From NCBI RefSeq assembly GCF_037414475.1, contig NZ_CP147913.1, forward strand, positions 6,012,001 through 6,076,000: a stretch of 64,000 bases of DNA. Reading direction: 5' to 3'. Of this stretch, positions 1 through 64,000 are shown in pieces; position 1 is the first letter of the stretch, and every line of letters starts with the position of its first letter. Source of the DNA: Myxococcus stipitatus (lineage in GTDB: Bacteria; Myxococcota; Myxococcia; Myxococcales; Myxococcaceae). Made by a program: the position numbers and the translations under genes. A model generated the notes under the pieces. That model was not told the DNA's origin. It did no database searches and was given only the letters and a program-made list of their open reading frames with translations.

Positions 1-234
1 GCCGATTTTCACCCCGGTCTTGGACGGGTCAGGCGGGGGGCTCGCTGAAACCGCTCCCTTCGCGCCAACGGCCGCGGTCGTGAGGCTCGCGCCCTTTGCA
101 CCGGGCCGCGCCTGCTCAAATCCGTCTCGGAAGTAGGGCTGCCTGGAATTGGACGTGGAGGCTGGGACCGCCCGTGGCGCAGGGGCCGGCTTCTGAGCCT
201 TCTGGACCGTTCTCTGGGAGACAGGGCTGAACAT
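1..234 (-). CDS. hypothetical protein, C-terminal part outside the window
   Basis: The reading frame is open from an ATG at 234 down to base 1 (78 codons) and continues off the left edge. A strong Shine-Dalgarno, GGAGGAAGACC, precedes the ATG. The visible N-terminus is rich in Ser, Pro, Ala, Gln and Lys, with no signal peptide or membrane segment, and contains a short aromatic/charged patch, YFRDGFEQA, near residues 34-42. Low-complexity N-termini of this kind occur on many myxobacterial proteins ahead of an enzymatic domain, but no domain is visible here. Function unknown. The ribosome binding site makes the gene itself fairly secure. Confidence 0.6.
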   Translation of the reverse strand, partial: MFSPVSQRTVQKAQKPAPAPRAVPASTSNSRQPYFRDGFEQARPGAKGASLTTAAVGAKGAVSASPPPDPSKTGVKIG

Positions 235-463
235 CGGTCTTCCTCCATCCGGATGGCCGCGCAGACGCGGCGCGTCGCTGTGAGGCTTGGGTGCCCACCG
301 TGGGGTATGCGAGTGGCCCCAGCGCGGTTACACCTCTCACGGCATCCCATGGGGCAATGCCTGCCTCCTTGACCCACAGTCCTTCGAGGAGTGACGTGTT
401 GCCGCTGCCCTTCGTCGGGGTGACGCACGGACACCTTGGCGTCGTGACTCGCCTGCTAGAGTC

Positions 464-1744
464 GTGCGGGTGAGTGTCTTGCCGGAAGTGGAGCGCCTGC
501 GCCGGAAGGTGGAGGCGGGGGAGCGCCTGAGCGACGCGGAGCTGGAGGCCCTGCGTTCCCATGCGGGAAGAGGCGAGGGCCCTGTCCTTCGGCTGGCGTT
601 GGCGCATGCCCTCATCAACGCGGGGGCGGAGCGTGAGGCGCTGCCGCTCCTGGAGACCCTGCGGCGCGACTTCCCTCAGGACCTGCCGGTGATGCTGGGC
701 CTGGCTCGCGCGCTGCTCGGTCTGGAGCGGCATGGCGACGCCGAGGCGCTGCTGCGACAGGTCTGGTCTCGCGAGCCCGGAGACCCCGAGGTCCTCAAGG
801 TCCTCTCCGTGCTGGCCCTGCGCCGAGGAGAGGTCGGCAAGGCCCAGTCCTACGTCGAGGAGGCGCTGGCTCGGGACCCGTTCGACGGGGAGGCTCGGCT
901 GCTGAAGGAAGAGCTGGAGGCGGCGGAGCTGCCCCCTCCGAATGCACCCGAGGAACAGGTGCTCCGTCCGGAGTTCATCGCCGCGCTCACGGGCGCCCTG
1001 GGGCGAGCCCGCGTGAGTTTCCGTCGTCAGGGCAAGGACCTGCTCCTGAAGCTGGCCACGGGCGGCGTGGGCCGCGTCGACGTCGGCTCGTTGTACGCGG
1101 CCTACCTCGAGGCCCCTGGCACCCAGGGCCTGCTGGCCTACGCGGAGACGCTCGCGGCGAGGTTGAGCGGACTCGATTCAGGACTGGGCTCGGCGGACAT
1201 GCCGCTGGAGTCCCGGCTGCGGCCGGTGCTGCGGCATCCGAGCTTCGTGGCGAAGGCCGTGGGCGCGCTGCATCGCCCGGGGCCCGCGGGACTCGAGGTG
1301 TTCTACGTCCTGGAGGACGCCGACTTCGTGCGCTACCTGCCCGAGTCCGCGCTCGGCCCCTCGGGGCTGACGGCGGAGGCCGTGGACGCGGCCGCGTGGC
1401 GCAACCTGTCGGCCCATCCCGCGCCCGTGCACCCCGTGGTCATCGACCGGGGCGAGGTGCATCTGGCGGAGACCTTCTCTGGCCTGTGGGCGGTGGCGGG
1501 GGGAGATGGCCTGGATGGCGCGCGGCTGCTCACCGGGACGCAGTACCGCATGCTGTCGACGGTGGCGGGTGGCGAGGCCCTCTGCGTGTCCCTGGCTCGC
1601 CGCGAGCTGACCGTGGTGGGCTGGGCTTCGCAGGCCGCTGTCCGCACGGCGCTCGCGTCCCTGGAGCCGACCCCCGAGGGGATTCCGGGCCTCTTCTATC
1701 AATCCGCGGACGGACTCCTGTTGCCGGACGGCTCCTCCTACTGA
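464..1744 (+). CDS. TPR protein with C-terminal DUF1444-like domain
   Basis: About 426 residues with host-like GC-rich third positions. Residues ~40-160 form three tetratricopeptide-like helical repeats (pattern A..L..L.. with closing P at ends). Residues ~165-426 resemble the DUF1444/YtpQ family of unknown function: a conserved PVLRHPSF stretch, then VFYVLEDADFVRYLP and the A..NL segment near residue 310. No signal peptide, so cytoplasmic. Start is uncertain: GTG at 464 or 470, with no Shine-Dalgarno but a TAGAGT hexamer at 457-462 that would make the message leaderless. It stands alone; the next gene converges on it. Confidence 0.75.
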   Translation: MRVSVLPEVERLRRKVEAGERLSDAELEALRSHAGRGEGPVLRLALAHALINAGAEREALPLLETLRRDFPQDLPVMLGLARALLGLERHGDAEALLRQVWSREPGDPEVLKVLSVLALRRGEVGKAQSYVEEALARDPFDGEARLLKEELEAAELPPPNAPEEQVLRPEFIAALTGALGRARVSFRRQGKDLLLKLATGGVGRVDVGSLYAAYLEAPGTQGLLAYAETLAARLSGLDSGLGSADMPLESRLRPVLRHPSFVAKAVGALHRPGPAGLEVFYVLEDADFVRYLPESALGPSGLTAEAVDAAAWRNLSAHPAPVHPVVIDRGEVHLAETFSGLWAVAGGDGLDGARLLTGTQYRMLSTVAGGEALCVSLARRELTVVGWASQAAVRTALASLEPTPEGIPGLFYQSADGLLLPDGSSY

Positions 1745-1763
1745 CGGAGCCGCGCGCTCGACA

Positions 1764-2381
1764 TCAGCCCGCCGTGCCCGTGGACGGTAGCTTCTCCACG
1801 AACAGCACCTCGCGATAGCCCAGCGTGAGCAGGAGCGCTCGAAGCGAGCGCTCGGCGGAGTCACGCGCACGCTGCTGGAGGCGCGAGTCCGCGCGCACGT
1901 CGCGCTCGAAGGCGACCTTCGCCTTCTCCAAGAGCTGCGCCGTCTGCGCGCTGTCCAGGTTGGAGTCGATGACCTCCGTCTCCCCGGGCCGCAGCTCCAC
2001 GCGTACGTCGATGGGGGGCAGCACCACCTGCACCTTGGTGCCCGCGACATGGAGGCTCGACGGGCCGATGCGCTGGAAGTCGAAGCCCAGGTGCGCGTCC
2101 GCGAAGACGATGGCGCGCCCATGCGGATTCTGGAGCGTGTGCCGCGCCCAGTTCACCACGTCCTTCCAGAGGGCATCCGTGGCCTCGGGCTCGGGCGTGA
2201 AGGTGACCTTCTTGTAGAGGGAGACCTGCAGCGTCTCCAGCCGGGCCACCTCGCGCATCTGCTGCACCACCGACGCGGTGTCGGGCAGGGAAGCAGGCGT
2301 GGGCCTCATGAGCCCACCCGCCACCAACACTCCCGCCGCGACACCCAGGAGCGGACCGAGGATTCGCGAGAGCTTCGCCAT
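1764..2381 (-). CDS. DUF4230-like membrane-anchored protein
   Basis: A 205-residue protein starting MAKLSRILGPLLG, with one N-terminal membrane segment (~residues 7-25) followed by a soluble domain. The pattern VVQQMREVARLETLQVSLYK and the later VEVRPGE-like strand match the DUF4230 family, extracytoplasmic proteins of unknown role. I place the start at 2381 rather than further upstream because TACACT lies 6 bases before this ATG, a -10-like hexamer giving a leaderless message, and the upstream extension is compositionally unlike protein. Divergent from the 2OG oxygenase at 2466, with 84 bases between. Confidence 0.7.
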   Translation of the reverse strand: MAKLSRILGPLLGVAAGVLVAGGLMRPTPASLPDTASVVQQMREVARLETLQVSLYKKVTFTPEPEATDALWKDVVNWARHTLQNPHGRAIVFADAHLGFDFQRIGPSSLHVAGTKVQVVLPPIDVRVELRPGETEVIDSNLDSAQTAQLLEKAKVAFERDVRADSRLQQRARDSAERSLRALLLTLGYREVLFVEKLPSTGTAG

Positions 2382-2465
2382 GCCGCGAGTGTATCCGCTT
2401 CCTCGCGGCCGGAGTCTGGGGCACGGTGCGGCCGTGTAGGTGGCACGTTGCTGAAAGGAGCACGT

Positions 2466-3068
2466 GTGGAGTTGACGGACTTGGAAGTGGAGGCATTGGG
2501 GACGCGTGGATTCTTCACGCGTCCCTTCTTCATCGGGAATGAAGCCGCCCTCGCCGCGCGGGCAGAAGCGCTGGCGAGGGCCGAATCCGGAGTGTTGCAT
2601 GCCGCGGGAATCCGAAGAGGTGCGGACCGGACCCAGGATTCCAGCGTGCGCGGTGACCTCATCGGCTGGGTGGAACCCCAACCGGACACCGCGCTGGGCG
2701 CTCTGAGAGAGCGCTTCGCCATGCTGGGACATGCCCTCTCACAAGGGGCCTATCTCGGCTTGGGTCGTTTTGATTTGCAGCTCGCGTGTTATCCGGGGGG
2801 AGGGGCGCACTACTCGCGCCACGTCGACGCCTTCCCCGGACAGTCCAACCGCAGGGCCACGGCCATCTGGTACGCCAACCAGGGCTGGCAACCGGAACAC
2901 GGAGGCGTCCTGCGGCTTCACCCCAGGCACCTGCCCCCCGTCGACATCCCCCCCATGCTGGACACGCTCGTCGTCTTCCTGAGCGAGCGCATCGAGCACG
3001 AGGTGCTCCCCGCCCACGCGCGCCGGCTGGCCCTCACGGCCTGGTTCTACGGCCGCGACTCGGGCTGA
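2466..3068 (+). CDS. 2OG-Fe(II) oxygenase (prolyl 4-hydroxylase-like)
   Basis: A 200-residue member of the iron/2-oxoglutarate dioxygenase family. The double-stranded beta helix carries HYSRHVDAF (iron-binding H-x-D), the distal His in RIEHEVLP and the 2OG-binding Arg in RRLALTAWFYG. Such enzymes hydroxylate protein side chains or small molecules; the substrate cannot be read from the sequence. The GTG start at 2466 is fixed by AAAGGAG at 2454-2460, five bases upstream, and the frame of the catalytic core. An apparently longer frame upstream runs antisense through the DUF4230 gene and is not real. Confidence 0.85.
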   Translation: MELTDLEVEALGTRGFFTRPFFIGNEAALAARAEALARAESGVLHAAGIRRGADRTQDSSVRGDLIGWVEPQPDTALGALRERFAMLGHALSQGAYLGLGRFDLQLACYPGGGAHYSRHVDAFPGQSNRRATAIWYANQGWQPEHGGVLRLHPRHLPPVDIPPMLDTLVVFLSERIEHEVLPAHARRLALTAWFYGRDSG

Positions 3069-3077
3069 GCCGTCACT

Positions 3078-3641
3078 TCACAACGTGGGCGTCAGGAGCA
3101 CGACGGAGTAACCCACGGACGTGCGCGTCCCTGGGTTCTCGTAGGAGTGCTTCTGGTCTCCTCGGAAGACGACGACGTCTCCGGGCTTGAGGAGGAAGCG
3201 CTCTCCGCTGGCGACGAGCGCCAGCTCACCAGACTCGCAGGCCAGGTACTCACGGGTGCCTGGTGTATGAGGCACGCCGGTGATGCGCACTCCGGCGGCC
3301 AGCTCCACCCGGTCGAACTCCATGCCGGGAATCGGGTCGGGCAACAGCTTGCGCAAGAGACCCGCGCCGCGCACCCGGGTCGTCAGGCTGTCGCGCGGAT
3401 AATGCCGCGCGCTGGCGCGAGGCTTCGCCACCAGCTCCTCCAGCGACACCTGGAGCGCGGACGCCACGCGGTGCAGCACCGACAAGGTGGGGTTGGACGT
3501 CCCGGACTCCAGGTTGGCCCACGTCGCCCGAGGCACCCCCGCGAGCTTCGACAGCTGCGCCTGCGTGGCCCCTCGCGTCTCCCTCAACGTCCGGATGTTG
3601 CGCGCCAACCTGCTTGGCAGGTCCTCGTCGTCCATGGCCAT
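3078..3641 (-). CDS. XRE-family regulator with C-terminal cupin
   Basis: Residues ~10-65 form a helix-turn-helix (TQAQLSKLAGVPRATWANLE), and residues ~100-185 a cupin barrel (FLLKPGDVVVFRGDQKHSYENPG). This two-domain layout is usual for small-molecule-responsive repressors of amino-acid, polyamine or aldehyde metabolism. A longer frame starts at ATG 3659, but a perfect palindrome covers 3645-3659, so I prefer ATG 3641 (or 3635). Divergent from the SDR gene at 3726, which, with the overlapping QueA-like gene, is its likeliest target besides itself. The ligand is unknown. Confidence 0.85.
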   Translation of the reverse strand: MAMDDEDLPSRLARNIRTLRETRGATQAQLSKLAGVPRATWANLESGTSNPTLSVLHRVASALQVSLEELVAKPRASARHYPRDSLTTRVRGAGLLRKLLPDPIPGMEFDRVELAAGVRITGVPHTPGTREYLACESGELALVASGERFLLKPGDVVVFRGDQKHSYENPGTRTSVGYSVVLLTPTL

Positions 3642-3644
3642 GGA

Positions 3645-3659
3645 TTGGCAATCTGCCAA
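3645..3659. promoter_or_regulatory. candidate operator for the XRE-cupin regulator
   Basis: TTGGCA-ATC-TGCCAA is a perfect 6-bp inverted repeat with a 3-bp centre. It lies 4 bases upstream of the preferred start of the XRE-cupin gene and in the 84-bp space it shares with the divergent SDR gene. Size and position fit a homodimer operator that governs both directions. Which protein binds is inference. Confidence 0.5.
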
Positions 3660-3725
3660 AGGATTGGACGCGACGCCATTTCGTCAGCGGGTGGTCTTTA
3701 GGTTCCGGAGACGGAGGACACTCGA

Positions 3726-4454
3726 ATGAATCTGACCGGAAAGGCGGTGCTCGTCACGGGGGCGAGCCGCGGGCTGGGGCGTGCGCTGATGGAGCACTTC
3801 GCGCGGCGAGGCGCGAAGGTGGTGGGCGTGGCGCGGCACACCGCGGACATGGATGCGGCGGTGGAACCCCTTCGGGCCGAAGGGTTGTCCGTCCACGCGC
3901 TGGCCTACGACGTGGGGGACAAGGAATCCATCTACCGGATGGTGGGTGTGGCCACGTCGCTGGTGGGGCCGCTGGATGTGCTGGTGAACAACGCCAGCGT
4001 GCTGGGCCCCACGCCGCTGCCGCTGCTCCTGGATACCGCGTGCGAGGACTTCCACCGCGTGCTGGAGGTCAACCTGGTGGGCCCCTTCCGGCTCACCAAG
4101 GCGGTGGTGGGCAACATGCTGGTGCGAGGAGGCGGGCTGGTGCTCAACATCAGCTCGGACGCGGCGGTGGCGGCGTATCCCCGCTGGGGCGCGTACAGCG
4201 TGTCCAAGAGCGCGCTGGAGCACCTGGGGCGCATCTGGGCCGCGGAATTGGAGGGCACGGACGTGCGCTTCCTCAGCGTGGACCCGGGGGAGATGGACAC
4301 GCGGATGCACGCGGACGCCATGCCGGAGGTGGACCGCGCGACGCTGGCCCGGCCCGAGGACGTGGCCTCCCGCATCGTCGCGATGGTGGAGCACCGCGTG
4401 GAGACGCTGCCGTCCGGCTCCCACGTGGCGGCCCAGCGCCTGGAGGCCGCATGA
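3726..4454 (+). CDS. short-chain dehydrogenase/reductase (SDR)
   Basis: A 242-residue classical SDR: TGASRGLG cofactor loop at residues ~11-18, NNAS near 90, and the catalytic Ser with YSVSK around residues 140-160. It reduces or oxidises an unknown alcohol/ketone with NAD(P)(H). The stop overlaps the start of the QueA-like gene as ATGA (4451-4454), so the two are translationally coupled and probably act together. The divergent XRE-cupin gene and palindrome upstream suggest local control. Confidence 0.85.
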   Translation: MNLTGKAVLVTGASRGLGRALMEHFARRGAKVVGVARHTADMDAAVEPLRAEGLSVHALAYDVGDKESIYRMVGVATSLVGPLDVLVNNASVLGPTPLPLLLDTACEDFHRVLEVNLVGPFRLTKAVVGNMLVRGGGLVLNISSDAAVAAYPRWGAYSVSKSALEHLGRIWAAELEGTDVRFLSVDPGEMDTRMHADAMPEVDRATLARPEDVASRIVAMVEHRVETLPSGSHVAAQRLEAA

Positions 4455-5476
4455 AGCCCGCGCGCTGGCCCGTGGAGCAACCGGAGGAGGGGCGCCTCTT
4501 GCATGTGGAGCCGCGCGAGGGGCGCCTCACCGACGCACGCGTGGCGGACCTGCCGTCGCTGCTGCGCGACGGGGACCTGCTGGTGGTGAACGACGCCGCC
4601 ACGTTCCCCGCGTCGCTCCTGGGGCGCACCGCGCTGGGAGAGCGCGTCGAGCTGCGCCTGCTGTCGCGCGAGCCGGATGGCACGTGGATGGCCGTCCTCT
4701 TCGGCGCGGGGGATTGGCGCAGGCGCACCGAGGACCGCCCGATGCCGCCCCTCTTGCCCGCCGGGACACGCTTCACCGTGGTGGGCCTCCCCGTCCAGGT
4801 GGTGGAGGTGCTCCCGCCCTCGCCCCGTCTCCTGCGCGTGGCCTTCGAGGAGGAGGGCGCGGTGCTCTGGTCCGCGCTGTACCAGGGAGGCCGCCCCGTG
4901 CAGTACGCACACACGCTGGCGCCGCTGTCGCTGTGGCACGTGCAGACGGCCTATGGCGCGCGGCCCTGGGCCACCGAGGCCCCGTCGGCGGGGCTGCCGC
5001 TCACCTGGAACCTGCTCCTGACATTGCGCCGCCGGGGCGTGCGGCTGGCGTCGCTCACCCATGCGACGGGGCTGTCCTCCACGGGGGACGCGGCCCTGGA
5101 CGCGGTCTTGCCTCGGCCCGAGCGCTCCGACATCCCCGCGTCCACGGTGGCGCAGGTGGAGGCCACTCGTGCGGCGGGGGGACGGGTGGTGGCGGTGGGC
5201 ACCACGGTGGTGCGCGCGCTGGAGGGACGGGCGGCGATGAACGGCGGGAAGCTGGTGGCGGGCGAGTCGGTGACGGACCTGCTCCTGGGGCCGGGCTTCG
5301 TGCCGCGCCTGGTGGATGGCCTCTTCACGGGGATGCACGAGCCGGGCACCAGCCACTACGCGCTGCTCCAGGCGTTCTGTTCGCTGACGCTCCTGCGGGA
5401 GGCGAGCGCCCACGCGGAGGCACGCGGCTATCTGGGGCACGAGTTCGGGGACTCGTGCCTGTTGCTCGACGCGTGA
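4451..5476 (+). CDS. divergent QueA-like protein (SAM:tRNA ribosyltransferase-isomerase family)
   Basis: A 341-residue protein with the overall length and order of QueA: a DGDLLVVNDAATFPASLLGR block near residue 40, RVVAVGTTVVRALEG near residue 245, and an F-x-x-MHEPGTSHYALLQAFC block near residue 295. True QueA moves the ribosyl part of SAM onto preQ1-tRNA. Here its hallmark segments are altered: PTAGLHF reads PSAGLPL, and HVGAGTF is replaced by HATGLSSTG. It is therefore a paralogue whose chemistry may differ. Coupled by a 4-base overlap to the SDR. QueF lies 6 kb away (11395-11751), but no canonical QueA, Tgt or QueG is visible. Confidence 0.75.
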   Translation: MKPARWPVEQPEEGRLLHVEPREGRLTDARVADLPSLLRDGDLLVVNDAATFPASLLGRTALGERVELRLLSREPDGTWMAVLFGAGDWRRRTEDRPMPPLLPAGTRFTVVGLPVQVVEVLPPSPRLLRVAFEEEGAVLWSALYQGGRPVQYAHTLAPLSLWHVQTAYGARPWATEAPSAGLPLTWNLLLTLRRRGVRLASLTHATGLSSTGDAALDAVLPRPERSDIPASTVAQVEATRAAGGRVVAVGTTVVRALEGRAAMNGGKLVAGESVTDLLLGPGFVPRLVDGLFTGMHEPGTSHYALLQAFCSLTLLREASAHAEARGYLGHEFGDSCLLLDA

Positions 5477-5486
5477 GGAGGGCCGC

Positions 5487-6710
5487 TCACTGGAGTTGCC
5501 GCGAGGGCTCCAGCTCCACCTTCACCCAGCCGGGCTTGCGCAGGTCGAAGTTGCGGTAGGCGTCCAGCGCGCTGTCCATGGGCTCCACGTGCGAGAGGAT
5601 GGCCGTGGGGTCCACCACCCCCGAGCGCACCAGCTCCAGCAGCCGGGGGATGTACTTGCGGTGGTTGCAGTTGCCCATGTTCAGCGTGAGGTTCTTGTTC
5701 ATCGCCTGGCCGATGGGGAAGGTGTGCACCTGGGCGGGGTAGACGCCGATGATGGACAGCGTGCCCGCCTTGGCCAGCGCCTCCACCGCCCATGTCAGCA
5801 CCTGCGCGGGCGCATCCCCGGGCACCCAGTTGGCGCCGCTGGGGTGGGTGTGGGGCGCGGCCTCCTTCACCTCTCGCTTCGCCTCCGTGCGCTCGGCGCC
5901 GGTGCGGCGGGAGGCGGGGCCCGCGTGGGCGTGTTCGGCGTCCACGCCCACCGCGTCGATGGCCCGGTCCACGCCGATGCCCTTCGTCAAGCGCAAGAGC
6001 GTCTTCACCGGGTCCTCTTCATCGAAGTTGATGACCTCCGCGCCCTGGGCGCGCGCCAGGTCCAGCCGGTCCTCGTGGCAGTCCACGGCGAAGACGCGGC
6101 CGGCGCCCATCAGCCGGGCGCTGACGATGGCGAACAACCCCACCGGGCCGCAGCCGAACACCGCCACGGTGTCGCCCGGTTTGATTTCCGCCATCTCCGC
6201 GCCGAAGTAGCCGGTGGGGAAGATGTCGGAGACGAGGATGGCCTGCTCGTCGCTCACGCCGTCGGGCACCTTCACCAGCCCCGCGTTCGCGAAGGGCACC
6301 CGCACCTTCTCCGCCTGCATGCCGTGGAAGGGGCCCGTCTGCGCGGGGCCTCCGAAGAAGGCCGTGCCCGCGGAGGGGCCGTTCGGGTTCGCCTCGTTGC
6401 ATTGCGAATGGTAGCCCGCGCGGCAGTAGACGCAGTTGCCGCAGGCGATGGTGGACGGGATGACGACGCGGTCTCCCAGGCTGAAGTTGCGCACGTCGTC
6501 GCCCAGCGACTCGATGTAGCCCACGCCCTCGTGGCCCAGGATGGTGCCGGGCTTCATCCCGGGCATCGTTCCGCGGACCATGTGAAGGTCCGTGCCGCAG
6601 ATGGCGCTGGCCGTCAGCCGGACGACGGCGTCCGTCGGCTTCTCGATGCGCGGCTCCTCCACGTCGTCGAGCCGGATGTCCCCAATCCCATGGAAGACGA
6701 CCGCCTTCAT
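5487..6710 (-). CDS. zinc-dependent alcohol dehydrogenase (formaldehyde dehydrogenase-like)
   Basis: A 407-residue medium-chain dehydrogenase. Catalytic zinc ligands are in CGTDLHMVRG and GHEGVG, the structural zinc site is CGNCVYCRAGYHSQC, and the NAD-binding turn is FGCGPVGLFA. A His/Lys/Glu-rich insertion near residues 250-295 matches the long-insert class related to glutathione-independent formaldehyde dehydrogenases. The start at 6710 is supported by GGAAGGAG a few bases upstream. Convergent with the QueA-like gene (10 bases apart). Substrate not deducible. Confidence 0.85.
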   Translation of the reverse strand: MKAVVFHGIGDIRLDDVEEPRIEKPTDAVVRLTASAICGTDLHMVRGTMPGMKPGTILGHEGVGYIESLGDDVRNFSLGDRVVIPSTIACGNCVYCRAGYHSQCNEANPNGPSAGTAFFGGPAQTGPFHGMQAEKVRVPFANAGLVKVPDGVSDEQAILVSDIFPTGYFGAEMAEIKPGDTVAVFGCGPVGLFAIVSARLMGAGRVFAVDCHEDRLDLARAQGAEVINFDEEDPVKTLLRLTKGIGVDRAIDAVGVDAEHAHAGPASRRTGAERTEAKREVKEAAPHTHPSGANWVPGDAPAQVLTWAVEALAKAGTLSIIGVYPAQVHTFPIGQAMNKNLTLNMGNCNHRKYIPRLLELVRSGVVDPTAILSHVEPMDSALDAYRNFDLRKPGWVKVELEPSRQLQ

Positions 6711-6871
6711 CGCATGCTCCTTCCCCCGGGAGCGGGAGCGTCCTGGGGCTGTCAGTGGAGGGGGCCCCAAGAGGATGAGGGACCCCCGCGCCTTGGAGCG
6801 TGGGCATCCGCCAGGACGCGGGCAAAGCCCGCGCGGGCCCCTCTTCCGGCCAGGAGCCGGCGGGGCGGGCG

Positions 6872-8392
6872 CTAGCGGCCGCCGTTGTGGACGTGGAAGG
6901 TGAGCTTCTTGCCGAAGACGCGGCGGAAGTGGGCCATCTCCCGCTCCGCGTTCCACAGCTCCAGGTCCACGGGCTGGCGCGCGTGCAGGTGCAGGGCGAC
7001 TCCGTCGCGGCCGTTGGTGGCCTTGAAGTCCTTGATGGGCTGGTGGTGGCTGTGGTCCAGCGCGTTGGCCAGACGCAGCAGGGTGGCGAGCTTGCGCACG
7101 GTGCGCGCCTCGAGCGGCGTCAGGCCCGTCATCCCCGAGTGCGCCAGCTCCGGCGGGCTGCGCCGGTGGTAGCGGGCGATGCGCGCCACCAGCTCCCGCT
7201 CGCGGTCCGCCAGGCCCGGGAGGTCCGCGTGGCGGATGAGGTAGTACGTGTGCTTGTGGTGCCGCTCGTAGTTGACGGCGTGGCCGATATCGTGGAGCAG
7301 CGCGGCCACCTCGAGGTGCGGGCGCACCGACAGCGGCAGCTGGTGCAGCGCGGCCAGGTCATCGAAGAGCGTCAGGGCGAGGGACGCCACCTGCCGCGCG
7401 TGCTTCTCGTCGAAGTGGAAGCGCTCGCCCATGGCGACGGCGGCGTCCGCCAGGCCGTGGTCGTCCGACTGGTGGTGTTCGTCCTGCCGGTAGAGCAGGT
7501 CCACCAGGATGCCGTCGCGCAGGCCTCGGTTGACGACGCTGACGGACTCGACGCCCAGGTACTTCGCTACGCCCTCCAGGATGACGGCGCCCGCGACGAT
7601 GATGTCCGCGCGCTTGGGGTCGAAGCGCTTGCGCCGCCGGTCCGGAGGCATCTGCGCCAGCGTCTCCACCGTCTGGGTGAGCTGGCGCACGGTGGCGTTG
7701 CCGCTGCTCTCGCTGGAGGCGAAGGACACCACCGCGCTGATGGTGCCGGAGGAGCCCAGCGCCACCCGGGGCAGGTGCGGCAGCTTCGGGGGCAGCGTCT
7801 TGCCCAGCACCTCCGACACGAAGCCGCGCATGATGCGCAGCTGCTTGGACGTCACGGCGCGGGACGCGTCGAAGACCTCGGTGAGCCGCACCGAGCCCAG
7901 GCCCAGGCTCCACAGGTTGTCGGGCTTCTCGCCCACGGCGGTGGCCACCTCGGTGCTCCCGCCGCCAATGTCGATGAGCAGCGAGCGCGTGTTGGGGGGC
8001 TTTCTGTGCAGCACGCCCAGGCAGATGAGGCGCGCTTCCTCCTTGCCGCTGACGACCTCCAGGTTGAGGCCGGATTCGTCTCGCACGCGCTGGACGATGT
8101 CCGTGCTGTTTCGGGCCTCGCGCAGGGCGCTGGTGGCCACCGCGCGCACCTGGGCCTTGTGGCGGCGGCAGAGCGCGGCGTAGCGGCGCAGCGTGGACAG
8201 GAGCCGCTGGGCGGTCTCCTCGGGCATGGCGCCGGTGGCGAAGACGCCCTCGCCGGGGCGGATGGGGTCGCGCTCCTGGTGCAGCGTCTCGAGCGCCCCG
8301 TCGGCATCAGGCCGGGCGAGCTCCAGTCGCACGGCGTTGGTCCCCACATCGATGGCGGCGAGGACGGGCGGGAGGGGGTGGCGGCTGGGCAT
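6872..8392 (-). CDS. Ppx/GppA-family phosphatase with HD domain
   Basis: A 506-residue protein with the ASKHA-type phosphatase fold at residues ~10-300 (AIDVGTNAVRLEL, then DIGGGSTE) and a C-terminal HD domain (ALLHDIGHAVNYERHH) at ~320-480. Family members hydrolyse polyphosphate or convert pppGpp to ppGpp, linking phosphate storage to the stringent response. I use ATG 8392; a -10-like TACACT at 8408-8413 implies a leader of only about 9 bases, so the longer frame to 8569 is unlikely. It follows the phospholipase D-type gene on the same strand after 103 bases. Confidence 0.85.
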   Translation of the reverse strand: MPSRHPLPPVLAAIDVGTNAVRLELARPDADGALETLHQERDPIRPGEGVFATGAMPEETAQRLLSTLRRYAALCRRHKAQVRAVATSALREARNSTDIVQRVRDESGLNLEVVSGKEEARLICLGVLHRKPPNTRSLLIDIGGGSTEVATAVGEKPDNLWSLGLGSVRLTEVFDASRAVTSKQLRIMRGFVSEVLGKTLPPKLPHLPRVALGSSGTISAVVSFASSESSGNATVRQLTQTVETLAQMPPDRRRKRFDPKRADIIVAGAVILEGVAKYLGVESVSVVNRGLRDGILVDLLYRQDEHHQSDDHGLADAAVAMGERFHFDEKHARQVASLALTLFDDLAALHQLPLSVRPHLEVAALLHDIGHAVNYERHHKHTYYLIRHADLPGLADRERELVARIARYHRRSPPELAHSGMTGLTPLEARTVRKLATLLRLANALDHSHHQPIKDFKATNGRDGVALHLHARQPVDLELWNAEREMAHFRRVFGKKLTFHVHNGGR

Positions 8393-8495
8393 GGGTGAGC
8401 TCGCGCCAGTGTAGAGCCTTGTGCGCGCCCGTGCAGCACGTCCTACGGGAGCCTGCTGCCTCGGCGTGCCTCCGGGTGACGGAAGCGTGACGGCC

Positions 8496-9638
8496 TCAAC
8501 GTTTGCGGCGCCGTCCCATGAAGCTGGCGAAGCGCTCGGCGAAGCGGGCCACCGCCAGCCCGACGACATCCAGCATCCACCGCTGGAAGCGCGAGCGCGT
8601 GCAGTGCTCCTGGAGGACGCTCCGGGAGAGGGTGATGTGTCTGTCCAGCCAGCTGACGGCCTGCGCGGCGACGCGCGGCTCCTGCACCTCCACCAGCGTC
8701 TCCAGATTCACGAGCGAGAGCGGGTCCAGGTTGAAGCTGCCCACCAGCAGCGTCCGCCCGTCCACCACCGCTGCCTTGGCGTGCAGGGTGGAGTCCGTCC
8801 ACTCGTGGATGTTCACCCCCGCGTGGAGGAACGTGTTGTACAGCCGCATCGTCGCGGCGCGGGCGAACACCACGTCGCTTCGGCCCGCGAGCAGGAGCGA
8901 CACCTTCACGCCCCGGCGCGCCGCGCGGGTGAGCGCCTTCACGAAGCTGTTGTCCGGCAGGAAGTAGGCGTGTGCGAGCGTCACCGTGTGCTTCGCGCCG
9001 TCGATGGCCGCCAGGTAGCGCTTGCGCAGCCGGTGGCCGCCGCTGAAGCCGGACAGGAGCAGGCTCACCGCGCCGGACTTCAGCTCCGCCGCGCCCGCCG
9101 TGAGCTTTTCGCCCAACTGCCGGCAGATGTCGCCTCGCAGCTCCACCGCCAGGTCCGCCCACCCGGGCACGTCGCCTTTCGCCGCGTAGGCATCCCCGAT
9201 GTTGATGCCGCCCAGGAACGCCACCGTGTCATCGACGAGGAGAATCTTGCGGTGGTTGCGCCACGCGCGGCCCAGGCACAGCGACGTGAGCGGGTTGTAG
9301 ACGCGCACCTTCACGCCCGCGGCCCGCAGCGTCTGGGTGAGCCGTGTGCTGTGGCCGATGCTGCCCCAGCCATCCACCACCACCTTCACCGACACGCCTC
9401 GCTTCGCCGCGGCCACCAGGGCGTCCATGAAGCGCGCGCCCACACCCTCGCTCTCGAAGGTGTAGACCTCCAGGTGGATGCGCTCCCGGGCGAAGGAGAT
9501 GGCCTCCAGCATCCGGGGGAACGCCTCCGTGCCGCCATTGAGCAGCGCGCAGTCCTCCGTCTCCCTCGGCCGGTTCAGGGCCTGTGAGGCGACGGCGGGC
9601 ACGGGCTGCAACGGAGACGGGACGGCATCGGCGCGCAT
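8496..9638 (-). CDS. phospholipase D / cardiolipin synthase-like protein
   Basis: A 380-residue protein with two complete HKD motifs: HRKILLVDD near residue 130 and HAKAAVVDG near residue 285. It belongs to the phosphatidyltransferase/phospholipase D superfamily. Bacterial members of this size usually make cardiolipin from two phosphatidylglycerols. No N-terminal membrane segments are seen, unlike ClsA, which favours a ClsB-like soluble or peripheral enzyme. The C-terminus is strongly basic (RRRKR). Monocistronic or followed by the Ppx gene. Confidence 0.8.
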   Translation of the reverse strand: MRADAVPSPLQPVPAVASQALNRPRETEDCALLNGGTEAFPRMLEAISFARERIHLEVYTFESEGVGARFMDALVAAAKRGVSVKVVVDGWGSIGHSTRLTQTLRAAGVKVRVYNPLTSLCLGRAWRNHRKILLVDDTVAFLGGINIGDAYAAKGDVPGWADLAVELRGDICRQLGEKLTAGAAELKSGAVSLLLSGFSGGHRLRKRYLAAIDGAKHTVTLAHAYFLPDNSFVKALTRAARRGVKVSLLLAGRSDVVFARAATMRLYNTFLHAGVNIHEWTDSTLHAKAAVVDGRTLLVGSFNLDPLSLVNLETLVEVQEPRVAAQAVSWLDRHITLSRSVLQEHCTRSRFQRWMLDVVGLAVARFAERFASFMGRRRKR

Positions 9639-9718
9639 GGCCCGCCCACCCTACAACTCTCCCGGGAGGAGCGGGACACGCCCAGGGTGCCTGTGCATGC
9701 GCTCACCGCGCCGCGCCT

Positions 9719-9934
9719 TCACCCATCGTGCTTGCGTGCACCCTTGCCCTTGCCTTTGTGCCGGCACTCGTCGCCATCCCAGTACTGGCTCGGGTGACAG
9801 TCCTTGCTGCTGCCCTTGGACTTCTTCGACTTGGACGGACGCCTGTCGTGGTCGTGGTCGTGGACGTTGCGGTGGACGATACAGCCCCCGAGTGAGCAGA
9901 GGGCGAGGAGGGGGACGAGCAGGCGAAGGGGCAT
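9719..9934 (-). CDS. small lipoprotein, His/Asp and Lys/Ser rich
   Basis: A 71-residue protein with a lipoprotein signal peptide (MPLRLLVPLLALCSLGGC; lipid Cys at residue 18). The mature part is short and highly charged: an HDHDHD patch, then Lys/Ser runs, a possible Cys pair around DCHPSQYWDGDEC and a KGKGKG tail. The HD repeats could bind metal; that is inference. Divergent from the kinase gene at 10051. Small size limits certainty. Confidence 0.6.
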   Translation of the reverse strand: MPLRLLVPLLALCSLGGCIVHRNVHDHDHDRRPSKSKKSKGSSKDCHPSQYWDGDECRHKGKGKGARKHDG

Positions 9935-10014
9935 GATTGATGGCGCGGGGGGAAGTCGGAGTCAGTGTACCTGGAGTCCGGACCCGCGGGTGGCGGCGGT
10001 GGCCACGTGAGACG

Positions 10015-10043
10015 TCGACGGTGCGTGTCCAGTTCTGTAGCCT
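10015..10043 (+). promoter_or_regulatory. promoter of the Ser/Thr kinase gene
   Basis: TCGACG (10015-10020), a 17-base spacer and TAGCCT (10038-10043). Transcription would start at or near 10051, which is the GTG of the kinase gene, so the message is probably leaderless. Confidence 0.45.
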
Positions 10044-10050
10044 CTGGCCC

Positions 10051-11139
10051 GTGCCTTCCGCAGAGAAAGCCGTCCGTCATCGCAAGATTGGCGCGTATCG
10101 AGTGCTCGGGGAGTTGGGCCGAGGTGGCATGGCCGTCGTGTATCGCGGCCTCCACGAGATGATTCAGCGCGAGGTGGCCATCAAGGAATTGCTGCCGGAG
10201 GGCAAGCGAGACAAGGAGACGATGTCTCGCTTCCGGCGCGAGTCGCTCGCGCTGGCCGCGTTCCGTCACCAGAACATCGTCACGCTCTATGACCTGGTGG
10301 AGAAGAACGACAGCCTGTTCATGGTGATGGAGCTGGTGGACGGGCCCACGCTGCACACGCTCATCCGCGAGGGGCCGCTGCCGCCGGACGTCACGGGGGT
10401 CATCGCCGCGCGCATCGCCAGCGCGCTGGACCACGCGCACTTCCGCCACATCATCCACCGCGACTTGAAGCCGGCCAACGTCATGCTCACCAAGTCCGGT
10501 GACGTGAAGCTGATGGACTTCGGCATCGCCAAGGACGTGGGCCTGGAGGCGCTCACGCAGGCGGGCATGGCGGTGGGCACGCCCTCGTACATGTCTCCGG
10601 AGCAGGTGACGGGGGCGCCGTTGGATGGCCGCACCGACATCTTCTCGTTGGGGGTGCTGCTCTACGAGGCCCTCTCCGGCGCGCGCCCCTTCCACGGCAA
10701 GACGGCGGGCGAGGTGTTCGCGAAGATTCGCGACGGCAAGTACACGCCGCTCAACAAGGTGGCGCCCAACGTGCCCGCGCCGCTGGTGCGCATCATCCAG
10801 CGCGCCATGGAGGTGAAGCCCGAGGACCGCTTCCCGGACGCCGCCGCCATGCGCCGCGAGCTGGACGTCTTCCTGGCCCAGGAGGTCCCCATGTCCCATG
10901 CGGGGCTGCTGGTGGCCTTCCTGCGCCACCGCCAGAAGCTGACGGAGACGGAGGCGCAGCAACTGCTCAGGCCCCAGGAGCTGGACGCCGTGGCGGACGT
11001 CTTCGACACCTCGCGCTCCCGTTCGGGTGGGATGCTCAAGTGGGCGCTGACCGCGCTGATTCTGGCGTCCGCGGCCGGAACCGGCCTTTACTTCACCCAG
11101 GCGCAGTGGGCGCCATTCGTGCAACAGCTCACCCGCTGA
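10051..11139 (+). CDS. membrane-anchored Ser/Thr protein kinase
   Basis: A 362-residue eukaryotic-type kinase. Gly-rich loop GRGGMA, VAIKE lysine, HRDLKPANV catalytic loop, DFGIAK and SPEQ activation segment are all intact, so it should be active. A single C-terminal membrane segment (WALTALILASAAGTGLYF) is followed by only a few residues, anchoring the kinase on the cytoplasmic face with no sensor outside. The longer frame from 9937 would include promoter sequence, hence the GTG start at 10051. The small membrane protein at 11158 follows after 18 bases and is probably co-transcribed. Confidence 0.85.
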   Translation: MPSAEKAVRHRKIGAYRVLGELGRGGMAVVYRGLHEMIQREVAIKELLPEGKRDKETMSRFRRESLALAAFRHQNIVTLYDLVEKNDSLFMVMELVDGPTLHTLIREGPLPPDVTGVIAARIASALDHAHFRHIIHRDLKPANVMLTKSGDVKLMDFGIAKDVGLEALTQAGMAVGTPSYMSPEQVTGAPLDGRTDIFSLGVLLYEALSGARPFHGKTAGEVFAKIRDGKYTPLNKVAPNVPAPLVRIIQRAMEVKPEDRFPDAAAMRRELDVFLAQEVPMSHAGLLVAFLRHRQKLTETEAQQLLRPQELDAVADVFDTSRSRSGGMLKWALTALILASAAGTGLYFTQAQWAPFVQQLTR

Positions 11140-11157
11140 GGCGGGAGGAGGCAGTCC

Positions 11158-11352
11158 ATGGGCCGCATCGTCACCTTCGTGCTGGGCTTCGGCGTGCTTG
11201 TCGCGGGGGCTTGGTACGTCCTCCAGCGTCCGGCGAAGACGGACCCCGAGGCGGCCGCCGCGCGGCGCCTGGAGAACGTCCACAAGGCCGCGGACCGGCT
11301 GGAGTCGGACCTCAACAAGAAGGCCGACGCGATTTTCGACAAGGTGGAGTGA
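11158..11352 (+). CDS. small membrane protein downstream of the kinase
   Basis: A 64-residue protein with one N-terminal membrane segment (IVTFVLGFGVLVAGAWYVL) followed by a charged helical tail with regularly spaced Leu/Ala and Lys/Glu that could form a coiled coil. The Shine-Dalgarno GGGAGGAGG ends 6 bases before the ATG. It lies 18 bases after the kinase stop, so it may be a partner or substrate of that kinase (inference from position only). Confidence 0.7.
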   Translation: MGRIVTFVLGFGVLVAGAWYVLQRPAKTDPEAAAARRLENVHKAADRLESDLNKKADAIFDKVE

Positions 11353-11394
11353 GACGAGCACCGGGGGCGGCGCTCGTCGCCCCGGCCGGCGTGG

Positions 11395-11751
11395 CTACTT
11401 CTTCTCGTGCGTGACGGTGACGATGGTGCCGATGCCACCGCGCACGAACCAGTCGCCCACCACCGTGAGCTTGCGCGGCTGGATGGCCTTGATGATGTCG
11501 TCGGCGATGGTGTTGGTGACCTTCTCGTGGAAGGCCCCCTCGTTGCGGTACGCCCACAGGTAGAGCTTCAGGCTCTTCAGCTCGATGCAGGACTGGTCCG
11601 GGACGTAGGTGATCTTGAACCGGGCGAAGTCCGGCTGACCGGTGAGCGGGCAGAGGCAGGTGAACTCGGGGCAGTCGAACGCGATTTCGTAGTCGCGGTC
11701 CGCCGCCGGGTTGGGGAAGGTCTGGAGTTCCTTGGTGGGCTGCGAAGGCAT
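11395..11751 (-). CDS. queF: NADPH-dependent 7-cyano-7-deazaguanine reductase QueF (type I)
   Basis: A 118-residue unimodular QueF. It reduces preQ0 to preQ1 with two NADPH in the queuosine pathway. The signature [16 protein letters not shown] holds the nucleophilic Cys and the following Asp, and the substrate-binding Glu is in [12 protein letters not shown] 11751 is chosen because the alternative ATG at 11787 lies inside the -35 element of a good promoter. It is convergent with the kinase operon and divergent from the histidine kinase. A diverged QueA-like gene lies 6 kb away; other queuosine genes are not in the window. Confidence 0.92.
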
Positions 11752-11759
11752 GGCGGTGT

Positions 11760-11787
11760 CGTCTAGCACACCGGGGCTGGGTGTCAT
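11760..11787 (-). promoter_or_regulatory. promoter of queF
   Basis: Read on the minus strand: ATGACA (11787-11782), 16 bases, TAGACG (11765-11760), then 8 bases to the queF ATG. The fit is good and implies an almost leaderless transcript. Confidence 0.5.
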
Positions 11788-11888
11788 CCACGACGTGGCG
11801 CCAAGCCCGCACGGATGCCCAGGGACGGTTCTGTCGGCCCCTCAACGCGGCGGTCGTCCACCACTGGCGAATGCGGGGGGCGGGCCGG

Positions 11889-11915
11889 TTGAGCCCGTGG
11901 AGCGGGGTCCATAAT
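11889..11915 (+). promoter_or_regulatory. possible promoter of the histidine kinase gene
   Basis: TTGAGC (11889-11894), 15-base spacer, CATAAT (11910-11915). The -10 is good, the spacer short. Transcription would begin near 11922, leaving a leader of about 35 bases. Confidence 0.35.
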
Positions 11916-11958
11916 CGCCGCTCGCGGCCACGCGGCCCCCGCCACCTCTCCCGAGCAC

Positions 11959-13878
11959 ATGACGCTTCCCCCTGACGTCGAAGAAGCCCTCTCGTGCCTT
12001 CCTCAAGCGCTGGCGCGTGTCGGGCCCGACCTGTGTGTCCAATGGTTCGAGCCGGGCTTCGCCACGAAGACCGGCATGGCGTTGCGCGTGGGCGCAAGCC
12101 TCCTGGACGTGCTGGAGCAGGGCCGCAGCCTGGACGCGGTGGAGCTGGCCATCCGGGAGGGGCGCGGCCACACCGGGCACGTCATCACCCGCGCGCTGCA
12201 CCAGGTCCGGGTGCAGGTGAAGCCCGGACGGGAGGAGGAGGCGCCGGGGGCGTGGCTGGTGGTGGAGTCCTCGGGGGTGGACGACGAGGGGGCCTTCTCG
12301 TTGGCGGTGCGGGAGATTGCCCGGGCGGTGGGCGAGACGCTGGAGGTGGACAGCGTCTGCGCGGCGGCGGTGGTGGCGCTGGTGCGCTGCGCCCAGGTGC
12401 GGCGCGCGGAGGTCTATCTGTGCGAGGAGGAGGGCGCGGAGCTGCGCCGCGCGGCCGTCTCGGACCTGGCGGGAGGAGAGGCCTCGGAGGACCCCTTCGC
12501 CCCGGAGGATGATCCCTTCCGGCAGGCGCTGGCCTTGCGGCAGGCGCAGCTGGGCATCCAGCGGGGGTATGGGGACTCGTTGGGCTCCATCTTCGCGGCG
12601 GTGCCGCTGTGCGCGCCTCGGCGGACGGTGGGGTTGCTCCTGCTCTACAAGGAACAGGGCTCGTCCTTCTCCGCGCGGGAGCTGGAGCTGTGGACGGCGG
12701 CGGCCAACCAGCTGGCGGTGGCGGTGGAGAACGCGCGGCTCCTGCGGGAGGCGAAGGCGGCGCTCCAGGTGCGCGAGGAGTTCATGTCCATCGCCAGCCA
12801 CGAGCTGAAGACGCCGCTCACGCCGCTGAAGCTGGGGCTGTACACCATGGAGCGCAGGCTCTCCACGGGGCAGCCGTTGGAGCTGGCCACGGTGCTCAAG
12901 TCCAAGCGGCAGGTGGACCGGCTGGCGGGCCTGGTGGATGGCCTGCTGGATGCGTCGCGGCTGGACGCCGGAAAGCTGGCGTTGGAGCTGGCGCCGCTGG
13001 AGGTGGGGCAGTTGGTGGCGGAGGTGGTGGACCACTTCCGCGCGGCCTTCGAGCGGCCCTTCTCGGTGGACGTCCCGCGCGAGCGCGTCTGGGTGCGCGG
13101 AGACCGGGACAGGCTGGAGCAGGTGCTGGTGAACCTGCTGGAGAACGCGCACAAGTACAGCCCGCCGGGGGAGCCCATCGCGGTGACGGTGGAGCGGCTG
13201 GTGGGCGAGGCGCGCATCCACGTCCAGGACCATGGCATCGGCATTCCAGGCGCGGACCAGTCCCAGGTGTTCCAGCGCTTCTACCGGGCGCGCAACGTGT
13301 CGCACCGCAACTTCGGCGGGTTGGGGCTGGGGCTATTCATCAGCCACTCCATCGCGAGGCTGCATGGGGGCTCGCTCACGCTGGCGAGCGCGGAGGGGCA
13401 CGGGAGCACCTTCTCCGTGAGCCTGCCGCGCATGCCGCCGCACGAGGTGAAGCGGCTGCCCCGGCGGGTGCTGCTGCTGGACGAGGACGCCGCGCAGGAG
13501 GCCCTGGCGGAAAGGGTGTTGTGCGCGGAGGGCTTCGACGTGCTGACCTCGAGGGCGGGCGCGGAGGCGCTGCGCCGTGCCACGCACCTGCCGGTGGACC
13601 TCATCGTGCTGTCCACCTCGTTGACGCATGGGCCCGCGGGGCTGTTCCTGGAGACGTTCGCCACGCTGCCGCGCGCCCGGCCGGTGCCCATCCTCCTGGC
13701 GGGGGACTCCCGGCCCTGGTGGGCGCAGGAGGGCACGTCGCTGTGCTCGCGGCCGTATGTCGCCGATGAGCTGGTGTCGCGCGTGCGCAACGTGCTGATG
13801 CAGGAGCGGCGCAGGAGCGCGGGTGTCACCCCCGTCCCCGGAGAGGGCTCTGCGGTGGGGCTGCTGCCTCGCGTGTGA
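11959..13878 (+). CDS. GAF-domain histidine kinase with degenerate receiver
   Basis: A 639-residue soluble sensor kinase. Order: PAS-like region (~1-95), GAF (~100-260), HisKA with phospho-acceptor His281 in SHELKTPLTP, HATPase (N box NLLENAHKYS, G1 DHGIGIPG, G2 GGLGLGLFIS), then a receiver-like domain from ~500 to 620. The receiver keeps the acidic LLLDEDAA start, but Ser552 stands where the phospho-Asp should be (DLIVLSTS), and the conserved Lys is not present (CSRPY). It is probably a non-phosphorylatable output or protein-interaction domain. No membrane segment, so the signal is cytoplasmic. No cognate regulator is adjacent. Confidence 0.9.
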   Translation: MTLPPDVEEALSCLPQALARVGPDLCVQWFEPGFATKTGMALRVGASLLDVLEQGRSLDAVELAIREGRGHTGHVITRALHQVRVQVKPGREEEAPGAWLVVESSGVDDEGAFSLAVREIARAVGETLEVDSVCAAAVVALVRCAQVRRAEVYLCEEEGAELRRAAVSDLAGGEASEDPFAPEDDPFRQALALRQAQLGIQRGYGDSLGSIFAAVPLCAPRRTVGLLLLYKEQGSSFSARELELWTAAANQLAVAVENARLLREAKAALQVREEFMSIASHELKTPLTPLKLGLYTMERRLSTGQPLELATVLKSKRQVDRLAGLVDGLLDASRLDAGKLALELAPLEVGQLVAEVVDHFRAAFERPFSVDVPRERVWVRGDRDRLEQVLVNLLENAHKYSPPGEPIAVTVERLVGEARIHVQDHGIGIPGADQSQVFQRFYRARNVSHRNFGGLGLGLFISHSIARLHGGSLTLASAEGHGSTFSVSLPRMPPHEVKRLPRRVLLLDEDAAQEALAERVLCAEGFDVLTSRAGAEALRRATHLPVDLIVLSTSLTHGPAGLFLETFATLPRARPVPILLAGDSRPWWAQEGTSLCSRPYVADELVSRVRNVLMQERRRSAGVTPVPGEGSAVGLLPRV

Positions 13879-13896
13879 GGGGGGCGGCGGGTCCGC

Positions 13897-14646
13897 TCAG
13901 GCGGTCTGCGAGAGGACCCGGAAGTCCACGGGCTTGATGCCCGTGCGCTCCAGGACCTCGCGCACCCGGGGGTTGAGGAAGGTGGCCAGCTCCACCTCGC
14001 GCTGCGCGGCGTAGCTGCTCTTGAGGGTCTCCGGGCGGTGGCCCGGGTGGCACATCAGCTCGATGATGCCTTCTGCCGGCAGCGTCACCAGCTCCGCCTC
14101 CAACCGGTCCAGCGTCCAGTACGGCTCCGCGCCCGTGTCGCCCAGGAAGTGCGTGTTGGTGGCCACGCCCTTCGTCTTCAGCGTGTGGCGCATGATGGAG
14201 TCGACCGAGCGCACCGGGAGCTTCGCCTCCGCCGCCACGCGCGCCAGCCCCTCCAGCACCTCGGCGTGGAGGTGGAGGTGGCGGTGGACATCCACGTGGG
14301 TGGCGACGTGTCCCGTCAGCTCCGTGAAGCGCGCGAGCTGGGCGCGCGTCTCCGCCTCCACCACGTCGGCGGGGAGGCTCGCGGCGCGAGGCTCCGTGAG
14401 GTTGCCGTCCGCGCCGAGCAGCTCCTTCGGAAAGTCACGCCACAGCGGGGCGCCCCGGCACAGGTTCAGATGCAGCCCCAGGGACAACCCCGAGGCCTCG
14501 CGGGCCGCGGCCTGGGCGTGGGGCATGTTGACCATGAGGGTGGCCGAGGAGACGACCCCCTCGCGCATGGTCTGGAGGATGCCTCGGTCGACGGCGGGGT
14601 CGATGCCCAGGTCATCGGCGTTGATGATGAGGACGCGTGTGCCCAT
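13897..14646 (-). CDS. YdjC/ChbG-family carbohydrate deacetylase
   Basis: A 249-residue TIM-barrel deacetylase. Metal-binding and catalytic motifs are visible in order: NADDLG (residues ~9-14), GLHLNLCRG, HVDVHRHLHLH and MCHPGH. ChbG removes one acetyl group from chitooligosaccharides; the substrate here is unknown. The ATG at 14646 is 15 bases after the stop of the esterase lipoprotein gene (14662-15687) on the same strand, so the two form an operon and may act on related acylated material. Confidence 0.85.
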   Translation of the reverse strand: MGTRVLIINADDLGIDPAVDRGILQTMREGVVSSATLMVNMPHAQAAAREASGLSLGLHLNLCRGAPLWRDFPKELLGADGNLTEPRAASLPADVVEAETRAQLARFTELTGHVATHVDVHRHLHLHAEVLEGLARVAAEAKLPVRSVDSIMRHTLKTKGVATNTHFLGDTGAEPYWTLDRLEAELVTLPAEGIIELMCHPGHRPETLKSSYAAQREVELATFLNPRVREVLERTGIKPVDFRVLSQTA

Positions 14647-14661
14647 GGGATTTGCTCCGGG

Positions 14662-15687
14662 TCAGGGTCGGGGCCGGGTTTGGAAGAAGCGCCACGCCTC
14701 GAGCGTGGCATTCAAGTCGTGGGTCGGGTTGCCGTAGGGGACAGGACTCCCTGGCCACGTGTGTCCGCCACCCCGCACGGTGCACAGTGACGCGGTGGCG
14801 TTCTCCGGCGAACACTCGGTGAAGGCGGCGCAGGTGGCGTCACCTCGCTGGTACGTCCGCGTGGCCACCTGGCGACAGCCGTTGTGCTCGGCCCAGCCCT
14901 TCACGGAGGTCTCCGCGGAGGGGTAGGGGCGGCCGAACGGGATGTTGCTTCCTCCCGCGTAGCGGATGACGGAGTCGTCCGTGCCGTGGATGTGCAGCAC
15001 GGGCACCGCGCGGGATGGAGCGCACGGGCCCGAGGTCGCCATGCCGGACACGGGGGCGATGGCGGCGAAGCGGCCCGCGCGCTCGCAGGCCAGCCGGTAG
15101 TTGAAGAAGCCGCCGTTGGAGAAGCCCGTGGCGAATGTGCGCCGAGGGTCCACGCACACGTGGGTATCCAGGTCCGCGAGCAGCGCGTCCACGAAGCCCA
15201 CGTCGTCGACGTTCGCAATCTGGGCCCGGCCACAGCAGGCCCCCGCGTTCCACCCTCGGGTGTTGTCGCGAGGGGCGGCGGTGCCTCCGGAAATCTCCGC
15301 GTCGCTCAGGCCTCGCGGGTACACGGCGAGGAAGCCCTCGGTGTCGGCGAGGGTCGACAGGCCCGTCTGGACCTCGAGCTGCTCCGGGTTGGAGCCGTAG
15401 CCATGGAAGGCCACCACGATGGGCGTGGGCCGTGTGGCGTCGTAGTGGGGCGGGACGCGGACGCGGTAGGTGCGTGCCCGGCCGTCGTGGGTGACTGTCC
15501 ACTCGTGGGTGCCTGGGCCTGCCGGGAGCCCCGCGCAGGACGAGCGCTCCGGGACGGTGGGCTCCTCACTGGAGGAGGGGCCCGTGGGAGTGTCCGGGTC
15601 CTCCCCGGGCCGGGCCGAGGGGGCCGAGGTGCAAGCCGCCGCCCCCAGGACGAAGACCGAGAGGAGGAGAGAGGGCCCAGGACGCAT
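14662..15687 (-). CDS. secreted PHB depolymerase / feruloyl esterase-like lipoprotein
   Basis: A 341-residue alpha/beta hydrolase with a lipoprotein signal (lipid Cys in GAAACTSA, residue 19) and a Pro/Ser/Glu linker. Nucleophile GFSNG, acid in HGTDDS and His in GGGHTWPG form the triad; VVAFHGYGSN gives the oxyanion region. This is the LpqC/esterase-PHB depolymerase family, whose members cleave polyhydroxybutyrate or ferulate/acetyl esters on plant polysaccharides. Several Cys pairs fit an exported protein. First gene of a two-gene operon with the YdjC-type deacetylase. Confidence 0.85.
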   Translation of the reverse strand: MRPGPSLLLSVFVLGAAACTSAPSARPGEDPDTPTGPSSSEEPTVPERSSCAGLPAGPGTHEWTVTHDGRARTYRVRVPPHYDATRPTPIVVAFHGYGSNPEQLEVQTGLSTLADTEGFLAVYPRGLSDAEISGGTAAPRDNTRGWNAGACCGRAQIANVDDVGFVDALLADLDTHVCVDPRRTFATGFSNGGFFNYRLACERAGRFAAIAPVSGMATSGPCAPSRAVPVLHIHGTDDSVIRYAGGSNIPFGRPYPSAETSVKGWAEHNGCRQVATRTYQRGDATCAAFTECSPENATASLCTVRGGGHTWPGSPVPYGNPTHDLNATLEAWRFFQTRPRP

Positions 15688-15696
15688 GGGGGGAAG

Positions 15697-17859
15697 CTAA
15701 TTCCCCGCCTTGCACTCCGCCGCGAGGACGCTGGCCTGGGTGGGGAATCGTTCCGCCAGCGTACGCTTCAACTCCGCGACGGCCGTGGTGTTGCCGCCAT
15801 GGGCGTGGAGCTGACAGCGCGCGGCCAGGGCTCGAGGGTCCTCGGGGGCCAGCTTGTCCGCCTCCAGGTAGGCGCGCTCGGCGCCCGTGCTGTCGCCCTG
15901 TCGGAAGAGGACGGCCCCCAGGTAGTAGTGCGCGACGGCCAGCCGTCCATCCTTGCGCAGCGCGCGCTTGAGGAGGGCGGCGGCCTCGTCCACGCGCTCC
16001 TGGCGGAAGCGCACGAAGCCCAGCTCGGCCAGGCTGGCCGCGTCATCGTGCTCGCGAGTCCAGGCGGAGAGCACGGTGGATGCTTCATCCAGCCGGCCGC
16101 TGCGGGACAGCATGAGGCCGTAGCGAGGCGCCACGCGCGAGGAGCCGGGCTGTTGGGCGAAGGCCTTGGCCAGCGCGGCCACGGCGCCGGGCAGGTCTCC
16201 CTGCCGCTCGCGCAGGTCCGCCAGCATCAGCGAGGGGCGTAGGTCCTTGGGGGCCAGCGCGAGCGCTTCGTCGAGCGCGCGCTCCGCCCGCTTGCCCCGG
16301 TTCAGCTCCGTCGCGGCCCGGGCCACGAGCAGGTGGGCCTCCAGGTTCTTGGGGAAGCGCGTGGCGAAGGCTTCGGCCAGCTCCATGGCCTGCGGGAACG
16401 CGCTCGCCTCCATCAGGAGGGTGGTGGCGCGGGAGAGCTCCTCGGCGGTGGCGCGTGGGTCCGCTCCCAGGCCGGACAACAGCGTCGCCTTCGCGGCGGG
16501 GGTGTCCGCGGCCTGCGCCTGGGTCAGCCGTTCGGCGGGAGACACCCCCGGGCGCGTGAAGTGCCACGCGGCGCCCGCGCCCAGCGCTCCGAGTCCGAGC
16601 ACCGCGACCAGGACTCCCACCCCGCGGGAGGCGCGCCGGGGAGCCGGACCTCCTTCGCCGATGCCCGACACGTTGCGCGTGGGGGGCACTGAGTCCGTCG
16701 AGGACTGGGGGCGAGGCGCGGGGCCGGGGGGGCTCGTGGGCGGGCGCTGGGTGACGTCGGGGGCCGCGCCCGCGTCGGGCAGCAGGATGTGGGGCCAGGC
16801 CGCGGGGACCGTCATCGCGTTGTGAGGCGCGGCGTGGGGGTCGAAGCGGCGAGGGCCTGGGGGGGTTCCGCCGTGGGACGGGTCCGCCATGCGCGCGCGG
16901 CGCAGGGCCTGGCGCTTGGGGTCGCGGTCCGGCGGGAAGAGCGTGTCGACGTACGCGGCGACCGCCTCGACGCTGGCGACCTCGGCGGGGCCGCCGATGG
17001 CCTCGATGGCGTCGATGAAGGACTGGAGGCTGTCGAAGCGCGCGGCCGGGTCGCGTTGGAGCGCGGTGAGGCAGACCAGCTCCAGGGCGGCGGGGACGGA
17101 CGGGTCGAAGGCGGTGGGAGGGCGGGCGCGTCCCTCGGCGATGCGGCCGAGGACCTCCTCGGCGGTCATCCCGGTGAAGGGCCTTCTGCCGCAGAGCTGC
17201 TCGTACAGCATGACGCCCGCGGCGAAGAGGTCCGCGCGGTGGTCCACCGGCTTGCCGGCGATCATCTCCGGCGACATGTAGAAGAACTTGCCCTTGAGCA
17301 CGCCGGGCTCGGTGCCGGCGCCCAGCGTCTCCGCCTTGGCGATGCCGAAGTCGATGACCTTCACCGCGCCGTTGACGCCGACGTGGATGTTGTCCGGCGT
17401 GAAGTCGCGGTGGACGATGCGCAGCGGGCGGCCCGCTTCGTCGACGGCGCGGTGGGCCGCGTCGAGTCCCCGGCACGCATCCACGAGCACGCGCAGGGTG
17501 ATGCCCAGGGGGACGCGCTGCCCGCGCTCGGCGGCCTCCTGACGAAGCTCCGCGAACGAGCGCCCCTCGAGCAGCTCCATGGCGATGAAGGGCTCGGTGC
17601 CCTCCATGCCCAGCTCGAGGATGGCGACGACGTTGGGGTGCCGCACCTGCGCGGTGATGCGGGCCTCGTTGAGGAACATCTGGACGACGCGCCGGTCCGA
17701 GGCAAGGTGCGGCATCAACCGCTTCACGGCGACGGCGGGGCCTCGCTGGCCGTCATCCTCGAAGCGGCGGCCCAGGTACACCTCCGCCATGCCGCCCGTC
17801 GCGATACGCGCGGACAGCCGATAGCGGCCGACCCAGTACGTGTTTGGACCCGACTCCAA
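15697..17859 (-). CDS. Ser/Thr protein kinase with C-terminal TPR domain
   Basis: A 720-residue transmembrane kinase. Kinase domain ~12-280: ATGGMAEVYLG loop, VAVKRL, HRDFTPDN (Thr in place of the usual Lys after HRD, common in myxobacterial Pkn proteins), DFGIAK. Then a Pro-rich linker, one membrane helix near residue 430 (GVLVAVLGLGALGAGAAWHF) and six or more TPR-like repeats to the end, presumably outside the membrane or sensing a partner. Start is TTG at 17859: the preceding in-frame triplets reach a TAG stop, and TAGACT lies about 9 bases upstream as a -10, so the message is near-leaderless. Confidence 0.88.
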   Translation of the reverse strand: MESGPNTYWVGRYRLSARIATGGMAEVYLGRRFEDDGQRGPAVAVKRLMPHLASDRRVVQMFLNEARITAQVRHPNVVAILELGMEGTEPFIAMELLEGRSFAELRQEAAERGQRVPLGITLRVLVDACRGLDAAHRAVDEAGRPLRIVHRDFTPDNIHVGVNGAVKVIDFGIAKAETLGAGTEPGVLKGKFFYMSPEMIAGKPVDHRADLFAAGVMLYEQLCGRRPFTGMTAEEVLGRIAEGRARPPTAFDPSVPAALELVCLTALQRDPAARFDSLQSFIDAIEAIGGPAEVASVEAVAAYVDTLFPPDRDPKRQALRRARMADPSHGGTPPGPRRFDPHAAPHNAMTVPAAWPHILLPDAGAAPDVTQRPPTSPPGPAPRPQSSTDSVPPTRNVSGIGEGGPAPRRASRGVGVLVAVLGLGALGAGAAWHFTRPGVSPAERLTQAQAADTPAAKATLLSGLGADPRATAEELSRATTLLMEASAFPQAMELAEAFATRFPKNLEAHLLVARAATELNRGKRAERALDEALALAPKDLRPSLMLADLRERQGDLPGAVAALAKAFAQQPGSSRVAPRYGLMLSRSGRLDEASTVLSAWTREHDDAASLAELGFVRFRQERVDEAAALLKRALRKDGRLAVAHYYLGAVLFRQGDSTGAERAYLEADKLAPEDPRALAARCQLHAHGGNTTAVAELKRTLAERFPTQASVLAAECKAGN

Positions 17860-17879
17860 GATGGGACCAGTCTATGTGT

Positions 17880-18641
17880 AGAGCCCGCCCATGCGCCCCC
17901 TCAGAAGTTCGAGGGGGCACGCCTGCCCGGTCATATGGGCGGGGCTCGGTTTTCCACAGGGACGGGGGCGCAACCCGCCCCGCTCGCGCCGTGTCCTCCC
18001 AGCCGCGTTTTCCCTCCACGTGCGGGCCTCGCGCCTCACATCCCCGAATCGGACGCGGGCCCCCGGTCTTCATGGCCATGGCGCGAAGCGGTCCTCCAGG
18101 GCACGTGGAGGGAGCGCTCATGGGGCGTGGCCGTTGGGATGCCCGGGCACTCCTTCCCGCCGTGCCTCCTCTTGCTCGTCGCGCCTCCTTCATCGTCGCG
18201 GGTGTCTCCGAATCGAGTCATGCGCGCTCCTCTCCGTGGAGGCGAGCGTCGCGCCAGTCTGGTTGCATCCGGAGTCCGGTGACGACGCGCGCCGCGCCGG
18301 GTGCTGCTCCCGCGAACAGGCGATCAGCTTCACGGCATCGGACGCGGGCCGCGAGGGGGCGCGTCGCACAGGGCTGTTGCTCGGCCGCGATGACACACGT
18401 CCGCTCGTTCAGACCCGAGGGTCGGGAGGCCGTGAGCGTGGACATGAGCGGATGGTGGACGAAGTGCGCCGGGGTGAGTTCGACCCTGCGACATTCCGCC
18501 GCGCGGCGACTTCATCGCGCATGGTGCGATGAGTCCTACGCAGGGTGTGAGACGCATCTGCGCGCTCGCGCGATGCGGTGGGGGCGGTGTTAACTTCACG
18601 TGTCGCAGACTCGCCACGCGCTTCGTTCTTCGTTCGGAGGG
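17880..18641. other. long intergenic region without a supported gene
   Basis: About 760 bases between two divergent genes. Open frames exist on both strands, but they are Arg/Ser/Pro-rich, have weak third-position GC bias and resemble no family. A 14-base sequence, ATCGGACGCGGGCC, occurs twice in direct orientation (18048-18061 and 18337-18350). GTTAAC at 18589-18594 may belong to the promoter of the amidohydrolase gene. The rest is unexplained; it could hold a decayed gene or an sRNA. Confidence 0.4.
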
Positions 18642-19928
18642 ATGTTGGGCACCGTCCTCAAGGGTGGTTACGTCGTCGAGCTGGAGCCCGCGGTGGTGGA
18701 GCGCGTGGACTTGCGCATCGAGGGTGAGCGCATCGTCGCGCGAGGGCCGGACCTGGTGCCCGCCCCGGACGACGAGGTGGTGGCGCTCTCCGGCAAGCTC
18801 GTCTTCCCGGGCCTGGTGAGCGCGCATCACCGCCTGCACGCCATCCTGGCGCGCGGCATGCCGAACGTGGTGCGGGAGACGTACCAGGACACGCTGGAGA
18901 AGGGCCTGTGGCCCTACGAGGACGCGCTGGACCTGGACGCGGTCCAGGTGGCGGGCTGTGCTGGAGGACTCGAGGCGCTCCAGTGCGGCACCACCACGGT
19001 GTGCAACCTACACTCGTCGCCGAAGGCCGTGTCGGGCTCGTTGGTGCGCCTGGCCCGAGGGCTCCACGAGGTGGGCGTGCGGGGCGTGCTCTCCTACGCC
19101 GTGTCGGACCGCTCCGGCGCGGTGGTGCGCGAGGAGGGGCTCGAGGAGACGGTGGGCTTCGCGCAGAAGGCGCAGGGGCGCTTCCGGGGACAGGTGGGCG
19201 CGGGGCCCGGCTTCACGCTGGGGGTGGACGCGCTGCAGGGACTCGCCGAGGCGCTCAAGGCGACCCACTCCGGTCTGCACCTGCCGCTCGCGGAGGACCC
19301 GCTCGATGAGCGGCTCTCCACCGAACGCCATGGGGGCTCGCCCGTGTCGCGGCTGTTGGAGCTGGGCCTGCTGTCGCCCAAGTGTCAGCTGGCGCACGTG
19401 GGGCACCTGGCCTGGGCGGAGCTGGCGCTGGTGATTGCCACGGGCGCGTGGATGGTCCACACGCCGCGCGCCAACCAGGGGCTCGAAGTGGGCTACGCGC
19501 CGGCGCTGAAGTTCGGCGCGCGCGCCACGCTGGGCGCGGATGGCGTGTCCGCGGACCTCTTCGCGGAGGCACAAGCGGCGTACCTGCGCTCGCGCGAGGC
19601 GGGGCAGCCCATCGACGTGCTTCGCTATCTGGCCAACGGGCACCGGATGGTGTCCCAGCACTTCGGGGTGCCGGTGGGGCCCATGCGCGAGGGCGCGCTC
19701 GCGGACCTGCTGGTGCTCGACTATCTGCCGGCCACGCCGCTCACCGGAGAGAACCTGGCGTGGCACGTGGTGTTCGGCCTGGGCAGCCGGCACGTGGAGG
19801 CGGTGATGGTGGATGGTGTGTGGCGCATGTGGGCACGCCGGCCGCTGTCGGTGAATCCTTCCGTGGTCTCCGAGCAGGCGCGCGAGGCCGCGTCCGCCGT
19901 GTGGGCCCGCATGGGCGAGGCGCGCTAG
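18642..19928 (+). CDS. SsnA-like amidohydrolase, metal site incomplete
   Basis: About 428 residues, colinear with E. coli SsnA (putative aminohydrolase) from the first strand to the C-terminal ARKAAS.MW.RM-like helix. The expected HxH on strand 1 (SHNH in SsnA) reads H62-H63-R64, and the strand-5 His (HIHAAED in SsnA) is Pro215 in HLPLAED. The later His (LAHVGH) and Asp ([11 protein letters not shown]) remain. With two of about five metal ligands gone, it may bind one metal, or none, and be non-catalytic. ATG 18642 is chosen by homology (MLGTVLKGG); a GTG at 18600 is possible. Confidence 0.8.
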
Positions 19929-19983
19929 TCCACCGTCAGGTGTTGCTTGCCTGTGCGGGAGGGGTTCCGCTCAAATCGGCGGC

Positions 19984-20568
19984 ATGCTCATTCCCATCCT
20001 GCTCACAGGGCTGCTCAGTGGTGCCACGCCGAACGTGGGGGACACGGCCCCGGACTTCACGGTGAAGGACACCGAGGGCAAGGTCTACATCCTGTCGGAG
20101 ATGGTGAAGCAGGGCCCGGTCATCGTCGCCTTCTTCCCCAAGGCCTTCACGGGCGGCTGCACCAAGGAGCTCAAGGCGTACACGGCCCGGCACGCGGAGA
20201 TCGAGAAGCTCCAGGGCCGGGTGCTGGCCTTCAGCACGGACGACGCGGAGACGCTCGCGCGCTTCAAGGCCGACCTGAAGGCGCCGTTCCCCTTCATCCC
20301 GGACCCCGAGGCCAAGGTCGTCGAGGCCTACGACGTGAAGATGCCCATCGCGACGGTGTCCAAGCGCTACACGTTCGTCGTCGGCGAGGGCCGCAAGGTC
20401 CTCAAGGTGGACTCGGGCGGTGACGCCGTCGACCCCTCGAGCGCCATCACCTCGTGCAGCCAGGCCAAGCCCGCCTCGCCCTTCGCCGCTCCGGCCGCCG
20501 CCGCGAAGGACGCGCCGCCCGCCGCGAAGGCTCCGGCCGCCGCGCCCGAGGCGAAGTCCAAGCAGTAG
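19984..20568 (+). CDS. exported peroxiredoxin (AhpC/TSA-BCP type)
   Basis: A 194-residue thioredoxin-fold peroxidase. The N-terminus [16 protein letters not shown] looks like a cleavable signal, so it is probably periplasmic. The peroxidatic Cys is in [15 protein letters not shown] second Cys (SAITSCSQ) near residue 155 could resolve. The last ~40 residues are an Ala/Pro/Lys low-complexity tail that lies outside the fold. Such enzymes reduce H2O2 and organic hydroperoxides. Confidence 0.85.
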
Positions 20569-20578
20569 GCGCCCGTGC

Positions 20579-21124
20579 TCACCGGCGCGGGGGCGCCAGG
20601 GCCAGGGGGGGCAGTCCGCGGTTGTCGAACACCTGCGCGGGCGAGTCATCCACGAGCGTGTCCTCGAACTGGCCCTGGGTGTACTCGCGGATGACCTTGC
20701 GCCAGAACGACGTGGCCGCGTGGTTGGCGGGGAGTTGGGACACCTCCCACACCCCCTGGAAGCGCTCGAACACGGCGATGGCCGCGCGGCGTCCCAGGCC
20801 GTAGCCGCGCTCGCCGCGCAGGATGAAGAACTCGCTCATCCGGAAGTCGCTCCCCGGCGTCATGTACGGGAAGGGCGCCTGGGCCACGAAGGCGAACCCG
20901 ACGGTGCGGCCCTCCCAGCGCAAGAGCAGCGGGTGCACCTCCGACGAGGGCGCAAGCCACGTGCTCAGGTAGTTGGGCTCCCACTGTCCCTGGGCGTCCA
21001 TCCGGTAGCCGGCTCCGAACTCGCTCAAGTCGTGCAAGTAGAGCGGGTAGAGGTTGCGCAGCAGCGGATGCTCGGCTGGGGTTGCGCGGAGTAGCTCCAA
21101 GGACGCCTCCGGAAGTCCCAGCAT
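20579..21124 (-). CDS. GNAT-family N-acetyltransferase
   Basis: A 181-residue protein with the acetyl-CoA-binding signature RGYGLGRRAA near residue 105 and the preceding FFILRG strand, giving the GNAT fold. The N-terminal NLYPLYLHDLSEF block is typical of a subgroup of uncharacterised acetyltransferases. Acceptor unknown. Convergent with the peroxiredoxin gene (10 bases apart). Confidence 0.8.
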   Translation of the reverse strand: MLGLPEASLELLRATPAEHPLLRNLYPLYLHDLSEFGAGYRMDAQGQWEPNYLSTWLAPSSEVHPLLLRWEGRTVGFAFVAQAPFPYMTPGSDFRMSEFFILRGERGYGLGRRAAIAVFERFQGVWEVSQLPANHAATSFWRKVIREYTQGQFEDTLVDDSPAQVFDNRGLPPLALAPPRR

Positions 21125-21201
21125 CGCGCATCACCCGCGCGGCGACCAGGAGGGCCACCCCGTCATGCGAGTGGGGTGGCCACGACACCGGGCCGTGCGT
21201 G

Positions 21202-23307
21202 TCAGCGAGAGATTTCGGAGGCGCTGACGGGCGTGCCGCCTTGCGAGTGGTCCTTCGCGTGCTGGGCGAAGAGGAAGCGCCGCACCGCCGCGCGCGTGAG
21301 CAGCCCGCGGGTGGCGATGCCCGAGGCGGCCGCGACGGGCAGCGCGTCCACGTCCTCGTGGTCCATGAGGCGCAGCGCGTGGGCCAGGTCCGCGTCGGGG
21401 GAGAGCACGGGCAGCTTGCGCGCCAAATCGCTGGCCACCAGCAGCGGGTACACGGCTTCGTCGCGCCACACCTCGCGCAATTGCCGCACCTGGACGATGC
21501 CGTAGACCTCGCCGGAGGTGTCGAGCACCGGCAGCGCGCCGGTCTCGGACGTGAGCAGCAGGTCCGCCAGGGGGCGCACCGGCAGGCCCGCGGGCACGGG
21601 GGCCATGTGCTCCATCAGGGCGTGGACGGGCGTGGACTCCAGCAGGTCCGCGTCGCTGGGGACCTTGGGCGTCTTGCGCTCGATGAGGTAGTGGCAGAGC
21701 GCGGAGGCGATGGTGCACGTCACCATCAGCGGGAGGATGATGTCGTGGTTCCCGCTCAGCTCGTACATCATCATCATGCCGGTGAGCGGGCCCCGGTTGA
21801 GCGCCGCCACCGCGCCGCCCATGCCCACCAGGGCGTAGGCGCCGCTGGGCCCGGTGCTGGCGGGGAAGAAGTAGTGCACCAGCGTGCCGAACGCGCCCCC
21901 CGCCATGGCGCCGATGACGGCCGCCGGGAAGAACGTCCCGCCCGAGCCCCCCGAGCCGATGGTGATGGCCGTGGCCACCAGCTTCAGCACGCAGGCGATG
22001 ACCAGGAAGAAGAAGGGCAGTTTCCCCACCGCCGCCAGGTTGATGTAGTCGTGCCCGCTGCCCCACACCGTGGGGCTGACGAAGGCCAAAAGCCCCGCGC
22101 ACAGGCCGCCCAGGCCCGCGCGGAACGGCAGCGGCTTCTTGCCCAGCCACGGCGACAGCGTCCCCCGCGTGCGCCCCTGGAAGAAGTGCTCCACGCCGTG
22201 CAGCAGCTTCACGAAGGTGAAGGCCAGCAGGCCACAGCCGATGCCCAGGGCCGCGTACGCCAGCACCTCCGAGCCGCTCACCAGCTCATACGGCACGCGG
22301 CGCAGCATGGGGGCCTCGCCCAGCACACCCTGGCTCACCAGCGTGCCCGCCACGCTGGCCAGGATGATGGGGGAGAAGACGCGCAGCTCGAACTCGCGCA
22401 GGATGATTTCCATCGCGAACACGGCGCCGGCGATGGGGGCATTGAAGGACGCGGAGATGCCCGCGCCCGCGCCGCAGGCCAGCAGGATGGACAGCTCCTT
22501 GCGGCTGAAGCCCAGCACCCGGCCCACGGTGGAGGCGAACGCGGCGCCGCCGTAGACGATGGGGCCCTCGCGGCCCGCGGAGCCACCGCTGCCGATGGTG
22601 ATGGCGGACGCCACCAACTTCAGGAGGCCTCGGTCCGCGGGCACCACGTTGGCGCCGCTCTTCACCGCCCGGACGACCTCCGGCACGCCGTGGCCGTGGG
22701 TCTCCGGCCGGTCGCGCAACAGCCGCCCCACGGCGATGCCACCCAGCGTGGGCGCCAGCAGCATCAGCCACCAGGGCAGATAGGGAATCGCCTCCGACAG
22801 CGCATGCGAGTGGCCGAAGACGCTGTTGAGCGCCGCCAGCGCCACCAGCGGGTAGTAGAGCGACAGCGCGCCCAGCGTCAGCAGCGAGAGCAGCCGCAGC
22901 CGCCGCTTCACTTCATCCCGAGGCCCCCCAGGTTCGATGACCCGCGCCAGGGCCAGCGCGCCCAAGGCCAGCGGGGCCCCGATGATGGCGTACTCCAGAT
23001 GCCACTTCGCGGAGGCGAACGCCTCCATCAGCGTCACCAACTGGCTGCGGCGCAGCGTGTGCGCCAGCTCCGCCGCGCCGAACGTCAGGCCCGTCACCAG
23101 GCCGATGAGGTTGGCGAAGATGCCCGCCGCCAGCCCGCTGTAGAGACCCACCACCGCGCCCGCCACCGGCAGCACCGAGGGGCCCGGCAGTCGCAGGCGG
23201 TTGGAGGCTTGAAGCGTCGCGTGGACGAAACGGCTCAGCGCCTCCCGAGCGCGGTCCATCACCGCTCGCTGGGGAAGCACCCCAGTCGGAGGTTGTTCGG
23301 CAATCAT
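21202..23307 (-). CDS. ClC-family chloride channel/antiporter with CBS domains
   Basis: A 701-residue membrane protein with about 10 or more hydrophobic helices. Filter motifs are HGHGVPEV (near GSGIP), GSGGSAGREGP with the external gating Glu, and GSGGSGGTFFPA. Residues ~560-690 form two CBS domains, which usually bind nucleotides and regulate transport. Such proteins exchange Cl- for H+ or act as channels. ATG 23307 is set by GGGAG five bases upstream; an upstream GTG is possible. Monocistronic. Confidence 0.9.
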   Translation of the reverse strand: MIAEQPPTGVLPQRAVMDRAREALSRFVHATLQASNRLRLPGPSVLPVAGAVVGLYSGLAAGIFANLIGLVTGLTFGAAELAHTLRRSQLVTLMEAFASAKWHLEYAIIGAPLALGALALARVIEPGGPRDEVKRRLRLLSLLTLGALSLYYPLVALAALNSVFGHSHALSEAIPYLPWWLMLLAPTLGGIAVGRLLRDRPETHGHGVPEVVRAVKSGANVVPADRGLLKLVASAITIGSGGSAGREGPIVYGGAAFASTVGRVLGFSRKELSILLACGAGAGISASFNAPIAGAVFAMEIILREFELRVFSPIILASVAGTLVSQGVLGEAPMLRRVPYELVSGSEVLAYAALGIGCGLLAFTFVKLLHGVEHFFQGRTRGTLSPWLGKKPLPFRAGLGGLCAGLLAFVSPTVWGSGHDYINLAAVGKLPFFFLVIACVLKLVATAITIGSGGSGGTFFPAAVIGAMAGGAFGTLVHYFFPASTGPSGAYALVGMGGAVAALNRGPLTGMMMMYELSGNHDIILPLMVTCTIASALCHYLIERKTPKVPSDADLLESTPVHALMEHMAPVPAGLPVRPLADLLLTSETGALPVLDTSGEVYGIVQVRQLREVWRDEAVYPLLVASDLARKLPVLSPDADLAHALRLMDHEDVDALPVAAASGIATRGLLTRAAVRRFLFAQHAKDHSQGGTPVSASEISR

Positions 23308-23420
23308 TGGAACTCCCACTAACCCAAGCCGGGCGCGGAAGCTTCAACGATGTTGTGAGCTTGTCGGGCCGGAGGCTCTCCTCGCGGGCGCGTATGGAAA
23401 GCCGAGGAAGGTCAGGGGCT

Positions 23421-24233
23421 TCAGGGCGCGTAGCTGCGGGTGGGCAGCAGCCAGCGCAGCGGCACCGCGAGGAGTCCGAGCACCCACCAGGGCAGGACAT
23501 GTCCCAGGAGCAGGTGGGACGCCGAGCCCTCGGCGCAGCGCAGGTGCAACAGGAGCAGGCCCACGGCGCTGGCGCAAAGGCCTGCGGCCAGCGCGCGCAC
23601 GGGGTGGAAGGCGGAGCGGCACAGCAGCACCAGGGTGACGGCCAGGGGCACCGTCGTCACGGCCAGCTCCATGCCCACGCAGCCGAGCACACTCGCCAGC
23701 AGGGGCCGCGTCTGTTGCCCCGAGCCCGCGAGCACCACGGCGGCCCCCAGCCCCAGGGCCGCGGCGGCGACGGCCCACCTGGGCACCGTCCTGCGTTGGG
23801 GCGAAAGCCCCAGGTATGCCCCCGCGCCCACCATCGCGAGGATGAGGAGCGCCACGCCCGCCACGATGCCGGACGACGCCAGGGTGCCAGTCCAGCCATC
23901 GCGGGCCAGCAGCGCGAACCCCACGCCCCCCGCCGCCGCGTGGACCCCCCCGAGGAGCAAGAGCTCGCTCCACCAGGGGCTCGCCTGGGGCTGTTTCTCC
24001 AGGGTCTCCAGCGCGAAGCGCCGGGCGACGGCCAGTGACGCGGCCGTCTGCCCGTCCTCATCGCCCTGGGTGGCGGCCTCCAGGCTCATGGTCGTGGCCG
24101 ACACGGAGGCCTGGAGCTGGTCGAAGCTCCCTGTCAGCGCCTGGCAGTCCTCGCAGGACGCCACGTGCGACGAGAGCTCCTGGGGCAGCACGTCGCCCAG
24201 GCTGTCCATCACCCGTGAACACTCGGGGGTCAT
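23421..24233 (-). CDS. membrane anti-sigma factor (zinc finger, multi-helix)
   Basis: A 270-residue protein. The N-terminal ~60 residues carry HVASCEDCQ, the HxxxCxxC zinc-binding anti-sigma motif, and the rest has about six membrane helices, resembling NrsF/DUF1109-type anti-sigma factors. It overlaps the ECF sigma gene upstream by 4 bases (ATGA, 24230-24233), so the pair is translationally coupled, and it should hold that sigma factor at the membrane. A site-2 protease gene lies two genes upstream. Confidence 0.82.
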   Translation of the reverse strand: MTPECSRVMDSLGDVLPQELSSHVASCEDCQALTGSFDQLQASVSATTMSLEAATQGDEDGQTAASLAVARRFALETLEKQPQASPWWSELLLLGGVHAAAGGVGFALLARDGWTGTLASSGIVAGVALLILAMVGAGAYLGLSPQRRTVPRWAVAAAALGLGAAVVLAGSGQQTRPLLASVLGCVGMELAVTTVPLAVTLVLLCRSAFHPVRALAAGLCASAVGLLLLHLRCAEGSASHLLLGHVLPWWVLGLLAVPLRWLLPTRSYAP

Positions 24234-24856
24234 TCCATCGTCTCCGTATGCAAGGTGGCCAGCAGCTCGCGCAGGCGCGCATAGCCCCGGTGGGCGCGCA
24301 CCTTCACGGCGCTCTCAGTCAACCCCAGCGTGTCGGCAATCTCCGCGAAGCCCATGCCCTCGAAGCGGTGCAGGAGGATGGGGATGCGCTGACCCTCTGG
24401 AAGCATGTCCAGCGCCTGACGCACGGCGCGCTCCAGTCCCGCGTCGCGGGGGCCGGGGCTGTCGTCGGCGATGCTCACCGGCAGCTCGCCCTCGCTCGTC
24501 AGCTCCTCACCTCGGCGGCCCCGGCGCTGGAAGTCCCGCGCCGCGTTGGTGGCGATGGCGTACAGCCACGGCTTGAAGCGCGCGCCCGGAAGGAACCGGC
24601 CGCGCGAGCGCACCAGCGACATGAAGGTGAGCTGTACCAGGTCCTCGGCCGAGGCCATGCTGCCCGTCAGGCGGGTGAGGTACCCACGCACCTGGCGCGA
24701 GTGGCGCTGGAAGAGCGCATCGAACGCCGGAGCATGTCCTTCGCAGAACCGCGCCATCAGCACCTCGTCGGACTCCGCGGCGCCGGGTGTGCGCGCCGAA
24801 TCTGCACCGGTACGCGCGGGCGCGGAGGCTGGTTTCATCGACGGAGGAGGCGCCAC
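24230..24856 (-). CDS. ECF-type RNA polymerase sigma factor
   Basis: A 208-residue protein with region 2 (FDALFQRHSRQVRGYLTRL, then PWLYAIATNAARDFQRR) and region 4 (GMGFAEIADTLGLTESAVKVRAHRG). GTG 24856 is the first start, though ATG 24838 would trim six residues. Coupled to the anti-sigma gene. It follows the desaturase gene after 74 bases; that gap holds GGAACC (minus strand, 24916-24911), a hexamer typical of ECF -35 elements, so it may be autoregulated. Confidence 0.88.
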   Translation of the reverse strand: MAPPPSMKPASAPARTGADSARTPGAAESDEVLMARFCEGHAPAFDALFQRHSRQVRGYLTRLTGSMASAEDLVQLTFMSLVRSRGRFLPGARFKPWLYAIATNAARDFQRRGRRGEELTSEGELPVSIADDSPGPRDAGLERAVRQALDMLPEGQRIPILLHRFEGMGFAEIADTLGLTESAVKVRAHRGYARLRELLATLHTETME

Positions 24857-24880
24857 GGATATGGCACTTTACCCGGTTGT

Positions 24881-24894
24881 CTCGTACCCACGAG
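24881..24894. promoter_or_regulatory. inverted repeat between desaturase and sigma genes
   Basis: CTCGT-ACCC-ACGAG, a perfect 5-bp inverted repeat in the 74-base gap ahead of the ECF sigma gene. It could be an operator or a short hairpin between the two cistrons. Confidence 0.3.
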
Positions 24895-24930
24895 GGATTC
24901 GAGACACCGGGGTTCCCGATGGGCCACGGG

Positions 24931-26023
<1,093 letters not shown>

Positions 26024-26034
<11 letters not shown>

Positions 26035-26049
26035 CCCTCTGTCAGGAGG
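26024..26049. promoter_or_regulatory. hairpin spanning M50 stop and desaturase start
   Basis: CCTCCTG (26024-26030) and CAGGAGG (26043-26049) form a perfect 7-bp stem with a 12-base loop that encloses the desaturase ATG and touches the M50 stop codon. In RNA it could hide the start and couple desaturase translation to ribosomes finishing the protease gene. The role is inferred. Confidence 0.35.
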
Positions 26050-27475
26050 CCGCGGATTGCTCCAGCTCCGTCAGCCACTCCTCGAAGGCGGGCTGTCCGT
26101 GCAGCGCCGACAGGTCCGAGTCCGAGGCGGCATACGCCTTGTCCTTGAACCCCAGCTCGCTGGCACGGCGCAGCATTCGCACCGCGTCAGGAACGTTGCG
26201 CGCGCGGGCATAAGCACACGCGGCGTCGTAGGCGATGCTCGCGCTCGGCGCATACTGGAGCGCCGCCTCGCCCACCGCGGCCGCCTCCGAGTAGACGCCG
26301 CGGATGAACAGCACGCGCTCGGCGCAGCTGAACGCGGCGGCCGCCTCCACGCTCGGCAGCTTCATCGCCTCCTCGGTGCGGCCCAGACGAATCAGCGTCC
26401 CGGCGTACTCGTGCATCACCGTCCGGTCCGACGACATCTGCCACGCCTGCTTCCACCAATCGAGCGCGCGCGCGTCGTCGCCCACCAGTGAGAACGCCGC
26501 GGCCACCGCGTGGGGCTCCACCTGGCGCCCCTGCACCTGGGAGAAGTGGTCCAGCGCCTGGCGGCCATGTCCCTCCTTCAGCGCCACCCAGCCAAGCAGG
26601 TGGTGCGCGTGGCTGGACAGCTCCGCCGTGAGCACCTCTCCGCCCTCCAGCACGATGCCGCCCAGCCGGCGCGCGTCATCCAGCCGCCCCGAGTCGAGGG
26701 CAATCTTGGCCTCGCGCAGCTTCGCCACCAGCGGGTTCTCCAGGGGGCTGCCGCCGCCCGCGGGGGCGTTGGAGTTGAGCGCCTCCGTCAGCATGCGGAA
26801 GGCCTGGATGCCGTACATGGCGAAGAAGATGGCGGCGAACAGCCACCCGGTGCGCAGCGCGAAGACGAGCACGCCCACGCACACCAGGAGTGCCAGGCCC
26901 TGCGACGCGATGAGCCCCCGGCGGGGACCGAACATGCGCGTGGACAGGGTGTTGGCCAGCCGCCCGCCGTCCAGCGGGAGCACTGGCAGCAGGTTGAAGA
27001 TGGCCCAGATGAAGTTCGCGTACGCGAACGTCTGGAGGAAGAAGTCGAGCGCGGGGCTGAGCGACTTCAGGAACACCAACCCCACCAGGCTCGCGATGCC
27101 CAGCATCAGGCCGAAGAACGGGCCCGCCGCGGTGATGAGCAGGTCCCGCTTCCAGGGAAGCGGGCCTGGGGCATCGGTCGGGAGTGTGTGGCCCCCCAAC
27201 CAGACGAGCGCGATGCTGGGCCGGTAGCCGAACAGGCGGCTGGCCAGGGCGTGGCCCAGCTCGTGGATGAGCACCGACACGAAGACGATGAACATCCACG
27301 ACAGGACATAGACGACCACGGCGCTGGCCTGACCCAGCGCGGGGGCCCCCTCCACCTGGCGGAAGGGCCAGCCGTTCTGCGCGGCGTGCATGGAGCTATA
27401 GGCAAGCAGGCCGGAGACCAGCAGGTGACTGGGGTGGACTTCGACGGGAATGCTCCCGAGACGAAAGCGGAACAT
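26042..27475 (-). CDS. M50 site-2-type membrane metalloprotease with TPR-like tail
   Basis: A 477-residue protein. Zinc motif HELGHA in the second hydrophobic segment and LPLDGGR in a later one mark the intramembrane protease. Membrane helices cover residues ~15-235; residues ~250-477 are soluble TPR-like repeats. ATG 27475 (MFRFRLGSIP) is the family-typical start. Shared spacing of 7 bases to the desaturase gene indicates co-transcription. Site-2 proteases often cleave anti-sigma factors, and an anti-sigma gene lies at the end of this gene run. Confidence 0.87.
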   Translation of the reverse strand: MFRFRLGSIPVEVHPSHLLVSGLLAYSSMHAAQNGWPFRQVEGAPALGQASAVVVYVLSWMFIVFVSVLIHELGHALASRLFGYRPSIALVWLGGHTLPTDAPGPLPWKRDLLITAAGPFFGLMLGIASLVGLVFLKSLSPALDFFLQTFAYANFIWAIFNLLPVLPLDGGRLANTLSTRMFGPRRGLIASQGLALLVCVGVLVFALRTGWLFAAIFFAMYGIQAFRMLTEALNSNAPAGGGSPLENPLVAKLREAKIALDSGRLDDARRLGGIVLEGGEVLTAELSSHAHHLLGWVALKEGHGRQALDHFSQVQGRQVEPHAVAAAFSLVGDDARALDWWKQAWQMSSDRTVMHEYAGTLIRLGRTEEAMKLPSVEAAAAFSCAERVLFIRGVYSEAAAVGEAALQYAPSASIAYDAACAYARARNVPDAVRMLRRASELGFKDKAYAASDSDLSALHGQPAFEEWLTELEQSAAS

Positions 27476-27571
27476 GGGCACGGACCTTAACCGTTGAAGC
27501 CCGGTTGCGCAGTCCGTAGCGCACATCCCTGCGCCGCTTCCTTCTCCAATTCGCTAGGTTCCCCGGCCTTC

Positions 27572-28588
27572 ATGCTGAGTCTCGGCCCCTATTCCCTTCC
27601 GAACCCCTATGTCCTCGCCCCCATGGCCGGGGTGTCCGAGATGCCCTTCCGGGTGCTCGCCTTCCGCATGGGCGCGGCCCTCTGCCCCACCGAGCTCGTC
27701 AGCTCCCAGGGCCTGATGCGGGCCAACCAGCGCACCCTCATGTACCTGCGCTTCGACGCCCAGGTGGAGAAGCCCTACTCGCTCCAGCTCTATGGAGGGG
27801 ACCCGGAGGCCATGGGCCGCGCCGCCGAGGTGGGCAAGTCCCACGGCGCGCAGCTGCTCGACGTGAACATGGGCTGTCCGGTCAAGAAGGTGACGAAGAA
27901 CGGGGCGGGCAGCGCGCTCTTGAGCGACCCGCCCCGCGCCGCCGCCATCGTCCGCGCCATGCGCGAGGCGTCCGGCCTGCCCGTCACCTGCAAGATTCGC
28001 TCGGGCTGGGACGCCGGCTCGCGCAACTACCTCCAGATGGCCGCGGCCCTCCAGGAGGCGGGGTGCGCGGGGCTCGCCATCCACCCGCGCACCCGGGAGC
28101 AGGGCTACTCGGGCCAGGCGGACTGGAGCGTCATCGCCGACGTGAAGCGCCACTTCCCGCAGCTGCCCCTGTTCGGCAACGGGGACGTGCGCACGCCCGA
28201 GGACGCCCGGCGCATGCTGGAGACCACCGGCTGCGACTTCGTGATGATTGGCCGCGCGGCGCTGGGCAATCCGTGGATTTTTCGCGAGCTGGCCGGAGGC
28301 GAGCCTCCCTCGCCCGAGGAGCGGTGCGCCCTGGTGCTGGAGCACTTCCACGCGCACGTGGCCTTCGTCGGGGACGCGCTGGGGGCGGTGCGCTCCTTCC
28401 GCCGGCACCTGGGCTGGTACGCCCATGGGCTCGCGGGGGCCGCCTCCTTCCGGGCGCGCGTCAACGTGATGGACGCGCCGGAGGCGGTGGCGGACGCGGT
28501 GCGCGCCTTCTTCTCCGCCGCGGACACGGACCGCTCCGCGTCCACGCACGAGGAGCAGGACGTGGACTACCGGGCCGCGCTGGGCTGA
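27572..28588 (+). CDS. dusB: tRNA-dihydrouridine synthase (DusB-like)
   Basis: A 338-residue flavoenzyme that reduces specific uridines in tRNA to dihydrouridine with NADPH. FMN barrel start VLAPMAGVSEMPFR, catalytic Cys in DVNMGCPVKKV, and HPRTREQGYSGQADW with GNGDV further on. TAGGTT at 27555-27560 would place transcription a few bases before ATG 27572. Divergent from the M50 gene. Assignment to DusB rather than DusA/C rests on overall motif form. Confidence 0.88.
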   Translation: MLSLGPYSLPNPYVLAPMAGVSEMPFRVLAFRMGAALCPTELVSSQGLMRANQRTLMYLRFDAQVEKPYSLQLYGGDPEAMGRAAEVGKSHGAQLLDVNMGCPVKKVTKNGAGSALLSDPPRAAAIVRAMREASGLPVTCKIRSGWDAGSRNYLQMAAALQEAGCAGLAIHPRTREQGYSGQADWSVIADVKRHFPQLPLFGNGDVRTPEDARRMLETTGCDFVMIGRAALGNPWIFRELAGGEPPSPEERCALVLEHFHAHVAFVGDALGAVRSFRRHLGWYAHGLAGAASFRARVNVMDAPEAVADAVRAFFSAADTDRSASTHEEQDVDYRAALG

Positions 28589-28616
28589 GGTCCGAGCGCG
28601 GGAGGTCCGGAAGTTC

Positions 28617-29912
28617 TTACAGAGAAGAACCGGGGGCGACGAGCCTGCGCTGGGTGGCCACGGCGCGGAAGTAGTCGCAGGCGGGGGTGGGCCGGCGCTC
28701 GAGCGTGTCGAAGTCGACGTGGTAGAGGCCGAAGCGCGGCCCCCAGCCCTCCAGCCACTCGAAGTTGTCGAGCAGGCTCCAGTAGAGGTAGCCCTGCACG
28801 TCCACGCCCTCGGCGCGGGCGGCCAGCACCTGGGCCAGGTGCGAGTGCAGGTAGTGGGGCCGGCGCGAGCCCGCGCGGTCGTCGATGCCGTTCTCCGTAA
28901 TCCACACCGGCCGCCCGTAGCGCTTCACGTCGCGCAGCGTCTGGAGGAAGCCCTCCGGCCAGTCCTCCCAGCCGATGTCGGTGAGGCCCCGGCCGCGGGT
29001 GTCGCGGTACTTGAACTCGATGAAGGGCGGGCGCGGCACGAAGCGCAGGTGCGCGCGGCTGTAGTAGTTCACCCCGATGAACTCCACCGAGTCCCGGGCC
29101 TCGGGGATGGAGACGCGGGTGGAGGCGACACCGGGCATGTTCACCCGGAGGTGGCCCGAGGCCAGCGCCTCATGGAAGGCGTGGTTGTAGGCGGGGGAGG
29201 CCAGGCGCACCAGCGCGCGGTCCAGCGGGTGCCACCACCGGTCCGGCGTGAAGGCGAGCATGTTCTGGGAGATGCCCAGCTCCACCCGGCCCAGCCGCTC
29301 GAGCAGCTCCTGCCTTGCCGCCGCGTGGGCGCGCACCATGTTCTCCAGGGCCCTCATCGTGAGCGCCCCGTCGGCGATGCCCGGCGGAATGGCCCCCTGC
29401 AGGTAGCCGCCGAGCAGCAGCACCATGGGCTCGTTGAACGAGATGACCAGCGCGTCCAGCCCCTCCAGGAGGGCGGCGCACCGTCGGGCGTACCGCCGGA
29501 AGGTGGGCACGCTCTGGGGCAGGTGCCACGGCGTCTCCCGATGGAACCAGGACGGGTGGGTGAAGTGGTGCAGCGTCACGACAGGTCGCAGGCCCTGGGC
29601 CTTCATCTTGAGGAGCCGCTCCCGGTACGCCTCCAGCGCCGCCTCGTCGAAGCGGCCCCGCTCCGGCTCGATGCGCGCCCACTCCAGGGAGATGCGGAAC
29701 GCGGTGGCGCCCACCGCCTTCGCCAGCGCGTAGTCCTCCTCGTAGCGGCGCCAGTGGTCCACCGCCCTCCCGCAACGCGCATGGGGCTCCTTGAGCTTCC
29801 CCGCGCGCTCCCACTCCGCCCAGTCGTTCTCGATTCCGCCCTCCACCTGGTACGCGGACGTCGCGACGCCGAAGGTGAAGTGGGTGGGGAAGGTCTCTTC
29901 AGGAGTCCGCAT
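28617..29912 (-). CDS. GH1-family beta-glucosidase
   Basis: A 431-residue cytoplasmic retaining glycosidase. N-terminal FTFGVATSAYQVEGG, acid/base Glu in SFNEPM and nucleophile Glu in WITENGID are present, with the YWSLLDNFEW signature near the C-terminus. It hydrolyses beta-glucosides or related disaccharides. ATG 29912 matches family length; the frame upstream to 30176 is not family-like. No transporter or sugar regulator adjoins it. Confidence 0.9.
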   Translation of the reverse strand: MRTPEETFPTHFTFGVATSAYQVEGGIENDWAEWERAGKLKEPHARCGRAVDHWRRYEEDYALAKAVGATAFRISLEWARIEPERGRFDEAALEAYRERLLKMKAQGLRPVVTLHHFTHPSWFHRETPWHLPQSVPTFRRYARRCAALLEGLDALVISFNEPMVLLLGGYLQGAIPPGIADGALTMRALENMVRAHAAARQELLERLGRVELGISQNMLAFTPDRWWHPLDRALVRLASPAYNHAFHEALASGHLRVNMPGVASTRVSIPEARDSVEFIGVNYYSRAHLRFVPRPPFIEFKYRDTRGRGLTDIGWEDWPEGFLQTLRDVKRYGRPVWITENGIDDRAGSRRPHYLHSHLAQVLAARAEGVDVQGYLYWSLLDNFEWLEGWGPRFGLYHVDFDTLERRPTPACDYFRAVATQRRLVAPGSSL

Positions 29913-29949
29913 CGTGGCCGCGCACCGTAGACGCCACCCTCCATCGCGA

Positions 29950-29976
29950 AAAGCGCCGCGTGCGCGTCGGCGCTTT
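29950..29976. repeat. perfect hairpin upstream of the GH1 gene
   Basis: AAAGCGCCG and CGGCGCTTT form a 9-bp perfect stem around a 9-base loop, 38 bases upstream of the GH1 start. It may be an operator or a leader hairpin for GH1. The 29913-30169 region holds no gene. Confidence 0.4.
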
Positions 29977-30042
29977 GCGCGGCAGCGGACAGTGCGCCCG
30001 CGCGGTGCTCCTCGCGAGGAGGCCCGTCGCGTCCGGAGCCGG

Positions 30043-30143
30043 AAAATCGGCCTCGCGCGCGATTCCGAACGACGCCGCGAAAGTGTCCGCGGAGCACCTT
30101 TCGTGGCCTTCGGCACCGCCCGATGCCGAAAAATCGGCCTCGC
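30043..30143. repeat. two copies of a 14-base repeat in the gap before the H1-like gene
   Basis: AAAATCGGCCTCGC occurs at 30043-30056 and 30130-30143. In both copies GCGCGAT follows within two bases and CCG precedes. In the second, CCGA-AAAA-TCGG forms a small hairpin. GGCCTCGC recurs at 30236-30243 inside a leader hairpin. The copies are 87 bases apart, and their role is unknown. Confidence 0.4.
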
Positions 30144-30169
30144 CGCGCGATGCAATACATCACCATGCG

Positions 30170-30198
30170 TTGACACACTGGTGTGTCGCCCGTACCAT
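30170..30198 (+). promoter_or_regulatory. strong promoter of the H1-like gene with embedded palindrome
   Basis: TTGACA (30170-30175), 17-base spacer, TACCAT (30193-30198): the best sigma-70-type match in the window. A perfect palindrome, GACACAC-TG-GTGTGTC (30172-30187), overlaps the -35 and spacer, where a bound repressor would block polymerase. Predicted start near 30205. Confidence 0.65.
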
Positions 30199-30207
30199 TC
30201 ACTTCAA

Positions 30208-30254
30208 GCACTCACTTCCATCAAGAAGAGTGCATGGCCTCGCTTGACGAGGCC
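30208..30254 (+). promoter_or_regulatory. two stem-loops in the 5' leader of the H1-like gene
   Basis: GCACTC (30208-30213) pairs with GAGTGC (30228-30233), and GGCCTCG (30236-30242) pairs with CGAGGCC (30248-30254) around a 5-base loop. They lie between the predicted transcription start and the Shine-Dalgarno GGAGGG at 30264-30269. They could stabilise the message or control its translation. Confidence 0.5.
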
Positions 30255-30274
30255 AAATCACATGGAGGGTTCTG

Positions 30275-30469
30275 ATGGCCGCTAAGAAGAAGACCGCGAA
30301 GGCCGCGAAGACGGCGAAGGCTAAGAAGACGACCACCCGCAAGACGGCTGGCAAGACCGCGAAGAAGGCGGCGCCCAAGGCGGCGAAGAAGGCGGCGAAG
30401 AAGAAGACCGCCCGTAAGTCGACCCGCAAGGCGAAGACGGTGGCGGCCCCGGCGACCCCGGAGTCCTGA
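30275..30469 (+). CDS. Lys/Ala-rich histone H1-like protein
   Basis: A 64-residue protein made almost only of Lys, Ala, Thr and Arg, with AAKKK, KTAKK and KAAKK repeats like the C-terminal tail of eukaryotic H1 and bacterial Hc1-like proteins. It should bind DNA non-specifically and compact the nucleoid. Starts MAAKKKTAKAAK, Shine-Dalgarno GGAGGG five bases upstream. It has its own strong promoter, structured leader and terminator, so it is likely a highly expressed single-gene unit. Only the composition supports the function. Confidence 0.85.
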   Translation: MAAKKKTAKAAKTAKAKKTTTRKTAGKTAKKAAPKAAKKAAKKKTARKSTRKAKTVAAPATPES

Positions 30470-30511
30470 GCAGCGCGTCGTCATTCGCGGACGGTGGTTG
30501 ACGTCCGGTGA

Positions 30512-30547
30512 ACGGCTCGGCGAGACCCGCCGGGCCGTTTTTCTTTT
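30512..30547 (+). terminator. intrinsic terminator after the H1-like gene
   Basis: An 11-bp stem (ACGGCTCGGCG with CGCCGGGCCGT, one T-G wobble), loop AGACC, then TTTTTCTTTT. It separates the H1-like gene from the NFACT gene, whose start follows at 30568. Confidence 0.85.
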
Positions 30548-30567
30548 GTCCGGACAGGAGTTCCCGC

Positions 30568-32025
30568 ATGTCGCTGCGTCCCACGGAGCTGGAGCAGGTG
30601 GTGGCGGAGGTGGGAGAGAAGCTGACGGGAGCGGTGGCCCAGAAGGCGTGGTGCCCGCTGCCGAGGCTCTGCTACCTGGAGTTGAGGGTCCCCGGACGCT
30701 CCTTCCTTCTATGCCTGTGCGCCGAGGGAGACCTCGCCCGGGTGTCCGTCGCCGAGTCGCGCTTCCCCACGCCGGGCGAGCCCGCCCCCTTCCAGCGCTG
30801 GCTCCGCCACGAGCTCACCGGCGCCAAGCTTCAGGGCGCGCGCTACCGCGAGGCGGAGCGGGTGGTGGAGCTGGACTTCGAGCGCGAGGACGTGCGCCGC
30901 CGCCTGGTGATGGAGCTGGGCTCCCCCGGTGGGCTGCTCATCTTGAGCGAGCAGGGCCGGGTGTTGATGCTCTCCGGCGAGGGCCTGGGCCCCAAGCGCA
31001 ACCTCTACCCGGGCGCGGCGTGGACGCCCCCGGAGGCGCAGCCGGCGCAGGCGTTGGAGAAGGCGCGGCAGTCTCCCTCGCGGCTGGTGCCGGTGGAGGG
31101 GGACACGCTGCCATGGTCTCACGCGGCGGAGCGGCTGCTCGGGGCCAAGGACCAGGCCAGCCGCGCGGAGTCCATCCGGCGGAGGCTGGCGCAGCCGTAC
31201 CGGGCGCGGCTCAAGCGCTCCTCGCGCACGCTGGAGAAGGTGAGGGCGGAGGCCGCGCGGGGGCCTGACGCGGAGAAGCACCGCCGGCTGGGAGAGTTGC
31301 TCGCGCAGAACCTCTTCCGCCTCAAGCGGGGCGCCACCCAGGTGACGCTCACCGAGTACACGGAAGAGGGTCCCCAGGACGTCGTCGTGACGCTGGACCC
31401 CAAGCGCACGCCGAAGGAGGAGGCGGACTGGCACTTCCATCAGTACCGCCGGCTGCTGCGCGGCGTGGAGCAGGCGCGCCACCGCGAGGCGGAGCTGGCG
31501 CGTGAGGTGGCCCACGCGCAGGCGGCGCTGGAGCAGGTGGAGCGGATGGACGAGGCGATGCTGCTCGTGCAGGCCGAGGTGCTGCACGTCTCGGTGGGGA
31601 GCGACGCCACGCCGGAGGGGCGGCCCTTCAAGGAGTATGTGGGCCACGCGGGGACACGCATCTGGGTGGGGCGGGGCTCGGAGGACAACGACACGCTCAC
31701 CTTCAAGGTCGCCCGGCCCTGGCATTTGTGGTTCCACGCGCGCGGGGTGCCGGGCAGTCACGTGGTGCTGCCGCTGGAGAAGGGGCAGGAGCCGGGACAG
31801 GAGGCGCTCCTGGACGCGGCGCACCTGGCGTTGCACCACTCGGGGGCCAAGGGTGAGCCTCGCGGCGAGGTGAGCTACGTGCAGGTGAAGTTCGTGCGCA
31901 AGGTGAAGGGGGGCGCGCACGGTCAGGTGACGTACACGCGCGAGAAGACCTTCGTGGTGCGCATGGAGCCGGAGCGGTTGGAGCGACTGCTCAAGTCTCG
32001 TCATACCGAGGTGCCCGCTCCGTGA
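30568..32025 (+). CDS. NFACT family protein (RqcH/Tae2-like)
   Basis: A 485-residue protein. An NFACT-N-like domain occupies ~1-220, a long charged coiled coil ~225-345 (RLKRSSRTLEKVRAEAARG onwards), and NFACT-R ~370-470 with DNDTLTFKVARPWHLWFHA and GSHVVLPL. Family members bind stalled 50S-peptidyl-tRNA complexes and, in B. subtilis, add C-terminal alanine tails that mark nascent chains for decay; older work called them fibronectin-binding proteins. The ATG at 30568 has ACAGGAG seven bases upstream. The protein is shorter than RqcH (about 570), mainly in the middle. Confidence 0.85.
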   Translation: MSLRPTELEQVVAEVGEKLTGAVAQKAWCPLPRLCYLELRVPGRSFLLCLCAEGDLARVSVAESRFPTPGEPAPFQRWLRHELTGAKLQGARYREAERVVELDFEREDVRRRLVMELGSPGGLLILSEQGRVLMLSGEGLGPKRNLYPGAAWTPPEAQPAQALEKARQSPSRLVPVEGDTLPWSHAAERLLGAKDQASRAESIRRRLAQPYRARLKRSSRTLEKVRAEAARGPDAEKHRRLGELLAQNLFRLKRGATQVTLTEYTEEGPQDVVVTLDPKRTPKEEADWHFHQYRRLLRGVEQARHREAELAREVAHAQAALEQVERMDEAMLLVQAEVLHVSVGSDATPEGRPFKEYVGHAGTRIWVGRGSEDNDTLTFKVARPWHLWFHARGVPGSHVVLPLEKGQEPGQEALLDAAHLALHHSGAKGEPRGEVSYVQVKFVRKVKGGAHGQVTYTREKTFVVRMEPERLERLLKSRHTEVPAP

Positions 32026-32118
32026 CGAATGCTCCCCCTGGAGTGTGAATCCAGCACGCATGAGGGCGCGGCGCGGTTGACGGGCTGACGGAGGGCAGGC
32101 GGCCAGGGGCCAGCGGCC

Positions 32119-32146
32119 TTGAGTATGGGAGGTTGCTGGGTACGAT
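32119..32146 (+). promoter_or_regulatory. promoter of the SprT-like gene
   Basis: TTGAGT (32119-32124), 16-base spacer, TACGAT (32141-32146). Transcription would begin near 32153, only a few bases before GTG 32156, so the message is essentially leaderless. Confidence 0.5.
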
Positions 32147-32155
32147 GCGTGCCGA

Positions 32156-33208
32156 GTGACCTCCGAGCTTCTCCGTCAGATGTCCCTGTTCCCACGCGGC
32201 CTCTCCGCGGCCAGTCGGGCCACGGCGGTGCCCGCGGAGCCTCGTGCCCCGGAGCTGTTGTCGGAGCTCGAGGCGGCGCTGTCCGCCACGTCGGAGATGG
32301 AGTCCGCGCTGGCCTCCGCGTCGGAGCTGGAGTCTTCGCTTTCGTCCTCGTTGGAAATGGAGTCCACGCTGTCGTCGTCGGAGCTCGAGTCCGCGCTGGC
32401 GCCCTCGACGCGGTTCGAGCCCGCGCGAGTGCCCCCGTCCCCCCGTCCGCCGCAGCCTCGTCCTCCACCGCCGCGTCACCGGGCCGTGGAGGAGGCGGCG
32501 CGCATGCTCACGGTCTCCTCGTCGCGCGAGGAGATGTGGAACCGCGCGGAGTCGCTGGCGTGGAGGCTGAGCGCGGAGCTGGGGATGCCGGTGAAGCTGG
32601 CGGTGACGGACAACCGCTCCACCATGGTGTCCTTCCGTCGGGGAGGCAACGCGCTGCAGCTGCGGTTGCACCACATGTTCCTGGACGCGCCCGAGCCCGT
32701 CGTGCGCGCGGTGGCGGACTACGCGGGCCGAGGCCACCGCTCCGCGGGGGTGCTCCTGGACGAGTACATCCGCGGACAGCAGCCGCGCATCCGACAGGTG
32801 CGTCGCGAGTCGGACGCGGACCTCAATCCGCTGGGCCGCTGTTTCGACCTCCAGGCGCTTTACAACGGGGTGAACGCCAACTTTTTCGGCGACAACATCC
32901 AGGCGCGCATCGGTTGGGGCCGCATGCCGCCCCGGCGCCGGCGCAAGTCCATCCGCCTGGGGGTCTATGACCACCAGACGCGGGAGATTCGCATCCATCC
33001 CGCACTGGACAGGCCCGAGGTGCCGGCCTTCTTCGTGGAGTTCATCGTCTTCCACGAGATGCTGCACCAGCTCTTCCCCAGCACGGGGCGCGGCGGGCGT
33101 CGCGTCCACCATCCGCGGGCCTTCCGGGAGCGTGAGCGGACGTACCCTCACTACACCGCAGCGCTGCGCTGGGAGCGAGAGAATCTGGGGGTGCTGTTGC
33201 GCGGTTGA
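32156..33208 (+). CDS. SprT-like zinc metallopeptidase with Ser/Glu-rich N-terminus
   Basis: A 350-residue protein. The C-terminal ~220 residues resemble SprT/M78-like peptidases: zinc motif HEMLH at residues 300-304 and a later RVHHPRAF supplying the third ligand. Residues ~30-80 are a repetitive acidic stretch built from S-E-L/M-E-S-x-L units, followed by a Pro/Arg-rich spacer (~85-105). Related SprT proteins cleave DNA-bound proteins or are uncharacterised. The GTG start at 32156 is set by the promoter. Single gene between NFACT and pyruvate kinase. Confidence 0.75.
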   Translation: MTSELLRQMSLFPRGLSAASRATAVPAEPRAPELLSELEAALSATSEMESALASASELESSLSSSLEMESTLSSSELESALAPSTRFEPARVPPSPRPPQPRPPPPRHRAVEEAARMLTVSSSREEMWNRAESLAWRLSAELGMPVKLAVTDNRSTMVSFRRGGNALQLRLHHMFLDAPEPVVRAVADYAGRGHRSAGVLLDEYIRGQQPRIRQVRRESDADLNPLGRCFDLQALYNGVNANFFGDNIQARIGWGRMPPRRRRKSIRLGVYDHQTREIRIHPALDRPEVPAFFVEFIVFHEMLHQLFPSTGRGGRRVHHPRAFRERERTYPHYTAALRWERENLGVLLRG

Positions 33209-33209
33209 T

Positions 33210-33255
33210 GGCTCTTCCGCTCGCTGGCCCATTTACCGTTTTACCGAGCGGAGCC
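33210..33255. other. bulged hairpin after the SprT-like gene
   Basis: GGCT plus CCGCTCG (33210-33223) pair with CGAGCGG plus AGCC (33245-33255), leaving a 3-base bulge and a 21-base loop. It has no U-tract after the stem, but a T-rich loop. It may end the SprT-like transcript. Confidence 0.3.
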
Positions 33256-33270
33256 ACCCGTGGTGCGTGC

Positions 33271-33299
33271 TTGACGCATCCGTGAGGTCCACCCATCCT
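33271..33299 (+). promoter_or_regulatory. possible promoter of pyk
   Basis: TTGACG (33271-33276), 17 bases, CATCCT (33294-33299). The -35 is strong, the -10 weak. Transcription would start near 33306, just before ATG 33310. Confidence 0.35.
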
Positions 33300-33309
33300 C
33301 ACGAGCCAT

Positions 33310-34743
<1,434 letters not shown>

Positions 34744-34965
34744 TGTGACGTGTGGCTCGGGGGGCGGGCCTCGATTCGGGGCCGCCCCTGGGCGTGCTGG
34801 AGCGCGAGCGCGTGTGGGAGTCTCAACTCCTCTCGGCCGCGCAGTGGTGAGCCTCGATGCCTGAATGCGTCGTGGCGCCTCTCGTGCGACGTGGGGGAGG
34901 GACGCCGCGTCGTCGGCGCCCGGCCCTGTTTCGTGCTCGTGACGCTCACCGCGGCCCGTCTTCCG

Positions 34966-36483
34966 CTACTTCGGCGGACTGCGCAGGGCCCGGCGGGGAA
35001 TCTCCGCCTCGACGAAGATGCGGAACAGCTCGCGGTCGAGCTGGCCGGAGTCCGTCTCTCGCTTGAGGATGTCGAGCGCGAGGGTGTGGGGCACGGCCTT
35101 CTTGTAGGGCCGGTCGCTGGCGGTGAGCGCGTCGTAGATGTCCGCGATGGACATCATCCGCGACTGGATGGGGATGGTGCGCTCGGGGATGGCGCGCGGG
35201 TAGCCCGTGCCGTCGAGCTTCTCGTGGTGGGCGTAGGCGATTTCGGGCACCCGGCGCAGGGCGCGCGTCCACGGAATCTGGGTGAGGAAGCGGTAGGTGT
35301 GCTCGACGTGGCTCTCGATTTCGCGGCGCTCCTCGGGGGAGAGGGTGCCGCGAGGGATGGAGAGCGACTGGATTTCGCGAGGCAAGAGCAGCGGCTGGGG
35401 CAGCCCCTCGGAGTCCTCGAAGCGCAGGTGGCCCAGGTCGGCGAGCCGCTCGAAGCCGCCCTGTGCGAGCACGGTGGGGCGGTTGCAGGTGAGGACGAAG
35501 TCGAACACCTCGAGCAGGTGCTTCAGTTCGGCGGCGAGGCGGGCCTCCTCCTCGGCTTCGATATCGGACGCGGCCTCCTGGCCCCGGCGCTTCACGGCCT
35601 CATAGCGGCGGCGGTAGCTCTGGAGCTGGAGGTCCTTCCGGGCGAGTTGGAAGCGGGCCCGCAGCACGTCGAGCTCGTGCGGGTAGAGCTTCTCCGCCTT
35701 GACGAGCACGGGCTCGCGCACGCCGACCTTGCCGAAGTCATGCAGGAGCGACGCGTATCGCAGCTCCTGAAGCTCCGACGCGGAGAAGTGCACCCGCGCG
35801 TAGGGGCCGGAGGACAGGTGCTCGAGCGTCTGCGCGAGCGACACGGTGAGGTCCGCGACGCGCCCGGAGTGACCCGCGGTCGTCGGGTCCCGGGCCTCGA
35901 TGGCGACGACGGAGGCGGAGACGAAGCCCTCGAAGAGGCGGTTGATCTCCTCGTGGAGCAGGGCGTTTTCAATCGCGCCCGCGGCCTGGGCGCCGAGCGC
36001 GAGCAGGAGCTCTTCGTCCTCGGCGTTGAAGCCCTGGCCATCGAGCTTGTTGAGGGCCTGGATGACGCCCGTCACGTCGCCGTTGGCGTCGCGCATGGGC
36101 ACGCAGAGGATGGTCTTCGTCTGGTAGCCGCTGGAGACGTCGAACGAGCGGTTGAAGCGCGAGTCCGCGTAGGCGTCGGGGATGTTGATGATGGCGCCGG
36201 TGTGAGCGACCTGGCCCGCGACGCCGCTGCCCACCGGGAGCCGGATTTCGTTCTTGGCGCCCTGAGCCACCTTGCTCCACAGCTCATTGCGCTCGCGGTC
36301 CAGGATGAAGAGCGAGCAGCGGTCGGCTTCGACGACCTTGGTGGCCTCGAAGAGGATGAGGGGAAGCAGGAGGTCCAGGTCCCGCTCGGCGCTCATGGCC
36401 TTGGCGACGTCCAGGATGGACGTGAGCTTCGCCAGACGGCGGTTGAGGTCGGGCGGTGGCTGCGAAAAGACAGGAGAGAGCAC
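34966..36483 (-). CDS. GAF and HD-GYP protein with a long insertion
   Basis: A 505-residue cytoplasmic protein. GAF domain ~25-175, then an HD-GYP domain. HD is at residues 248-249 (LLHDFGK) and HHEKLDGTGYPR begins at 419, so about 170 residues separate the motifs where ~60 is usual. The insertion includes a charged, Ala/Glu-rich helical stretch (RRRYEAVKRRGQEAASDIEA). HD-GYP proteins hydrolyse cyclic di-GMP or 3',3'-cGAMP; the metal residues look intact. GTG 36483 is the first start; ATG is not available nearby. Confidence 0.85.
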   Translation of the reverse strand: MLSPVFSQPPPDLNRRLAKLTSILDVAKAMSAERDLDLLLPLILFEATKVVEADRCSLFILDRERNELWSKVAQGAKNEIRLPVGSGVAGQVAHTGAIINIPDAYADSRFNRSFDVSSGYQTKTILCVPMRDANGDVTGVIQALNKLDGQGFNAEDEELLLALGAQAAGAIENALLHEEINRLFEGFVSASVVAIEARDPTTAGHSGRVADLTVSLAQTLEHLSSGPYARVHFSASELQELRYASLLHDFGKVGVREPVLVKAEKLYPHELDVLRARFQLARKDLQLQSYRRRYEAVKRRGQEAASDIEAEEEARLAAELKHLLEVFDFVLTCNRPTVLAQGGFERLADLGHLRFEDSEGLPQPLLLPREIQSLSIPRGTLSPEERREIESHVEHTYRFLTQIPWTRALRRVPEIAYAHHEKLDGTGYPRAIPERTIPIQSRMMSIADIYDALTASDRPYKKAVPHTLALDILKRETDSGQLDRELFRIFVEAEIPRRALRSPPK

Positions 36484-36651
36484 CGGGCGGCTCCGGGGCA
36501 GTGGACCTGCGGCCGTGCAGGGCCCCGGCGTTGTAACACGCCCAGCCAGGTGGCCGCCCTCGGACAGGACCTACTCGGTTTTCTGCTTTCGAGCGGACGT
36601 CGAGGAATTCAACCCGTACGAGCGAGCAGGGAACCAGTTATGTAGCGCCGC

Positions 36652-37308
36652 ATGACTCGCCGCCCTGTTCGTATCTCTCCTTCGCTCCTGTCTTCTGACT
36701 TTGGCCGCCTCGCCGAGGAGGTCCGTGACATCGAAGCCGCTGGGGCTGACCTGATTCACGTTGATGTCATGGACGGCAGGTTTGTGCCGAACATCACGAT
36801 TGGTCCGGTGGTGGTGGAAGCCATCAAGCGGGTGGCGACGAAGCCGTTGGACGTGCACCTGATGATTGTGGAGCCGGAGCGGTACGTGGAGGCGTTTGTG
36901 AAGGCGGGGGCGGACGTGTTGACGGTGCACGTGGAGGCGAGCCCGCATCTGCATCGGACGTTGCAGGCGATTCGCAAGGCGGGGGCGAAGGCGTCGGTGG
37001 TGTTGAACCCGGGCACGCCCTTGTCGGCCATCGAGGAGGTGTTGGGGGACGTGGACATGGTGTTGTTGATGAGCGTGAACCCGGGGTTCGGGGGGCAGAG
37101 CTTCATCGAGTCCACGGTGGACAAGGTCCGCCGGCTGCGGGCGATGTTCGATGCGCGCGGGTTGGACACGGACATCGAGGTGGATGGGGGCATCAACGCC
37201 GAGACGGCGCGCCAGGTGGTGGCCGCGGGGGCGACGGTGTTGGTGGCGGGCAGCTACGTCTTCGGGGCGAAGGACCGGGCGGCGGCGATTCGTTCGCTGC
37301 GGCCGTGA
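36652..37308 (+). CDS. rpe: ribulose-phosphate 3-epimerase
   Basis: A 218-residue TIM barrel that interconverts ribulose-5-phosphate and xylulose-5-phosphate. [40 protein letters not shown] and EVDGGIN carry the catalytic Asp/His and phosphate-binding residues. Length is normal. A -10-like TATGTA sits a few bases upstream of ATG 36652. Codon use is less G/C-biased than that of its neighbours (more GTG/TTG runs). Confidence 0.97.
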
Positions 37309-37315
37309 GGCGCGG

Positions 37316-37696
37316 TCAGGCCCGCGTGCGAGCGACGGTGGTGGCGAGCCGCGCGACGCGGGTCATGAACGTGGGGTCGAAGGGCTTCACCTCGTAGTCG
37401 TCGGCCCCGAGCTCGAAGCAGACGTGGCGGGTGAACTGGTCTTCGACGCCGCTGAGGATGATGACCTTGCAGTCGCGAGTGGACGGGTCCTGCTTGAGTT
37501 GAGCGAGGAGGTCCCGGCCGTCCTGGTGTTGGTTGATGTCCAGGATGATGACCGCGGGGCGGTGCATGCGCGCCAGCTCCAGCACCCGCTCCGACGTCGT
37601 ATCCGAGATGCACGTCAGGCCGGAGCGCTTCGCCTCCCGGGCGAGGGCCGACACGACGAGCGGTTCATCATCGGAGATGAGGACGACGGGGGGCAT
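37316..37696 (-). CDS. single-domain response regulator
   Basis: A 126-residue CheY-like receiver with no output domain. Acidic pair near the start (ISDDEP), phospho-Asp in VIILDINQHQDG, Thr/Ser in ILSG and Lys in VKPFDP are present. It probably passes phosphate or docks to a partner such as one of the hybrid kinases; none is adjacent. ATG 37696 is conservative; GTG 37714, with GAGAAGG nine bases upstream, may be the real start. Transcribed from its own promoter (37751-37778). Confidence 0.87.
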   Translation of the reverse strand: MPPVVLISDDEPLVVSALAREAKRSGLTCISDTTSERVLELARMHRPAVIILDINQHQDGRDLLAQLKQDPSTRDCKVIILSGVEDQFTRHVCFELGADDYEVKPFDPTFMTRVARLATTVARTRA

Positions 37697-37750
37697 GGTT
37701 GATTCGCGCTGCACGGCCAACAACCTTCTCGGCCCTAGAGGGGACTGGTG

Positions 37751-37778
37751 AATATATCTGGAAGTACCGGAATGTCAG
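37751..37778 (-). promoter_or_regulatory. promoter of the response regulator gene
   Basis: Minus strand: CTGACA (37778-37773), 16 bases, TATATT (37756-37751). This is a close sigma-70 match in otherwise GC-rich sequence. Transcription should start near 37744. Confidence 0.55.
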
Positions 37779-37871
37779 GGAGTTTTGAAAGGGCGGGGGA
37801 ACGGGTGAGGGTCCTTCCGGACACCTGGTGAGGGAGGAAGGGGGAGGGGAACGAAAGGTGATCCGAGGACG

Positions 37872-37900
37872 TTGACTCAGCCGTGCGGCTCGGGTACTAC
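37872..37900 (+). promoter_or_regulatory. promoter of tRNA-Pro
   Basis: TTGACT (37872-37877), 17-base spacer, TACTAC (37895-37900), about 50 bases upstream of the mature tRNA. Confidence 0.5.
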
Positions 37901-37951
37901 CGCCCGCACTTTCGCCGGTCCCGAGGAGTACCCACCGGCGGACGGACATAT

Positions 37952-38028
37952 CGGGGAGTGGCTCAGCCTGGTAGAGCACTTGGTTCGGGACCAAGGGGTC
38001 GCAGGTTCAAATCCTGTCTCCCCGACCA
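37952..38028 (+). tRNA. tRNA-Pro (anticodon CGG)
   Basis: A complete cloverleaf: acceptor CGGGGAG/CTCCCCG, D-arm with GGCTCAGCCTGGTAGAGC, anticodon stem CTTGG/CCAAG with loop TTCGGGA (anticodon CGG, reads CCG), T-arm with GGTTCAAATCC, discriminator A and an encoded CCA end (38026-38028). It has its own promoter and a strong terminator. Confidence 0.96.
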
Positions 38029-38035
38029 TGTGAAT

Positions 38036-38085
38036 GGCCCAGGAGTTTCGCGAACCTTCGCGAGGACTCCTGGGCCTTTCTTTTT
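38036..38085 (+). terminator. intrinsic terminator after tRNA-Pro
   Basis: A perfect 11-bp stem, GGCCCAGGAGT with ACTCCTGGGCC, with a further short TCGCGA/TCGCGA pairing inside the loop, followed by TTTCTTTTT. Confidence 0.88.
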
Positions 38086-38126
38086 CCCGCGAGCACTTCC
38101 AGCGCTGACTCTGGGCCTGTGCTCAG

Positions 38127-39074
38127 GTGGCGGTGGTCTTGTCCTCACTGCACCTGAAGCCCGCCGCTCCTGCCTGTGTGCCCGACAGTCCACTGGGGGC
38201 ACCCATCCCCTGGCCTGATGGACGGCATGTCGCCGCCAATGCGGGTCAGCGCATCTTTCTGTGGGATGTCCAGACGGGCGTCTGCGCGAGGACGCTCGAG
38301 ACCCGCGCCATTCACAGTCCCCCGATGTTCCACCTGGCCAGCGAGCCTGGGCTGGGGCGGGTGCTCGAAGCCCACGAGCTTCGCGCCTTCGCGGTCTGGG
38401 ATTCGGGGGACTGGCAATGCCTCCAGACCTTCAAGGGGCATGGCGAGCCGGTGCGGGCCGCGGTGTTCGTTGAGGAGGACCGGGTCGTCTCCATCAGTGG
38501 CGATGGCACCGCGCAGCTCTGGGATGCATGGACAGGGGAGTCACTTCGCCTGATGGAGTTCAGGGTCCCTTTCGCGCTCGCGAGGGACCCGGTGACGGGG
38601 CTAGTCGCCATCAGTGGGCACCGGGGCTCTGTCGTCGTGCTCGACGGCCCGACGCTGGAGGTCCGAGCGGGGCTCCACCTGCCCATGGTGGAGGCGAGAT
38701 ACGAGAAGGGCGGCGCGAGGGAGGGCGGCAGGCCGACCCACGGAATCCATGCGTTGACGTGGCACCCCGATGGCGAACACCTGCTCGGTGGGGGTGGAGA
38801 CTTCGTCGCGCGGATGTTCCATGGCCAGACGGGCCGCGTCGTGTGGGAGTGGCACGGCCATTCGGATGGAGTGGTCGCCGTGGCGGTCTGTGCGGAGCGA
38901 GGGCTCCTGTGTACCGGGAGCTACGACGGCACCGTGCGCGTCTGGTCGCTCCACTCGACCGAGTGCCTGGCGGTGCATGACTTGGGTGCCCCCGACATCG
39001 GTGGGCTGTGCCTCTCGGGCGGGGTCATCTACGTGACGGTGCGGAACGAGCTTCGGGTGATTCCATTGCCGTGA
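38127..39074 (+). CDS. WD40-repeat protein
   Basis: A 315-residue protein with about six WD-like blades: GQRIFLWDVQTG, the GH...AQLWDAWTG and GSYDGTVRVWSLHS units are clearest, with GH/WD pairs weaker elsewhere. It should form a beta propeller that holds partners together; no enzyme domain. GTG 38127 follows the tRNA terminator closely; no Shine-Dalgarno is seen. No clear link to neighbours. Confidence 0.75.
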   Translation: MAVVLSSLHLKPAAPACVPDSPLGAPIPWPDGRHVAANAGQRIFLWDVQTGVCARTLETRAIHSPPMFHLASEPGLGRVLEAHELRAFAVWDSGDWQCLQTFKGHGEPVRAAVFVEEDRVVSISGDGTAQLWDAWTGESLRLMEFRVPFALARDPVTGLVAISGHRGSVVVLDGPTLEVRAGLHLPMVEARYEKGGAREGGRPTHGIHALTWHPDGEHLLGGGGDFVARMFHGQTGRVVWEWHGHSDGVVAVAVCAERGLLCTGSYDGTVRVWSLHSTECLAVHDLGAPDIGGLCLSGGVIYVTVRNELRVIPLP

Positions 39075-39306
39075 CCAGGCATTGGAGAGGAGCCAGTGAG
39101 GAAGCGGAAGAACATCCATCTCCGGGGTCCTCTATCCACGACGTGCTCCATGCAAAGTGCGGGGGACGCAGAGTCAGCTCAATCCCAGTCGTGGAAAGCC
39201 CTTACTTCTCCAGTCCGCGCCACGAGACTCGGCCTGAAGTAACCAGGCCATTGAATAACAAGGTGCCCGGTGCGTCTTGGGATTGAGTCCCTCGCTGGAG
39301 TCAGAC

Positions 39307-40083
39307 ATGCCCCGATGTTCCGCCGGCATTTGCGCCGTAGGTTTGCTCGTCACCGCGTGCGGGGGCTCGACCCGGCACCAGTCCTTGCTTGAGCGGCGGG
39401 ATGCCATTCGGGCCAGTCACGAGGAGGAAGCCGCACGTCAGCTTGAAACGTACCGCGCCAGCGATGGCTTTCAGGAGTCCCGCTGGGGGATGTCACCCGA
39501 AGAGGTGCGGGCGCTCTACCCGAACGTCCAGTTGACACGTCACGGCACCTTCTTCATCTCCAATCAAGTCGCGGACCGGGACGCTGTTGTGGAGTTCCAT
39601 TTCGTCCACAACAAGCTCGCCGCCGCGACTGTCTTCTTCCTCCCCACGAGACCCGTGAGAGAGGGGTTCGAGTCGCTCGCGGAGCTTCTCAAGATGAAGT
39701 ACGGCCCTCCGAGATTCAGCGAAGACTCCGCGGCCAGTGCCGGTGATGCCGCCGCGTTCGTCGACTTGATCGAACTCCTTGTCGTGAGCATCGATGCCCT
39801 GAGCGGAAAAGGTGGGAGCCATCGGGACTCGCCTCTCGACGACGCAGAAAGTCGGGCACGACGGGAGCGAGCCCACCTTGAAAGGCTCGAAGCCCAGCAC
39901 ACCTTCCGCCTCTTCCACTCTTGGAGCAACCCCGAGACCGAAGTGGTGCTGCTCGGTCAAAGCCAGCACAACAGCTCGCTGCTCGTCCTGCGCTACGAGA
40001 GTCTTGTGTTCAAGCCCCAACTCATCGAGGTCCAGCAACGCAAGGCAGCCGAGCTCAAGCAGTCGCAAGCCAAGGACCTGTAG
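39307..40083 (+). CDS. lipoprotein of unknown function
   Basis: A 258-residue protein beginning MPRCSAGICAVGLLVTACGG, with a lipobox (VTAC; lipid Cys at residue 18). The mature part has long charged helices at each end and a central beta region containing RWGMSPEEVRALYPN, a pattern seen in bacterial envelope proteins that sense or bind small molecules. I do not recognise a specific family. GGAG precedes the ATG by 7 bases. The 39075-39306 gap upstream holds no gene. Confidence 0.7.
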   Translation: MPRCSAGICAVGLLVTACGGSTRHQSLLERRDAIRASHEEEAARQLETYRASDGFQESRWGMSPEEVRALYPNVQLTRHGTFFISNQVADRDAVVEFHFVHNKLAAATVFFLPTRPVREGFESLAELLKMKYGPPRFSEDSAASAGDAAAFVDLIELLVVSIDALSGKGGSHRDSPLDDAESRARRERAHLERLEAQHTFRLFHSWSNPETEVVLLGQSQHNSSLLVLRYESLVFKPQLIEVQQRKAAELKQSQAKDL

Positions 40084-40114
40084 GTCGAAGGCGGGTTCCT
40101 CGAGCCGCCGGCCT

Positions 40115-40153
40115 CATGTCCGGAACTGACAGAACGTCGTCATTGCGGACATG
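40115..40153. promoter_or_regulatory. spaced inverted repeat before the GlxA-type regulator
   Basis: CATGTCCG (40115-40122) and CGGACATG (40146-40153) are exact inverses, centred 31 bp (three helix turns) apart. The right arm covers the first possible ATG (40151). This fits an autoregulatory site for a dimeric AraC-type protein, but it is untested. Confidence 0.4.
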
Positions 40154-40177
40154 GGGGCTGATGAAGACGATGCGGGC

Positions 40178-41161
40178 ATGTTCACGAGCCGCCGCGTGGT
40201 CATCGCGGTCTTCCCAGATGTCGATCTCCTCGATGTCACCGGCCCCGCAGAGGTGTTTGCCATGGCCAACCGGGAGACCGGGGGCAAGGCCGGCTACCGG
40301 GTCCAGCTCGCGGGGCCGACCTCGGGCGTGGTCACGACATCGGCGGGTGTGCGTCTGGTCGCGGACCTCTCGTTCGCCGAGGTCGACGGTGTCCTCGACA
40401 CGCTGCTGGTCCCCGGTGCGGTGGAGATGCTCCCCAGCGGCCCGGTTCCACGGATAGACGAGAACGTCGTCACATGGCTGCAGACAGCCGCGCCCATGGC
40501 CCGGCGGGTCGCGTCTGTCTGTGTGGGCGCCCATCTGCTGGCGGCGGCGGGATTGCTCGACGGCAAGACGGCCACGACGCATTGGTCGACCGCCGAGCGT
40601 CTCGCGGCCGACCACCCCAAGGTGAAGGTGGACCCCGACCCCATCTTCGTCCGGTGCGGGAGGATTTGGACCGGGGCCGGAATCAGCGCCTGCATGGACC
40701 TGTCGTTGGCGCTGGTGGCCGAGGACCTCGGCGAAGAGGTGGCCCTCGCGGTGGCCCGCCAACTGGTCATGTACCTCAAGCGCCAGGGCGGGCAGAGCCA
40801 GTTCTCGGTTCCACTGAGCCAGCCACCCGCCTCTCGAAGGGACATCGATGACCTGCGCATGTACATCGCCGACCATCTCGAGGATGACCTCTCCGCGGCG
40901 ACTCTCGCGGCGCGGATGTCCCTGAGCGAGCGGCAATTCGCTCGGGTCTTCCGGCAGGAGACGGGCACCACGCCCGCCGCGTATGTCGAGGCCACGCGGG
41001 TGGAGCCGGCTCGCCGCATGCTGGAGAGCACGGACCAGCCGCTCGACGACGTGGCAAGGGCCAGTGGACTGGGCTCGGTGGAGACCCTTCACCGCGCATT
41101 GCGCAGACAGATTGGCATTGCCCCCGCGGCCTACCGCCGCCGGTTCCGCACCGCGAACTGA
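40178..41161 (+). CDS. GlxA-family transcriptional regulator (DJ-1/PfpI plus AraC)
   Basis: About 327 residues. Residues ~5-190 form the DJ-1/PfpI-like domain (VFPDVDLLDVTGPAEVFAMA and the Cys elbow VCVGAHLLAAAGLLDG); residues ~215-325 hold two AraC helix-turn-helix motifs (LAARMSLSERQFARVF and the LDDVARASGLGSVETLHRAL region). Such regulators usually control a neighbouring hydrolase. Here the isochorismatase-like gene follows after 88 bases on the same strand. ATG 40151 would add nine residues but lies under an inverted repeat. Confidence 0.88.
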   Translation: MFTSRRVVIAVFPDVDLLDVTGPAEVFAMANRETGGKAGYRVQLAGPTSGVVTTSAGVRLVADLSFAEVDGVLDTLLVPGAVEMLPSGPVPRIDENVVTWLQTAAPMARRVASVCVGAHLLAAAGLLDGKTATTHWSTAERLAADHPKVKVDPDPIFVRCGRIWTGAGISACMDLSLALVAEDLGEEVALAVARQLVMYLKRQGGQSQFSVPLSQPPASRRDIDDLRMYIADHLEDDLSAATLAARMSLSERQFARVFRQETGTTPAAYVEATRVEPARRMLESTDQPLDDVARASGLGSVETLHRALRRQIGIAPAAYRRRFRTAN

Positions 41162-41249
41162 CGTATCTCTTTGTCTTTCTTCACCGGGCGCGACCTTGTT
41201 GGTCAAAGTCGCGCCTTTCCCTCAACCCCTCACGGAATAGGACCCTGTC

Positions 41250-41855
41250 ATGACTGCCTCCAAGAGCCTGCGAAACGTCATCGGCCTCGACAATCAATTG
41301 CCTCGGCTCGCCGACGCGACGCTCATCTTCATCGACTTCCAGAACACCTACTGCAAGGGCGTCATGGCGCTGGAGGGCGCGGACAAGGCCCTCTCGGCGG
41401 GAGCACGCTTGCTGGCGGCGGCCCGTGCCGCGGGCACGCGGGTCATTCATGTCATGCACGACGGAGGCGCGGGCTCGCCGTACGACATCCGCGCGGAGAT
41501 TGGCGCCATCTGCGCCGAAGTGGCCCCCATCGCTGGAGAGCGAGTCGTGGTGAAGAAGTTTCCCAACTCCTTCCACGACACGGACCTGGAGAAGACCCTC
41601 CGTGAGCTGAACGCGGGCACGGAGCTGGTGCTGGCGGGCTTCATGACGCACATGTGCGTGGCCTTCACGGCCCAGGGGGCCTTCAACCTCGGCTACCGCC
41701 CCACCGTCGTCGCCGAGGCCACCGCCACCTGCTCGCTCACCGCCCCCGACGGCTCCATCGTGCCCGCCGCCTCGCTGAAGACGGCCGCGCTCACCACCAT
41801 CAACGACCTGTTCGGCGTCGTGGTCCCCGCCGTCAACGACCTGACCGCGAAGTAA
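41250..41855 (+). CDS. isochorismatase-family cysteine hydrolase
   Basis: A 201-residue hydrolase with the complete Asp-Lys-Cys triad: FIDFQNTYC (Asp), VVKKFPNSF (Lys) and GFMTHMCV (Cys), plus a cis-peptide Gly region. Relatives hydrolyse isochorismate, nicotinamide or other amides/carbamates; the linked GlxA-type regulator is common for those of unknown substrate. GGAATAGGA lies upstream of the ATG. Ends at a strong hairpin shared with the convergent serpin gene. Confidence 0.87.
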   Translation: MTASKSLRNVIGLDNQLPRLADATLIFIDFQNTYCKGVMALEGADKALSAGARLLAAARAAGTRVIHVMHDGGAGSPYDIRAEIGAICAEVAPIAGERVVVKKFPNSFHDTDLEKTLRELNAGTELVLAGFMTHMCVAFTAQGAFNLGYRPTVVAEATATCSLTAPDGSIVPAASLKTAALTTINDLFGVVVPAVNDLTAK

Positions 41856-41888
41856 CTCGCGAACGCGGACCCACCGATGGAGATGGGC

Positions 41889-41921
41889 GTCGCGGAGCAG
41901 ATGATGTCGCTGCTCCGCGAC
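41889..41921. terminator. hairpin between convergent isochorismatase and serpin genes
   Basis: GTCGCGGAGC and GCTCCGCGAC make a perfect 10-bp stem with a 13-base loop. There is no T-run on either side, so it is a candidate bidirectional terminator of the factor-aided type. Confidence 0.5.
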
Positions 41922-42000
41922 CAGGCCGTGACGGAGTGATGGCTCGTGGCCGCCCCACCCGCGTGGCAGGGACGGCCACCTCCCCTCGAACCGTCTGGGC

Positions 42001-43293
42001 CTAGAGCTTCACGATACGGCCCAGGAAGAGCACGCTCTGGGTGTTCGCCTCCTCGATGACGAAGAGGAACGGGCGGTTCACCTCGAACATGGGGGGCATG
42101 GACACAGGTCCCATCTCGATGCCCGTCGCGGCGGCGGCCTCGCTGCCCTTCTCATCCACGGCGAGGAACGCCTGGTGCTGCGCGCCCGTCACGGCGAGCT
42201 TCTCCTTCGTCGAGATGCCAGACAGGTCCGCGCCCGCGGTGAACGCGCTCGTCATGCCCAGGTTGCGCAGCGGCTCCACGAGGGAGACCGCCTGGCGCAC
42301 CTCGAAGCGCGGTAGCGTCACATACAGGTGCTGCTCGCGCAGTTGGCTGCGCACCGAGCCCAGGAACGCCGCGGACAGCCGCCCCTCCACCGCCGCGAAC
42401 TGGCCCGCGTCCGGGACGATGATGAACATGCGGAAGGCATTGCCCACGTAGGGCAGGGCGAGCGCGCGGTAGCCCTCACCCTGCATGGTGGGGAAGGTCC
42501 CCGTGGTGGACATCGTCTGGACGGACGAGGCCGCGCCCGTCAGGCCATGGAAGTCCTGCGCGCGTGTCGCCTCGGGCATGAACGGCCGGCGCCAGCTGCC
42601 CTTGAAGTACAGCGCGTTGGCGAGCACCAGCCGCGTGTCGCCACGGATTTCACCCTCGGGAATCAGGCTCGGGATGCGGTCCTCGGTCTCCTTGGCGACC
42701 CAGCCGTTGATGGCGCGGCGCGCACCCTCCGGGTCCTCGGAGATATCCAGCGAGTACATGCCCGTGCCGTGGTGCTCGGCGAGCAGGTCCAGGTAGGCCG
42801 GCTCGACCTCGTAACCCTTCTGGGAGAACAGGGCGTTCATCGTCCGGAAGGTGGGGGCCGTCCCCTTGTCTCCGTGCGTCTGGCCCGCCTGTCCCTGGAG
42901 CGAGAGGCTCAACCAGTTGAACGCGGGATGGAGCCGCTCGGGTGGCAGGGTGAACTTGAGCGCCTGGGCCATCTGGGCGGCGGTGTCTCCTCTCGCCCCC
43001 GCGTACAGCATGCCGAACGCCTGGGTGATGCTCAGCGGAGAGAAGAGGGCGTTCTCACCGGGCTGGGTCACCTGCCGGTACACGGCTACGCCAAAGTCGG
43101 TGTTGTCCGCGACGAGCGTCGCGCGGTCGGCGTCGGAAACCTGAGGGGACCGCGCCCGCTCCTTGTTGGAGGAGAGGAGCTCTCCTGGGGGCGGAGTCTT
43201 CCCGGGCTGCGGCGTCTGGGAATCCGAATCACATCCCGCGGTTGCCAGCAGGGCGGCGAGTGCACAGACGCGCAGCGGCTTCGACACAATCAT
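42001..43293 (-). CDS. serpin, lipoprotein
   Basis: A 430-residue serine-protease inhibitor with a lipoprotein signal (lipid Cys in LLATAGC, residue 21) and a ~40-residue linker. Serpin core is complete: NALFSPLSITQAF, LVLANALYFKGSW and the C-terminal NRPFLFVIEE strand. The hinge EKGSEAAAATG (residues 381-391) has the small residues needed for loop insertion, so it should be inhibitory. Aligned to alpha-1-antitrypsin the scissile bond is Val397-Ser398 with Pro at P2, P3' and P4'. Val at P1 points to elastase-like proteases. GAAAGG precedes the ATG by 8 bases. Confidence 0.93.
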   Translation of the reverse strand: MIVSKPLRVCALAALLATAGCDSDSQTPQPGKTPPPGELLSSNKERARSPQVSDADRATLVADNTDFGVAVYRQVTQPGENALFSPLSITQAFGMLYAGARGDTAAQMAQALKFTLPPERLHPAFNWLSLSLQGQAGQTHGDKGTAPTFRTMNALFSQKGYEVEPAYLDLLAEHHGTGMYSLDISEDPEGARRAINGWVAKETEDRIPSLIPEGEIRGDTRLVLANALYFKGSWRRPFMPEATRAQDFHGLTGAASSVQTMSTTGTFPTMQGEGYRALALPYVGNAFRMFIIVPDAGQFAAVEGRLSAAFLGSVRSQLREQHLYVTLPRFEVRQAVSLVEPLRNLGMTSAFTAGADLSGISTKEKLAVTGAQHQAFLAVDEKGSEAAAATGIEMGPVSMPPMFEVNRPFLFVIEEANTQSVLFLGRIVKL

Positions 43294-43457
43294 GGGGCAG
43301 GCCTTTCAAGGTGTGTTGCGGGCCGCACCGTTAGCAAACGTCATGCACACAGCCGCTCACTGAGAATTCAACGTCTTGGCGAACCCCTCGCCGAGGATTC
43401 CTCGGATTTTCGAGGCTCCGCCGGTTCTTTCCCGAGGGCCCCACGAACAGGCCCCGT

Positions 43458-43494
43458 ATATTCCTTGACGGGAATATGCCTCAGTGGGCATATA
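43458..43494 (+). promoter_or_regulatory. promoter of the ArsR-type gene overlapped by two palindromes
   Basis: TTGACG (43465-43470), 18 bases, CATATA (43489-43494), giving a start at or next to ATG 43501. ATATTCC-N6-GGAATAT (43458-43477) covers the -35, and ATATGCC-N6-GGCATAT (43474-43493) covers the spacer and -10. Their centres are 16 bp apart. Both are perfect 7-bp inverted repeats with the ATAT ends typical of ArsR-family operators. Confidence 0.65.
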
Positions 43495-43500
43495 GGGCTC

Positions 43501-43842
43501 ATGTTCGAGACGTTCGCGGCCCTGGCCGAGCCCAATCGCTTCCGAATCGTCGAGCTGTTGCGCTCCGGTCCCCGGCCGGTGAGCGACATCGGCGAGCGGC
43601 TGCAGCTCAATCAGCCTCAGGTGTCCAAGCACCTGAAGGTCCTGAAGGAGGCGGGGCTGGTGGACGTGCAGCCGCGAGCGCAGCAGCGGCTGTACGAGCT
43701 GAAGGCGCAGCCGCTGCGTGAGCTTCATGAGTGGTTGGAGCGCTACCGCCAGCTCTGGGATGCGCGCTTCGACGCAATGGACGAGCTCCTGGAGGAGCTC
43801 CAGCAGAAGGAGAAGGGACATGGCCGCAAACCGAAGCAGTGA
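43501..43842 (+). CDS. ArsR-family transcriptional repressor
   Basis: A 113-residue winged-helix protein; recognition helix QPQVSKHLKVLKEAGLV, wing QRLYELKAQPLRELHEW. No metal-binding Cys pair, so it senses something other than metal or works as a constitutive partner. It overlaps the SRPBCC gene by 23 bases (43820-43842); an ArsR gene followed by an SRPBCC gene is a recurrent pair. Start ATG 43501 leaves no leader. Confidence 0.9.
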   Translation: MFETFAALAEPNRFRIVELLRSGPRPVSDIGERLQLNQPQVSKHLKVLKEAGLVDVQPRAQQRLYELKAQPLRELHEWLERYRQLWDARFDAMDELLEELQQKEKGHGRKPKQ

Positions 43843-44323
43843 GTTCCCGTTGAACGACACCTCCATGGCGATGCCGTCGGAGCGCGAAATCGTGCTCACG
43901 CGCACCTTCCGCGCGCCGCCGCGCATCGTGTTCGAGGCGTGGACCCAGGCGGAGTTCGTCAAGCGCTGGTGGGCGCCGAAGTCCCGGGGCGTCGAGCTGG
44001 TGGAGTGCCGCGCGGATGTCCAGGTGGGAGGCACCTATCGCTACGTGCTGCGCGCGGAGGGCAACGAGTTTGGCTTCAACGGCAAGTATGTCGAAATCAA
44101 CCGGCACTCGCGGCTGGTCTATACACAAATCTTCGAGCCCTTCCCGGACTCATCGCTGCTCATCACCGTGACGTTCGAGGAGCACGAGGGCCAGACGCGC
44201 CTGCGCTCCCATGAGCTGTACCCGACGAAGGAAGCTCGCGATGCCACCATCGCCTCCGGAATGGAGAGCGGCATGCGCGAGACGATGAACCAGCTCGACG
44301 AGCTCGTCGCGACGCTGCGTTGA
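43820..44323 (+). CDS. SRPBCC (AHSA1/START-like) protein
   Basis: A 167-residue helix-grip protein with a deep hydrophobic cavity: RTFRAPPRIVFEAWTQ, VKRWWAPK, GGTYRYVLR and the C-terminal GMRETMNQLDELVA helix. It likely binds a hydrophobic ligand; what it binds is unknown. AAGGAG lies in the end of the ArsR coding sequence, so translation is coupled. The N-terminal ~15 residues are outside the fold, and a second start at the MAMPSERE methionine is possible. Confidence 0.87.
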   Translation: MAANRSSEFPLNDTSMAMPSEREIVLTRTFRAPPRIVFEAWTQAEFVKRWWAPKSRGVELVECRADVQVGGTYRYVLRAEGNEFGFNGKYVEINRHSRLVYTQIFEPFPDSSLLITVTFEEHEGQTRLRSHELYPTKEARDATIASGMESGMRETMNQLDELVATLR

Positions 44324-44361
44324 GCGAGCGTGTCCCGGGCCGCCCGCGAGGTGCCGGGGGC

Positions 44362-45414
44362 TCAGAGGGCCGGGTAGTCCACATACCCTTCCGCGCCCGG
44401 CGTGTAGAACGTCTGGGGTTGAGGCGACGCCAGCGGCGCGCCGCGCTTCATCCGTGAGACGAGGTCGGGGTTGGCGATGAAGGGCTTGCCGAAGGCCACC
44501 AGCTCGGCTCGCTTCGCGGCGAGCGCGTCTTGCGCGGTGTCGCGGATCATGTCTCCGTTGAGGATGACGGTGCCCTCGAAGGCGCGGCGCATGGCGGCCT
44601 CCGTCGCCGCGAAGTCCGGGTGGGGATTGGCCACCAGGTGCACATAGGCGATGCCTCGCAAGTCTTTGGCGAGGGCCTCGTATTGCGCGCTCACGCCGTC
44701 ATGCGCGGGCAAGTCATTGAACGTGCTGAACGGCGTGAGGCGGATGCCCACGCGGTGGGGACCAATGGCCTCGGCGATGGCCCGGGTCACCTCCACCACG
44801 AAGCGCGAGCGGTTCTCCGCGCCGCCGCCATAGGCGTCCTCGCGCCGGTTGGTGTGCGGGTGCAGGAACTGCTCGAGCAGGTAGCCATTGCCCGCGTGGA
44901 CCTCGACGCCATCGAAGCCCGCGGCGACGGCGTTCCTCGCGGCCTGGACGAACTCCGCCTGGGCCTGACGGAGGTCTGCCTCGCTCATGGCCTCCGGCTC
45001 GGGGAAGGGCTGCATGCCTTCCTGGTCCGTGTACATCGCGCCGCCGGAGCGCACGGCGCTGGGGGCGACGACCCGGGTACCCTTCGACATGTTGAGGACA
45101 TGGGCGATGCGGCCCACGTGCATGAGCTGCGCGAAGATGCGTCCGCCCGCCGCGTGGACGCTCGCGGTGATGGCCCGCCAGCCCTCGATTTGCGCCTGCG
45201 AGAAGATGCCCGGGGTGCGGGCATAGCCCAGCCCGTTGGGAGAGGGCGCGGTGCCCTCGGTGATGATGAGGCCGGCGGTGGCGCGCTGCGTGTAGTAGTC
45301 GCGCATCAGCGCGTTGGGGACGCCGCCGACAGCGCGGCTGCGAGTCATGGGGGCCATGACGACGCGGTTCGACAACTCGAGAGTGCCAAGACGGAAGGAA
45401 GAGAAGAGGTCCAT
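44362..45414 (-). CDS. Old Yellow Enzyme-family ene-reductase
   Basis: A 350-residue FMN barrel of the NemA/OYE type. VVMAPMTRSRA, substrate-binding H-x-x-N-x-Y in EVHAGNGYLLEQF, and HTNRREDAYGG are intact. It reduces activated C=C bonds of enals, enones, maleimides or nitro compounds with NAD(P)H. GAGGA is 7 bases upstream of ATG 45414. Divergent from the LysR gene at 45505, with 90 bases between, the usual arrangement for LysR control of an ene-reductase. Confidence 0.92.
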   Translation of the reverse strand: MDLFSSFRLGTLELSNRVVMAPMTRSRAVGGVPNALMRDYYTQRATAGLIITEGTAPSPNGLGYARTPGIFSQAQIEGWRAITASVHAAGGRIFAQLMHVGRIAHVLNMSKGTRVVAPSAVRSGGAMYTDQEGMQPFPEPEAMSEADLRQAQAEFVQAARNAVAAGFDGVEVHAGNGYLLEQFLHPHTNRREDAYGGGAENRSRFVVEVTRAIAEAIGPHRVGIRLTPFSTFNDLPAHDGVSAQYEALAKDLRGIAYVHLVANPHPDFAATEAAMRRAFEGTVILNGDMIRDTAQDALAAKRAELVAFGKPFIANPDLVSRMKRGAPLASPQPQTFYTPGAEGYVDYPAL

Positions 45415-45504
45415 GCGCGCTTTCCTCGCGGTGGGTGACGGGGGAAAGACTGCGCCTGGGGGCGTGAATAGCCAATGCTTTGATTCCGGAGGTACTGTCC
45501 GGTC

Positions 45505-46419
45505 ATGCGGACAATCCACCAGGCGGACCCCAACGCCGTCATCGCCTTCCTGGAGGTCGCCGAGCAGCGGAGCTTCCGAGGGGCCTCCCGGAAGCTGGGC
45601 ATCCCCAAGTCGACGTTGAGCCAGCGCGTGGCGATGCTCGAGGAGCACCTGGGCGTGAGCCTGTTCTCCCGGACCACGCGCAGCGTGACGCTCACGGACA
45701 TCGGCGCCAGCTACCAGCGCGAGGTCGCCCCCGCCATCGCGGCCCTGCGCGCGGCCGAGGCTCTGGTGGGAGACCTCCAGGCCCATCCCAGCGGACGGCT
45801 GCGGATGACGCTGCCCTTCGAGCTGGGGCAGCGCGCGATGGGGACCGTGCTGTCGACGTACATCGCCCGCTACCCGGACGTGAAGGTGGAGGCGGAGTTG
45901 ATGGACCGCCGCGCGAACCTCATCGAGGAGGGGTTCGACCTGGCGGTGCGTGTCGGTCCCTTGGATGACTCGAGGCTCATCGCGCGCCGGCTCGGAGGCG
46001 GCCATCGGCTGGGCGTCTACGCGAGCCCCGCCTATCTGCGCCGCGCGGGAGTCCCCAAGGAGCCCAAGGACCTGGTGCGGCACCGATGTCTGGCGATGAC
46101 GGGCTCCTCCTCACCGACGACCTGGACGTTTGGCGGCGCGCGGCGGGCCCGCGGCGTGAGCTTCGTCCCCAGCACGTCCGTCAACAGCATGGAGGTGCTG
46201 TTGGCGCTCGCCATCGCGGACGCGGGCCTCGCGCGCTTCCCGCCCCTCTACGCCGCCCCCGCCGTCGCGCAGGGCAAGCTCCGCGAGGTGCTCCACACCT
46301 ACGCCCCTCCGCCCCTCCACCTGTTCGCCGTCTACCCGGGGGCGCGCCATGTCTCGCCCGCCGTGCGCGCCATGGTGGAGTTGCTCGGCGAATACTTCAC
46401 CACCGTGTCCTGGGCGTGA
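45505..46419 (+). CDS. LysR-family transcriptional regulator
   Basis: A 304-residue protein with N-terminal helix-turn-helix ([24 protein letters not shown]), then a periplasmic-binding-like effector domain ([24 protein letters not shown]). This is the CrgA/DmlR-like subgroup. It faces the ene-reductase gene, its likely target. CCGGA-N7-TCCGG at 45486-45502 lies directly ahead of the start and includes the Shine-Dalgarno, so it could be an autoregulatory site. Confidence 0.88.
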
Positions 46420-46529
46420 GCCATCCGCCCGCCCGGCCGCTCCCGTCAATCCAACCTGTTCCTGGCTTTGCCGTTCCCGAGCCACTATGACGGCGGTCCC
46501 CCACCGCAGCGCGAGGGGGCATCGTCGCC

Positions 46530-47909
46530 ATGAGTACATCCGCCATCCCCACGTCCAGTGCCGCCACTCCCGCCCACTCGGTTTCGCGCGTGTGGCGTGG
46601 GCGCGTGTTGCTCTTCGTCCTCTACTTCGCGGCGCTGGCGATGTTCCCCATCCCCTCGCCGTTCGACTCGAAGCTTCTGGTCCCCACCGCGTTGTCGATT
46701 CTGCGCGAGGGGAACATCGAACTGGACGAGTACTCGCAGACGTTCAGCTGGTTCCGCCATGGCGTCTTCGACCTCAATGGCCACGTCTACAACTACTTCC
46801 CCCTGGGGCCTTCGCTGGTCGCGCTGCCCATGGTGGTGGTGGTGGACGGCTTCGTGCGGACGGTGGAGCCGGTGCGCCATGTGCACCCGGGGCTGGCGCG
46901 CTTCTGTGAGCACTGGCGCCACATCTACGACGCCACGGGCCAGGTAGACCTGGGGGCGTGGGACCACCCTCAGCGCTACTTCGCCTCCGTGCTCATGGCG
47001 ATAGCGGGCGTCGTCATGTACGTGCTGGGCACCGCGGCGCGCCTGTCCCGTCCGCGCGCGCTCCTGCTGTCCACGCTCTTCGTCTTCGGCACGCCGCTGC
47101 TCTCCACCGCCAGCCGGGCGATGTGGCAACACGGGCCCTCGCTGCTGTGCCTCACCTTCGTGCTGCTCTGCCTGGTGCGCGCGAGGGAGAATCCGAGCGC
47201 CGCGGGCTGGGCGGGGCTGCCGCTGGCGCTCTCCTATGTGATGCGGCCCACCAACAGCATCTCCGTGCTGCTGTTGACGCTGTACGTGGTGTGGACGTAC
47301 CCGCGTCAGGCGTGGAAGTTCTTCGCGGGGGCGCTCGTGGTGGCGATTCCCTGGGTGACGGTGAACTACGTCCACTACGGCTCCGTGCTGGCGCCGTACT
47401 ACGAGCCCCAGCGTCTGGAGATTGAGGGGGCACGCATGGCCGAGGCCCTGGCCGGAAACCTCGTGTCTCCGGCGCGGGGGCTGCTCGTCTTCACCCCCGT
47501 GGTGTTGATGGGCCTCTGGGGCCTGGTGCTGGAGTGGCGCGCGCGGACCTTCACCCGGCTGCACGCCGTCCTCATCGCGGTGGTGCTGCTGCACTGGGTG
47601 ACGGTCTCCACCTTCCCGCATTGGTGGGCGGGGCACTCGTATGGTCCGCGCTTCTTCACGGACATGGTGCCCTACATGATGTTCTTCCTCCTGCCGGTGG
47701 TGCGGACGCTGAGCTGGCGAGGCCCCGAGGCCCGGCGCGCCATGACCGCCACCTTCGCGGTGCTGGCCGTGCTGAGCCTCGGGATTCACATCCACGGCGC
47801 CAGCTCCCGCTCCGTGTACGCGTGGAACCCGCTCCCCATCGACGTGGACCAGAAGCCCTCGCGGCTCTGGGATTGGAAGGACCCCCAGTTCCTGGGCCTC
47901 CGTCGCTGA
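46530..47909 (+). CDS. multi-pass membrane protein, GT-C-like
   Basis: A 459-residue protein with about 9-11 membrane helices. The first loop, FPIPSPFDSKLLVPTALSI followed by acidic NIELDEYSQ, recalls the acidic first external loop of GT-C glycosyltransferases, which use lipid-linked sugars. A long loop (~residues 95-150) with WDHPQRYF sits between helices. No exact family match from memory. The following gene lies on the opposite strand with stops only 2 bases apart. Confidence 0.7.
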   Translation: MSTSAIPTSSAATPAHSVSRVWRGRVLLFVLYFAALAMFPIPSPFDSKLLVPTALSILREGNIELDEYSQTFSWFRHGVFDLNGHVYNYFPLGPSLVALPMVVVVDGFVRTVEPVRHVHPGLARFCEHWRHIYDATGQVDLGAWDHPQRYFASVLMAIAGVVMYVLGTAARLSRPRALLLSTLFVFGTPLLSTASRAMWQHGPSLLCLTFVLLCLVRARENPSAAGWAGLPLALSYVMRPTNSISVLLLTLYVVWTYPRQAWKFFAGALVVAIPWVTVNYVHYGSVLAPYYEPQRLEIEGARMAEALAGNLVSPARGLLVFTPVVLMGLWGLVLEWRARTFTRLHAVLIAVVLLHWVTVSTFPHWWAGHSYGPRFFTDMVPYMMFFLLPVVRTLSWRGPEARRAMTATFAVLAVLSLGIHIHGASSRSVYAWNPLPIDVDQKPSRLWDWKDPQFLGLRR

Positions 47910-47911
47910 CG

Positions 47912-49513
47912 CTACGGTTGGACCCCGGGCGCGCCTTCGCGGCGGAAGAGCAGCGTCCCGGTGGTCCGGTCCACGCGCACGGCCCGCACCTTGCCGTGGG
48001 CGTCGCGCAGGAACTCGAGGGTCAGCCGGAAGAGCGCATCGCCCGGCGTCACGAAGCGCGTGGGCGTCAGCGCGTGGAGCTTCACGGTGGGGCCCGTGCC
48101 TGACCGGATGGTCACCGAGCCCTCCACGACGCCGAACTCGAGCGTGTCGGAGTCGAAGTGCGCGCTGAGGTTGCCGGCCAGTTCGCCCGGCGCCGACGTG
48201 TCCCAGCGGTAGGTGCCGGCGTAGTCCGACAGCGCGGTGACGGGCAGCGCCACGGTGCGCAGCACGGGATTGACGCCGCGCCCGAGCGCATCCGAGATGG
48301 CGTTGCGAATCTCCGTCGCGAGCTGGGTGCCCTGGGGCGCGTTGGTGAGGATGACGAGGCCGTCTCCGGTCTCCAGAGAGCCTTCCATCCAGGCGCGGTA
48401 GCTGTCGTTGGTGCCGCCGTGGTGGAAGACGCGGGACGGACCGTCGCCCGCGAGGCGCGGCCCGAGACCGAAGTGACTGGGAGACACCTCGGTCATCATC
48501 TGCACGGCGAGCGGGTGGGGCAGGTAGGGGTTCTTGCCCTGGTAGCTGGCAATCAACGTCTGGACGAAGGCGCCCAGGTCATTGGCGCTGGTCCACAGGC
48601 CGGAGGCGGCCTGCTCGGCGAAGCTCTCGTAGCCGCGGGGCAGGGCGGTGCGCTGGCCTTCCTTGTCGTGGGCCTTGGCGATGTTGCCCAGCTTCGCGGG
48701 CAAGGGATTGACGTAGGTGCTGCGGCGCATGCCGACGGGCTGGAACACCTCGGTGCGCGCGAGCGCCTCCAGCGGTTTGCGCTGGGTGTCCTCCAGCAGC
48801 AACTGCTCGACGGTGATGCCGCCGCCGGAGTATCGCATGCGTGTCCCGGGCTCGAACGCGATGCGGACAGGCTCGCTCTTGGCGGGCTTCACGCCGTCGA
48901 GAATCTGCACGAGGGTCGGCAGCTTCTCGTCCGGTTGATAGTCCTCGAAGCCCCACACCGACAGGCCCGAGGTGTGCGACATCAACATGCGCAGGGTGAG
49001 CGTGCTGCTCTTGAAGGCGGGCGCGGCGGGGACCTTCCACGAGGTCAGGTACGTGTTGACGTCCCGGTCCAGGTCGAGCTTGCCCTTGGCGACATGGCGC
49101 AGCGTGGTGGCGGCGGCGACGACCTTGCTGATGGAGCCGACGGAGAACAAGGTGTCCGCGTCCACGGCGTCCTTCGTCCCAGCCTCGCGCACGCCGAAGC
49201 CGGCGGCGTGGACGACCTTGCCGTCCTTGAGCACGGCGATGGCGACGCCTGGGACATGGTAGTGCTCCATGCGTTGCTTCAGCGACCAGCCCGGAAGCGG
49301 CTCACCCATCTTCAGCATGGAGGGGCGCAGGCCCTTCTCGAGCGCGGTCTTGATGGGGAGCGTCTCGTCAAGAGCAGCGGGCGCGGAGGCGAAGGCATTC
49401 CCCGCGAGCAGCATGGCGGCCCACAGGGGCGCGCGGCGCCATCGGCGTCCCGGATGCGGGATGATGGGACGGGTGGGGTGGCTCCGCTCGTGTGTCTGTT
49501 GCCCTGCGTCCAT
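47912..49513 (-). CDS. periplasmic beta-lactamase-family serine hydrolase
   Basis: A 533-residue protein with an N-terminal signal sequence ending near AFASAPA. Class C-like fold: nucleophile Ser in SVGSISKV (S-x-x-K), Tyr in MRYSGGG and FHHGGTNDS in place of the KTG strand. The C-terminal ~130 residues form a separate beta-rich domain. Such proteins are D-amino-peptidases, esterases or carboxypeptidases rather than true beta-lactamases. GAGGAG precedes ATG 49513. Confidence 0.87.
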   Translation of the reverse strand: MDAGQQTHERSHPTRPIIPHPGRRWRRAPLWAAMLLAGNAFASAPAALDETLPIKTALEKGLRPSMLKMGEPLPGWSLKQRMEHYHVPGVAIAVLKDGKVVHAAGFGVREAGTKDAVDADTLFSVGSISKVVAAATTLRHVAKGKLDLDRDVNTYLTSWKVPAAPAFKSSTLTLRMLMSHTSGLSVWGFEDYQPDEKLPTLVQILDGVKPAKSEPVRIAFEPGTRMRYSGGGITVEQLLLEDTQRKPLEALARTEVFQPVGMRRSTYVNPLPAKLGNIAKAHDKEGQRTALPRGYESFAEQAASGLWTSANDLGAFVQTLIASYQGKNPYLPHPLAVQMMTEVSPSHFGLGPRLAGDGPSRVFHHGGTNDSYRAWMEGSLETGDGLVILTNAPQGTQLATEIRNAISDALGRGVNPVLRTVALPVTALSDYAGTYRWDTSAPGELAGNLSAHFDSDTLEFGVVEGSVTIRSGTGPTVKLHALTPTRFVTPGDALFRLTLEFLRDAHGKVRAVRVDRTTGTLLFRREGAPGVQP

Positions 49514-49653
49514 GATGACTCCTCATCCCAGGTGAATCCGTGGCACCCGCTAACAGGGGGGCTTCGGTTCTATTCGTGGAGTCTTGGAGGGAAGAGGAGG
49601 TCGGAATCACCCCGATTTGTGTCCGGGCGGAGTGACACTTAAAGAGTGTCTCC

Positions 49654-50490
49654 ATGGGCAACAAGACGGACTCGGGGCGTGGTTCGGACCTGGAGCTGGA
49701 CTGGGGTTCTCGAGAGCCTCGTCCCCAGGAGGGGGCGCCGGATGCGGTGACACGTTCCGCGGAGACGGCGGTTCTGGAGCCGGTGCTCGCTGGGAAGGGG
49801 CCGCCCGGCGACCCGCGCTACATGAGCATGGAGCTGCGCTACTCGATGGCGGCGGTGCTGTCGTCGCCGATGCTGCGCATGCGCCAGTTCCGCGAGACGA
49901 TGGAAATCCTCGTGGGCTGGGAGGGGCGGAACCAATACAGCATCAGTGGCGAGGACGGCCGGAACTCGGTGTTCGTGGGCGAGACAGGGTCTGGCTGGAC
50001 GTCTCAGCTCCTGCGCAACTTCTGGCCATTCCACCGCCAACGCATGGAGTGCATGACGCCGACGGGCATGCTGGCCCTGGCGGTCGAGTTCCCCTGGTTC
50101 CTCTTCTTCGCCCGCGTGGAGGTGTTCTCGTGGGATGGCCGACCCATGGGAGAGGTCGTCCAGCGGTTGAGCTTTCCGGGCCGACGCTTCGACATCGTGT
50201 CGCCCACGGGGGTCGTCCTCGCGACCGTGAAAGGCCCACTCTTCAAGCCGTGGACCTTCCGTGTCTTCCAGCGCGACGAGGAGGTGGCTGTCATCCGCAA
50301 GCACTGGAGCGGTCTGGTCCAGGAGACCTTCTCCGACGCGGACAACTTCAGCGTGGAGTTCCAGCCGTCGTGCACCGATGGCCGGTTCCGGCAACTGGTC
50401 CTGGCCGCCGCGTTGCTCGTTGACCTGACCTACTTCGACAACCGGAGGCGTGGCGTCTCGCTCGGTTCCCTCTTCAAGTTCTTCGACTAG
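49654..50490 (+). CDS. phospholipid scramblase-like (LURP-one) protein
   Basis: A 278-residue protein with the 12-stranded beta-barrel pattern of scramblase/Tubby-like proteins at ~60-260: ARVEVFSWDGRPMGEV, then FKPWTFRVFQRDEEVAVI and the terminal DNFSVEF. A C-terminal hydrophobic helix (LVLAAALLVDLTYF) is present, as in eukaryotic scramblases. The N-terminal ~55 residues are disordered and Pro/Gly/Glu-rich. The family's original role is disputed; lipid binding is safer to assume than flipping. The last 4 bases overlap the convergent oxidoreductase. Confidence 0.8.
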   Translation: MGNKTDSGRGSDLELDWGSREPRPQEGAPDAVTRSAETAVLEPVLAGKGPPGDPRYMSMELRYSMAAVLSSPMLRMRQFRETMEILVGWEGRNQYSISGEDGRNSVFVGETGSGWTSQLLRNFWPFHRQRMECMTPTGMLALAVEFPWFLFFARVEVFSWDGRPMGEVVQRLSFPGRRFDIVSPTGVVLATVKGPLFKPWTFRVFQRDEEVAVIRKHWSGLVQETFSDADNFSVEFQPSCTDGRFRQLVLAAALLVDLTYFDNRRRGVSLGSLFKFFD

Positions 50491-51524
50491 GACGCGTCCC
50501 CGACACGCACCACGAGCTTGCCGAAGTTGCGCCCCTCGAGCAGGCCGATGAAGGCCGCTGGAGCGTTCTCCATGCCGTCGACCACGTCCTCGCGCAGCTT
50601 GACCTTCCCCGCGCCGAGCCATGCGCCCATGTCGCGCCGGAAGTCCTCGAAGCGCGTCGCGTAGTGGTCGAGGATGATGAAGCCCTCCAGGCGGATGCGC
50701 TTCTGGAGCACCGTGGTCAGCAGCCGCGGCAGCTGGTTCGGTCCGGGCGGAAGCGAGTCCGCGTTGTAGTTCGAGATGACCCCGCACACCGGTACTCGCG
50801 CGTGGTTGTTGAGCAGCGGCAGCACCGCGTCGAACACCTCGCCGCCGACGTTCTCGAAGTAGACGTCGATGCCGTTGGGGCACGCGGCGGCCAGCCGCTC
50901 GGCCAGGTTCGAGTCCCGGCGGTCGAGGCAGACATCGAAGCCCAGCTCCTCGACGGCGTAGCGGCACTTGTCCTGGCCCCCCGCGATGCCCACCACCCGC
51001 GCGCCACGCAGCTTCGCCAGCTGTCCGACGACCGCGCCCACCGCGCCTGTCGCCGCGGCCACGACCACGGTCTCCCCCGCCTTCGGCTGGCCCAAGTCGA
51101 GCAACCCCACGTACGCGGTGAACGCGGGCATCCCGAGCCCACCCAGCGCCCATGACGGACGCGCCATCTCACCGAGGGCGACCAGGTCCTTCCCGTCCGA
51201 CACGGCGTAGTCCTGCCAGCCCGCGTTGCTCAGCACCAGCTCGCCCGCGCGGAAGGACGGATGCTTGGACTCGACGACGCGGCTGACCGTTCCACCCACC
51301 ATCCGCTCGCCTGGCTTCACCGGCGGCGCATAGCCCGGGCCGACCTCGTCCATCATGTTGCGCATGTAGGGGTCGAGCGAGAGGTACACCGTGCGCAGCA
51401 GCACCTCTCCTTCGCGGGGCGTCGGGAGGGGGACTTCCTCGAAGCGGAAGTCCTGGAGGGTCGGCGCGCCCCGGGGATGGCGCGCGAGGACGACGCGACG
51501 GTTGACGGTCTTGCTTTGAGGCAT
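50487..51524 (-). CDS. zinc-independent NADP-dependent oxidoreductase (PTGR/CurA-like)
   Basis: A 345-residue medium-chain reductase lacking zinc ligands. NADPH fold AATGAVGAVVGQLAKLRG; GLGMPAFTAYVGLLDLG; and the C-terminal EGFIILDHYATRF typical of leukotriene-B4 dehydrogenase/prostaglandin-reductase/curcumin-reductase relatives. It reduces double bonds of enones. The TetR-family operator TAGACCGGTCGTCTA lies 46-60 bases upstream of ATG 51524, so it is probably induced by the electrophiles it removes. Confidence 0.88.
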   Translation of the reverse strand: MPQSKTVNRRVVLARHPRGAPTLQDFRFEEVPLPTPREGEVLLRTVYLSLDPYMRNMMDEVGPGYAPPVKPGERMVGGTVSRVVESKHPSFRAGELVLSNAGWQDYAVSDGKDLVALGEMARPSWALGGLGMPAFTAYVGLLDLGQPKAGETVVVAAATGAVGAVVGQLAKLRGARVVGIAGGQDKCRYAVEELGFDVCLDRRDSNLAERLAAACPNGIDVYFENVGGEVFDAVLPLLNNHARVPVCGVISNYNADSLPPGPNQLPRLLTTVLQKRIRLEGFIILDHYATRFEDFRRDMGAWLGAGKVKLREDVVDGMENAPAAFIGLLEGRNFGKLVVRVGDAS

Positions 51525-51569
51525 GGGGGTTCTCAGGGGTGAGGGGAAGGGGAGACGCCGGTGTATGAG

Positions 51570-51584
51570 TAGACCGGTCGTCTA
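51570..51584. promoter_or_regulatory. TetR-type operator, copy 1
   Basis: TAGAC-CGGTC-GTCTA: an inverted repeat with a 5-base centre, 46 bases upstream of the NADP-oxidoreductase start. Identical to the copy at 52247-52261. Confidence 0.75.
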
Positions 51585-51628
51585 TGAGACAGACATGCGA
51601 GGGCGACGACGTGGCGGCTGTTGGGGGC

Positions 51629-52225
51629 TCAGCCCGCCTGGCTCATTCCCAGCATCCGCCGTGTGTTGCTCATGGCGGTGTCGAGGGGGGCTCGGTCGCG
51701 GGTGATTTTCGCGAGCAGACTGGCGCCGAGCCAGCTCTGGTAGAGGGTGGCGGCGGCTGTCTGGGCATCCAGCGAGGTCTTCACCGAGCCATCGGACTTG
51801 CCCGCTTCGATGCCACGCGCAATCCGCGCGACGATGCTCTGGGTGCCGCGATCCAGGACCGCGCGCATGTTCTCGGACAGGTCGCAGACCTCGGCCCCTA
51901 GCTTGACGACGAGGCAGCGCTGCTGCACGTCGGCGTCTGTCTGGGATTCGAGCCAGTCGCGGAAGTAGGCGACGAGCCGCTGCGCGGACGTGCCTCGCTT
52001 CGAGAGCAGCTCGTCCATGCGCGCGAGGCAGTCGGTGAAGTAGGTCTCCAGCAGCGCCTCGCCGAAGGCCTCCTTGGAGCCGAAGTAATGGTAGAACGAG
52101 CCCTTGGGCACCTGCGCGGCCTCGAGCACCTCCGCCAGACCGACGGCGGAGAAGCCTTTTCGCACCAGCAGCGGGTGGGCCACTTCCAGGATGTGGCGGC
52201 GGACATCGACACCCGAGGGACTCAT
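51629..52225 (-). CDS. TetR-family repressor (NemR/AcuR-like)
   Basis: A 198-residue regulator: helix-turn-helix VGLAEVLEAAQVPKGSFYHYFGSK, then an all-helical ligand domain with Cys104 (QQRCLVVKLGAEV) and Cys114. A reactive Cys at this place senses electrophiles in NemR-like proteins; that is inference here. Its own start is 21 bases downstream of one operator copy and the oxidoreductase gene has the other, so it likely represses both. The pair encodes an electrophile-detoxification switch. Confidence 0.88.
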   Translation of the reverse strand: MSPSGVDVRRHILEVAHPLLVRKGFSAVGLAEVLEAAQVPKGSFYHYFGSKEAFGEALLETYFTDCLARMDELLSKRGTSAQRLVAYFRDWLESQTDADVQQRCLVVKLGAEVCDLSENMRAVLDRGTQSIVARIARGIEAGKSDGSVKTSLDAQTAAATLYQSWLGASLLAKITRDRAPLDTAMSNTRRMLGMSQAG

Positions 52226-52245
52226 GGCCGCTGACTTAACGGCGA

Positions 52246-52262
52246 CTAGACCGGTCGTCTAG
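52246..52262. promoter_or_regulatory. TetR-type operator, copy 2
   Basis: CTAGAC-CGGTC-GTCTAG, a perfect 6-bp inverted repeat with a 5-base centre, 21 bases upstream of the TetR gene. It is the extended form of the copy before the oxidoreductase gene. The 52263-52401 gap beyond holds nothing recognised. Confidence 0.8.
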
Positions 52263-52401
52263 CGAATCGACGGGGGTTGTTTCGGGACGCGGTGAAGTGA
52301 CCACCGGCGGCGCGTGGGCGCAACCGGTGGTCACCTCGTTCAGGGCGTGCGTGGCGCGGTTCCTGATTCAACCGGAAGCGCGCCAGCGCTCCATGTTGCT
52401 G

Positions 52402-53088
52402 TCAGGAGAAGCAGTGGAAGTTGATGCTCAGGACGCCGATGGTGCCAGTCGTGTACGCCCCGGCGGCCACGCCCGTGGCGAATCCGTAGTACTGACACAC
52501 CTGGTTGGCGACGGCGCGCACCTGGTACCACGGCGCATAGTGGGGATTGAACGACGACCCGAAGGCCGGGAACCTCGTGTCATTGGTGCTGGCGCCCCGC
52601 CCCTGCACGCGCGAATGGTCGAGACACACCAGGCCCACGTCGTTCGTCACGCCGTTCTTGTAGCCCGTGAGGAATCCCCCTCCGTAGTTCAACCCCATCT
52701 GTCCGCACTCGCTGGTCGAAGCGGCCTCCGCCTTGAAGGACATCTGCTGGTCGAGCACCGTGATGCCGTCGTCCCACCAGGCCCACCGGCTGATGCTCGA
52801 GAAGGGAACGTCCTGCCAGGTGACCATGTCGGACGTGAAGCAGTGCACGCCCATCAACTCACCCGACTGCTCTCCCGTGTACATGCCTCGTGCGTAGCCG
52901 TACTGCGCACACACCGCTTCCGCGCCCCGGTTCGCGTACGCCCAATTCACGCTTCCACGGCTCGTGATGGGATAGCCGGATGCGGCGCGCATCGCGGCCG
53001 TCGTGTCGAACCAGACGACTCCCGCGAGTGCCTGCGCAGATGCCAGGGTGATGGTGAGGCTTGCCAGTGCTGATACGAACTTGGTCAT
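52402..53088 (-). CDS. secreted Cys-rich protein, paralogue A
   Basis: A 228-residue exported protein (signal peptide to about ALAG, residue 23), family not recognised. It has two halves that resemble each other: AEAVCAQYGYARGMYTGEQ near the start of one and ANQVCQYYGFATGVAAGAY near the end of the other, each closing on HCF. Six Cys fit three disulfides. AGGAG precedes ATG 53088 by 8 bases. It is the downstream member of three tandem copies (A, B, C) on the minus strand. Confidence 0.78.
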   Translation of the reverse strand: MTKFVSALASLTITLASAQALAGVVWFDTTAAMRAASGYPITSRGSVNWAYANRGAEAVCAQYGYARGMYTGEQSGELMGVHCFTSDMVTWQDVPFSSISRWAWWDDGITVLDQQMSFKAEAASTSECGQMGLNYGGGFLTGYKNGVTNDVGLVCLDHSRVQGRGASTNDTRFPAFGSSFNPHYAPWYQVRAVANQVCQYYGFATGVAAGAYTTGTIGVLSINFHCFS

Positions 53089-53208
53089 GGGTGCGGCTCC
53101 TGTGGTTGGAATGTCCAAGAGCAATACGAGCCCGTGCTCAATCCTGGTCGTCGCGGGTATGTGATTCGTTGGTGTTGCGGGTTTTCCCGTGGGGGTGTGG
53201 CTCTCCTG

Positions 53209-53889
53209 TCAGTAGAAGCAGTCGAAGCCGAGGTTCAGGACGCCGGTGCCCGTCGTGACAGCCCCGTCGGCCGTGCCCGTGGCGAATCCATGGTACTGGC
53301 ACACCTGGTTGGCGGCGGCGCGCACCTGGTACCACGGGGAATAGTTGGGGTGGAGCGGTGGCGTGAGGGCCGGGAATCTCGGGTCATTGGCATCCGCGCC
53401 CCGAATCGCCACGTGGGACCTGTCAATGCACACCAGCCCCACGACGTTCGACAAGCCCGTGTGTCCCGTGAGGAATCCCCCTCCGTAGTTCATGCCCATG
53501 GAGTTGCATTCGTTGTGCGCGGTGGCCTCCGCCTTGAAGGACACCTCGGCGTCGAGCGTGGTGATGCCGTCGTCCCACCAGGCCCACCGGCTGATGCGTG
53601 AGAAGGGGACGTCCTGCCATGTCACCATGTCGGACGTGAAGCAGTGCACGCCCATCAGCTCCCCGGCCTGCTCTCCCGTGTACATGCCCCGCGCGTAGCC
53701 GTTCTGCATGCAGACCGCCTCCGCGCTCCGGTTCGCGTACGCCCAGGTCACGCTCGCACGGCTCGTGATGGGAAAGCCGGCCGCGGCGCGCATGGCGGCT
53801 GTCGTATCGAACCAGACGACTCCCGCGAGCGCCTGCGTCGCTGTCAGGGTGAGAGTGAGGCTTGCCAGGGTTGACGTGAGCTTGGTCAT
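53209..53889 (-). CDS. secreted Cys-rich protein, paralogue B
   Basis: A 226-residue paralogue of A and C, differing mainly by substitutions: signal MTKLTSTLASLTLTLTATQA, then GVVWFDTTAAMRAA as in A. The duplicated VC...GYARG/GFATG halves and terminal CFY are kept. The gap to copy A (53089-53208) and the gap beyond (53890-54009) are also similar, so the duplicated unit includes the upstream region. Confidence 0.78.
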   Translation of the reverse strand: MTKLTSTLASLTLTLTATQALAGVVWFDTTAAMRAAAGFPITSRASVTWAYANRSAEAVCMQNGYARGMYTGEQAGELMGVHCFTSDMVTWQDVPFSRISRWAWWDDGITTLDAEVSFKAEATAHNECNSMGMNYGGGFLTGHTGLSNVVGLVCIDRSHVAIRGADANDPRFPALTPPLHPNYSPWYQVRAAANQVCQYHGFATGTADGAVTTGTGVLNLGFDCFY

Positions 53890-54009
53890 CGGTGCGTCTC
53901 CTGTGGTTGGAATGTCCAAGAGGAATACGAGCCCACGCTCAATCCTGGTCATCGCAGGTATGTGATTCGTTGGTGTTGCAGGTTTTCCGTGGCGGTGCGG
54001 ATTCGCCTG

Positions 54010-54684
54010 TCAGTAGAAGCATTTGAAGGCGAGGTTCAGGATGCCGCTGCCCGTCGTGGCCGCCCCAGTGGCCGTGCCCGTGGGGAAGCCATAGTGCTGA
54101 CACACCTGGTTGGCGGCGGCGCGCACCTGGTACCACGGCGCATAGTGAGGATTGAGCGGCGGCGTGAGGGCCTGGAACTGCGGGTCATTGGCATCCGCGT
54201 TCCGTATTGTCACGTGGGACCTGTCGAGACACACCAGGCCCACGACGTTGTTCGGGCCCGTGTGCCCCGTGAGGAAGCCCCCTCCGTAGTTCATGGTGTC
54301 GCACTCGGAGTTCGTGGCGGCCTCCGCCTTGAAGGACACCTGCTTGTCGAGCACCGTGATGTCGTCGGACCACCAAGCCCACCGGCTGATTTGCGAGAAG
54401 GGAACGTCCTGCCAGGACACCATGTCGTGCGTGAAGCAGTGCACACCCATCAGCTCACCCGACTGCTCCCCCGTGTACATGCCCCGCGCATAGCCGTTCT
54501 GCATGCACACCGCTTCCGCGCTCCGGTTCGCGTACGCCCAGTTCACGGTATAGCGGCTCGTGATGGGAAAGCCGGATGCGGCGCGCATCGCCTCCGTCGT
54601 ATCGAACCAGACGACTCCCGCGAGTGCCTGCGCCGACGTCAGGGTGACGGTGAGGCTTGCCAGCGTTGAAATGACCTTGCTCAT
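54010..54684 (-). CDS. secreted Cys-rich protein, paralogue C
   Basis: A 224-residue paralogue, upstream-most of the three on the minus strand (signal MSKVISTLASLTVTLTSAQA). It lacks two residues in the central region relative to B (CDTMNYGGG for CNSMGMNYGGG). Otherwise the cysteine and Trp positions match. Role unknown; three copies of a secreted protein suggest a dose effect or divergence toward different targets. Confidence 0.78.
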   Translation of the reverse strand: MSKVISTLASLTVTLTSAQALAGVVWFDTTEAMRAASGFPITSRYTVNWAYANRSAEAVCMQNGYARGMYTGEQSGELMGVHCFTHDMVSWQDVPFSQISRWAWWSDDITVLDKQVSFKAEAATNSECDTMNYGGGFLTGHTGPNNVVGLVCLDRSHVTIRNADANDPQFQALTPPLNPHYAPWYQVRAAANQVCQHYGFPTGTATGAATTGSGILNLAFKCFY

Positions 54685-54827
54685 TCGTGCGGCTCCTGGG
54701 GTTGGAATGTCCAAGAGAAATACGAGCGCACGCGCAATCCTGGTCGCCGCGACGAAGAGTCGTATGGGGCTCTCAACTCCTTGAGACCTCAATGCTTTTT
54801 GGAAATCGTCATCGTCTGAAATACGGA

Positions 54828-54833
54828 TGTCGA
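54828..54833 (+). promoter_or_regulatory. possible ECF42-type -35 element
   Basis: TGTCGA lies about 60 bases upstream of the first YCII gene. From memory, ECF42 sigma factors of actinomycetes recognise TGTCGA at -35; a -10 match here is not clear. If real, the sigma gene at 55656 drives its own cluster. Confidence 0.3.
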
Positions 54834-54893
54834 TTTCGTGGGGGGCCGTTCGGCCAAGAGGTGTTCAACGAAGTCCACTTCAAGGAGAACGCC

Positions 54894-55256
54894 ATGAAGT
54901 ATCTCTGCTTGCTGCACTATGACGTCGCGAAGTTCGAGACGATCAGCGCCTCACGGATGGAGGCCATCGTCAAGGAATGCACGCCTTACGACGCGGCCCT
55001 CAAGGCCAGCGGTCAGCTGGTGGTCCAGGGGTCTCTCCAACACGGCAGCGCCATGATTCTGCGCCCGCGCGACGGCAAGACGACGACGTCCGAGGGCACC
55101 CTCGCCAGCACGGTGGGCGCGGTGCTCGTCCTCGAGGCTCGCGACCTGAACGACGCGGTCCGCGTGGCGTCGCTGCATCCGGCGGCGCGCACCGGAGAGG
55201 ACCTGGGATGGGCCGTGGAGGTCCGCCCGCTCGAGATGTTTGAATACAGGGCGTGA
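54894..55256 (+). CDS. YCII/DGPF-family protein, DGPF motif lost
   Basis: A 120-residue ferredoxin-like-fold protein starting MKYLCLLHYDV. The family hallmark DGPF is replaced by SEGT in the aligned position. The end, VASLHPAARTGEDLGWAVEVRP, matches the next gene closely. AAGGAG is 7 bases before the ATG. First of three genes in the ECF42-type cluster; function of the family is unknown. Confidence 0.85.
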   Translation: MKYLCLLHYDVAKFETISASRMEAIVKECTPYDAALKASGQLVVQGSLQHGSAMILRPRDGKTTTSEGTLASTVGAVLVLEARDLNDAVRVASLHPAARTGEDLGWAVEVRPLEMFEYRA

Positions 55257-55293
55257 GCCGCATGACAAGCCGTCACGCACGTGGGAGGACACC

Positions 55294-55659
55294 GTGAAGT
55301 ATCTCTGCCTCGCCTACTACAACGAGGCGGCCTTCGAGTCGCTGACGCCCGCAGAGCTGGAGGCGTTGGGCAAGGAGTGCCAGCCCCATGATGAAGCCCT
55401 TCGTCAGAGTGGGAAGCTCGGCACGGTGGCCTCGTTGCGGCATCGCTCGGTGGCCACTGTGCGGTCCAAGAGTGGCCGGATTTCGGTGACGGACGGGCCG
55501 TTCGTCGAGTCGAAGGAGCAGGTCGGCTCGTTCTTCCTCCTCGAGGCGCGCGATTTGGACGAAGCGGTCCAGGTCGCGTCGCTCCACCCCGCGGCGCGTC
55601 TGGGCGAGCACCTGGGATGGGGCATTGAAGTCCGGCCCGTCGAGACGTTCGTGCCGTGA
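55294..55659 (+). CDS. YCII/DGPF-family protein
   Basis: A 121-residue paralogue of the previous gene, with the intact motif in VTDGPFVESKEQVGSFFLLE. GTG 55294 is preceded by GGGAGGA. Its stop overlaps the sigma gene start by 4 bases. DGPF proteins are regular partners of ECF42 sigma factors, perhaps as sensors or enzymes. Confidence 0.88.
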   Translation: MKYLCLAYYNEAAFESLTPAELEALGKECQPHDEALRQSGKLGTVASLRHRSVATVRSKSGRISVTDGPFVESKEQVGSFFLLEARDLDEAVQVASLHPAARLGEHLGWGIEVRPVETFVP

Positions 55660-56912
55660 GCGACGCAGCCGGAGAGGAGCTTCGACGGAAGCTCGATGAG
55701 GTCTACCGCGCGGAATCACGGCGTGTGCTCGCCACGCTCATTCGGCTCCTCGGCGACTTCGAGCTCGCCGAGGAGGCGCTGCACGAGGCCTTCACCGCGG
55801 CGGCCCTGCGCTGGCCTCGGGAGGGTGTGCCCGCGAATCCCCGCTCATGGCTCGTCTCCGCGGGGAGATTCCGGGCCATCGACCGGCTCCGTCAGCGCGC
55901 GCGGTTCGATGAGCGCGTCGCGGACCTGACCTCACAGCTGGAGGTCGCCACGCCCTCTCCGGATGCGGCTGACGACGAGTGGGCCGATGACCCGCTGCGC
56001 CTCATCTTCACGTGCTGCCATCCGGAGCTCCCGCCGGATGCGCAGATTGCCCTCACGCTGCGCGAGGTCTGTGGGCTGACCACGGAGGAGATTGCACACG
56101 CGTTCATGGTCGGCGCGTCCACCATCGCGCAGCGAATCGTGCGAGCGAAGGCGCGGATTCGGGAGGCGCGGATTCCCTACGAGGTGCCGTCCCTGGAGGT
56201 GTTGCCAGACCGGCTCGACACGGTGCTGCGTGTCGTCTACCTCGTCTTCAACGAGGGGTACCTTGCTTCCTCCGGGCCCGCGCTCCTGCGCACGGACCTG
56301 TCGAGCGAGGCGCTTCGCCTGGGCCGGCTCCTCGTGGAGCTGTTGCCGGAGCCCGAGGCCCTGGGGTTGCTGGCGCTGATGCTGCTCACGGAAGCCCGCC
56401 GGGAGGCGCGCATGTCGAGCGGTGGGGACCTCATCCTCCTCGAGGACCAGGACCGCTCGAAGTGGAACGCGGCCTTCATCGCCGAGGGCAGCGCGCTGGC
56501 CGAGCGGGCCCTGCGCTCACGGCGGTTCGGGCCGTACACGCTCCAGGCCGCCATCGCCGCGGTCCACTCGGAGGCGCGGGAGGCGGGGCGGACGGACTGG
56601 CCGCAGATTGTCGGGCTCTATGACGTGCTCCTTCGCGCGGAGCCCTCTCCGGTGGTCGAGCTCAACCGTGCGTTGGCGGTGGCCATGCGCGATGGGCCCA
56701 CCGCGGGCCTCGCGCTGGTGGACGGGCTGTTGGAGCGTGGGGCGCTGACCGACTACCACCTCCTGCACTCGGCCCGTGCGGACCTGTACCGGAGGCTGGG
56801 GAGACGCGCGGAGGCCCGGGCTTCGTACGAGAGGGCGCTCGCGCTCACCCGTCAGGAGGCCGAGCGGCGATTGCTCCAGCGGCGGCTGGACGCGTTGGGG
56901 GAGGGCCCGTGA
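55656..56912 (+). CDS. ECF42-type sigma factor with C-terminal extension
   Basis: A 418-residue protein: sigma region 2 (residues ~15-85), region 4 (~110-170, EVCGLTTEEIAHAFMVGASTI), then a ~240-residue helical DUF6596/TPR-like tail with a VVELNRALAVAM repeat. The tail, the length and the linked DGPF genes define the ECF42 group, which has no anti-sigma factor and is thought to be controlled through the tail. GTG 55656 overlaps the upstream stop by 4 bases. Confidence 0.9.
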   Translation: MSDAAGEELRRKLDEVYRAESRRVLATLIRLLGDFELAEEALHEAFTAAALRWPREGVPANPRSWLVSAGRFRAIDRLRQRARFDERVADLTSQLEVATPSPDAADDEWADDPLRLIFTCCHPELPPDAQIALTLREVCGLTTEEIAHAFMVGASTIAQRIVRAKARIREARIPYEVPSLEVLPDRLDTVLRVVYLVFNEGYLASSGPALLRTDLSSEALRLGRLLVELLPEPEALGLLALMLLTEARREARMSSGGDLILLEDQDRSKWNAAFIAEGSALAERALRSRRFGPYTLQAAIAAVHSEAREAGRTDWPQIVGLYDVLLRAEPSPVVELNRALAVAMRDGPTAGLALVDGLLERGALTDYHLLHSARADLYRRLGRRAEARASYERALALTRQEAERRLLQRRLDALGEGP

Positions 56913-56991
56913 GCGGGGCCTGAGGTTGACGCGCCTCGCGGGCTCGTCTACGTGGCGGAGCCGGGTGGTCCTGCTCCCGGAGAGGTCTTGG

Positions 56992-58059
56992 GTGGCGCGT
57001 CGGTCTTCATCAGCAGCCCAGCCTTCGCGGCCCTCCGTCGAGAACTTCCCCGCGACGCGGTACCAGGGCAGCAAGCTGAAGCTCCTGGACTGGCTGTGGG
57101 CGCAGCTGGCGCCCCTGAAGTTCGACTCCGTGGTCGACCTCTTCGGCGGGACGGGGTCGGTCTCCTATCTCTTCAAGGTCCACGGCAAGCAGGTCCACTA
57201 CAACGACAGTCTCCGCTCCAATCACCTCATGGGGCAGGCGCTCATCGAGAACCCGTCCACACGCTTCGAGCCCGAGGAGGTGGCGGACCTGGTGACTCCG
57301 AAATCGCGGAGCTACTCGGACTTCATCGCGCGGACCTTCGCGAACATCTACTACCCGGATGCAGAGAACCGGCTCCTCGATGTGATGGCGCAGAACCTCG
57401 CCGCGATGCCGGCGGGGTACAAGCAGTCCCTGGGGTACTACGCGCTGTTCCAGGCGTGCATCGCGAAGCGGCCCTACAATCTATTTCACCGCGCCAACCT
57501 GTACATGCGCGAGGCCCGCGTCGAGCGCTCGTTTGGAAACAAGGCGACGTGGGACCGGCCCTTCGTGGACCACCTCACCCGGCGGGCCGCCGACGCGAGC
57601 CGCGCGGTCTTCGACAATGGCCGGGAGAACCGGGCGACGTGTGGTGACGCGGCGCTCATCCCGGGCCGCGCGGACCTCGCGTATCTCGACCCGCCCTACA
57701 TCTCAGGGAAGGGAGTGGGCGTGGACTACGCGGGCTTCTATCACTTCCTGGAGGGGCTGACGGAGTACGCGCGCTGGCCGGAGCGGGTGGACGCTGAATA
57801 CAAACACAGGCCCTACAAGCGCGTGGACTCCCCCTGGAACAGGCCCGCGAGGATTGCGTCCGCCTTCGACGCGGTCTTCGACCGCTGGAGGGACAGCGTC
57901 ATCGCGGTGTCGTATCGCTCCGACGGCATCCCCTCTGTCGATGCGTTGAAGACGCTGCTCGAGCGTCACAAGAAGAAGGTGGTGGTGCGCACGCTGGAGT
58001 ATCAGTACGCGCTCTCCACGAACCAGAAGAGCCGCGAGGTGCTGCTCATCGCCGAGTAG
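56992..58059 (+). CDS. D12-class N6-adenine DNA methyltransferase
   Basis: A 355-residue methyltransferase. N-terminal RYQGSKLKLLDWL (motif X), SAM-binding DLFGGTGS (residues 49-56) and catalytic DPPY (233-236) are in the D12/Dam-type order, with a ~170-residue recognition insert between. It should methylate adenine N6 in a sequence read by that insert. GTG 56992 has GGAGAGG six bases upstream; the longer frame from 56776 overlaps the sigma gene and is not likely. The last 14 bases overlap, tail to tail, the EcoRV-like protein, so the two resemble a restriction-modification pair. Confidence 0.88.
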   Translation: MARRSSSAAQPSRPSVENFPATRYQGSKLKLLDWLWAQLAPLKFDSVVDLFGGTGSVSYLFKVHGKQVHYNDSLRSNHLMGQALIENPSTRFEPEEVADLVTPKSRSYSDFIARTFANIYYPDAENRLLDVMAQNLAAMPAGYKQSLGYYALFQACIAKRPYNLFHRANLYMREARVERSFGNKATWDRPFVDHLTRRAADASRAVFDNGRENRATCGDAALIPGRADLAYLDPPYISGKGVGVDYAGFYHFLEGLTEYARWPERVDAEYKHRPYKRVDSPWNRPARIASAFDAVFDRWRDSVIAVSYRSDGIPSVDALKTLLERHKKKVVVRTLEYQYALSTNQKSREVLLIAE

Positions 58060-58594
58060 GGGCGGGGAGGGTTGCTTCGCCCTGTTCCAGGCCCGGTGGG
58101 GGGAGGCTGGGGGGCTTGAAGCGCTCTTGGATGAACCACTCGACGTCGTCGTCGCGGTTGCAGACGAAGCCGATGACCCAGTGCTCGGCGTAATGGTCCA
58201 GGGGATAGAGGAGGTCTTGCTTTCCGTTCCTCGAGAACGAGGTGTAGGGGCCCAGCGGGAAGGTGATTTCCGGGCGACGGAACGGGGTCGTGATGTCGAT
58301 GGCGATCTTCGCGCGGTCCGCTTCGTTCTTCAGCAAGGTGAAGCGGGGGTAGACGCTTCGCGGCGCGTCGGCGATGCGCAGGCCGTGCAGGTCCGCGATG
58401 TCGACGATGAGCGGCTGGCAGTAGAGCTCGAAGACGGCCGAGAGCACCTGCGCATCCGGCCCGAGGCTGGGGACGCGGTGGCTCTCGCCCAGCAGTCCCT
58501 GGACCTTGAAGTGGACTCCATGGCGTTGGACCGCCGCGGCGAACTCGACTGGAAGATTCAAAGGTATGTCCCCCCGTGCGGCGCCTTCTGGCAT
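58046..58594 (-). CDS. EcoRV-like endonuclease homologue, active site lost
   Basis: A 182-residue protein that parallels EcoRV over most of the N-terminal two thirds: QVLSAVFELYCQPLI against KVLSTIFELFSRPII, VYPRFTLLK against HYPDFTLYK, KIAIDI in both, and LGPYTSFSRN against LGGYTSFIRN. EcoRV cuts GATATC with Glu45, Asp74, Asp90 and Lys92. Here Glu56 and Asp100 are kept, but Arg84 replaces Asp74 and Thr102 replaces Lys92. The chain ends just after the segment matching FLQDKW, before EcoRV's recognition R-loop. The frame is unbroken and codon use host-like. It probably binds but does not cut DNA. Start ATG 58594 has a weak Shine-Dalgarno. Confidence 0.82.
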   Translation of the reverse strand: MPEGAARGDIPLNLPVEFAAAVQRHGVHFKVQGLLGESHRVPSLGPDAQVLSAVFELYCQPLIVDIADLHGLRIADAPRSVYPRFTLLKNEADRAKIAIDITTPFRRPEITFPLGPYTSFSRNGKQDLLYPLDHYAEHWVIGFVCNRDDDVEWFIQERFKPPSLPPPGLEQGEATLPAPTRR

Positions 58595-58874
58595 GTCCGA
58601 AAGCGGCTCACAAGGACGAGGTGGGGGGACGCGGACCTGGCGGCATGCAAGGGGCCTGGGCTCCGGCGAAGGGTCCTTTCTTTGTGTGTCTATTCACTGG
58701 TCAACAATCTCGTGAATTCTTGCTCACGGCTCCGACTCAATTCCTTGCAGGGGGCGCGACGCGCGAGTGTCGACGTGAATCACACCGGGATGTAACTTTA
58801 TCTTTTCCATGTTTTCATTGATTTTCAAGAAAACAAGAATAGCTTGCCGCCGCCTTTTGACCTGGGGGTAATGC
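58595..58874. other. intergenic region with an AT-rich block
   Basis: No gene seen. From about 58789 to 58850 the sequence is roughly 75% AT in a genome near 30% AT, with GTTTTC (58811-58816) inverted as GAAAAC (58829-58834) and TTGATT at 58818-58823. It may be a promoter region for the PhoX-like gene or leftover foreign DNA from the restriction-modification locus. Confidence 0.45.
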
Positions 58875-60044
58875 ATGCGATTGGACCGTCGTGACTTCCT
58901 CCGTCTTTCCGCGCTGGGAGGCGGGGCCTTGGCGTTTGGCCCCACGTTCTGGCAGGCCGCCTACGCCGCTCCCGCCGAGCCCGGGCCCGGGCCCTACGGC
59001 GCGATATCCGGGAGCGCCGATGCCAACGGCTTGAGACTGCCAGCGGGTTTCTCGTCTCGCGTCATCGCGCGCTCGGGGCGCGTGGTGACTGGAACGAGCT
59101 ACACGTGGCACTCCGCGCCAGACGGCGGAGCGTGCTTCCCGGTGGACGGGGGCGGCTGGGTCTATGTCTCCAACTGCGAGACGAGCTCCGGCGGCGCCGG
59201 CGCGGTGCGCTTCGATGGCGGCGGCACCATCGTGGATGCCTATCGCATCCTGACCGGCACGCGCACCAACTGTGCCGGCGGTCCCACGCCCTGGGGCACC
59301 TGGCTCTCCTGTGAGGAGCACGGGAGCGGGCGTGTCTGGGAATGTGACCCGACGAAGGCGTCCCAGGGTGTCGCGCGGGGAGAGTTGGGCACCTTCGCTC
59401 ACGAGGCCGTGGCGGTGGACCCCGATGACGGGCGTCTGTACTTGACGGAGGACACCACCTCCGGCCGCTTGTATCGCTTCACGCCCTCCGCGTGGCCCGT
59501 ATTGACGGCGGGCACGCTGGAGGCCGCGAAGGTGACGGGTGACCCGCTGGCCGGCACGGCCACGTTGAGCTGGGTGGCCTGCGCGGCGACCTCGCCCGCG
59601 TCACAGCAGTCCTCCGTGGCATCCAATACCACCGTCTTCAGCGGCGGCGAAGGCTGCTGGTACGACAGCGGCGTCGTCTACTTCACCACCAAGAGCAACA
59701 ACCGCGTCTGGGCCTACACGCCCGCCACGGGGGCGCTGGAGGTCATCTATGACGCCGCGCTCTACGCGGGCTCTCCGCTCACTGGCGTGGACAACGTGGT
59801 GGTCTCCCGCGCGGGTGACATCTATGTCGCCGAGGACGGCGGCAACATGGAGATCTGCATCATCACCCCGGGCACTCCGCGCATCGTCTCGCCCTTCTTG
59901 CGGCTGGACGGACACTCCAGCTCGGAGCTCACGGGGCCCGCGTTCAGCCCGGACGGCCGCCGTCTGTATTTCAGCTCCCAGCGCGGCACGACGGGCAGCA
60001 GCAGCGGTGGCTACACCTTCGAGGTGACCGGTCCCTTCCGCTGA
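58875..60044 (+). CDS. Tat-exported PhoX-like protein (DUF839)
   Basis: A 389-residue secreted protein with a twin-arginine signal (RRDFLRL, then a hydrophobic stretch and AYAAPAEP). Family motifs are NCAGGPTPWGTWLSCEE, LYLTEDT, EGCWYDSGVVYFTTK and FSPDGRRLYFSSQRG on a beta propeller. PhoX enzymes are Ca/Fe-dependent alkaline phosphatases; this one is shorter than typical PhoX (about 500-650 residues), so the activity is uncertain. ATG 58875 follows the AT-rich block. Confidence 0.87.
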   Translation: MRLDRRDFLRLSALGGGALAFGPTFWQAAYAAPAEPGPGPYGAISGSADANGLRLPAGFSSRVIARSGRVVTGTSYTWHSAPDGGACFPVDGGGWVYVSNCETSSGGAGAVRFDGGGTIVDAYRILTGTRTNCAGGPTPWGTWLSCEEHGSGRVWECDPTKASQGVARGELGTFAHEAVAVDPDDGRLYLTEDTTSGRLYRFTPSAWPVLTAGTLEAAKVTGDPLAGTATLSWVACAATSPASQQSSVASNTTVFSGGEGCWYDSGVVYFTTKSNNRVWAYTPATGALEVIYDAALYAGSPLTGVDNVVVSRAGDIYVAEDGGNMEICIITPGTPRIVSPFLRLDGHSSSELTGPAFSPDGRRLYFSSQRGTTGSSSGGYTFEVTGPFR

Positions 60045-60150
60045 AACCCTGGACCTTGTGAACCCCGCACCTTGCGGGGCCCCATCCGTCGGGGCCTCGC
60101 GAGGGGCCGCGCCTCTTCATTGCGGAACGATGACGTTCTCATGGGCACAT

Positions 60151-60170
60151 GCCCACCCTTCTGGGTGGGC
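60151..60170. other. stable hairpin before the ExbB/TolQ-like gene
   Basis: GCCCACCC-TTCT-GGGTGGGC, an 8-bp perfect stem with a 4-base loop and no T-run after it. It could end the PhoX-like transcript or shape the leader of the gene at 60263. Confidence 0.4.
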
Positions 60171-60262
60171 CCCTGCGTACCTTGTTCATGGGAACTCCCA
60201 CCCGTCGTCCCCCATGCAAGTCCTTTCCGGACCCACGCGCGAGGAGGCGCGTCTCACCCACC

Positions 60263-60958
60263 ATGCAATTCACTCTCTTGGGCCTGTGGGAACACATGGG
60301 CCTCTTCGCGCGGCTCATCGTCATCCTGATGGCCGTGATGTCTGTTGTTTCCCTGCTCATCCTCGCCGAACGCTCCATCGTGTTCCGCGCGGCCCGGCGC
60401 CAGTCGCGCAAGTTCGCCTCGCAGATGGACACGTTGCTCTCCCGGGGCGACTTCGACGGAGCGTCCAGCGCCAAGACCGGGGCCGACGTGGGGTATCTCG
60501 GCAGGACCATCCGCGCGGGGCTCGCGGCCTATCGCGTCGCGGAGGAGGACAGCCGTGACGAAGTCATGGAGTCGGTGGCTCGAAGCCTGGAGCGTCAGGC
60601 CCAGCGCGAGGTGCAGTGCCTCAAGCGCGGCCTGAGCCACCTGGCCACCGTGGCTTCCACGGCGCCCTTCGTGGGCCTCTTGGGCACCACCATGGGCATC
60701 GTCACCGCCTTCCAGCAGATGGCGGATTCCGGCTCGGGAGGTATCAGCACCATCTCCACGGGCATCTCCGAGGCCCTCGTGACGACGGCCTTCGGCCTGC
60801 TCGTCGCCATCCCCGCGGTGATGGCCTACAACTCCTTGCAGAGCTGGGTGGACGCCCGCGCCGTCGACCTGGCCGAGGCCAGCAACGAGTTCCTGGACGC
60901 CACGGCCCGAGCGCTCAAGCGCGCCCGCGCCGCCGCCAGGGCCGCCGCGACCTCCTGA
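60263..60958 (+). CDS. MotA/TolQ/ExbB-family proton-channel protein
   Basis: A 231-residue membrane protein with three helices: one near residues 15-35, a cytoplasmic loop with LSRGDFDGASSA, and a pair at ~125-200 containing VASTAPFVGLLGTTMGIVTAF and GISEALVTTAFGLLVAIPAV. These are the ExbB/TolQ proton-path signatures. The expected ExbD/TolR and TonB/TolA-like genes are not in the flanking sequence, so it must work with partners encoded elsewhere. Ends with an Arg/Ala-rich tail. Confidence 0.88.
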   Translation: MQFTLLGLWEHMGLFARLIVILMAVMSVVSLLILAERSIVFRAARRQSRKFASQMDTLLSRGDFDGASSAKTGADVGYLGRTIRAGLAAYRVAEEDSRDEVMESVARSLERQAQREVQCLKRGLSHLATVASTAPFVGLLGTTMGIVTAFQQMADSGSGGISTISTGISEALVTTAFGLLVAIPAVMAYNSLQSWVDARAVDLAEASNEFLDATARALKRARAAARAAATS

Positions 60959-60965
60959 CGCGCGG

Positions 60966-62408
60966 CTACCCCGTGGACTTCTGGACCGGGACAGGGCCTG
61001 GACTCGGAAGGGTGAGAGGGGGAGGCCGTGTCTCGGTATTCGCCAGCTGTTCGAGCGGGCGCAAAAGCGACCTGACGCCATGGCCCAACACGGGCAAGGC
61101 CACGGAGGGCTGGAGGACCGCCTCCAGCCCCGCGTGCAGGTGCAGTATCCGGTAGAACTGGCCATGGACGTGGGCGTCGGTCGACGTGCGCTCCATCAGC
61201 CGCAGGATGTACCAGTGCAGCAGTCCCAGCCCGAAGGGCCGCTTCCCGACGGCTTGCGGATACAGCAGGTCCATGCCCGTGCCCAACAGCCACGGGAGCC
61301 GGATGAGCTCGGGCAGCCGCTCGCGGAAGCGCTGCCCCAGGCCCGACAGTCCGCCGCGTTCGGCCTGCTCGCGGAGGCAGGTGTCCAGCAACTCCGCGCC
61401 CAGCCCCGCCACCGACATGCCTTGTCCGTAGAGGGGATTGAAGGCACACGCGGCGTCGCCCAGGACGACGAGCCCCTCGGGGAAGCGCGGCAGCTTCTCG
61501 TAGTGCCGCCACCGGCAGTCCTTCACCTTGTGCTGGGAGATGGGCCCTATCGGCGTGGCCTGCTTCAGGTATTCGTACAGGTCGGGCCGCGTCAGTGAGC
61601 GTGCGTACTCGACGAACCCCGCGTACTCGGTGGGCGCGTGCTCGCCGAAGTAGCCATTGAGGGTGACCAGCCACTTGCCTCCCTCCACGTGCGAGATGAA
61701 GCCCGCGCGCCAGGCCTTGGGTGGACTCGGATAGAGGAAGAGCGCCTTCCAGTCCTTCTCGAAGTGGGGCGGCGGCTCGTGCAGGCACGTCGTGTAGGAA
61801 AGGTCCACGATGACCTGCTCCTCCTCCGGACGTGCGTAGCCGAGGGCCTCCAGCCACTGCGGCATCCGCGAACCCCGGCCGCTGGCATCCACGACGAGGT
61901 CCGCCTCCCACGACTCCTCGCCCTGCGGCGTCTTGACCCGGACACCCGTGACGCGCCCCGTGCCCGTCGCGTCGGCGATGAGCCCCTCGATGGAGCAGCC
62001 CTCGCGCACCTCCACGTGGGGCCGCGCCTTCACCCGGCGCAGGACGTTCCACTCGAGCAGGGGGCGGGTGCACAGCAGGCCCGGGATTCCGCTGGTGCGG
62101 CGCAGCTTCCACACCCCGAAGTGATGCCAGGCCAGGTCTCCGCTCGAGTCGATGAACTGGGCGCCCTGGACCTCGAGCTGCTCGAACAGGTCCGGGAAGT
62201 ACTTGTCGAGGATGCGCCGGCCCGTGTCCAACAGCACGTGGATGTGCGGCCCTTGCGGAACACCCTTGCGCGCGGCGGGCCCCTCACCCCGGACGTCGCG
62301 CTCCACCAGCGTCACCTTGTCGAAGTGGTCCGAGAGCACCCGCGTGGCCAGCAGCCCCGCCATGCTTCCGCCAATGACCACGGCACTGCGAGGTCCGCCT
62401 CCAGCCAT
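60966..62408 (-). CDS. FAD-dependent oxidoreductase/monooxygenase
   Basis: A 480-residue flavoprotein. N-terminal dinucleotide fold VVIGGSMAGLLATRVL, then DASGRGSRMP and GDAACAFNPLYGQGMS, which bind FAD. This is the group of aromatic or polyketide hydroxylases and geranylgeranyl-reductase-like enzymes. The last ~60 residues are a Pro-rich tail. GGGAGG precedes the ATG by 7 bases. Divergent from the lipoprotein gene at 62705. Confidence 0.85.
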   Translation of the reverse strand: MAGGGPRSAVVIGGSMAGLLATRVLSDHFDKVTLVERDVRGEGPAARKGVPQGPHIHVLLDTGRRILDKYFPDLFEQLEVQGAQFIDSSGDLAWHHFGVWKLRRTSGIPGLLCTRPLLEWNVLRRVKARPHVEVREGCSIEGLIADATGTGRVTGVRVKTPQGEESWEADLVVDASGRGSRMPQWLEALGYARPEEEQVIVDLSYTTCLHEPPPHFEKDWKALFLYPSPPKAWRAGFISHVEGGKWLVTLNGYFGEHAPTEYAGFVEYARSLTRPDLYEYLKQATPIGPISQHKVKDCRWRHYEKLPRFPEGLVVLGDAACAFNPLYGQGMSVAGLGAELLDTCLREQAERGGLSGLGQRFRERLPELIRLPWLLGTGMDLLYPQAVGKRPFGLGLLHWYILRLMERTSTDAHVHGQFYRILHLHAGLEAVLQPSVALPVLGHGVRSLLRPLEQLANTETRPPPLTLPSPGPVPVQKSTG

Positions 62409-62502
62409 GTTCGTGCCTCCCGCATGAAGAGCCCGCGCTCAACTTCTCATCATCGCGCGGGTACTTGATGACAAGGGTCTGACATCCCGAGGTGGCGCGA
62501 GT

Positions 62503-62530
62503 GTGCACACGCATGTGCACGCCGGTGCAC
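62503..62530. promoter_or_regulatory. cluster of three GTGCAC sites between divergent genes
   Basis: GTGCAC occurs at 62503-62508, 62515-62520 and 62525-62530; the first sits in GTGTGCACAC. TGCAC recurs at 62548-62552. Such repeated palindromic hexamers in a ~300-bp divergent gap suggest a regulator-binding region. The remainder of 62409-62704 holds no gene. Confidence 0.4.
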
Positions 62531-62704
62531 AGACGTGACTCGGGAACTGCACAGAATCGTGAGCCGCTCCACATCTCCCGACGTGGGCGCTTTGTGCAGG
62601 CCTTTTGCAATGCTGTGACGCCAGTGTCCGACTCGACTCGGACCCAGGGCCAGCATCGGTGCTGGGCATTTCGTCCAGCGGGAATTGTTGGTGATGAGGT
62701 TGTG

Positions 62705-64000
62705 ATGCAAGGGCGTCGTTTTTCGTGGTTGCTCCTGGGGCTGTGTACCGCGGCGGTGGGGTGCTTGGATGACCCGGAGGAAGAGGGCCGCGCGGTCCGG
62801 GTGAAGAGTGTGCAGCGCCATGTGATGCCCGGCGAGGCCAAGGAGGTTCCATGGGATTCCTCCGCTCCGCCCCTGGAGATGTTCCGCCTGGAGGGCGAGA
62901 ACTACGTGCCCGTGGCTGGGACGGTGGACGCGGAAGGGCGGTCCGTGTTCGACGACGCACCCGCGGGGACGTACTTCCTGCGGCGCGGTGCCAGCATGGT
63001 CGTCACGGATGCTCGCGAGGTGGACCTGAGCACCCATACCCTGGGCCGGCCGGATGTCGATTCATTCACGCGTGAGCCGGCGCTGGACCTGTCTGTGAAT
63101 GGGCTCGAGCCGTGGGTGGCTTCAGAGTCCTATCCCTCCGAGCTGGACTTCATGTCCGAGAACGTGGGGGCCTTTGCCGCGATGCGCACGTCCGCCCGGG
63201 AAGGCGAGACGGCGATTCTCGACTCGGCGCCCGGCGTGCAGATCTCCCTGAACATGTCGACGCGGTTCACCGGCACGAAGGGGGATGGGGCGTGGATTCT
63301 TCAGCGGACGCCCCGTGTCTGGGAGACGGTGCAGGGTGGGGCTCGGGTGACGTATGACTCCGTGGGGCGGGCCCTGAATACGGAGCACTTCACGTATGAG
63401 GGGAGCGGGCCGCTGCGTCTGACGGGGACACTCAAGACTTTGCCCATGAAGGAGCTGTCGTTGGATTGGAAGGTGCCATCCTTCATGGCCCTCGCGTCGG
63501 AGGTGAACCCGGCGGCGGTCGGTGGCCGCTCGTCGTTCTATATCTTCCCCGCGCCCCATGGATTGGCGCATGGCGCGGTCGGATTCTCGGGATGGCTCCT
63601 GGGGATGTCCACGCCCGCGGAGCCCACGCAGCTGACCGGCCGCTTCGTCTACGGCAATCCCTATCCGTCCTCGTGGCCGGAGGTCGCGGCCGCCACCGTG
63701 ACGTTCATGGTGCCGCTGGAGACTTCGGGAGAGGCGCCTTACTCCACCCGGGCGACCCTCTCCGTGACGGGGGCTCCCTCCGCGCTGGCCTCGGGGGCGC
63801 TGCTTCCGCTGGTGCAGCCGCCCCAGAAGTTGATGGTGGATGGGCAGGATGCCTCGACCGCGCGTGGCTTCTCCTCGGAGTCCGTCGTCCTTCAATGGCA
63901 GGCTCCCGCGCGTGGGACTCCGAACGCCTATGAGGTGAGTGTCCTCTCGTTGACCGGAGCTTCGGGCAGCCGCTCCGAGAAGCGGGTGCTCTCCATCGCG
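62705..64000 (+). CDS. lipoprotein, 3' end outside the window
   Basis: The frame is open from ATG 62705 to the window end (432 codons). It starts MQGRRFSWLLLGLCTAAVGC, a lipoprotein signal with lipid Cys at residue 20, followed by an acidic DDPEEEG linker. The rest is beta-rich with a late stretch, VVLQWQAPARGTPNAYEVSV, resembling a fibronectin type III strand pattern. GAGG is 5 bases before the ATG. Myxobacteria make many such surface lipoproteins; function unknown. Confidence 0.78.
   Translation, partial: MQGRRFSWLLLGLCTAAVGCLDDPEEEGRAVRVKSVQRHVMPGEAKEVPWDSSAPPLEMFRLEGENYVPVAGTVDAEGRSVFDDAPAGTYFLRRGASMVVTDAREVDLSTHTLGRPDVDSFTREPALDLSVNGLEPWVASESYPSELDFMSENVGAFAAMRTSAREGETAILDSAPGVQISLNMSTRFTGTKGDGAWILQRTPRVWETVQGGARVTYDSVGRALNTEHFTYEGSGPLRLTGTLKTLPMKELSLDWKVPSFMALASEVNPAAVGGRSSFYIFPAPHGLAHGAVGFSGWLLGMSTPAEPTQLTGRFVYGNPYPSSWPEVAAATVTFMVPLETSGEAPYSTRATLSVTGAPSALASGALLPLVQPPQKLMVDGQDASTARGFSSESVVLQWQAPARGTPNAYEVSVLSLTGASGSRSEKRVLSIA

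Follow-up and report, generated by a model that had tools for sequence, protein, structure and literature searches.

What role might be served by three exported paralogs of no recognized family that are encoded side by side in the genome of Myxococcus stipitatus? The question is raised by one part of the window, the whole stretch of 64,000 nucleotides that was analyzed here. The initial annotation, made from the sequence alone, had described positions 52402–54760 as three tandem exported paralogs of about 225 residues. The array is real: the genes are complete, lie head to tail on the minus strand, and encode proteins of 228, 226, and 224 residues that carry signal peptides and are 74%–80% identical in pairwise comparison. 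The coordinates are likewise correct, the end at 54760 taking in the upstream element of gene 3.

52402 to 53088, minus strand: gene 1, three-module secreted protein of 228 aa (ATG at 53088, stop at 52402)
53209 to 53889, minus strand: gene 2, three-module secreted protein of 226 aa (ATG at 53889, stop at 53209)
54010 to 54684, minus strand: gene 3, three-module secreted protein of 224 aa (ATG at 54684, stop at 54010)

A search of the whole 10.3 Mb host genome returned these genes as the sole matches up to E 10. As read from the sequence, the N-terminal signal peptide of all three proteins is of typical form, with ...QALAG preceding VVWFD. There are six cysteines per protein, all kept in all three copies. 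The first is residue 60 in each, far from the signal peptide, and the proteins therefore have no lipobox cysteine. No Gly-X-Y run, the stalk of collagen-like adhesins such as Lcl and Scl, was found by reading, and Pfam gave no Collagen match. In the explanation favored below, the three products are proposed to be soluble exported proteins.

The initial annotation had divided each protein into two half-repeats. This was wrong: there are three repeats, and the diverged middle one had been overlooked. It reads EC...Y..GF.TG....GLVC and follows the same general pattern as repeats 1 and 3. The nine modules are as follows.

52828 to 53019, minus strand: gene 1, module 1 (Cys60, Cys83)
52612 to 52827, minus strand: gene 1, module 2 (Cys128, Cys155), middle repeat overlooked earlier
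52405 to 52611, minus strand: gene 1, module 3 (Cys198, Cys226)
53629 to 53820, minus strand: gene 2, module 1 (Cys60, Cys83)
53416 to 53628, minus strand: gene 2, module 2 (Cys128, Cys154), middle repeat overlooked earlier
53212 to 53415, minus strand: gene 2, module 3 (Cys197, Cys224)
54424 to 54615, minus strand: gene 3, module 1 (Cys60, Cys83)
54217 to 54423, minus strand: gene 3, module 2 (Cys128, Cys152), middle repeat overlooked earlier
54013 to 54216, minus strand: gene 3, module 3 (Cys195, Cys222)

All three repeats align in register over 14 family genes, two further whole genes, and one truncated gene. A profile of 23 repeats, which includes window sequences so that E-values for the window are partly by construction, found nine copies in the host genome, three per gene, at E 1.9e-15 to 3.5e-10; beyond these nine, no match was better than E 0.5. 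The middle repeats scored E 1.1e-12 (gene 1), 1.8e-10 (gene 2), and 3.5e-10 (gene 3), two of the three being rows of the profile that scored them. Over 195 genomes, the same profile gave three matches each in 13 other genomes, nine in the host, and two in the truncated gene of genome G060. In shuffle tests on the three window proteins, the values for repeat 1 against repeat 3 were 0, 0, and 1 of 500, and those for comparisons with the middle repeat were 5 to 50 of 500, so single sequences reveal the middle repeat weakly. AlphaFold models, both built from five-sequence alignments, have three strand-helix-strand-strand units for gene 2 (pLDDT 71, pTM 0.74) and, at modest confidence, for gene 1 (pLDDT 61, pTM 0.67). 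Both cysteines of the middle repeat are missing jointly in 3 of the 14 aligned genes (G008, G017, and G019, which form one clade), and the remaining four are invariant in all 14. This joint loss fits one disulfide per repeat, that is, a disulfide-type cysteine pair in each module. The statement that the repeats end in CF is correct for repeats 1 and 3 (C terminus CFS or CFY), and the broader claim of duplication at the level of both gene and domain is supported.

No known family was recognized by the initial annotation, and none was found here: the window proteins have no above-threshold match in Pfam, NCBIfam, PHROGs, or PDB sequences. A profile search, one of the checks suggested at the outset, was run against the PDB with the repeat profile and returned only the YecR-like chain of 7bgl, at E 0.42. 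YecR is a flagellar-region lipoprotein. The corresponding Pfam family (YecR-like lipoprotein, PF13992) scored 17, 19, and 16.3 bits, below its gathering score of 27. A short A..xC...GY motif is common to YecR and the window repeat; however, the alignment covers only 13 residues of the PDB chain and about 31–34 in Pfam, and the lipobox expected of a YecR-like lipoprotein is lacking in the window proteins. The window genes were also absent from the results when the whole genome was searched with PF13992.

Comparison of the predicted structures with known Cys-rich folds, another of the suggested checks, produced no convincing fold relative. Foldseek found no match at E ≤ 0.001 among PDB and viral models. 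With VIA-align, the gene 2 model (pLDDT 71) aligned best with SrfN (Z 4.0, rmsd 3.4, 65 aligned), and 44 residues of its module 1 aligned with the plant defensin PhD1, representing the CS-alpha-beta defensin fold (Z 3.1, rmsd 2.8), both below the Z of 8 that is the tool's meaningful level. The likeness to the secreted SrfN/YdgH proteins, which we take to be DUF1471 proteins, and to plant defensins is thus a partial alignment of a moderate-confidence model. Among Pfam matches up to E 10, neither group of families appears, apart from diapausin, an insect peptide (E 0.28 with gene 2).

A lead came from outside the family. Run over the 195 genomes, the repeat profile hit two sequences that are not part of the window family. 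One of these, in G102 (E 0.0037), contains an internal stop, makes no sensible protein, and was dropped. The other, in G033, has E 4.3e-4 for the one genome (about 0.08 expected over 195) and forms the C-terminal head of L153, a collagen-like secreted protein. A search with the L153 head gave matches in at least 12 of the 195 genomes at E 0.01, G033 included, and an alignment profile of 14 such wider modules gave matches in at least 56 of 195 at E 0.001. Neither the L153 head, up to E 0.01, nor the 14-row profile, up to E 0.001 with the best 32 candidates per genome scored, retrieved the window-family genes; the sole match of the latter in the host genome lies in a different gene. What ties the family to the wider module is therefore the one match at E 4.3e-4 together with profile-profile comparison. 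Family repeats and wider modules compared at E 8e-8 over the A..xC-x3-GY-x-x-G ... C motif and, without L153 or with subsets, at E 1.7e-7 to 1.1e-5; in five tests of 100 column shuffles each, no shuffle reached the score. Four cysteines do not vary among the 14 wider modules, and the window-family modules keep only the last two of them. The first two are also absent from the third module of a Laminin_G-type group described below. Identity of window-family modules to modules outside the family averages about 19%. In the wider-module proteins scanned, the module had no above-threshold match in Pfam, NCBIfam, or the PDB, and the neighboring collagen and metal-binding parts alone were recognized. 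The grouping of the window module with an extracellular, myxobacterial head module is proposed as a component of the favored explanation, which as a whole is tentative. Of the surface or predation-related role first suggested for the array, the surface role is favored, as the related module appears to be the head of secreted collagen-like proteins; none of the results bears on predation.

The architecture of the relatives points to how such a head may be used. Modules per reading frame were counted in 40 loci (L167–L206), several of which are duplicates of one gene. A single module was counted in 12 distinct genes; every one of them also encodes Gly-X-Y repeats, with 3 to 33 nine-residue matches, and has the module at the C-terminal end. 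One of these genes (G057) is cut by the contig end, and most stalked genes look mutually related, so that the 12 do not amount to 12 independent events. In three other distinct genes (L172, L174, and L178), the modules number three and a collagen stalk is lacking, with 0, 0, and 2 scattered Gly-X-Y matches, respectively. L174 also carries MopE-type metal-binding motifs, and the L178 protein continues past its modules. Three module-like segments each are found in a widespread Laminin_G-type orthologue group of 15 loci in 15 genomes, for which a Laminin_G_3 domain was found in the one member scanned. The third module of this group is weak by HMM (3–5 bits, and under 3 bits in 1 of the 15 loci), and the first matches the family repeats poorly (probability 9%); each segment nevertheless scored above all 60 shuffles against both profiles. 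The host's own gene of this type (L207, at about 7.149 Mb) seems frame-disrupted in the Laminin_G and first-module region, and modules 2 and 3 read through.

All stalk-less proteins examined, namely the window family, the three other genes, and the Laminin_G-type group, thus carry three modules, and the window proteins conform to a pattern of one module with a stalk and three without. The modules of L174 are 43%–57% identical to each other, with a best outside identity of 47%. In a module tree, those of two window-family genes pair by position (support 98, 68, and 96), support elsewhere being mostly low. Together these observations suggest that tripling of the module occurred more than once.

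The upstream sequences bear on how the genes may be expressed. A promoter-like element precedes each of the three genes.

53121 to 53149, minus strand: promoter-like element GACCAGGA-N13-CGTATTGC, upstream of gene 1
53922 to 53950, minus strand: promoter-like element GACCAGGA-N13-CGTATTCC, upstream of gene 2
54717 to 54745, minus strand: promoter-like element GACCAGGA-N13-CGTATTTC, upstream of gene 3

In 12 aligned leaders from unrelated sites, a conserved block begins rather sharply at GACCAGGA, with CGTAT 13–14 bases on. The element has one changed base in the L026 leader and was not seen in that of L030; the truncated L032 and L035, whose aligned start is inside the frame, were left out of the scoring. 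Searching 27 genomes for the exact pattern gave 41 occurrences, spread over 22 of the genomes, against 1 occurrence of the reversed pattern, and 12 of the 41 precede the window family. Six of the 41 look like a coding coincidence, one sequence present in six genomes. With two mismatches allowed, counts in the host genome were close to those of the reversed control (103 versus 77 for a spacer of 14; 56 versus 44 for a spacer of 13), and only the exact pattern is therefore informative.

The element also precedes the gene of a HEAT-repeat protein, of which 13 orthologues were examined: measured from where the motif begins, the start codon is 37 bases away in 12 of them and 38 bases away in the remaining one, which puts it about 10 bases past CGTAT. 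This spacing suggests that the element is a shared alternative promoter, giving a leaderless transcript in the case of the HEAT-repeat gene. In the host genome, this gene for an exported protein (L079 6089–8035, minus strand), with the element GACCAGGA-N14-CGTAT, adjoins dnaA (8098–9450); the same protein is found in 12 further loci. The same element stands before the gene of a secreted protein, about 320 residues long and without a Pfam match, in three loci that were read (L080 6976–8022, minus strand; L054; and L076), and there is a fourth match in G019. Downstream of CGTAT, the leaders contain a short inverted repeat, TTGGC...GCCAA in some homologues and TTGG...CCAA in the window, which by eye seems to be kept despite base changes. 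The CGTAT box resembles promoters of extracytoplasmic-function (ECF) sigma factors, and the element is a candidate ECF-type promoter. Between 52200 and 55000, nothing above chance was found for sigma-70 promoters or intrinsic terminators, and a sigma-54 promoter was dismissed by eye. The adjoining sigma factor gene (55656–56912), presumably of the ECF42 type, was set aside as the regulator; it lies beside a family gene in the window's own clade only.

These features bring up the main rival explanation, that the products are periplasmic envelope proteins, disulfide-stabilized and made in an envelope stress response, which would serve as chaperones, inhibitors, or scaffolds and have no extracellular role. 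A signal peptide without a lipid anchor, an element common to genes for other exported proteins, the ECF-like CGTAT box, and the sub-threshold similarity of the repeat to the flagellar-region lipoprotein YecR would all fit. However, the related module heads collagen-stalked proteins and sits in a Laminin_G-type protein, both extracellular-looking, and no sigma factor was identified for the element. A periplasmic role is therefore considered rather unlikely, if still the most serious competitor.

The distribution of the family was followed in related genomes. Homologues are present in at least 12 of the 27 genomes of the genus, in at least 16 of 96 of the host family at E 0.01 (counting a doubtful match in G083), and in at least 15 of 195 of the phylum at E 0.001 (up to 14 candidates scored per genome), all in one family; the G083 match (41 residues, E 0.0013) was dropped, and the G060 copy in the phylum tally is truncated. 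Copy number in related genomes, proposed earlier as a check, is one in every other carrier among the matches listed, and the host genome alone has more, with three. The G060 gene (L032, about 9540–10070) lacks the first module and the signal peptide in the frame seen and is probably decayed; the same genome also carries a collagen-stalked single-module protein (L169).

Surroundings were compared for two sister-clade genomes, G008 and G017; in both, a single copy occupies the corresponding position, flanked by a YCII gene and a TetR gene. Outside the window's clade the neighbors are unrelated, and the 14 genomes compared have about 11 chromosomal sites, G024 and G013 being counted as one site on the basis of about 1.4 kb in common around the gene, bounded on one side by a contig end. 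Counted from the aligned first residue, DNA similarity between sites reaches no more than about 160 bases upstream, and it runs no more than about 85 bases beyond the stop; a few other DNA matches are found away from the gene. An origin in mobile elements was rejected: no relatives of the window family, or of the L153 head, were found in phage or plasmid records, none of 11 viral-contig stretches fitting the pattern was confirmed, and only 1 of 11 site neighborhoods scanned (L027) has a tRNA, one in number. Within the window, no tRNA was found at 46000–60000 and no Rfam RNA family at 52000–55300. Adjoining the array, and seemingly unrelated to it, two YCII-domain genes and then a sigma factor with DUF6596 and a TPR extension occupy 54885–56912, a known type of sigma factor neighborhood.

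In trees of 15 genes, gene 1, the closest of the three window copies to the single copy of the sister genomes, groups with the sister-clade copies (support 98 for DNA, 96 for protein), and genes 2 and 3 group together (89 and 99). The first duplication may therefore predate the split, with a loss among the sister genomes afterwards; the same tree shape could come about if genes 2 and 3 evolved faster. The initial annotation had taken the duplications as a sign of repeated selection. This was not borne out: dN/dS is 0.40–0.72 between the window paralogs, and gene 1 compared with its three orthologues in the sister clade gives 0.27. There is no sign of positive selection, and the values fit evolution that is relaxed or accelerated but still under purifying selection.

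A second rival explanation would make the products variable secreted proteins of inter-strain competition (antagonists, receptor decoys, or immunity-type proteins), their copy number raised by selection for diversity. The patchy presence within the genus, the unrelated genomic sites, the raised dN/dS between copies, and the confinement of extra copies to one lineage agree with it. Nevertheless, dN/dS stays below 1, the six cysteines are retained in all three copies, and none of the five neighboring genes scanned (two YCII genes, the sigma factor, a TetR regulator, and an oxidoreductase) is a toxin, immunity, or secretion gene, which leaves competition improbable. Still less credit is given to a developmentally expressed structural component of the extracellular matrix or fruiting body, multiplied for dosage, since 15 of the 27 genus genomes have no match, unexpected for a core developmental protein, even though three copies each with a promoter-like element and an extracellular related module would suit it.

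The explanation favored here is that the window proteins are single-chain, stalk-less heads of three modules that act as secreted multivalent binding proteins; by analogy with the stalked relatives it is plausible, although it falls somewhat short of an even chance. Collagen-like stalks form trimers. A single module on such a stalk would hence be presented as three heads, and since collagen trimerizes, we infer that the functional unit is a head of three modules. Each window protein would supply all three in one chain, as three strand-helix-strand-strand modules with one Cys pair apiece. Such proteins would most likely bind a cell-surface or matrix polymer, the candidate class of ligand, and each copy would probably be transcribed from its own conserved promoter-like element. 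A broader and more doubtful generalization, possible at best, is that the extracellular module works only in threes, either as single heads assembled by collagen or as three fused in one chain, that fusion had more than one origin, and that the fused form was afterwards multiplied in the window lineage, giving a tandem set of diverging, secreted three-headed binders.

If this is true, it would define a myxobacterial extracellular binding-head module that is not named in the libraries searched and would tie orphan secreted proteins to collagen-stalked adhesin-like proteins. No description of the head module or of the one-or-three architecture was found among the titles and abstract openings listed in literature searches. 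The rule, one module with a stalk and three without, would be simple, testable, and of a kind rarely visible from sequence alone. The window proteins would also be a naturally occurring form of a trimeric head in one chain and without a stalk, convenient for structural and ligand work.

The closest functional analog is Lcl of Legionella. In a published report (PMC11162425), Lcl is described as a collagen-like adhesin with a C-terminal head that is trimeric and has sulphated glycosaminoglycans as its ligands, the head being a C-type-lectin-like, DUF1566-containing domain with no disulfide bonds. A collagen-like protein with a C-terminal head is also the architecture of the stalked relatives of the window module. 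In contrast to Lcl, the window proteins have no collagen repeats and carry three cysteine-paired modules in one chain, and DUF1566 (PF07603) is absent among their Pfam matches up to E 10. Because the Lcl head is, as described there, a different and disulfide-free domain, the comparison is one of working alike and not of membership: the window proteins may work as Lcl does, presenting three heads at once, with the three joined in a single chain.
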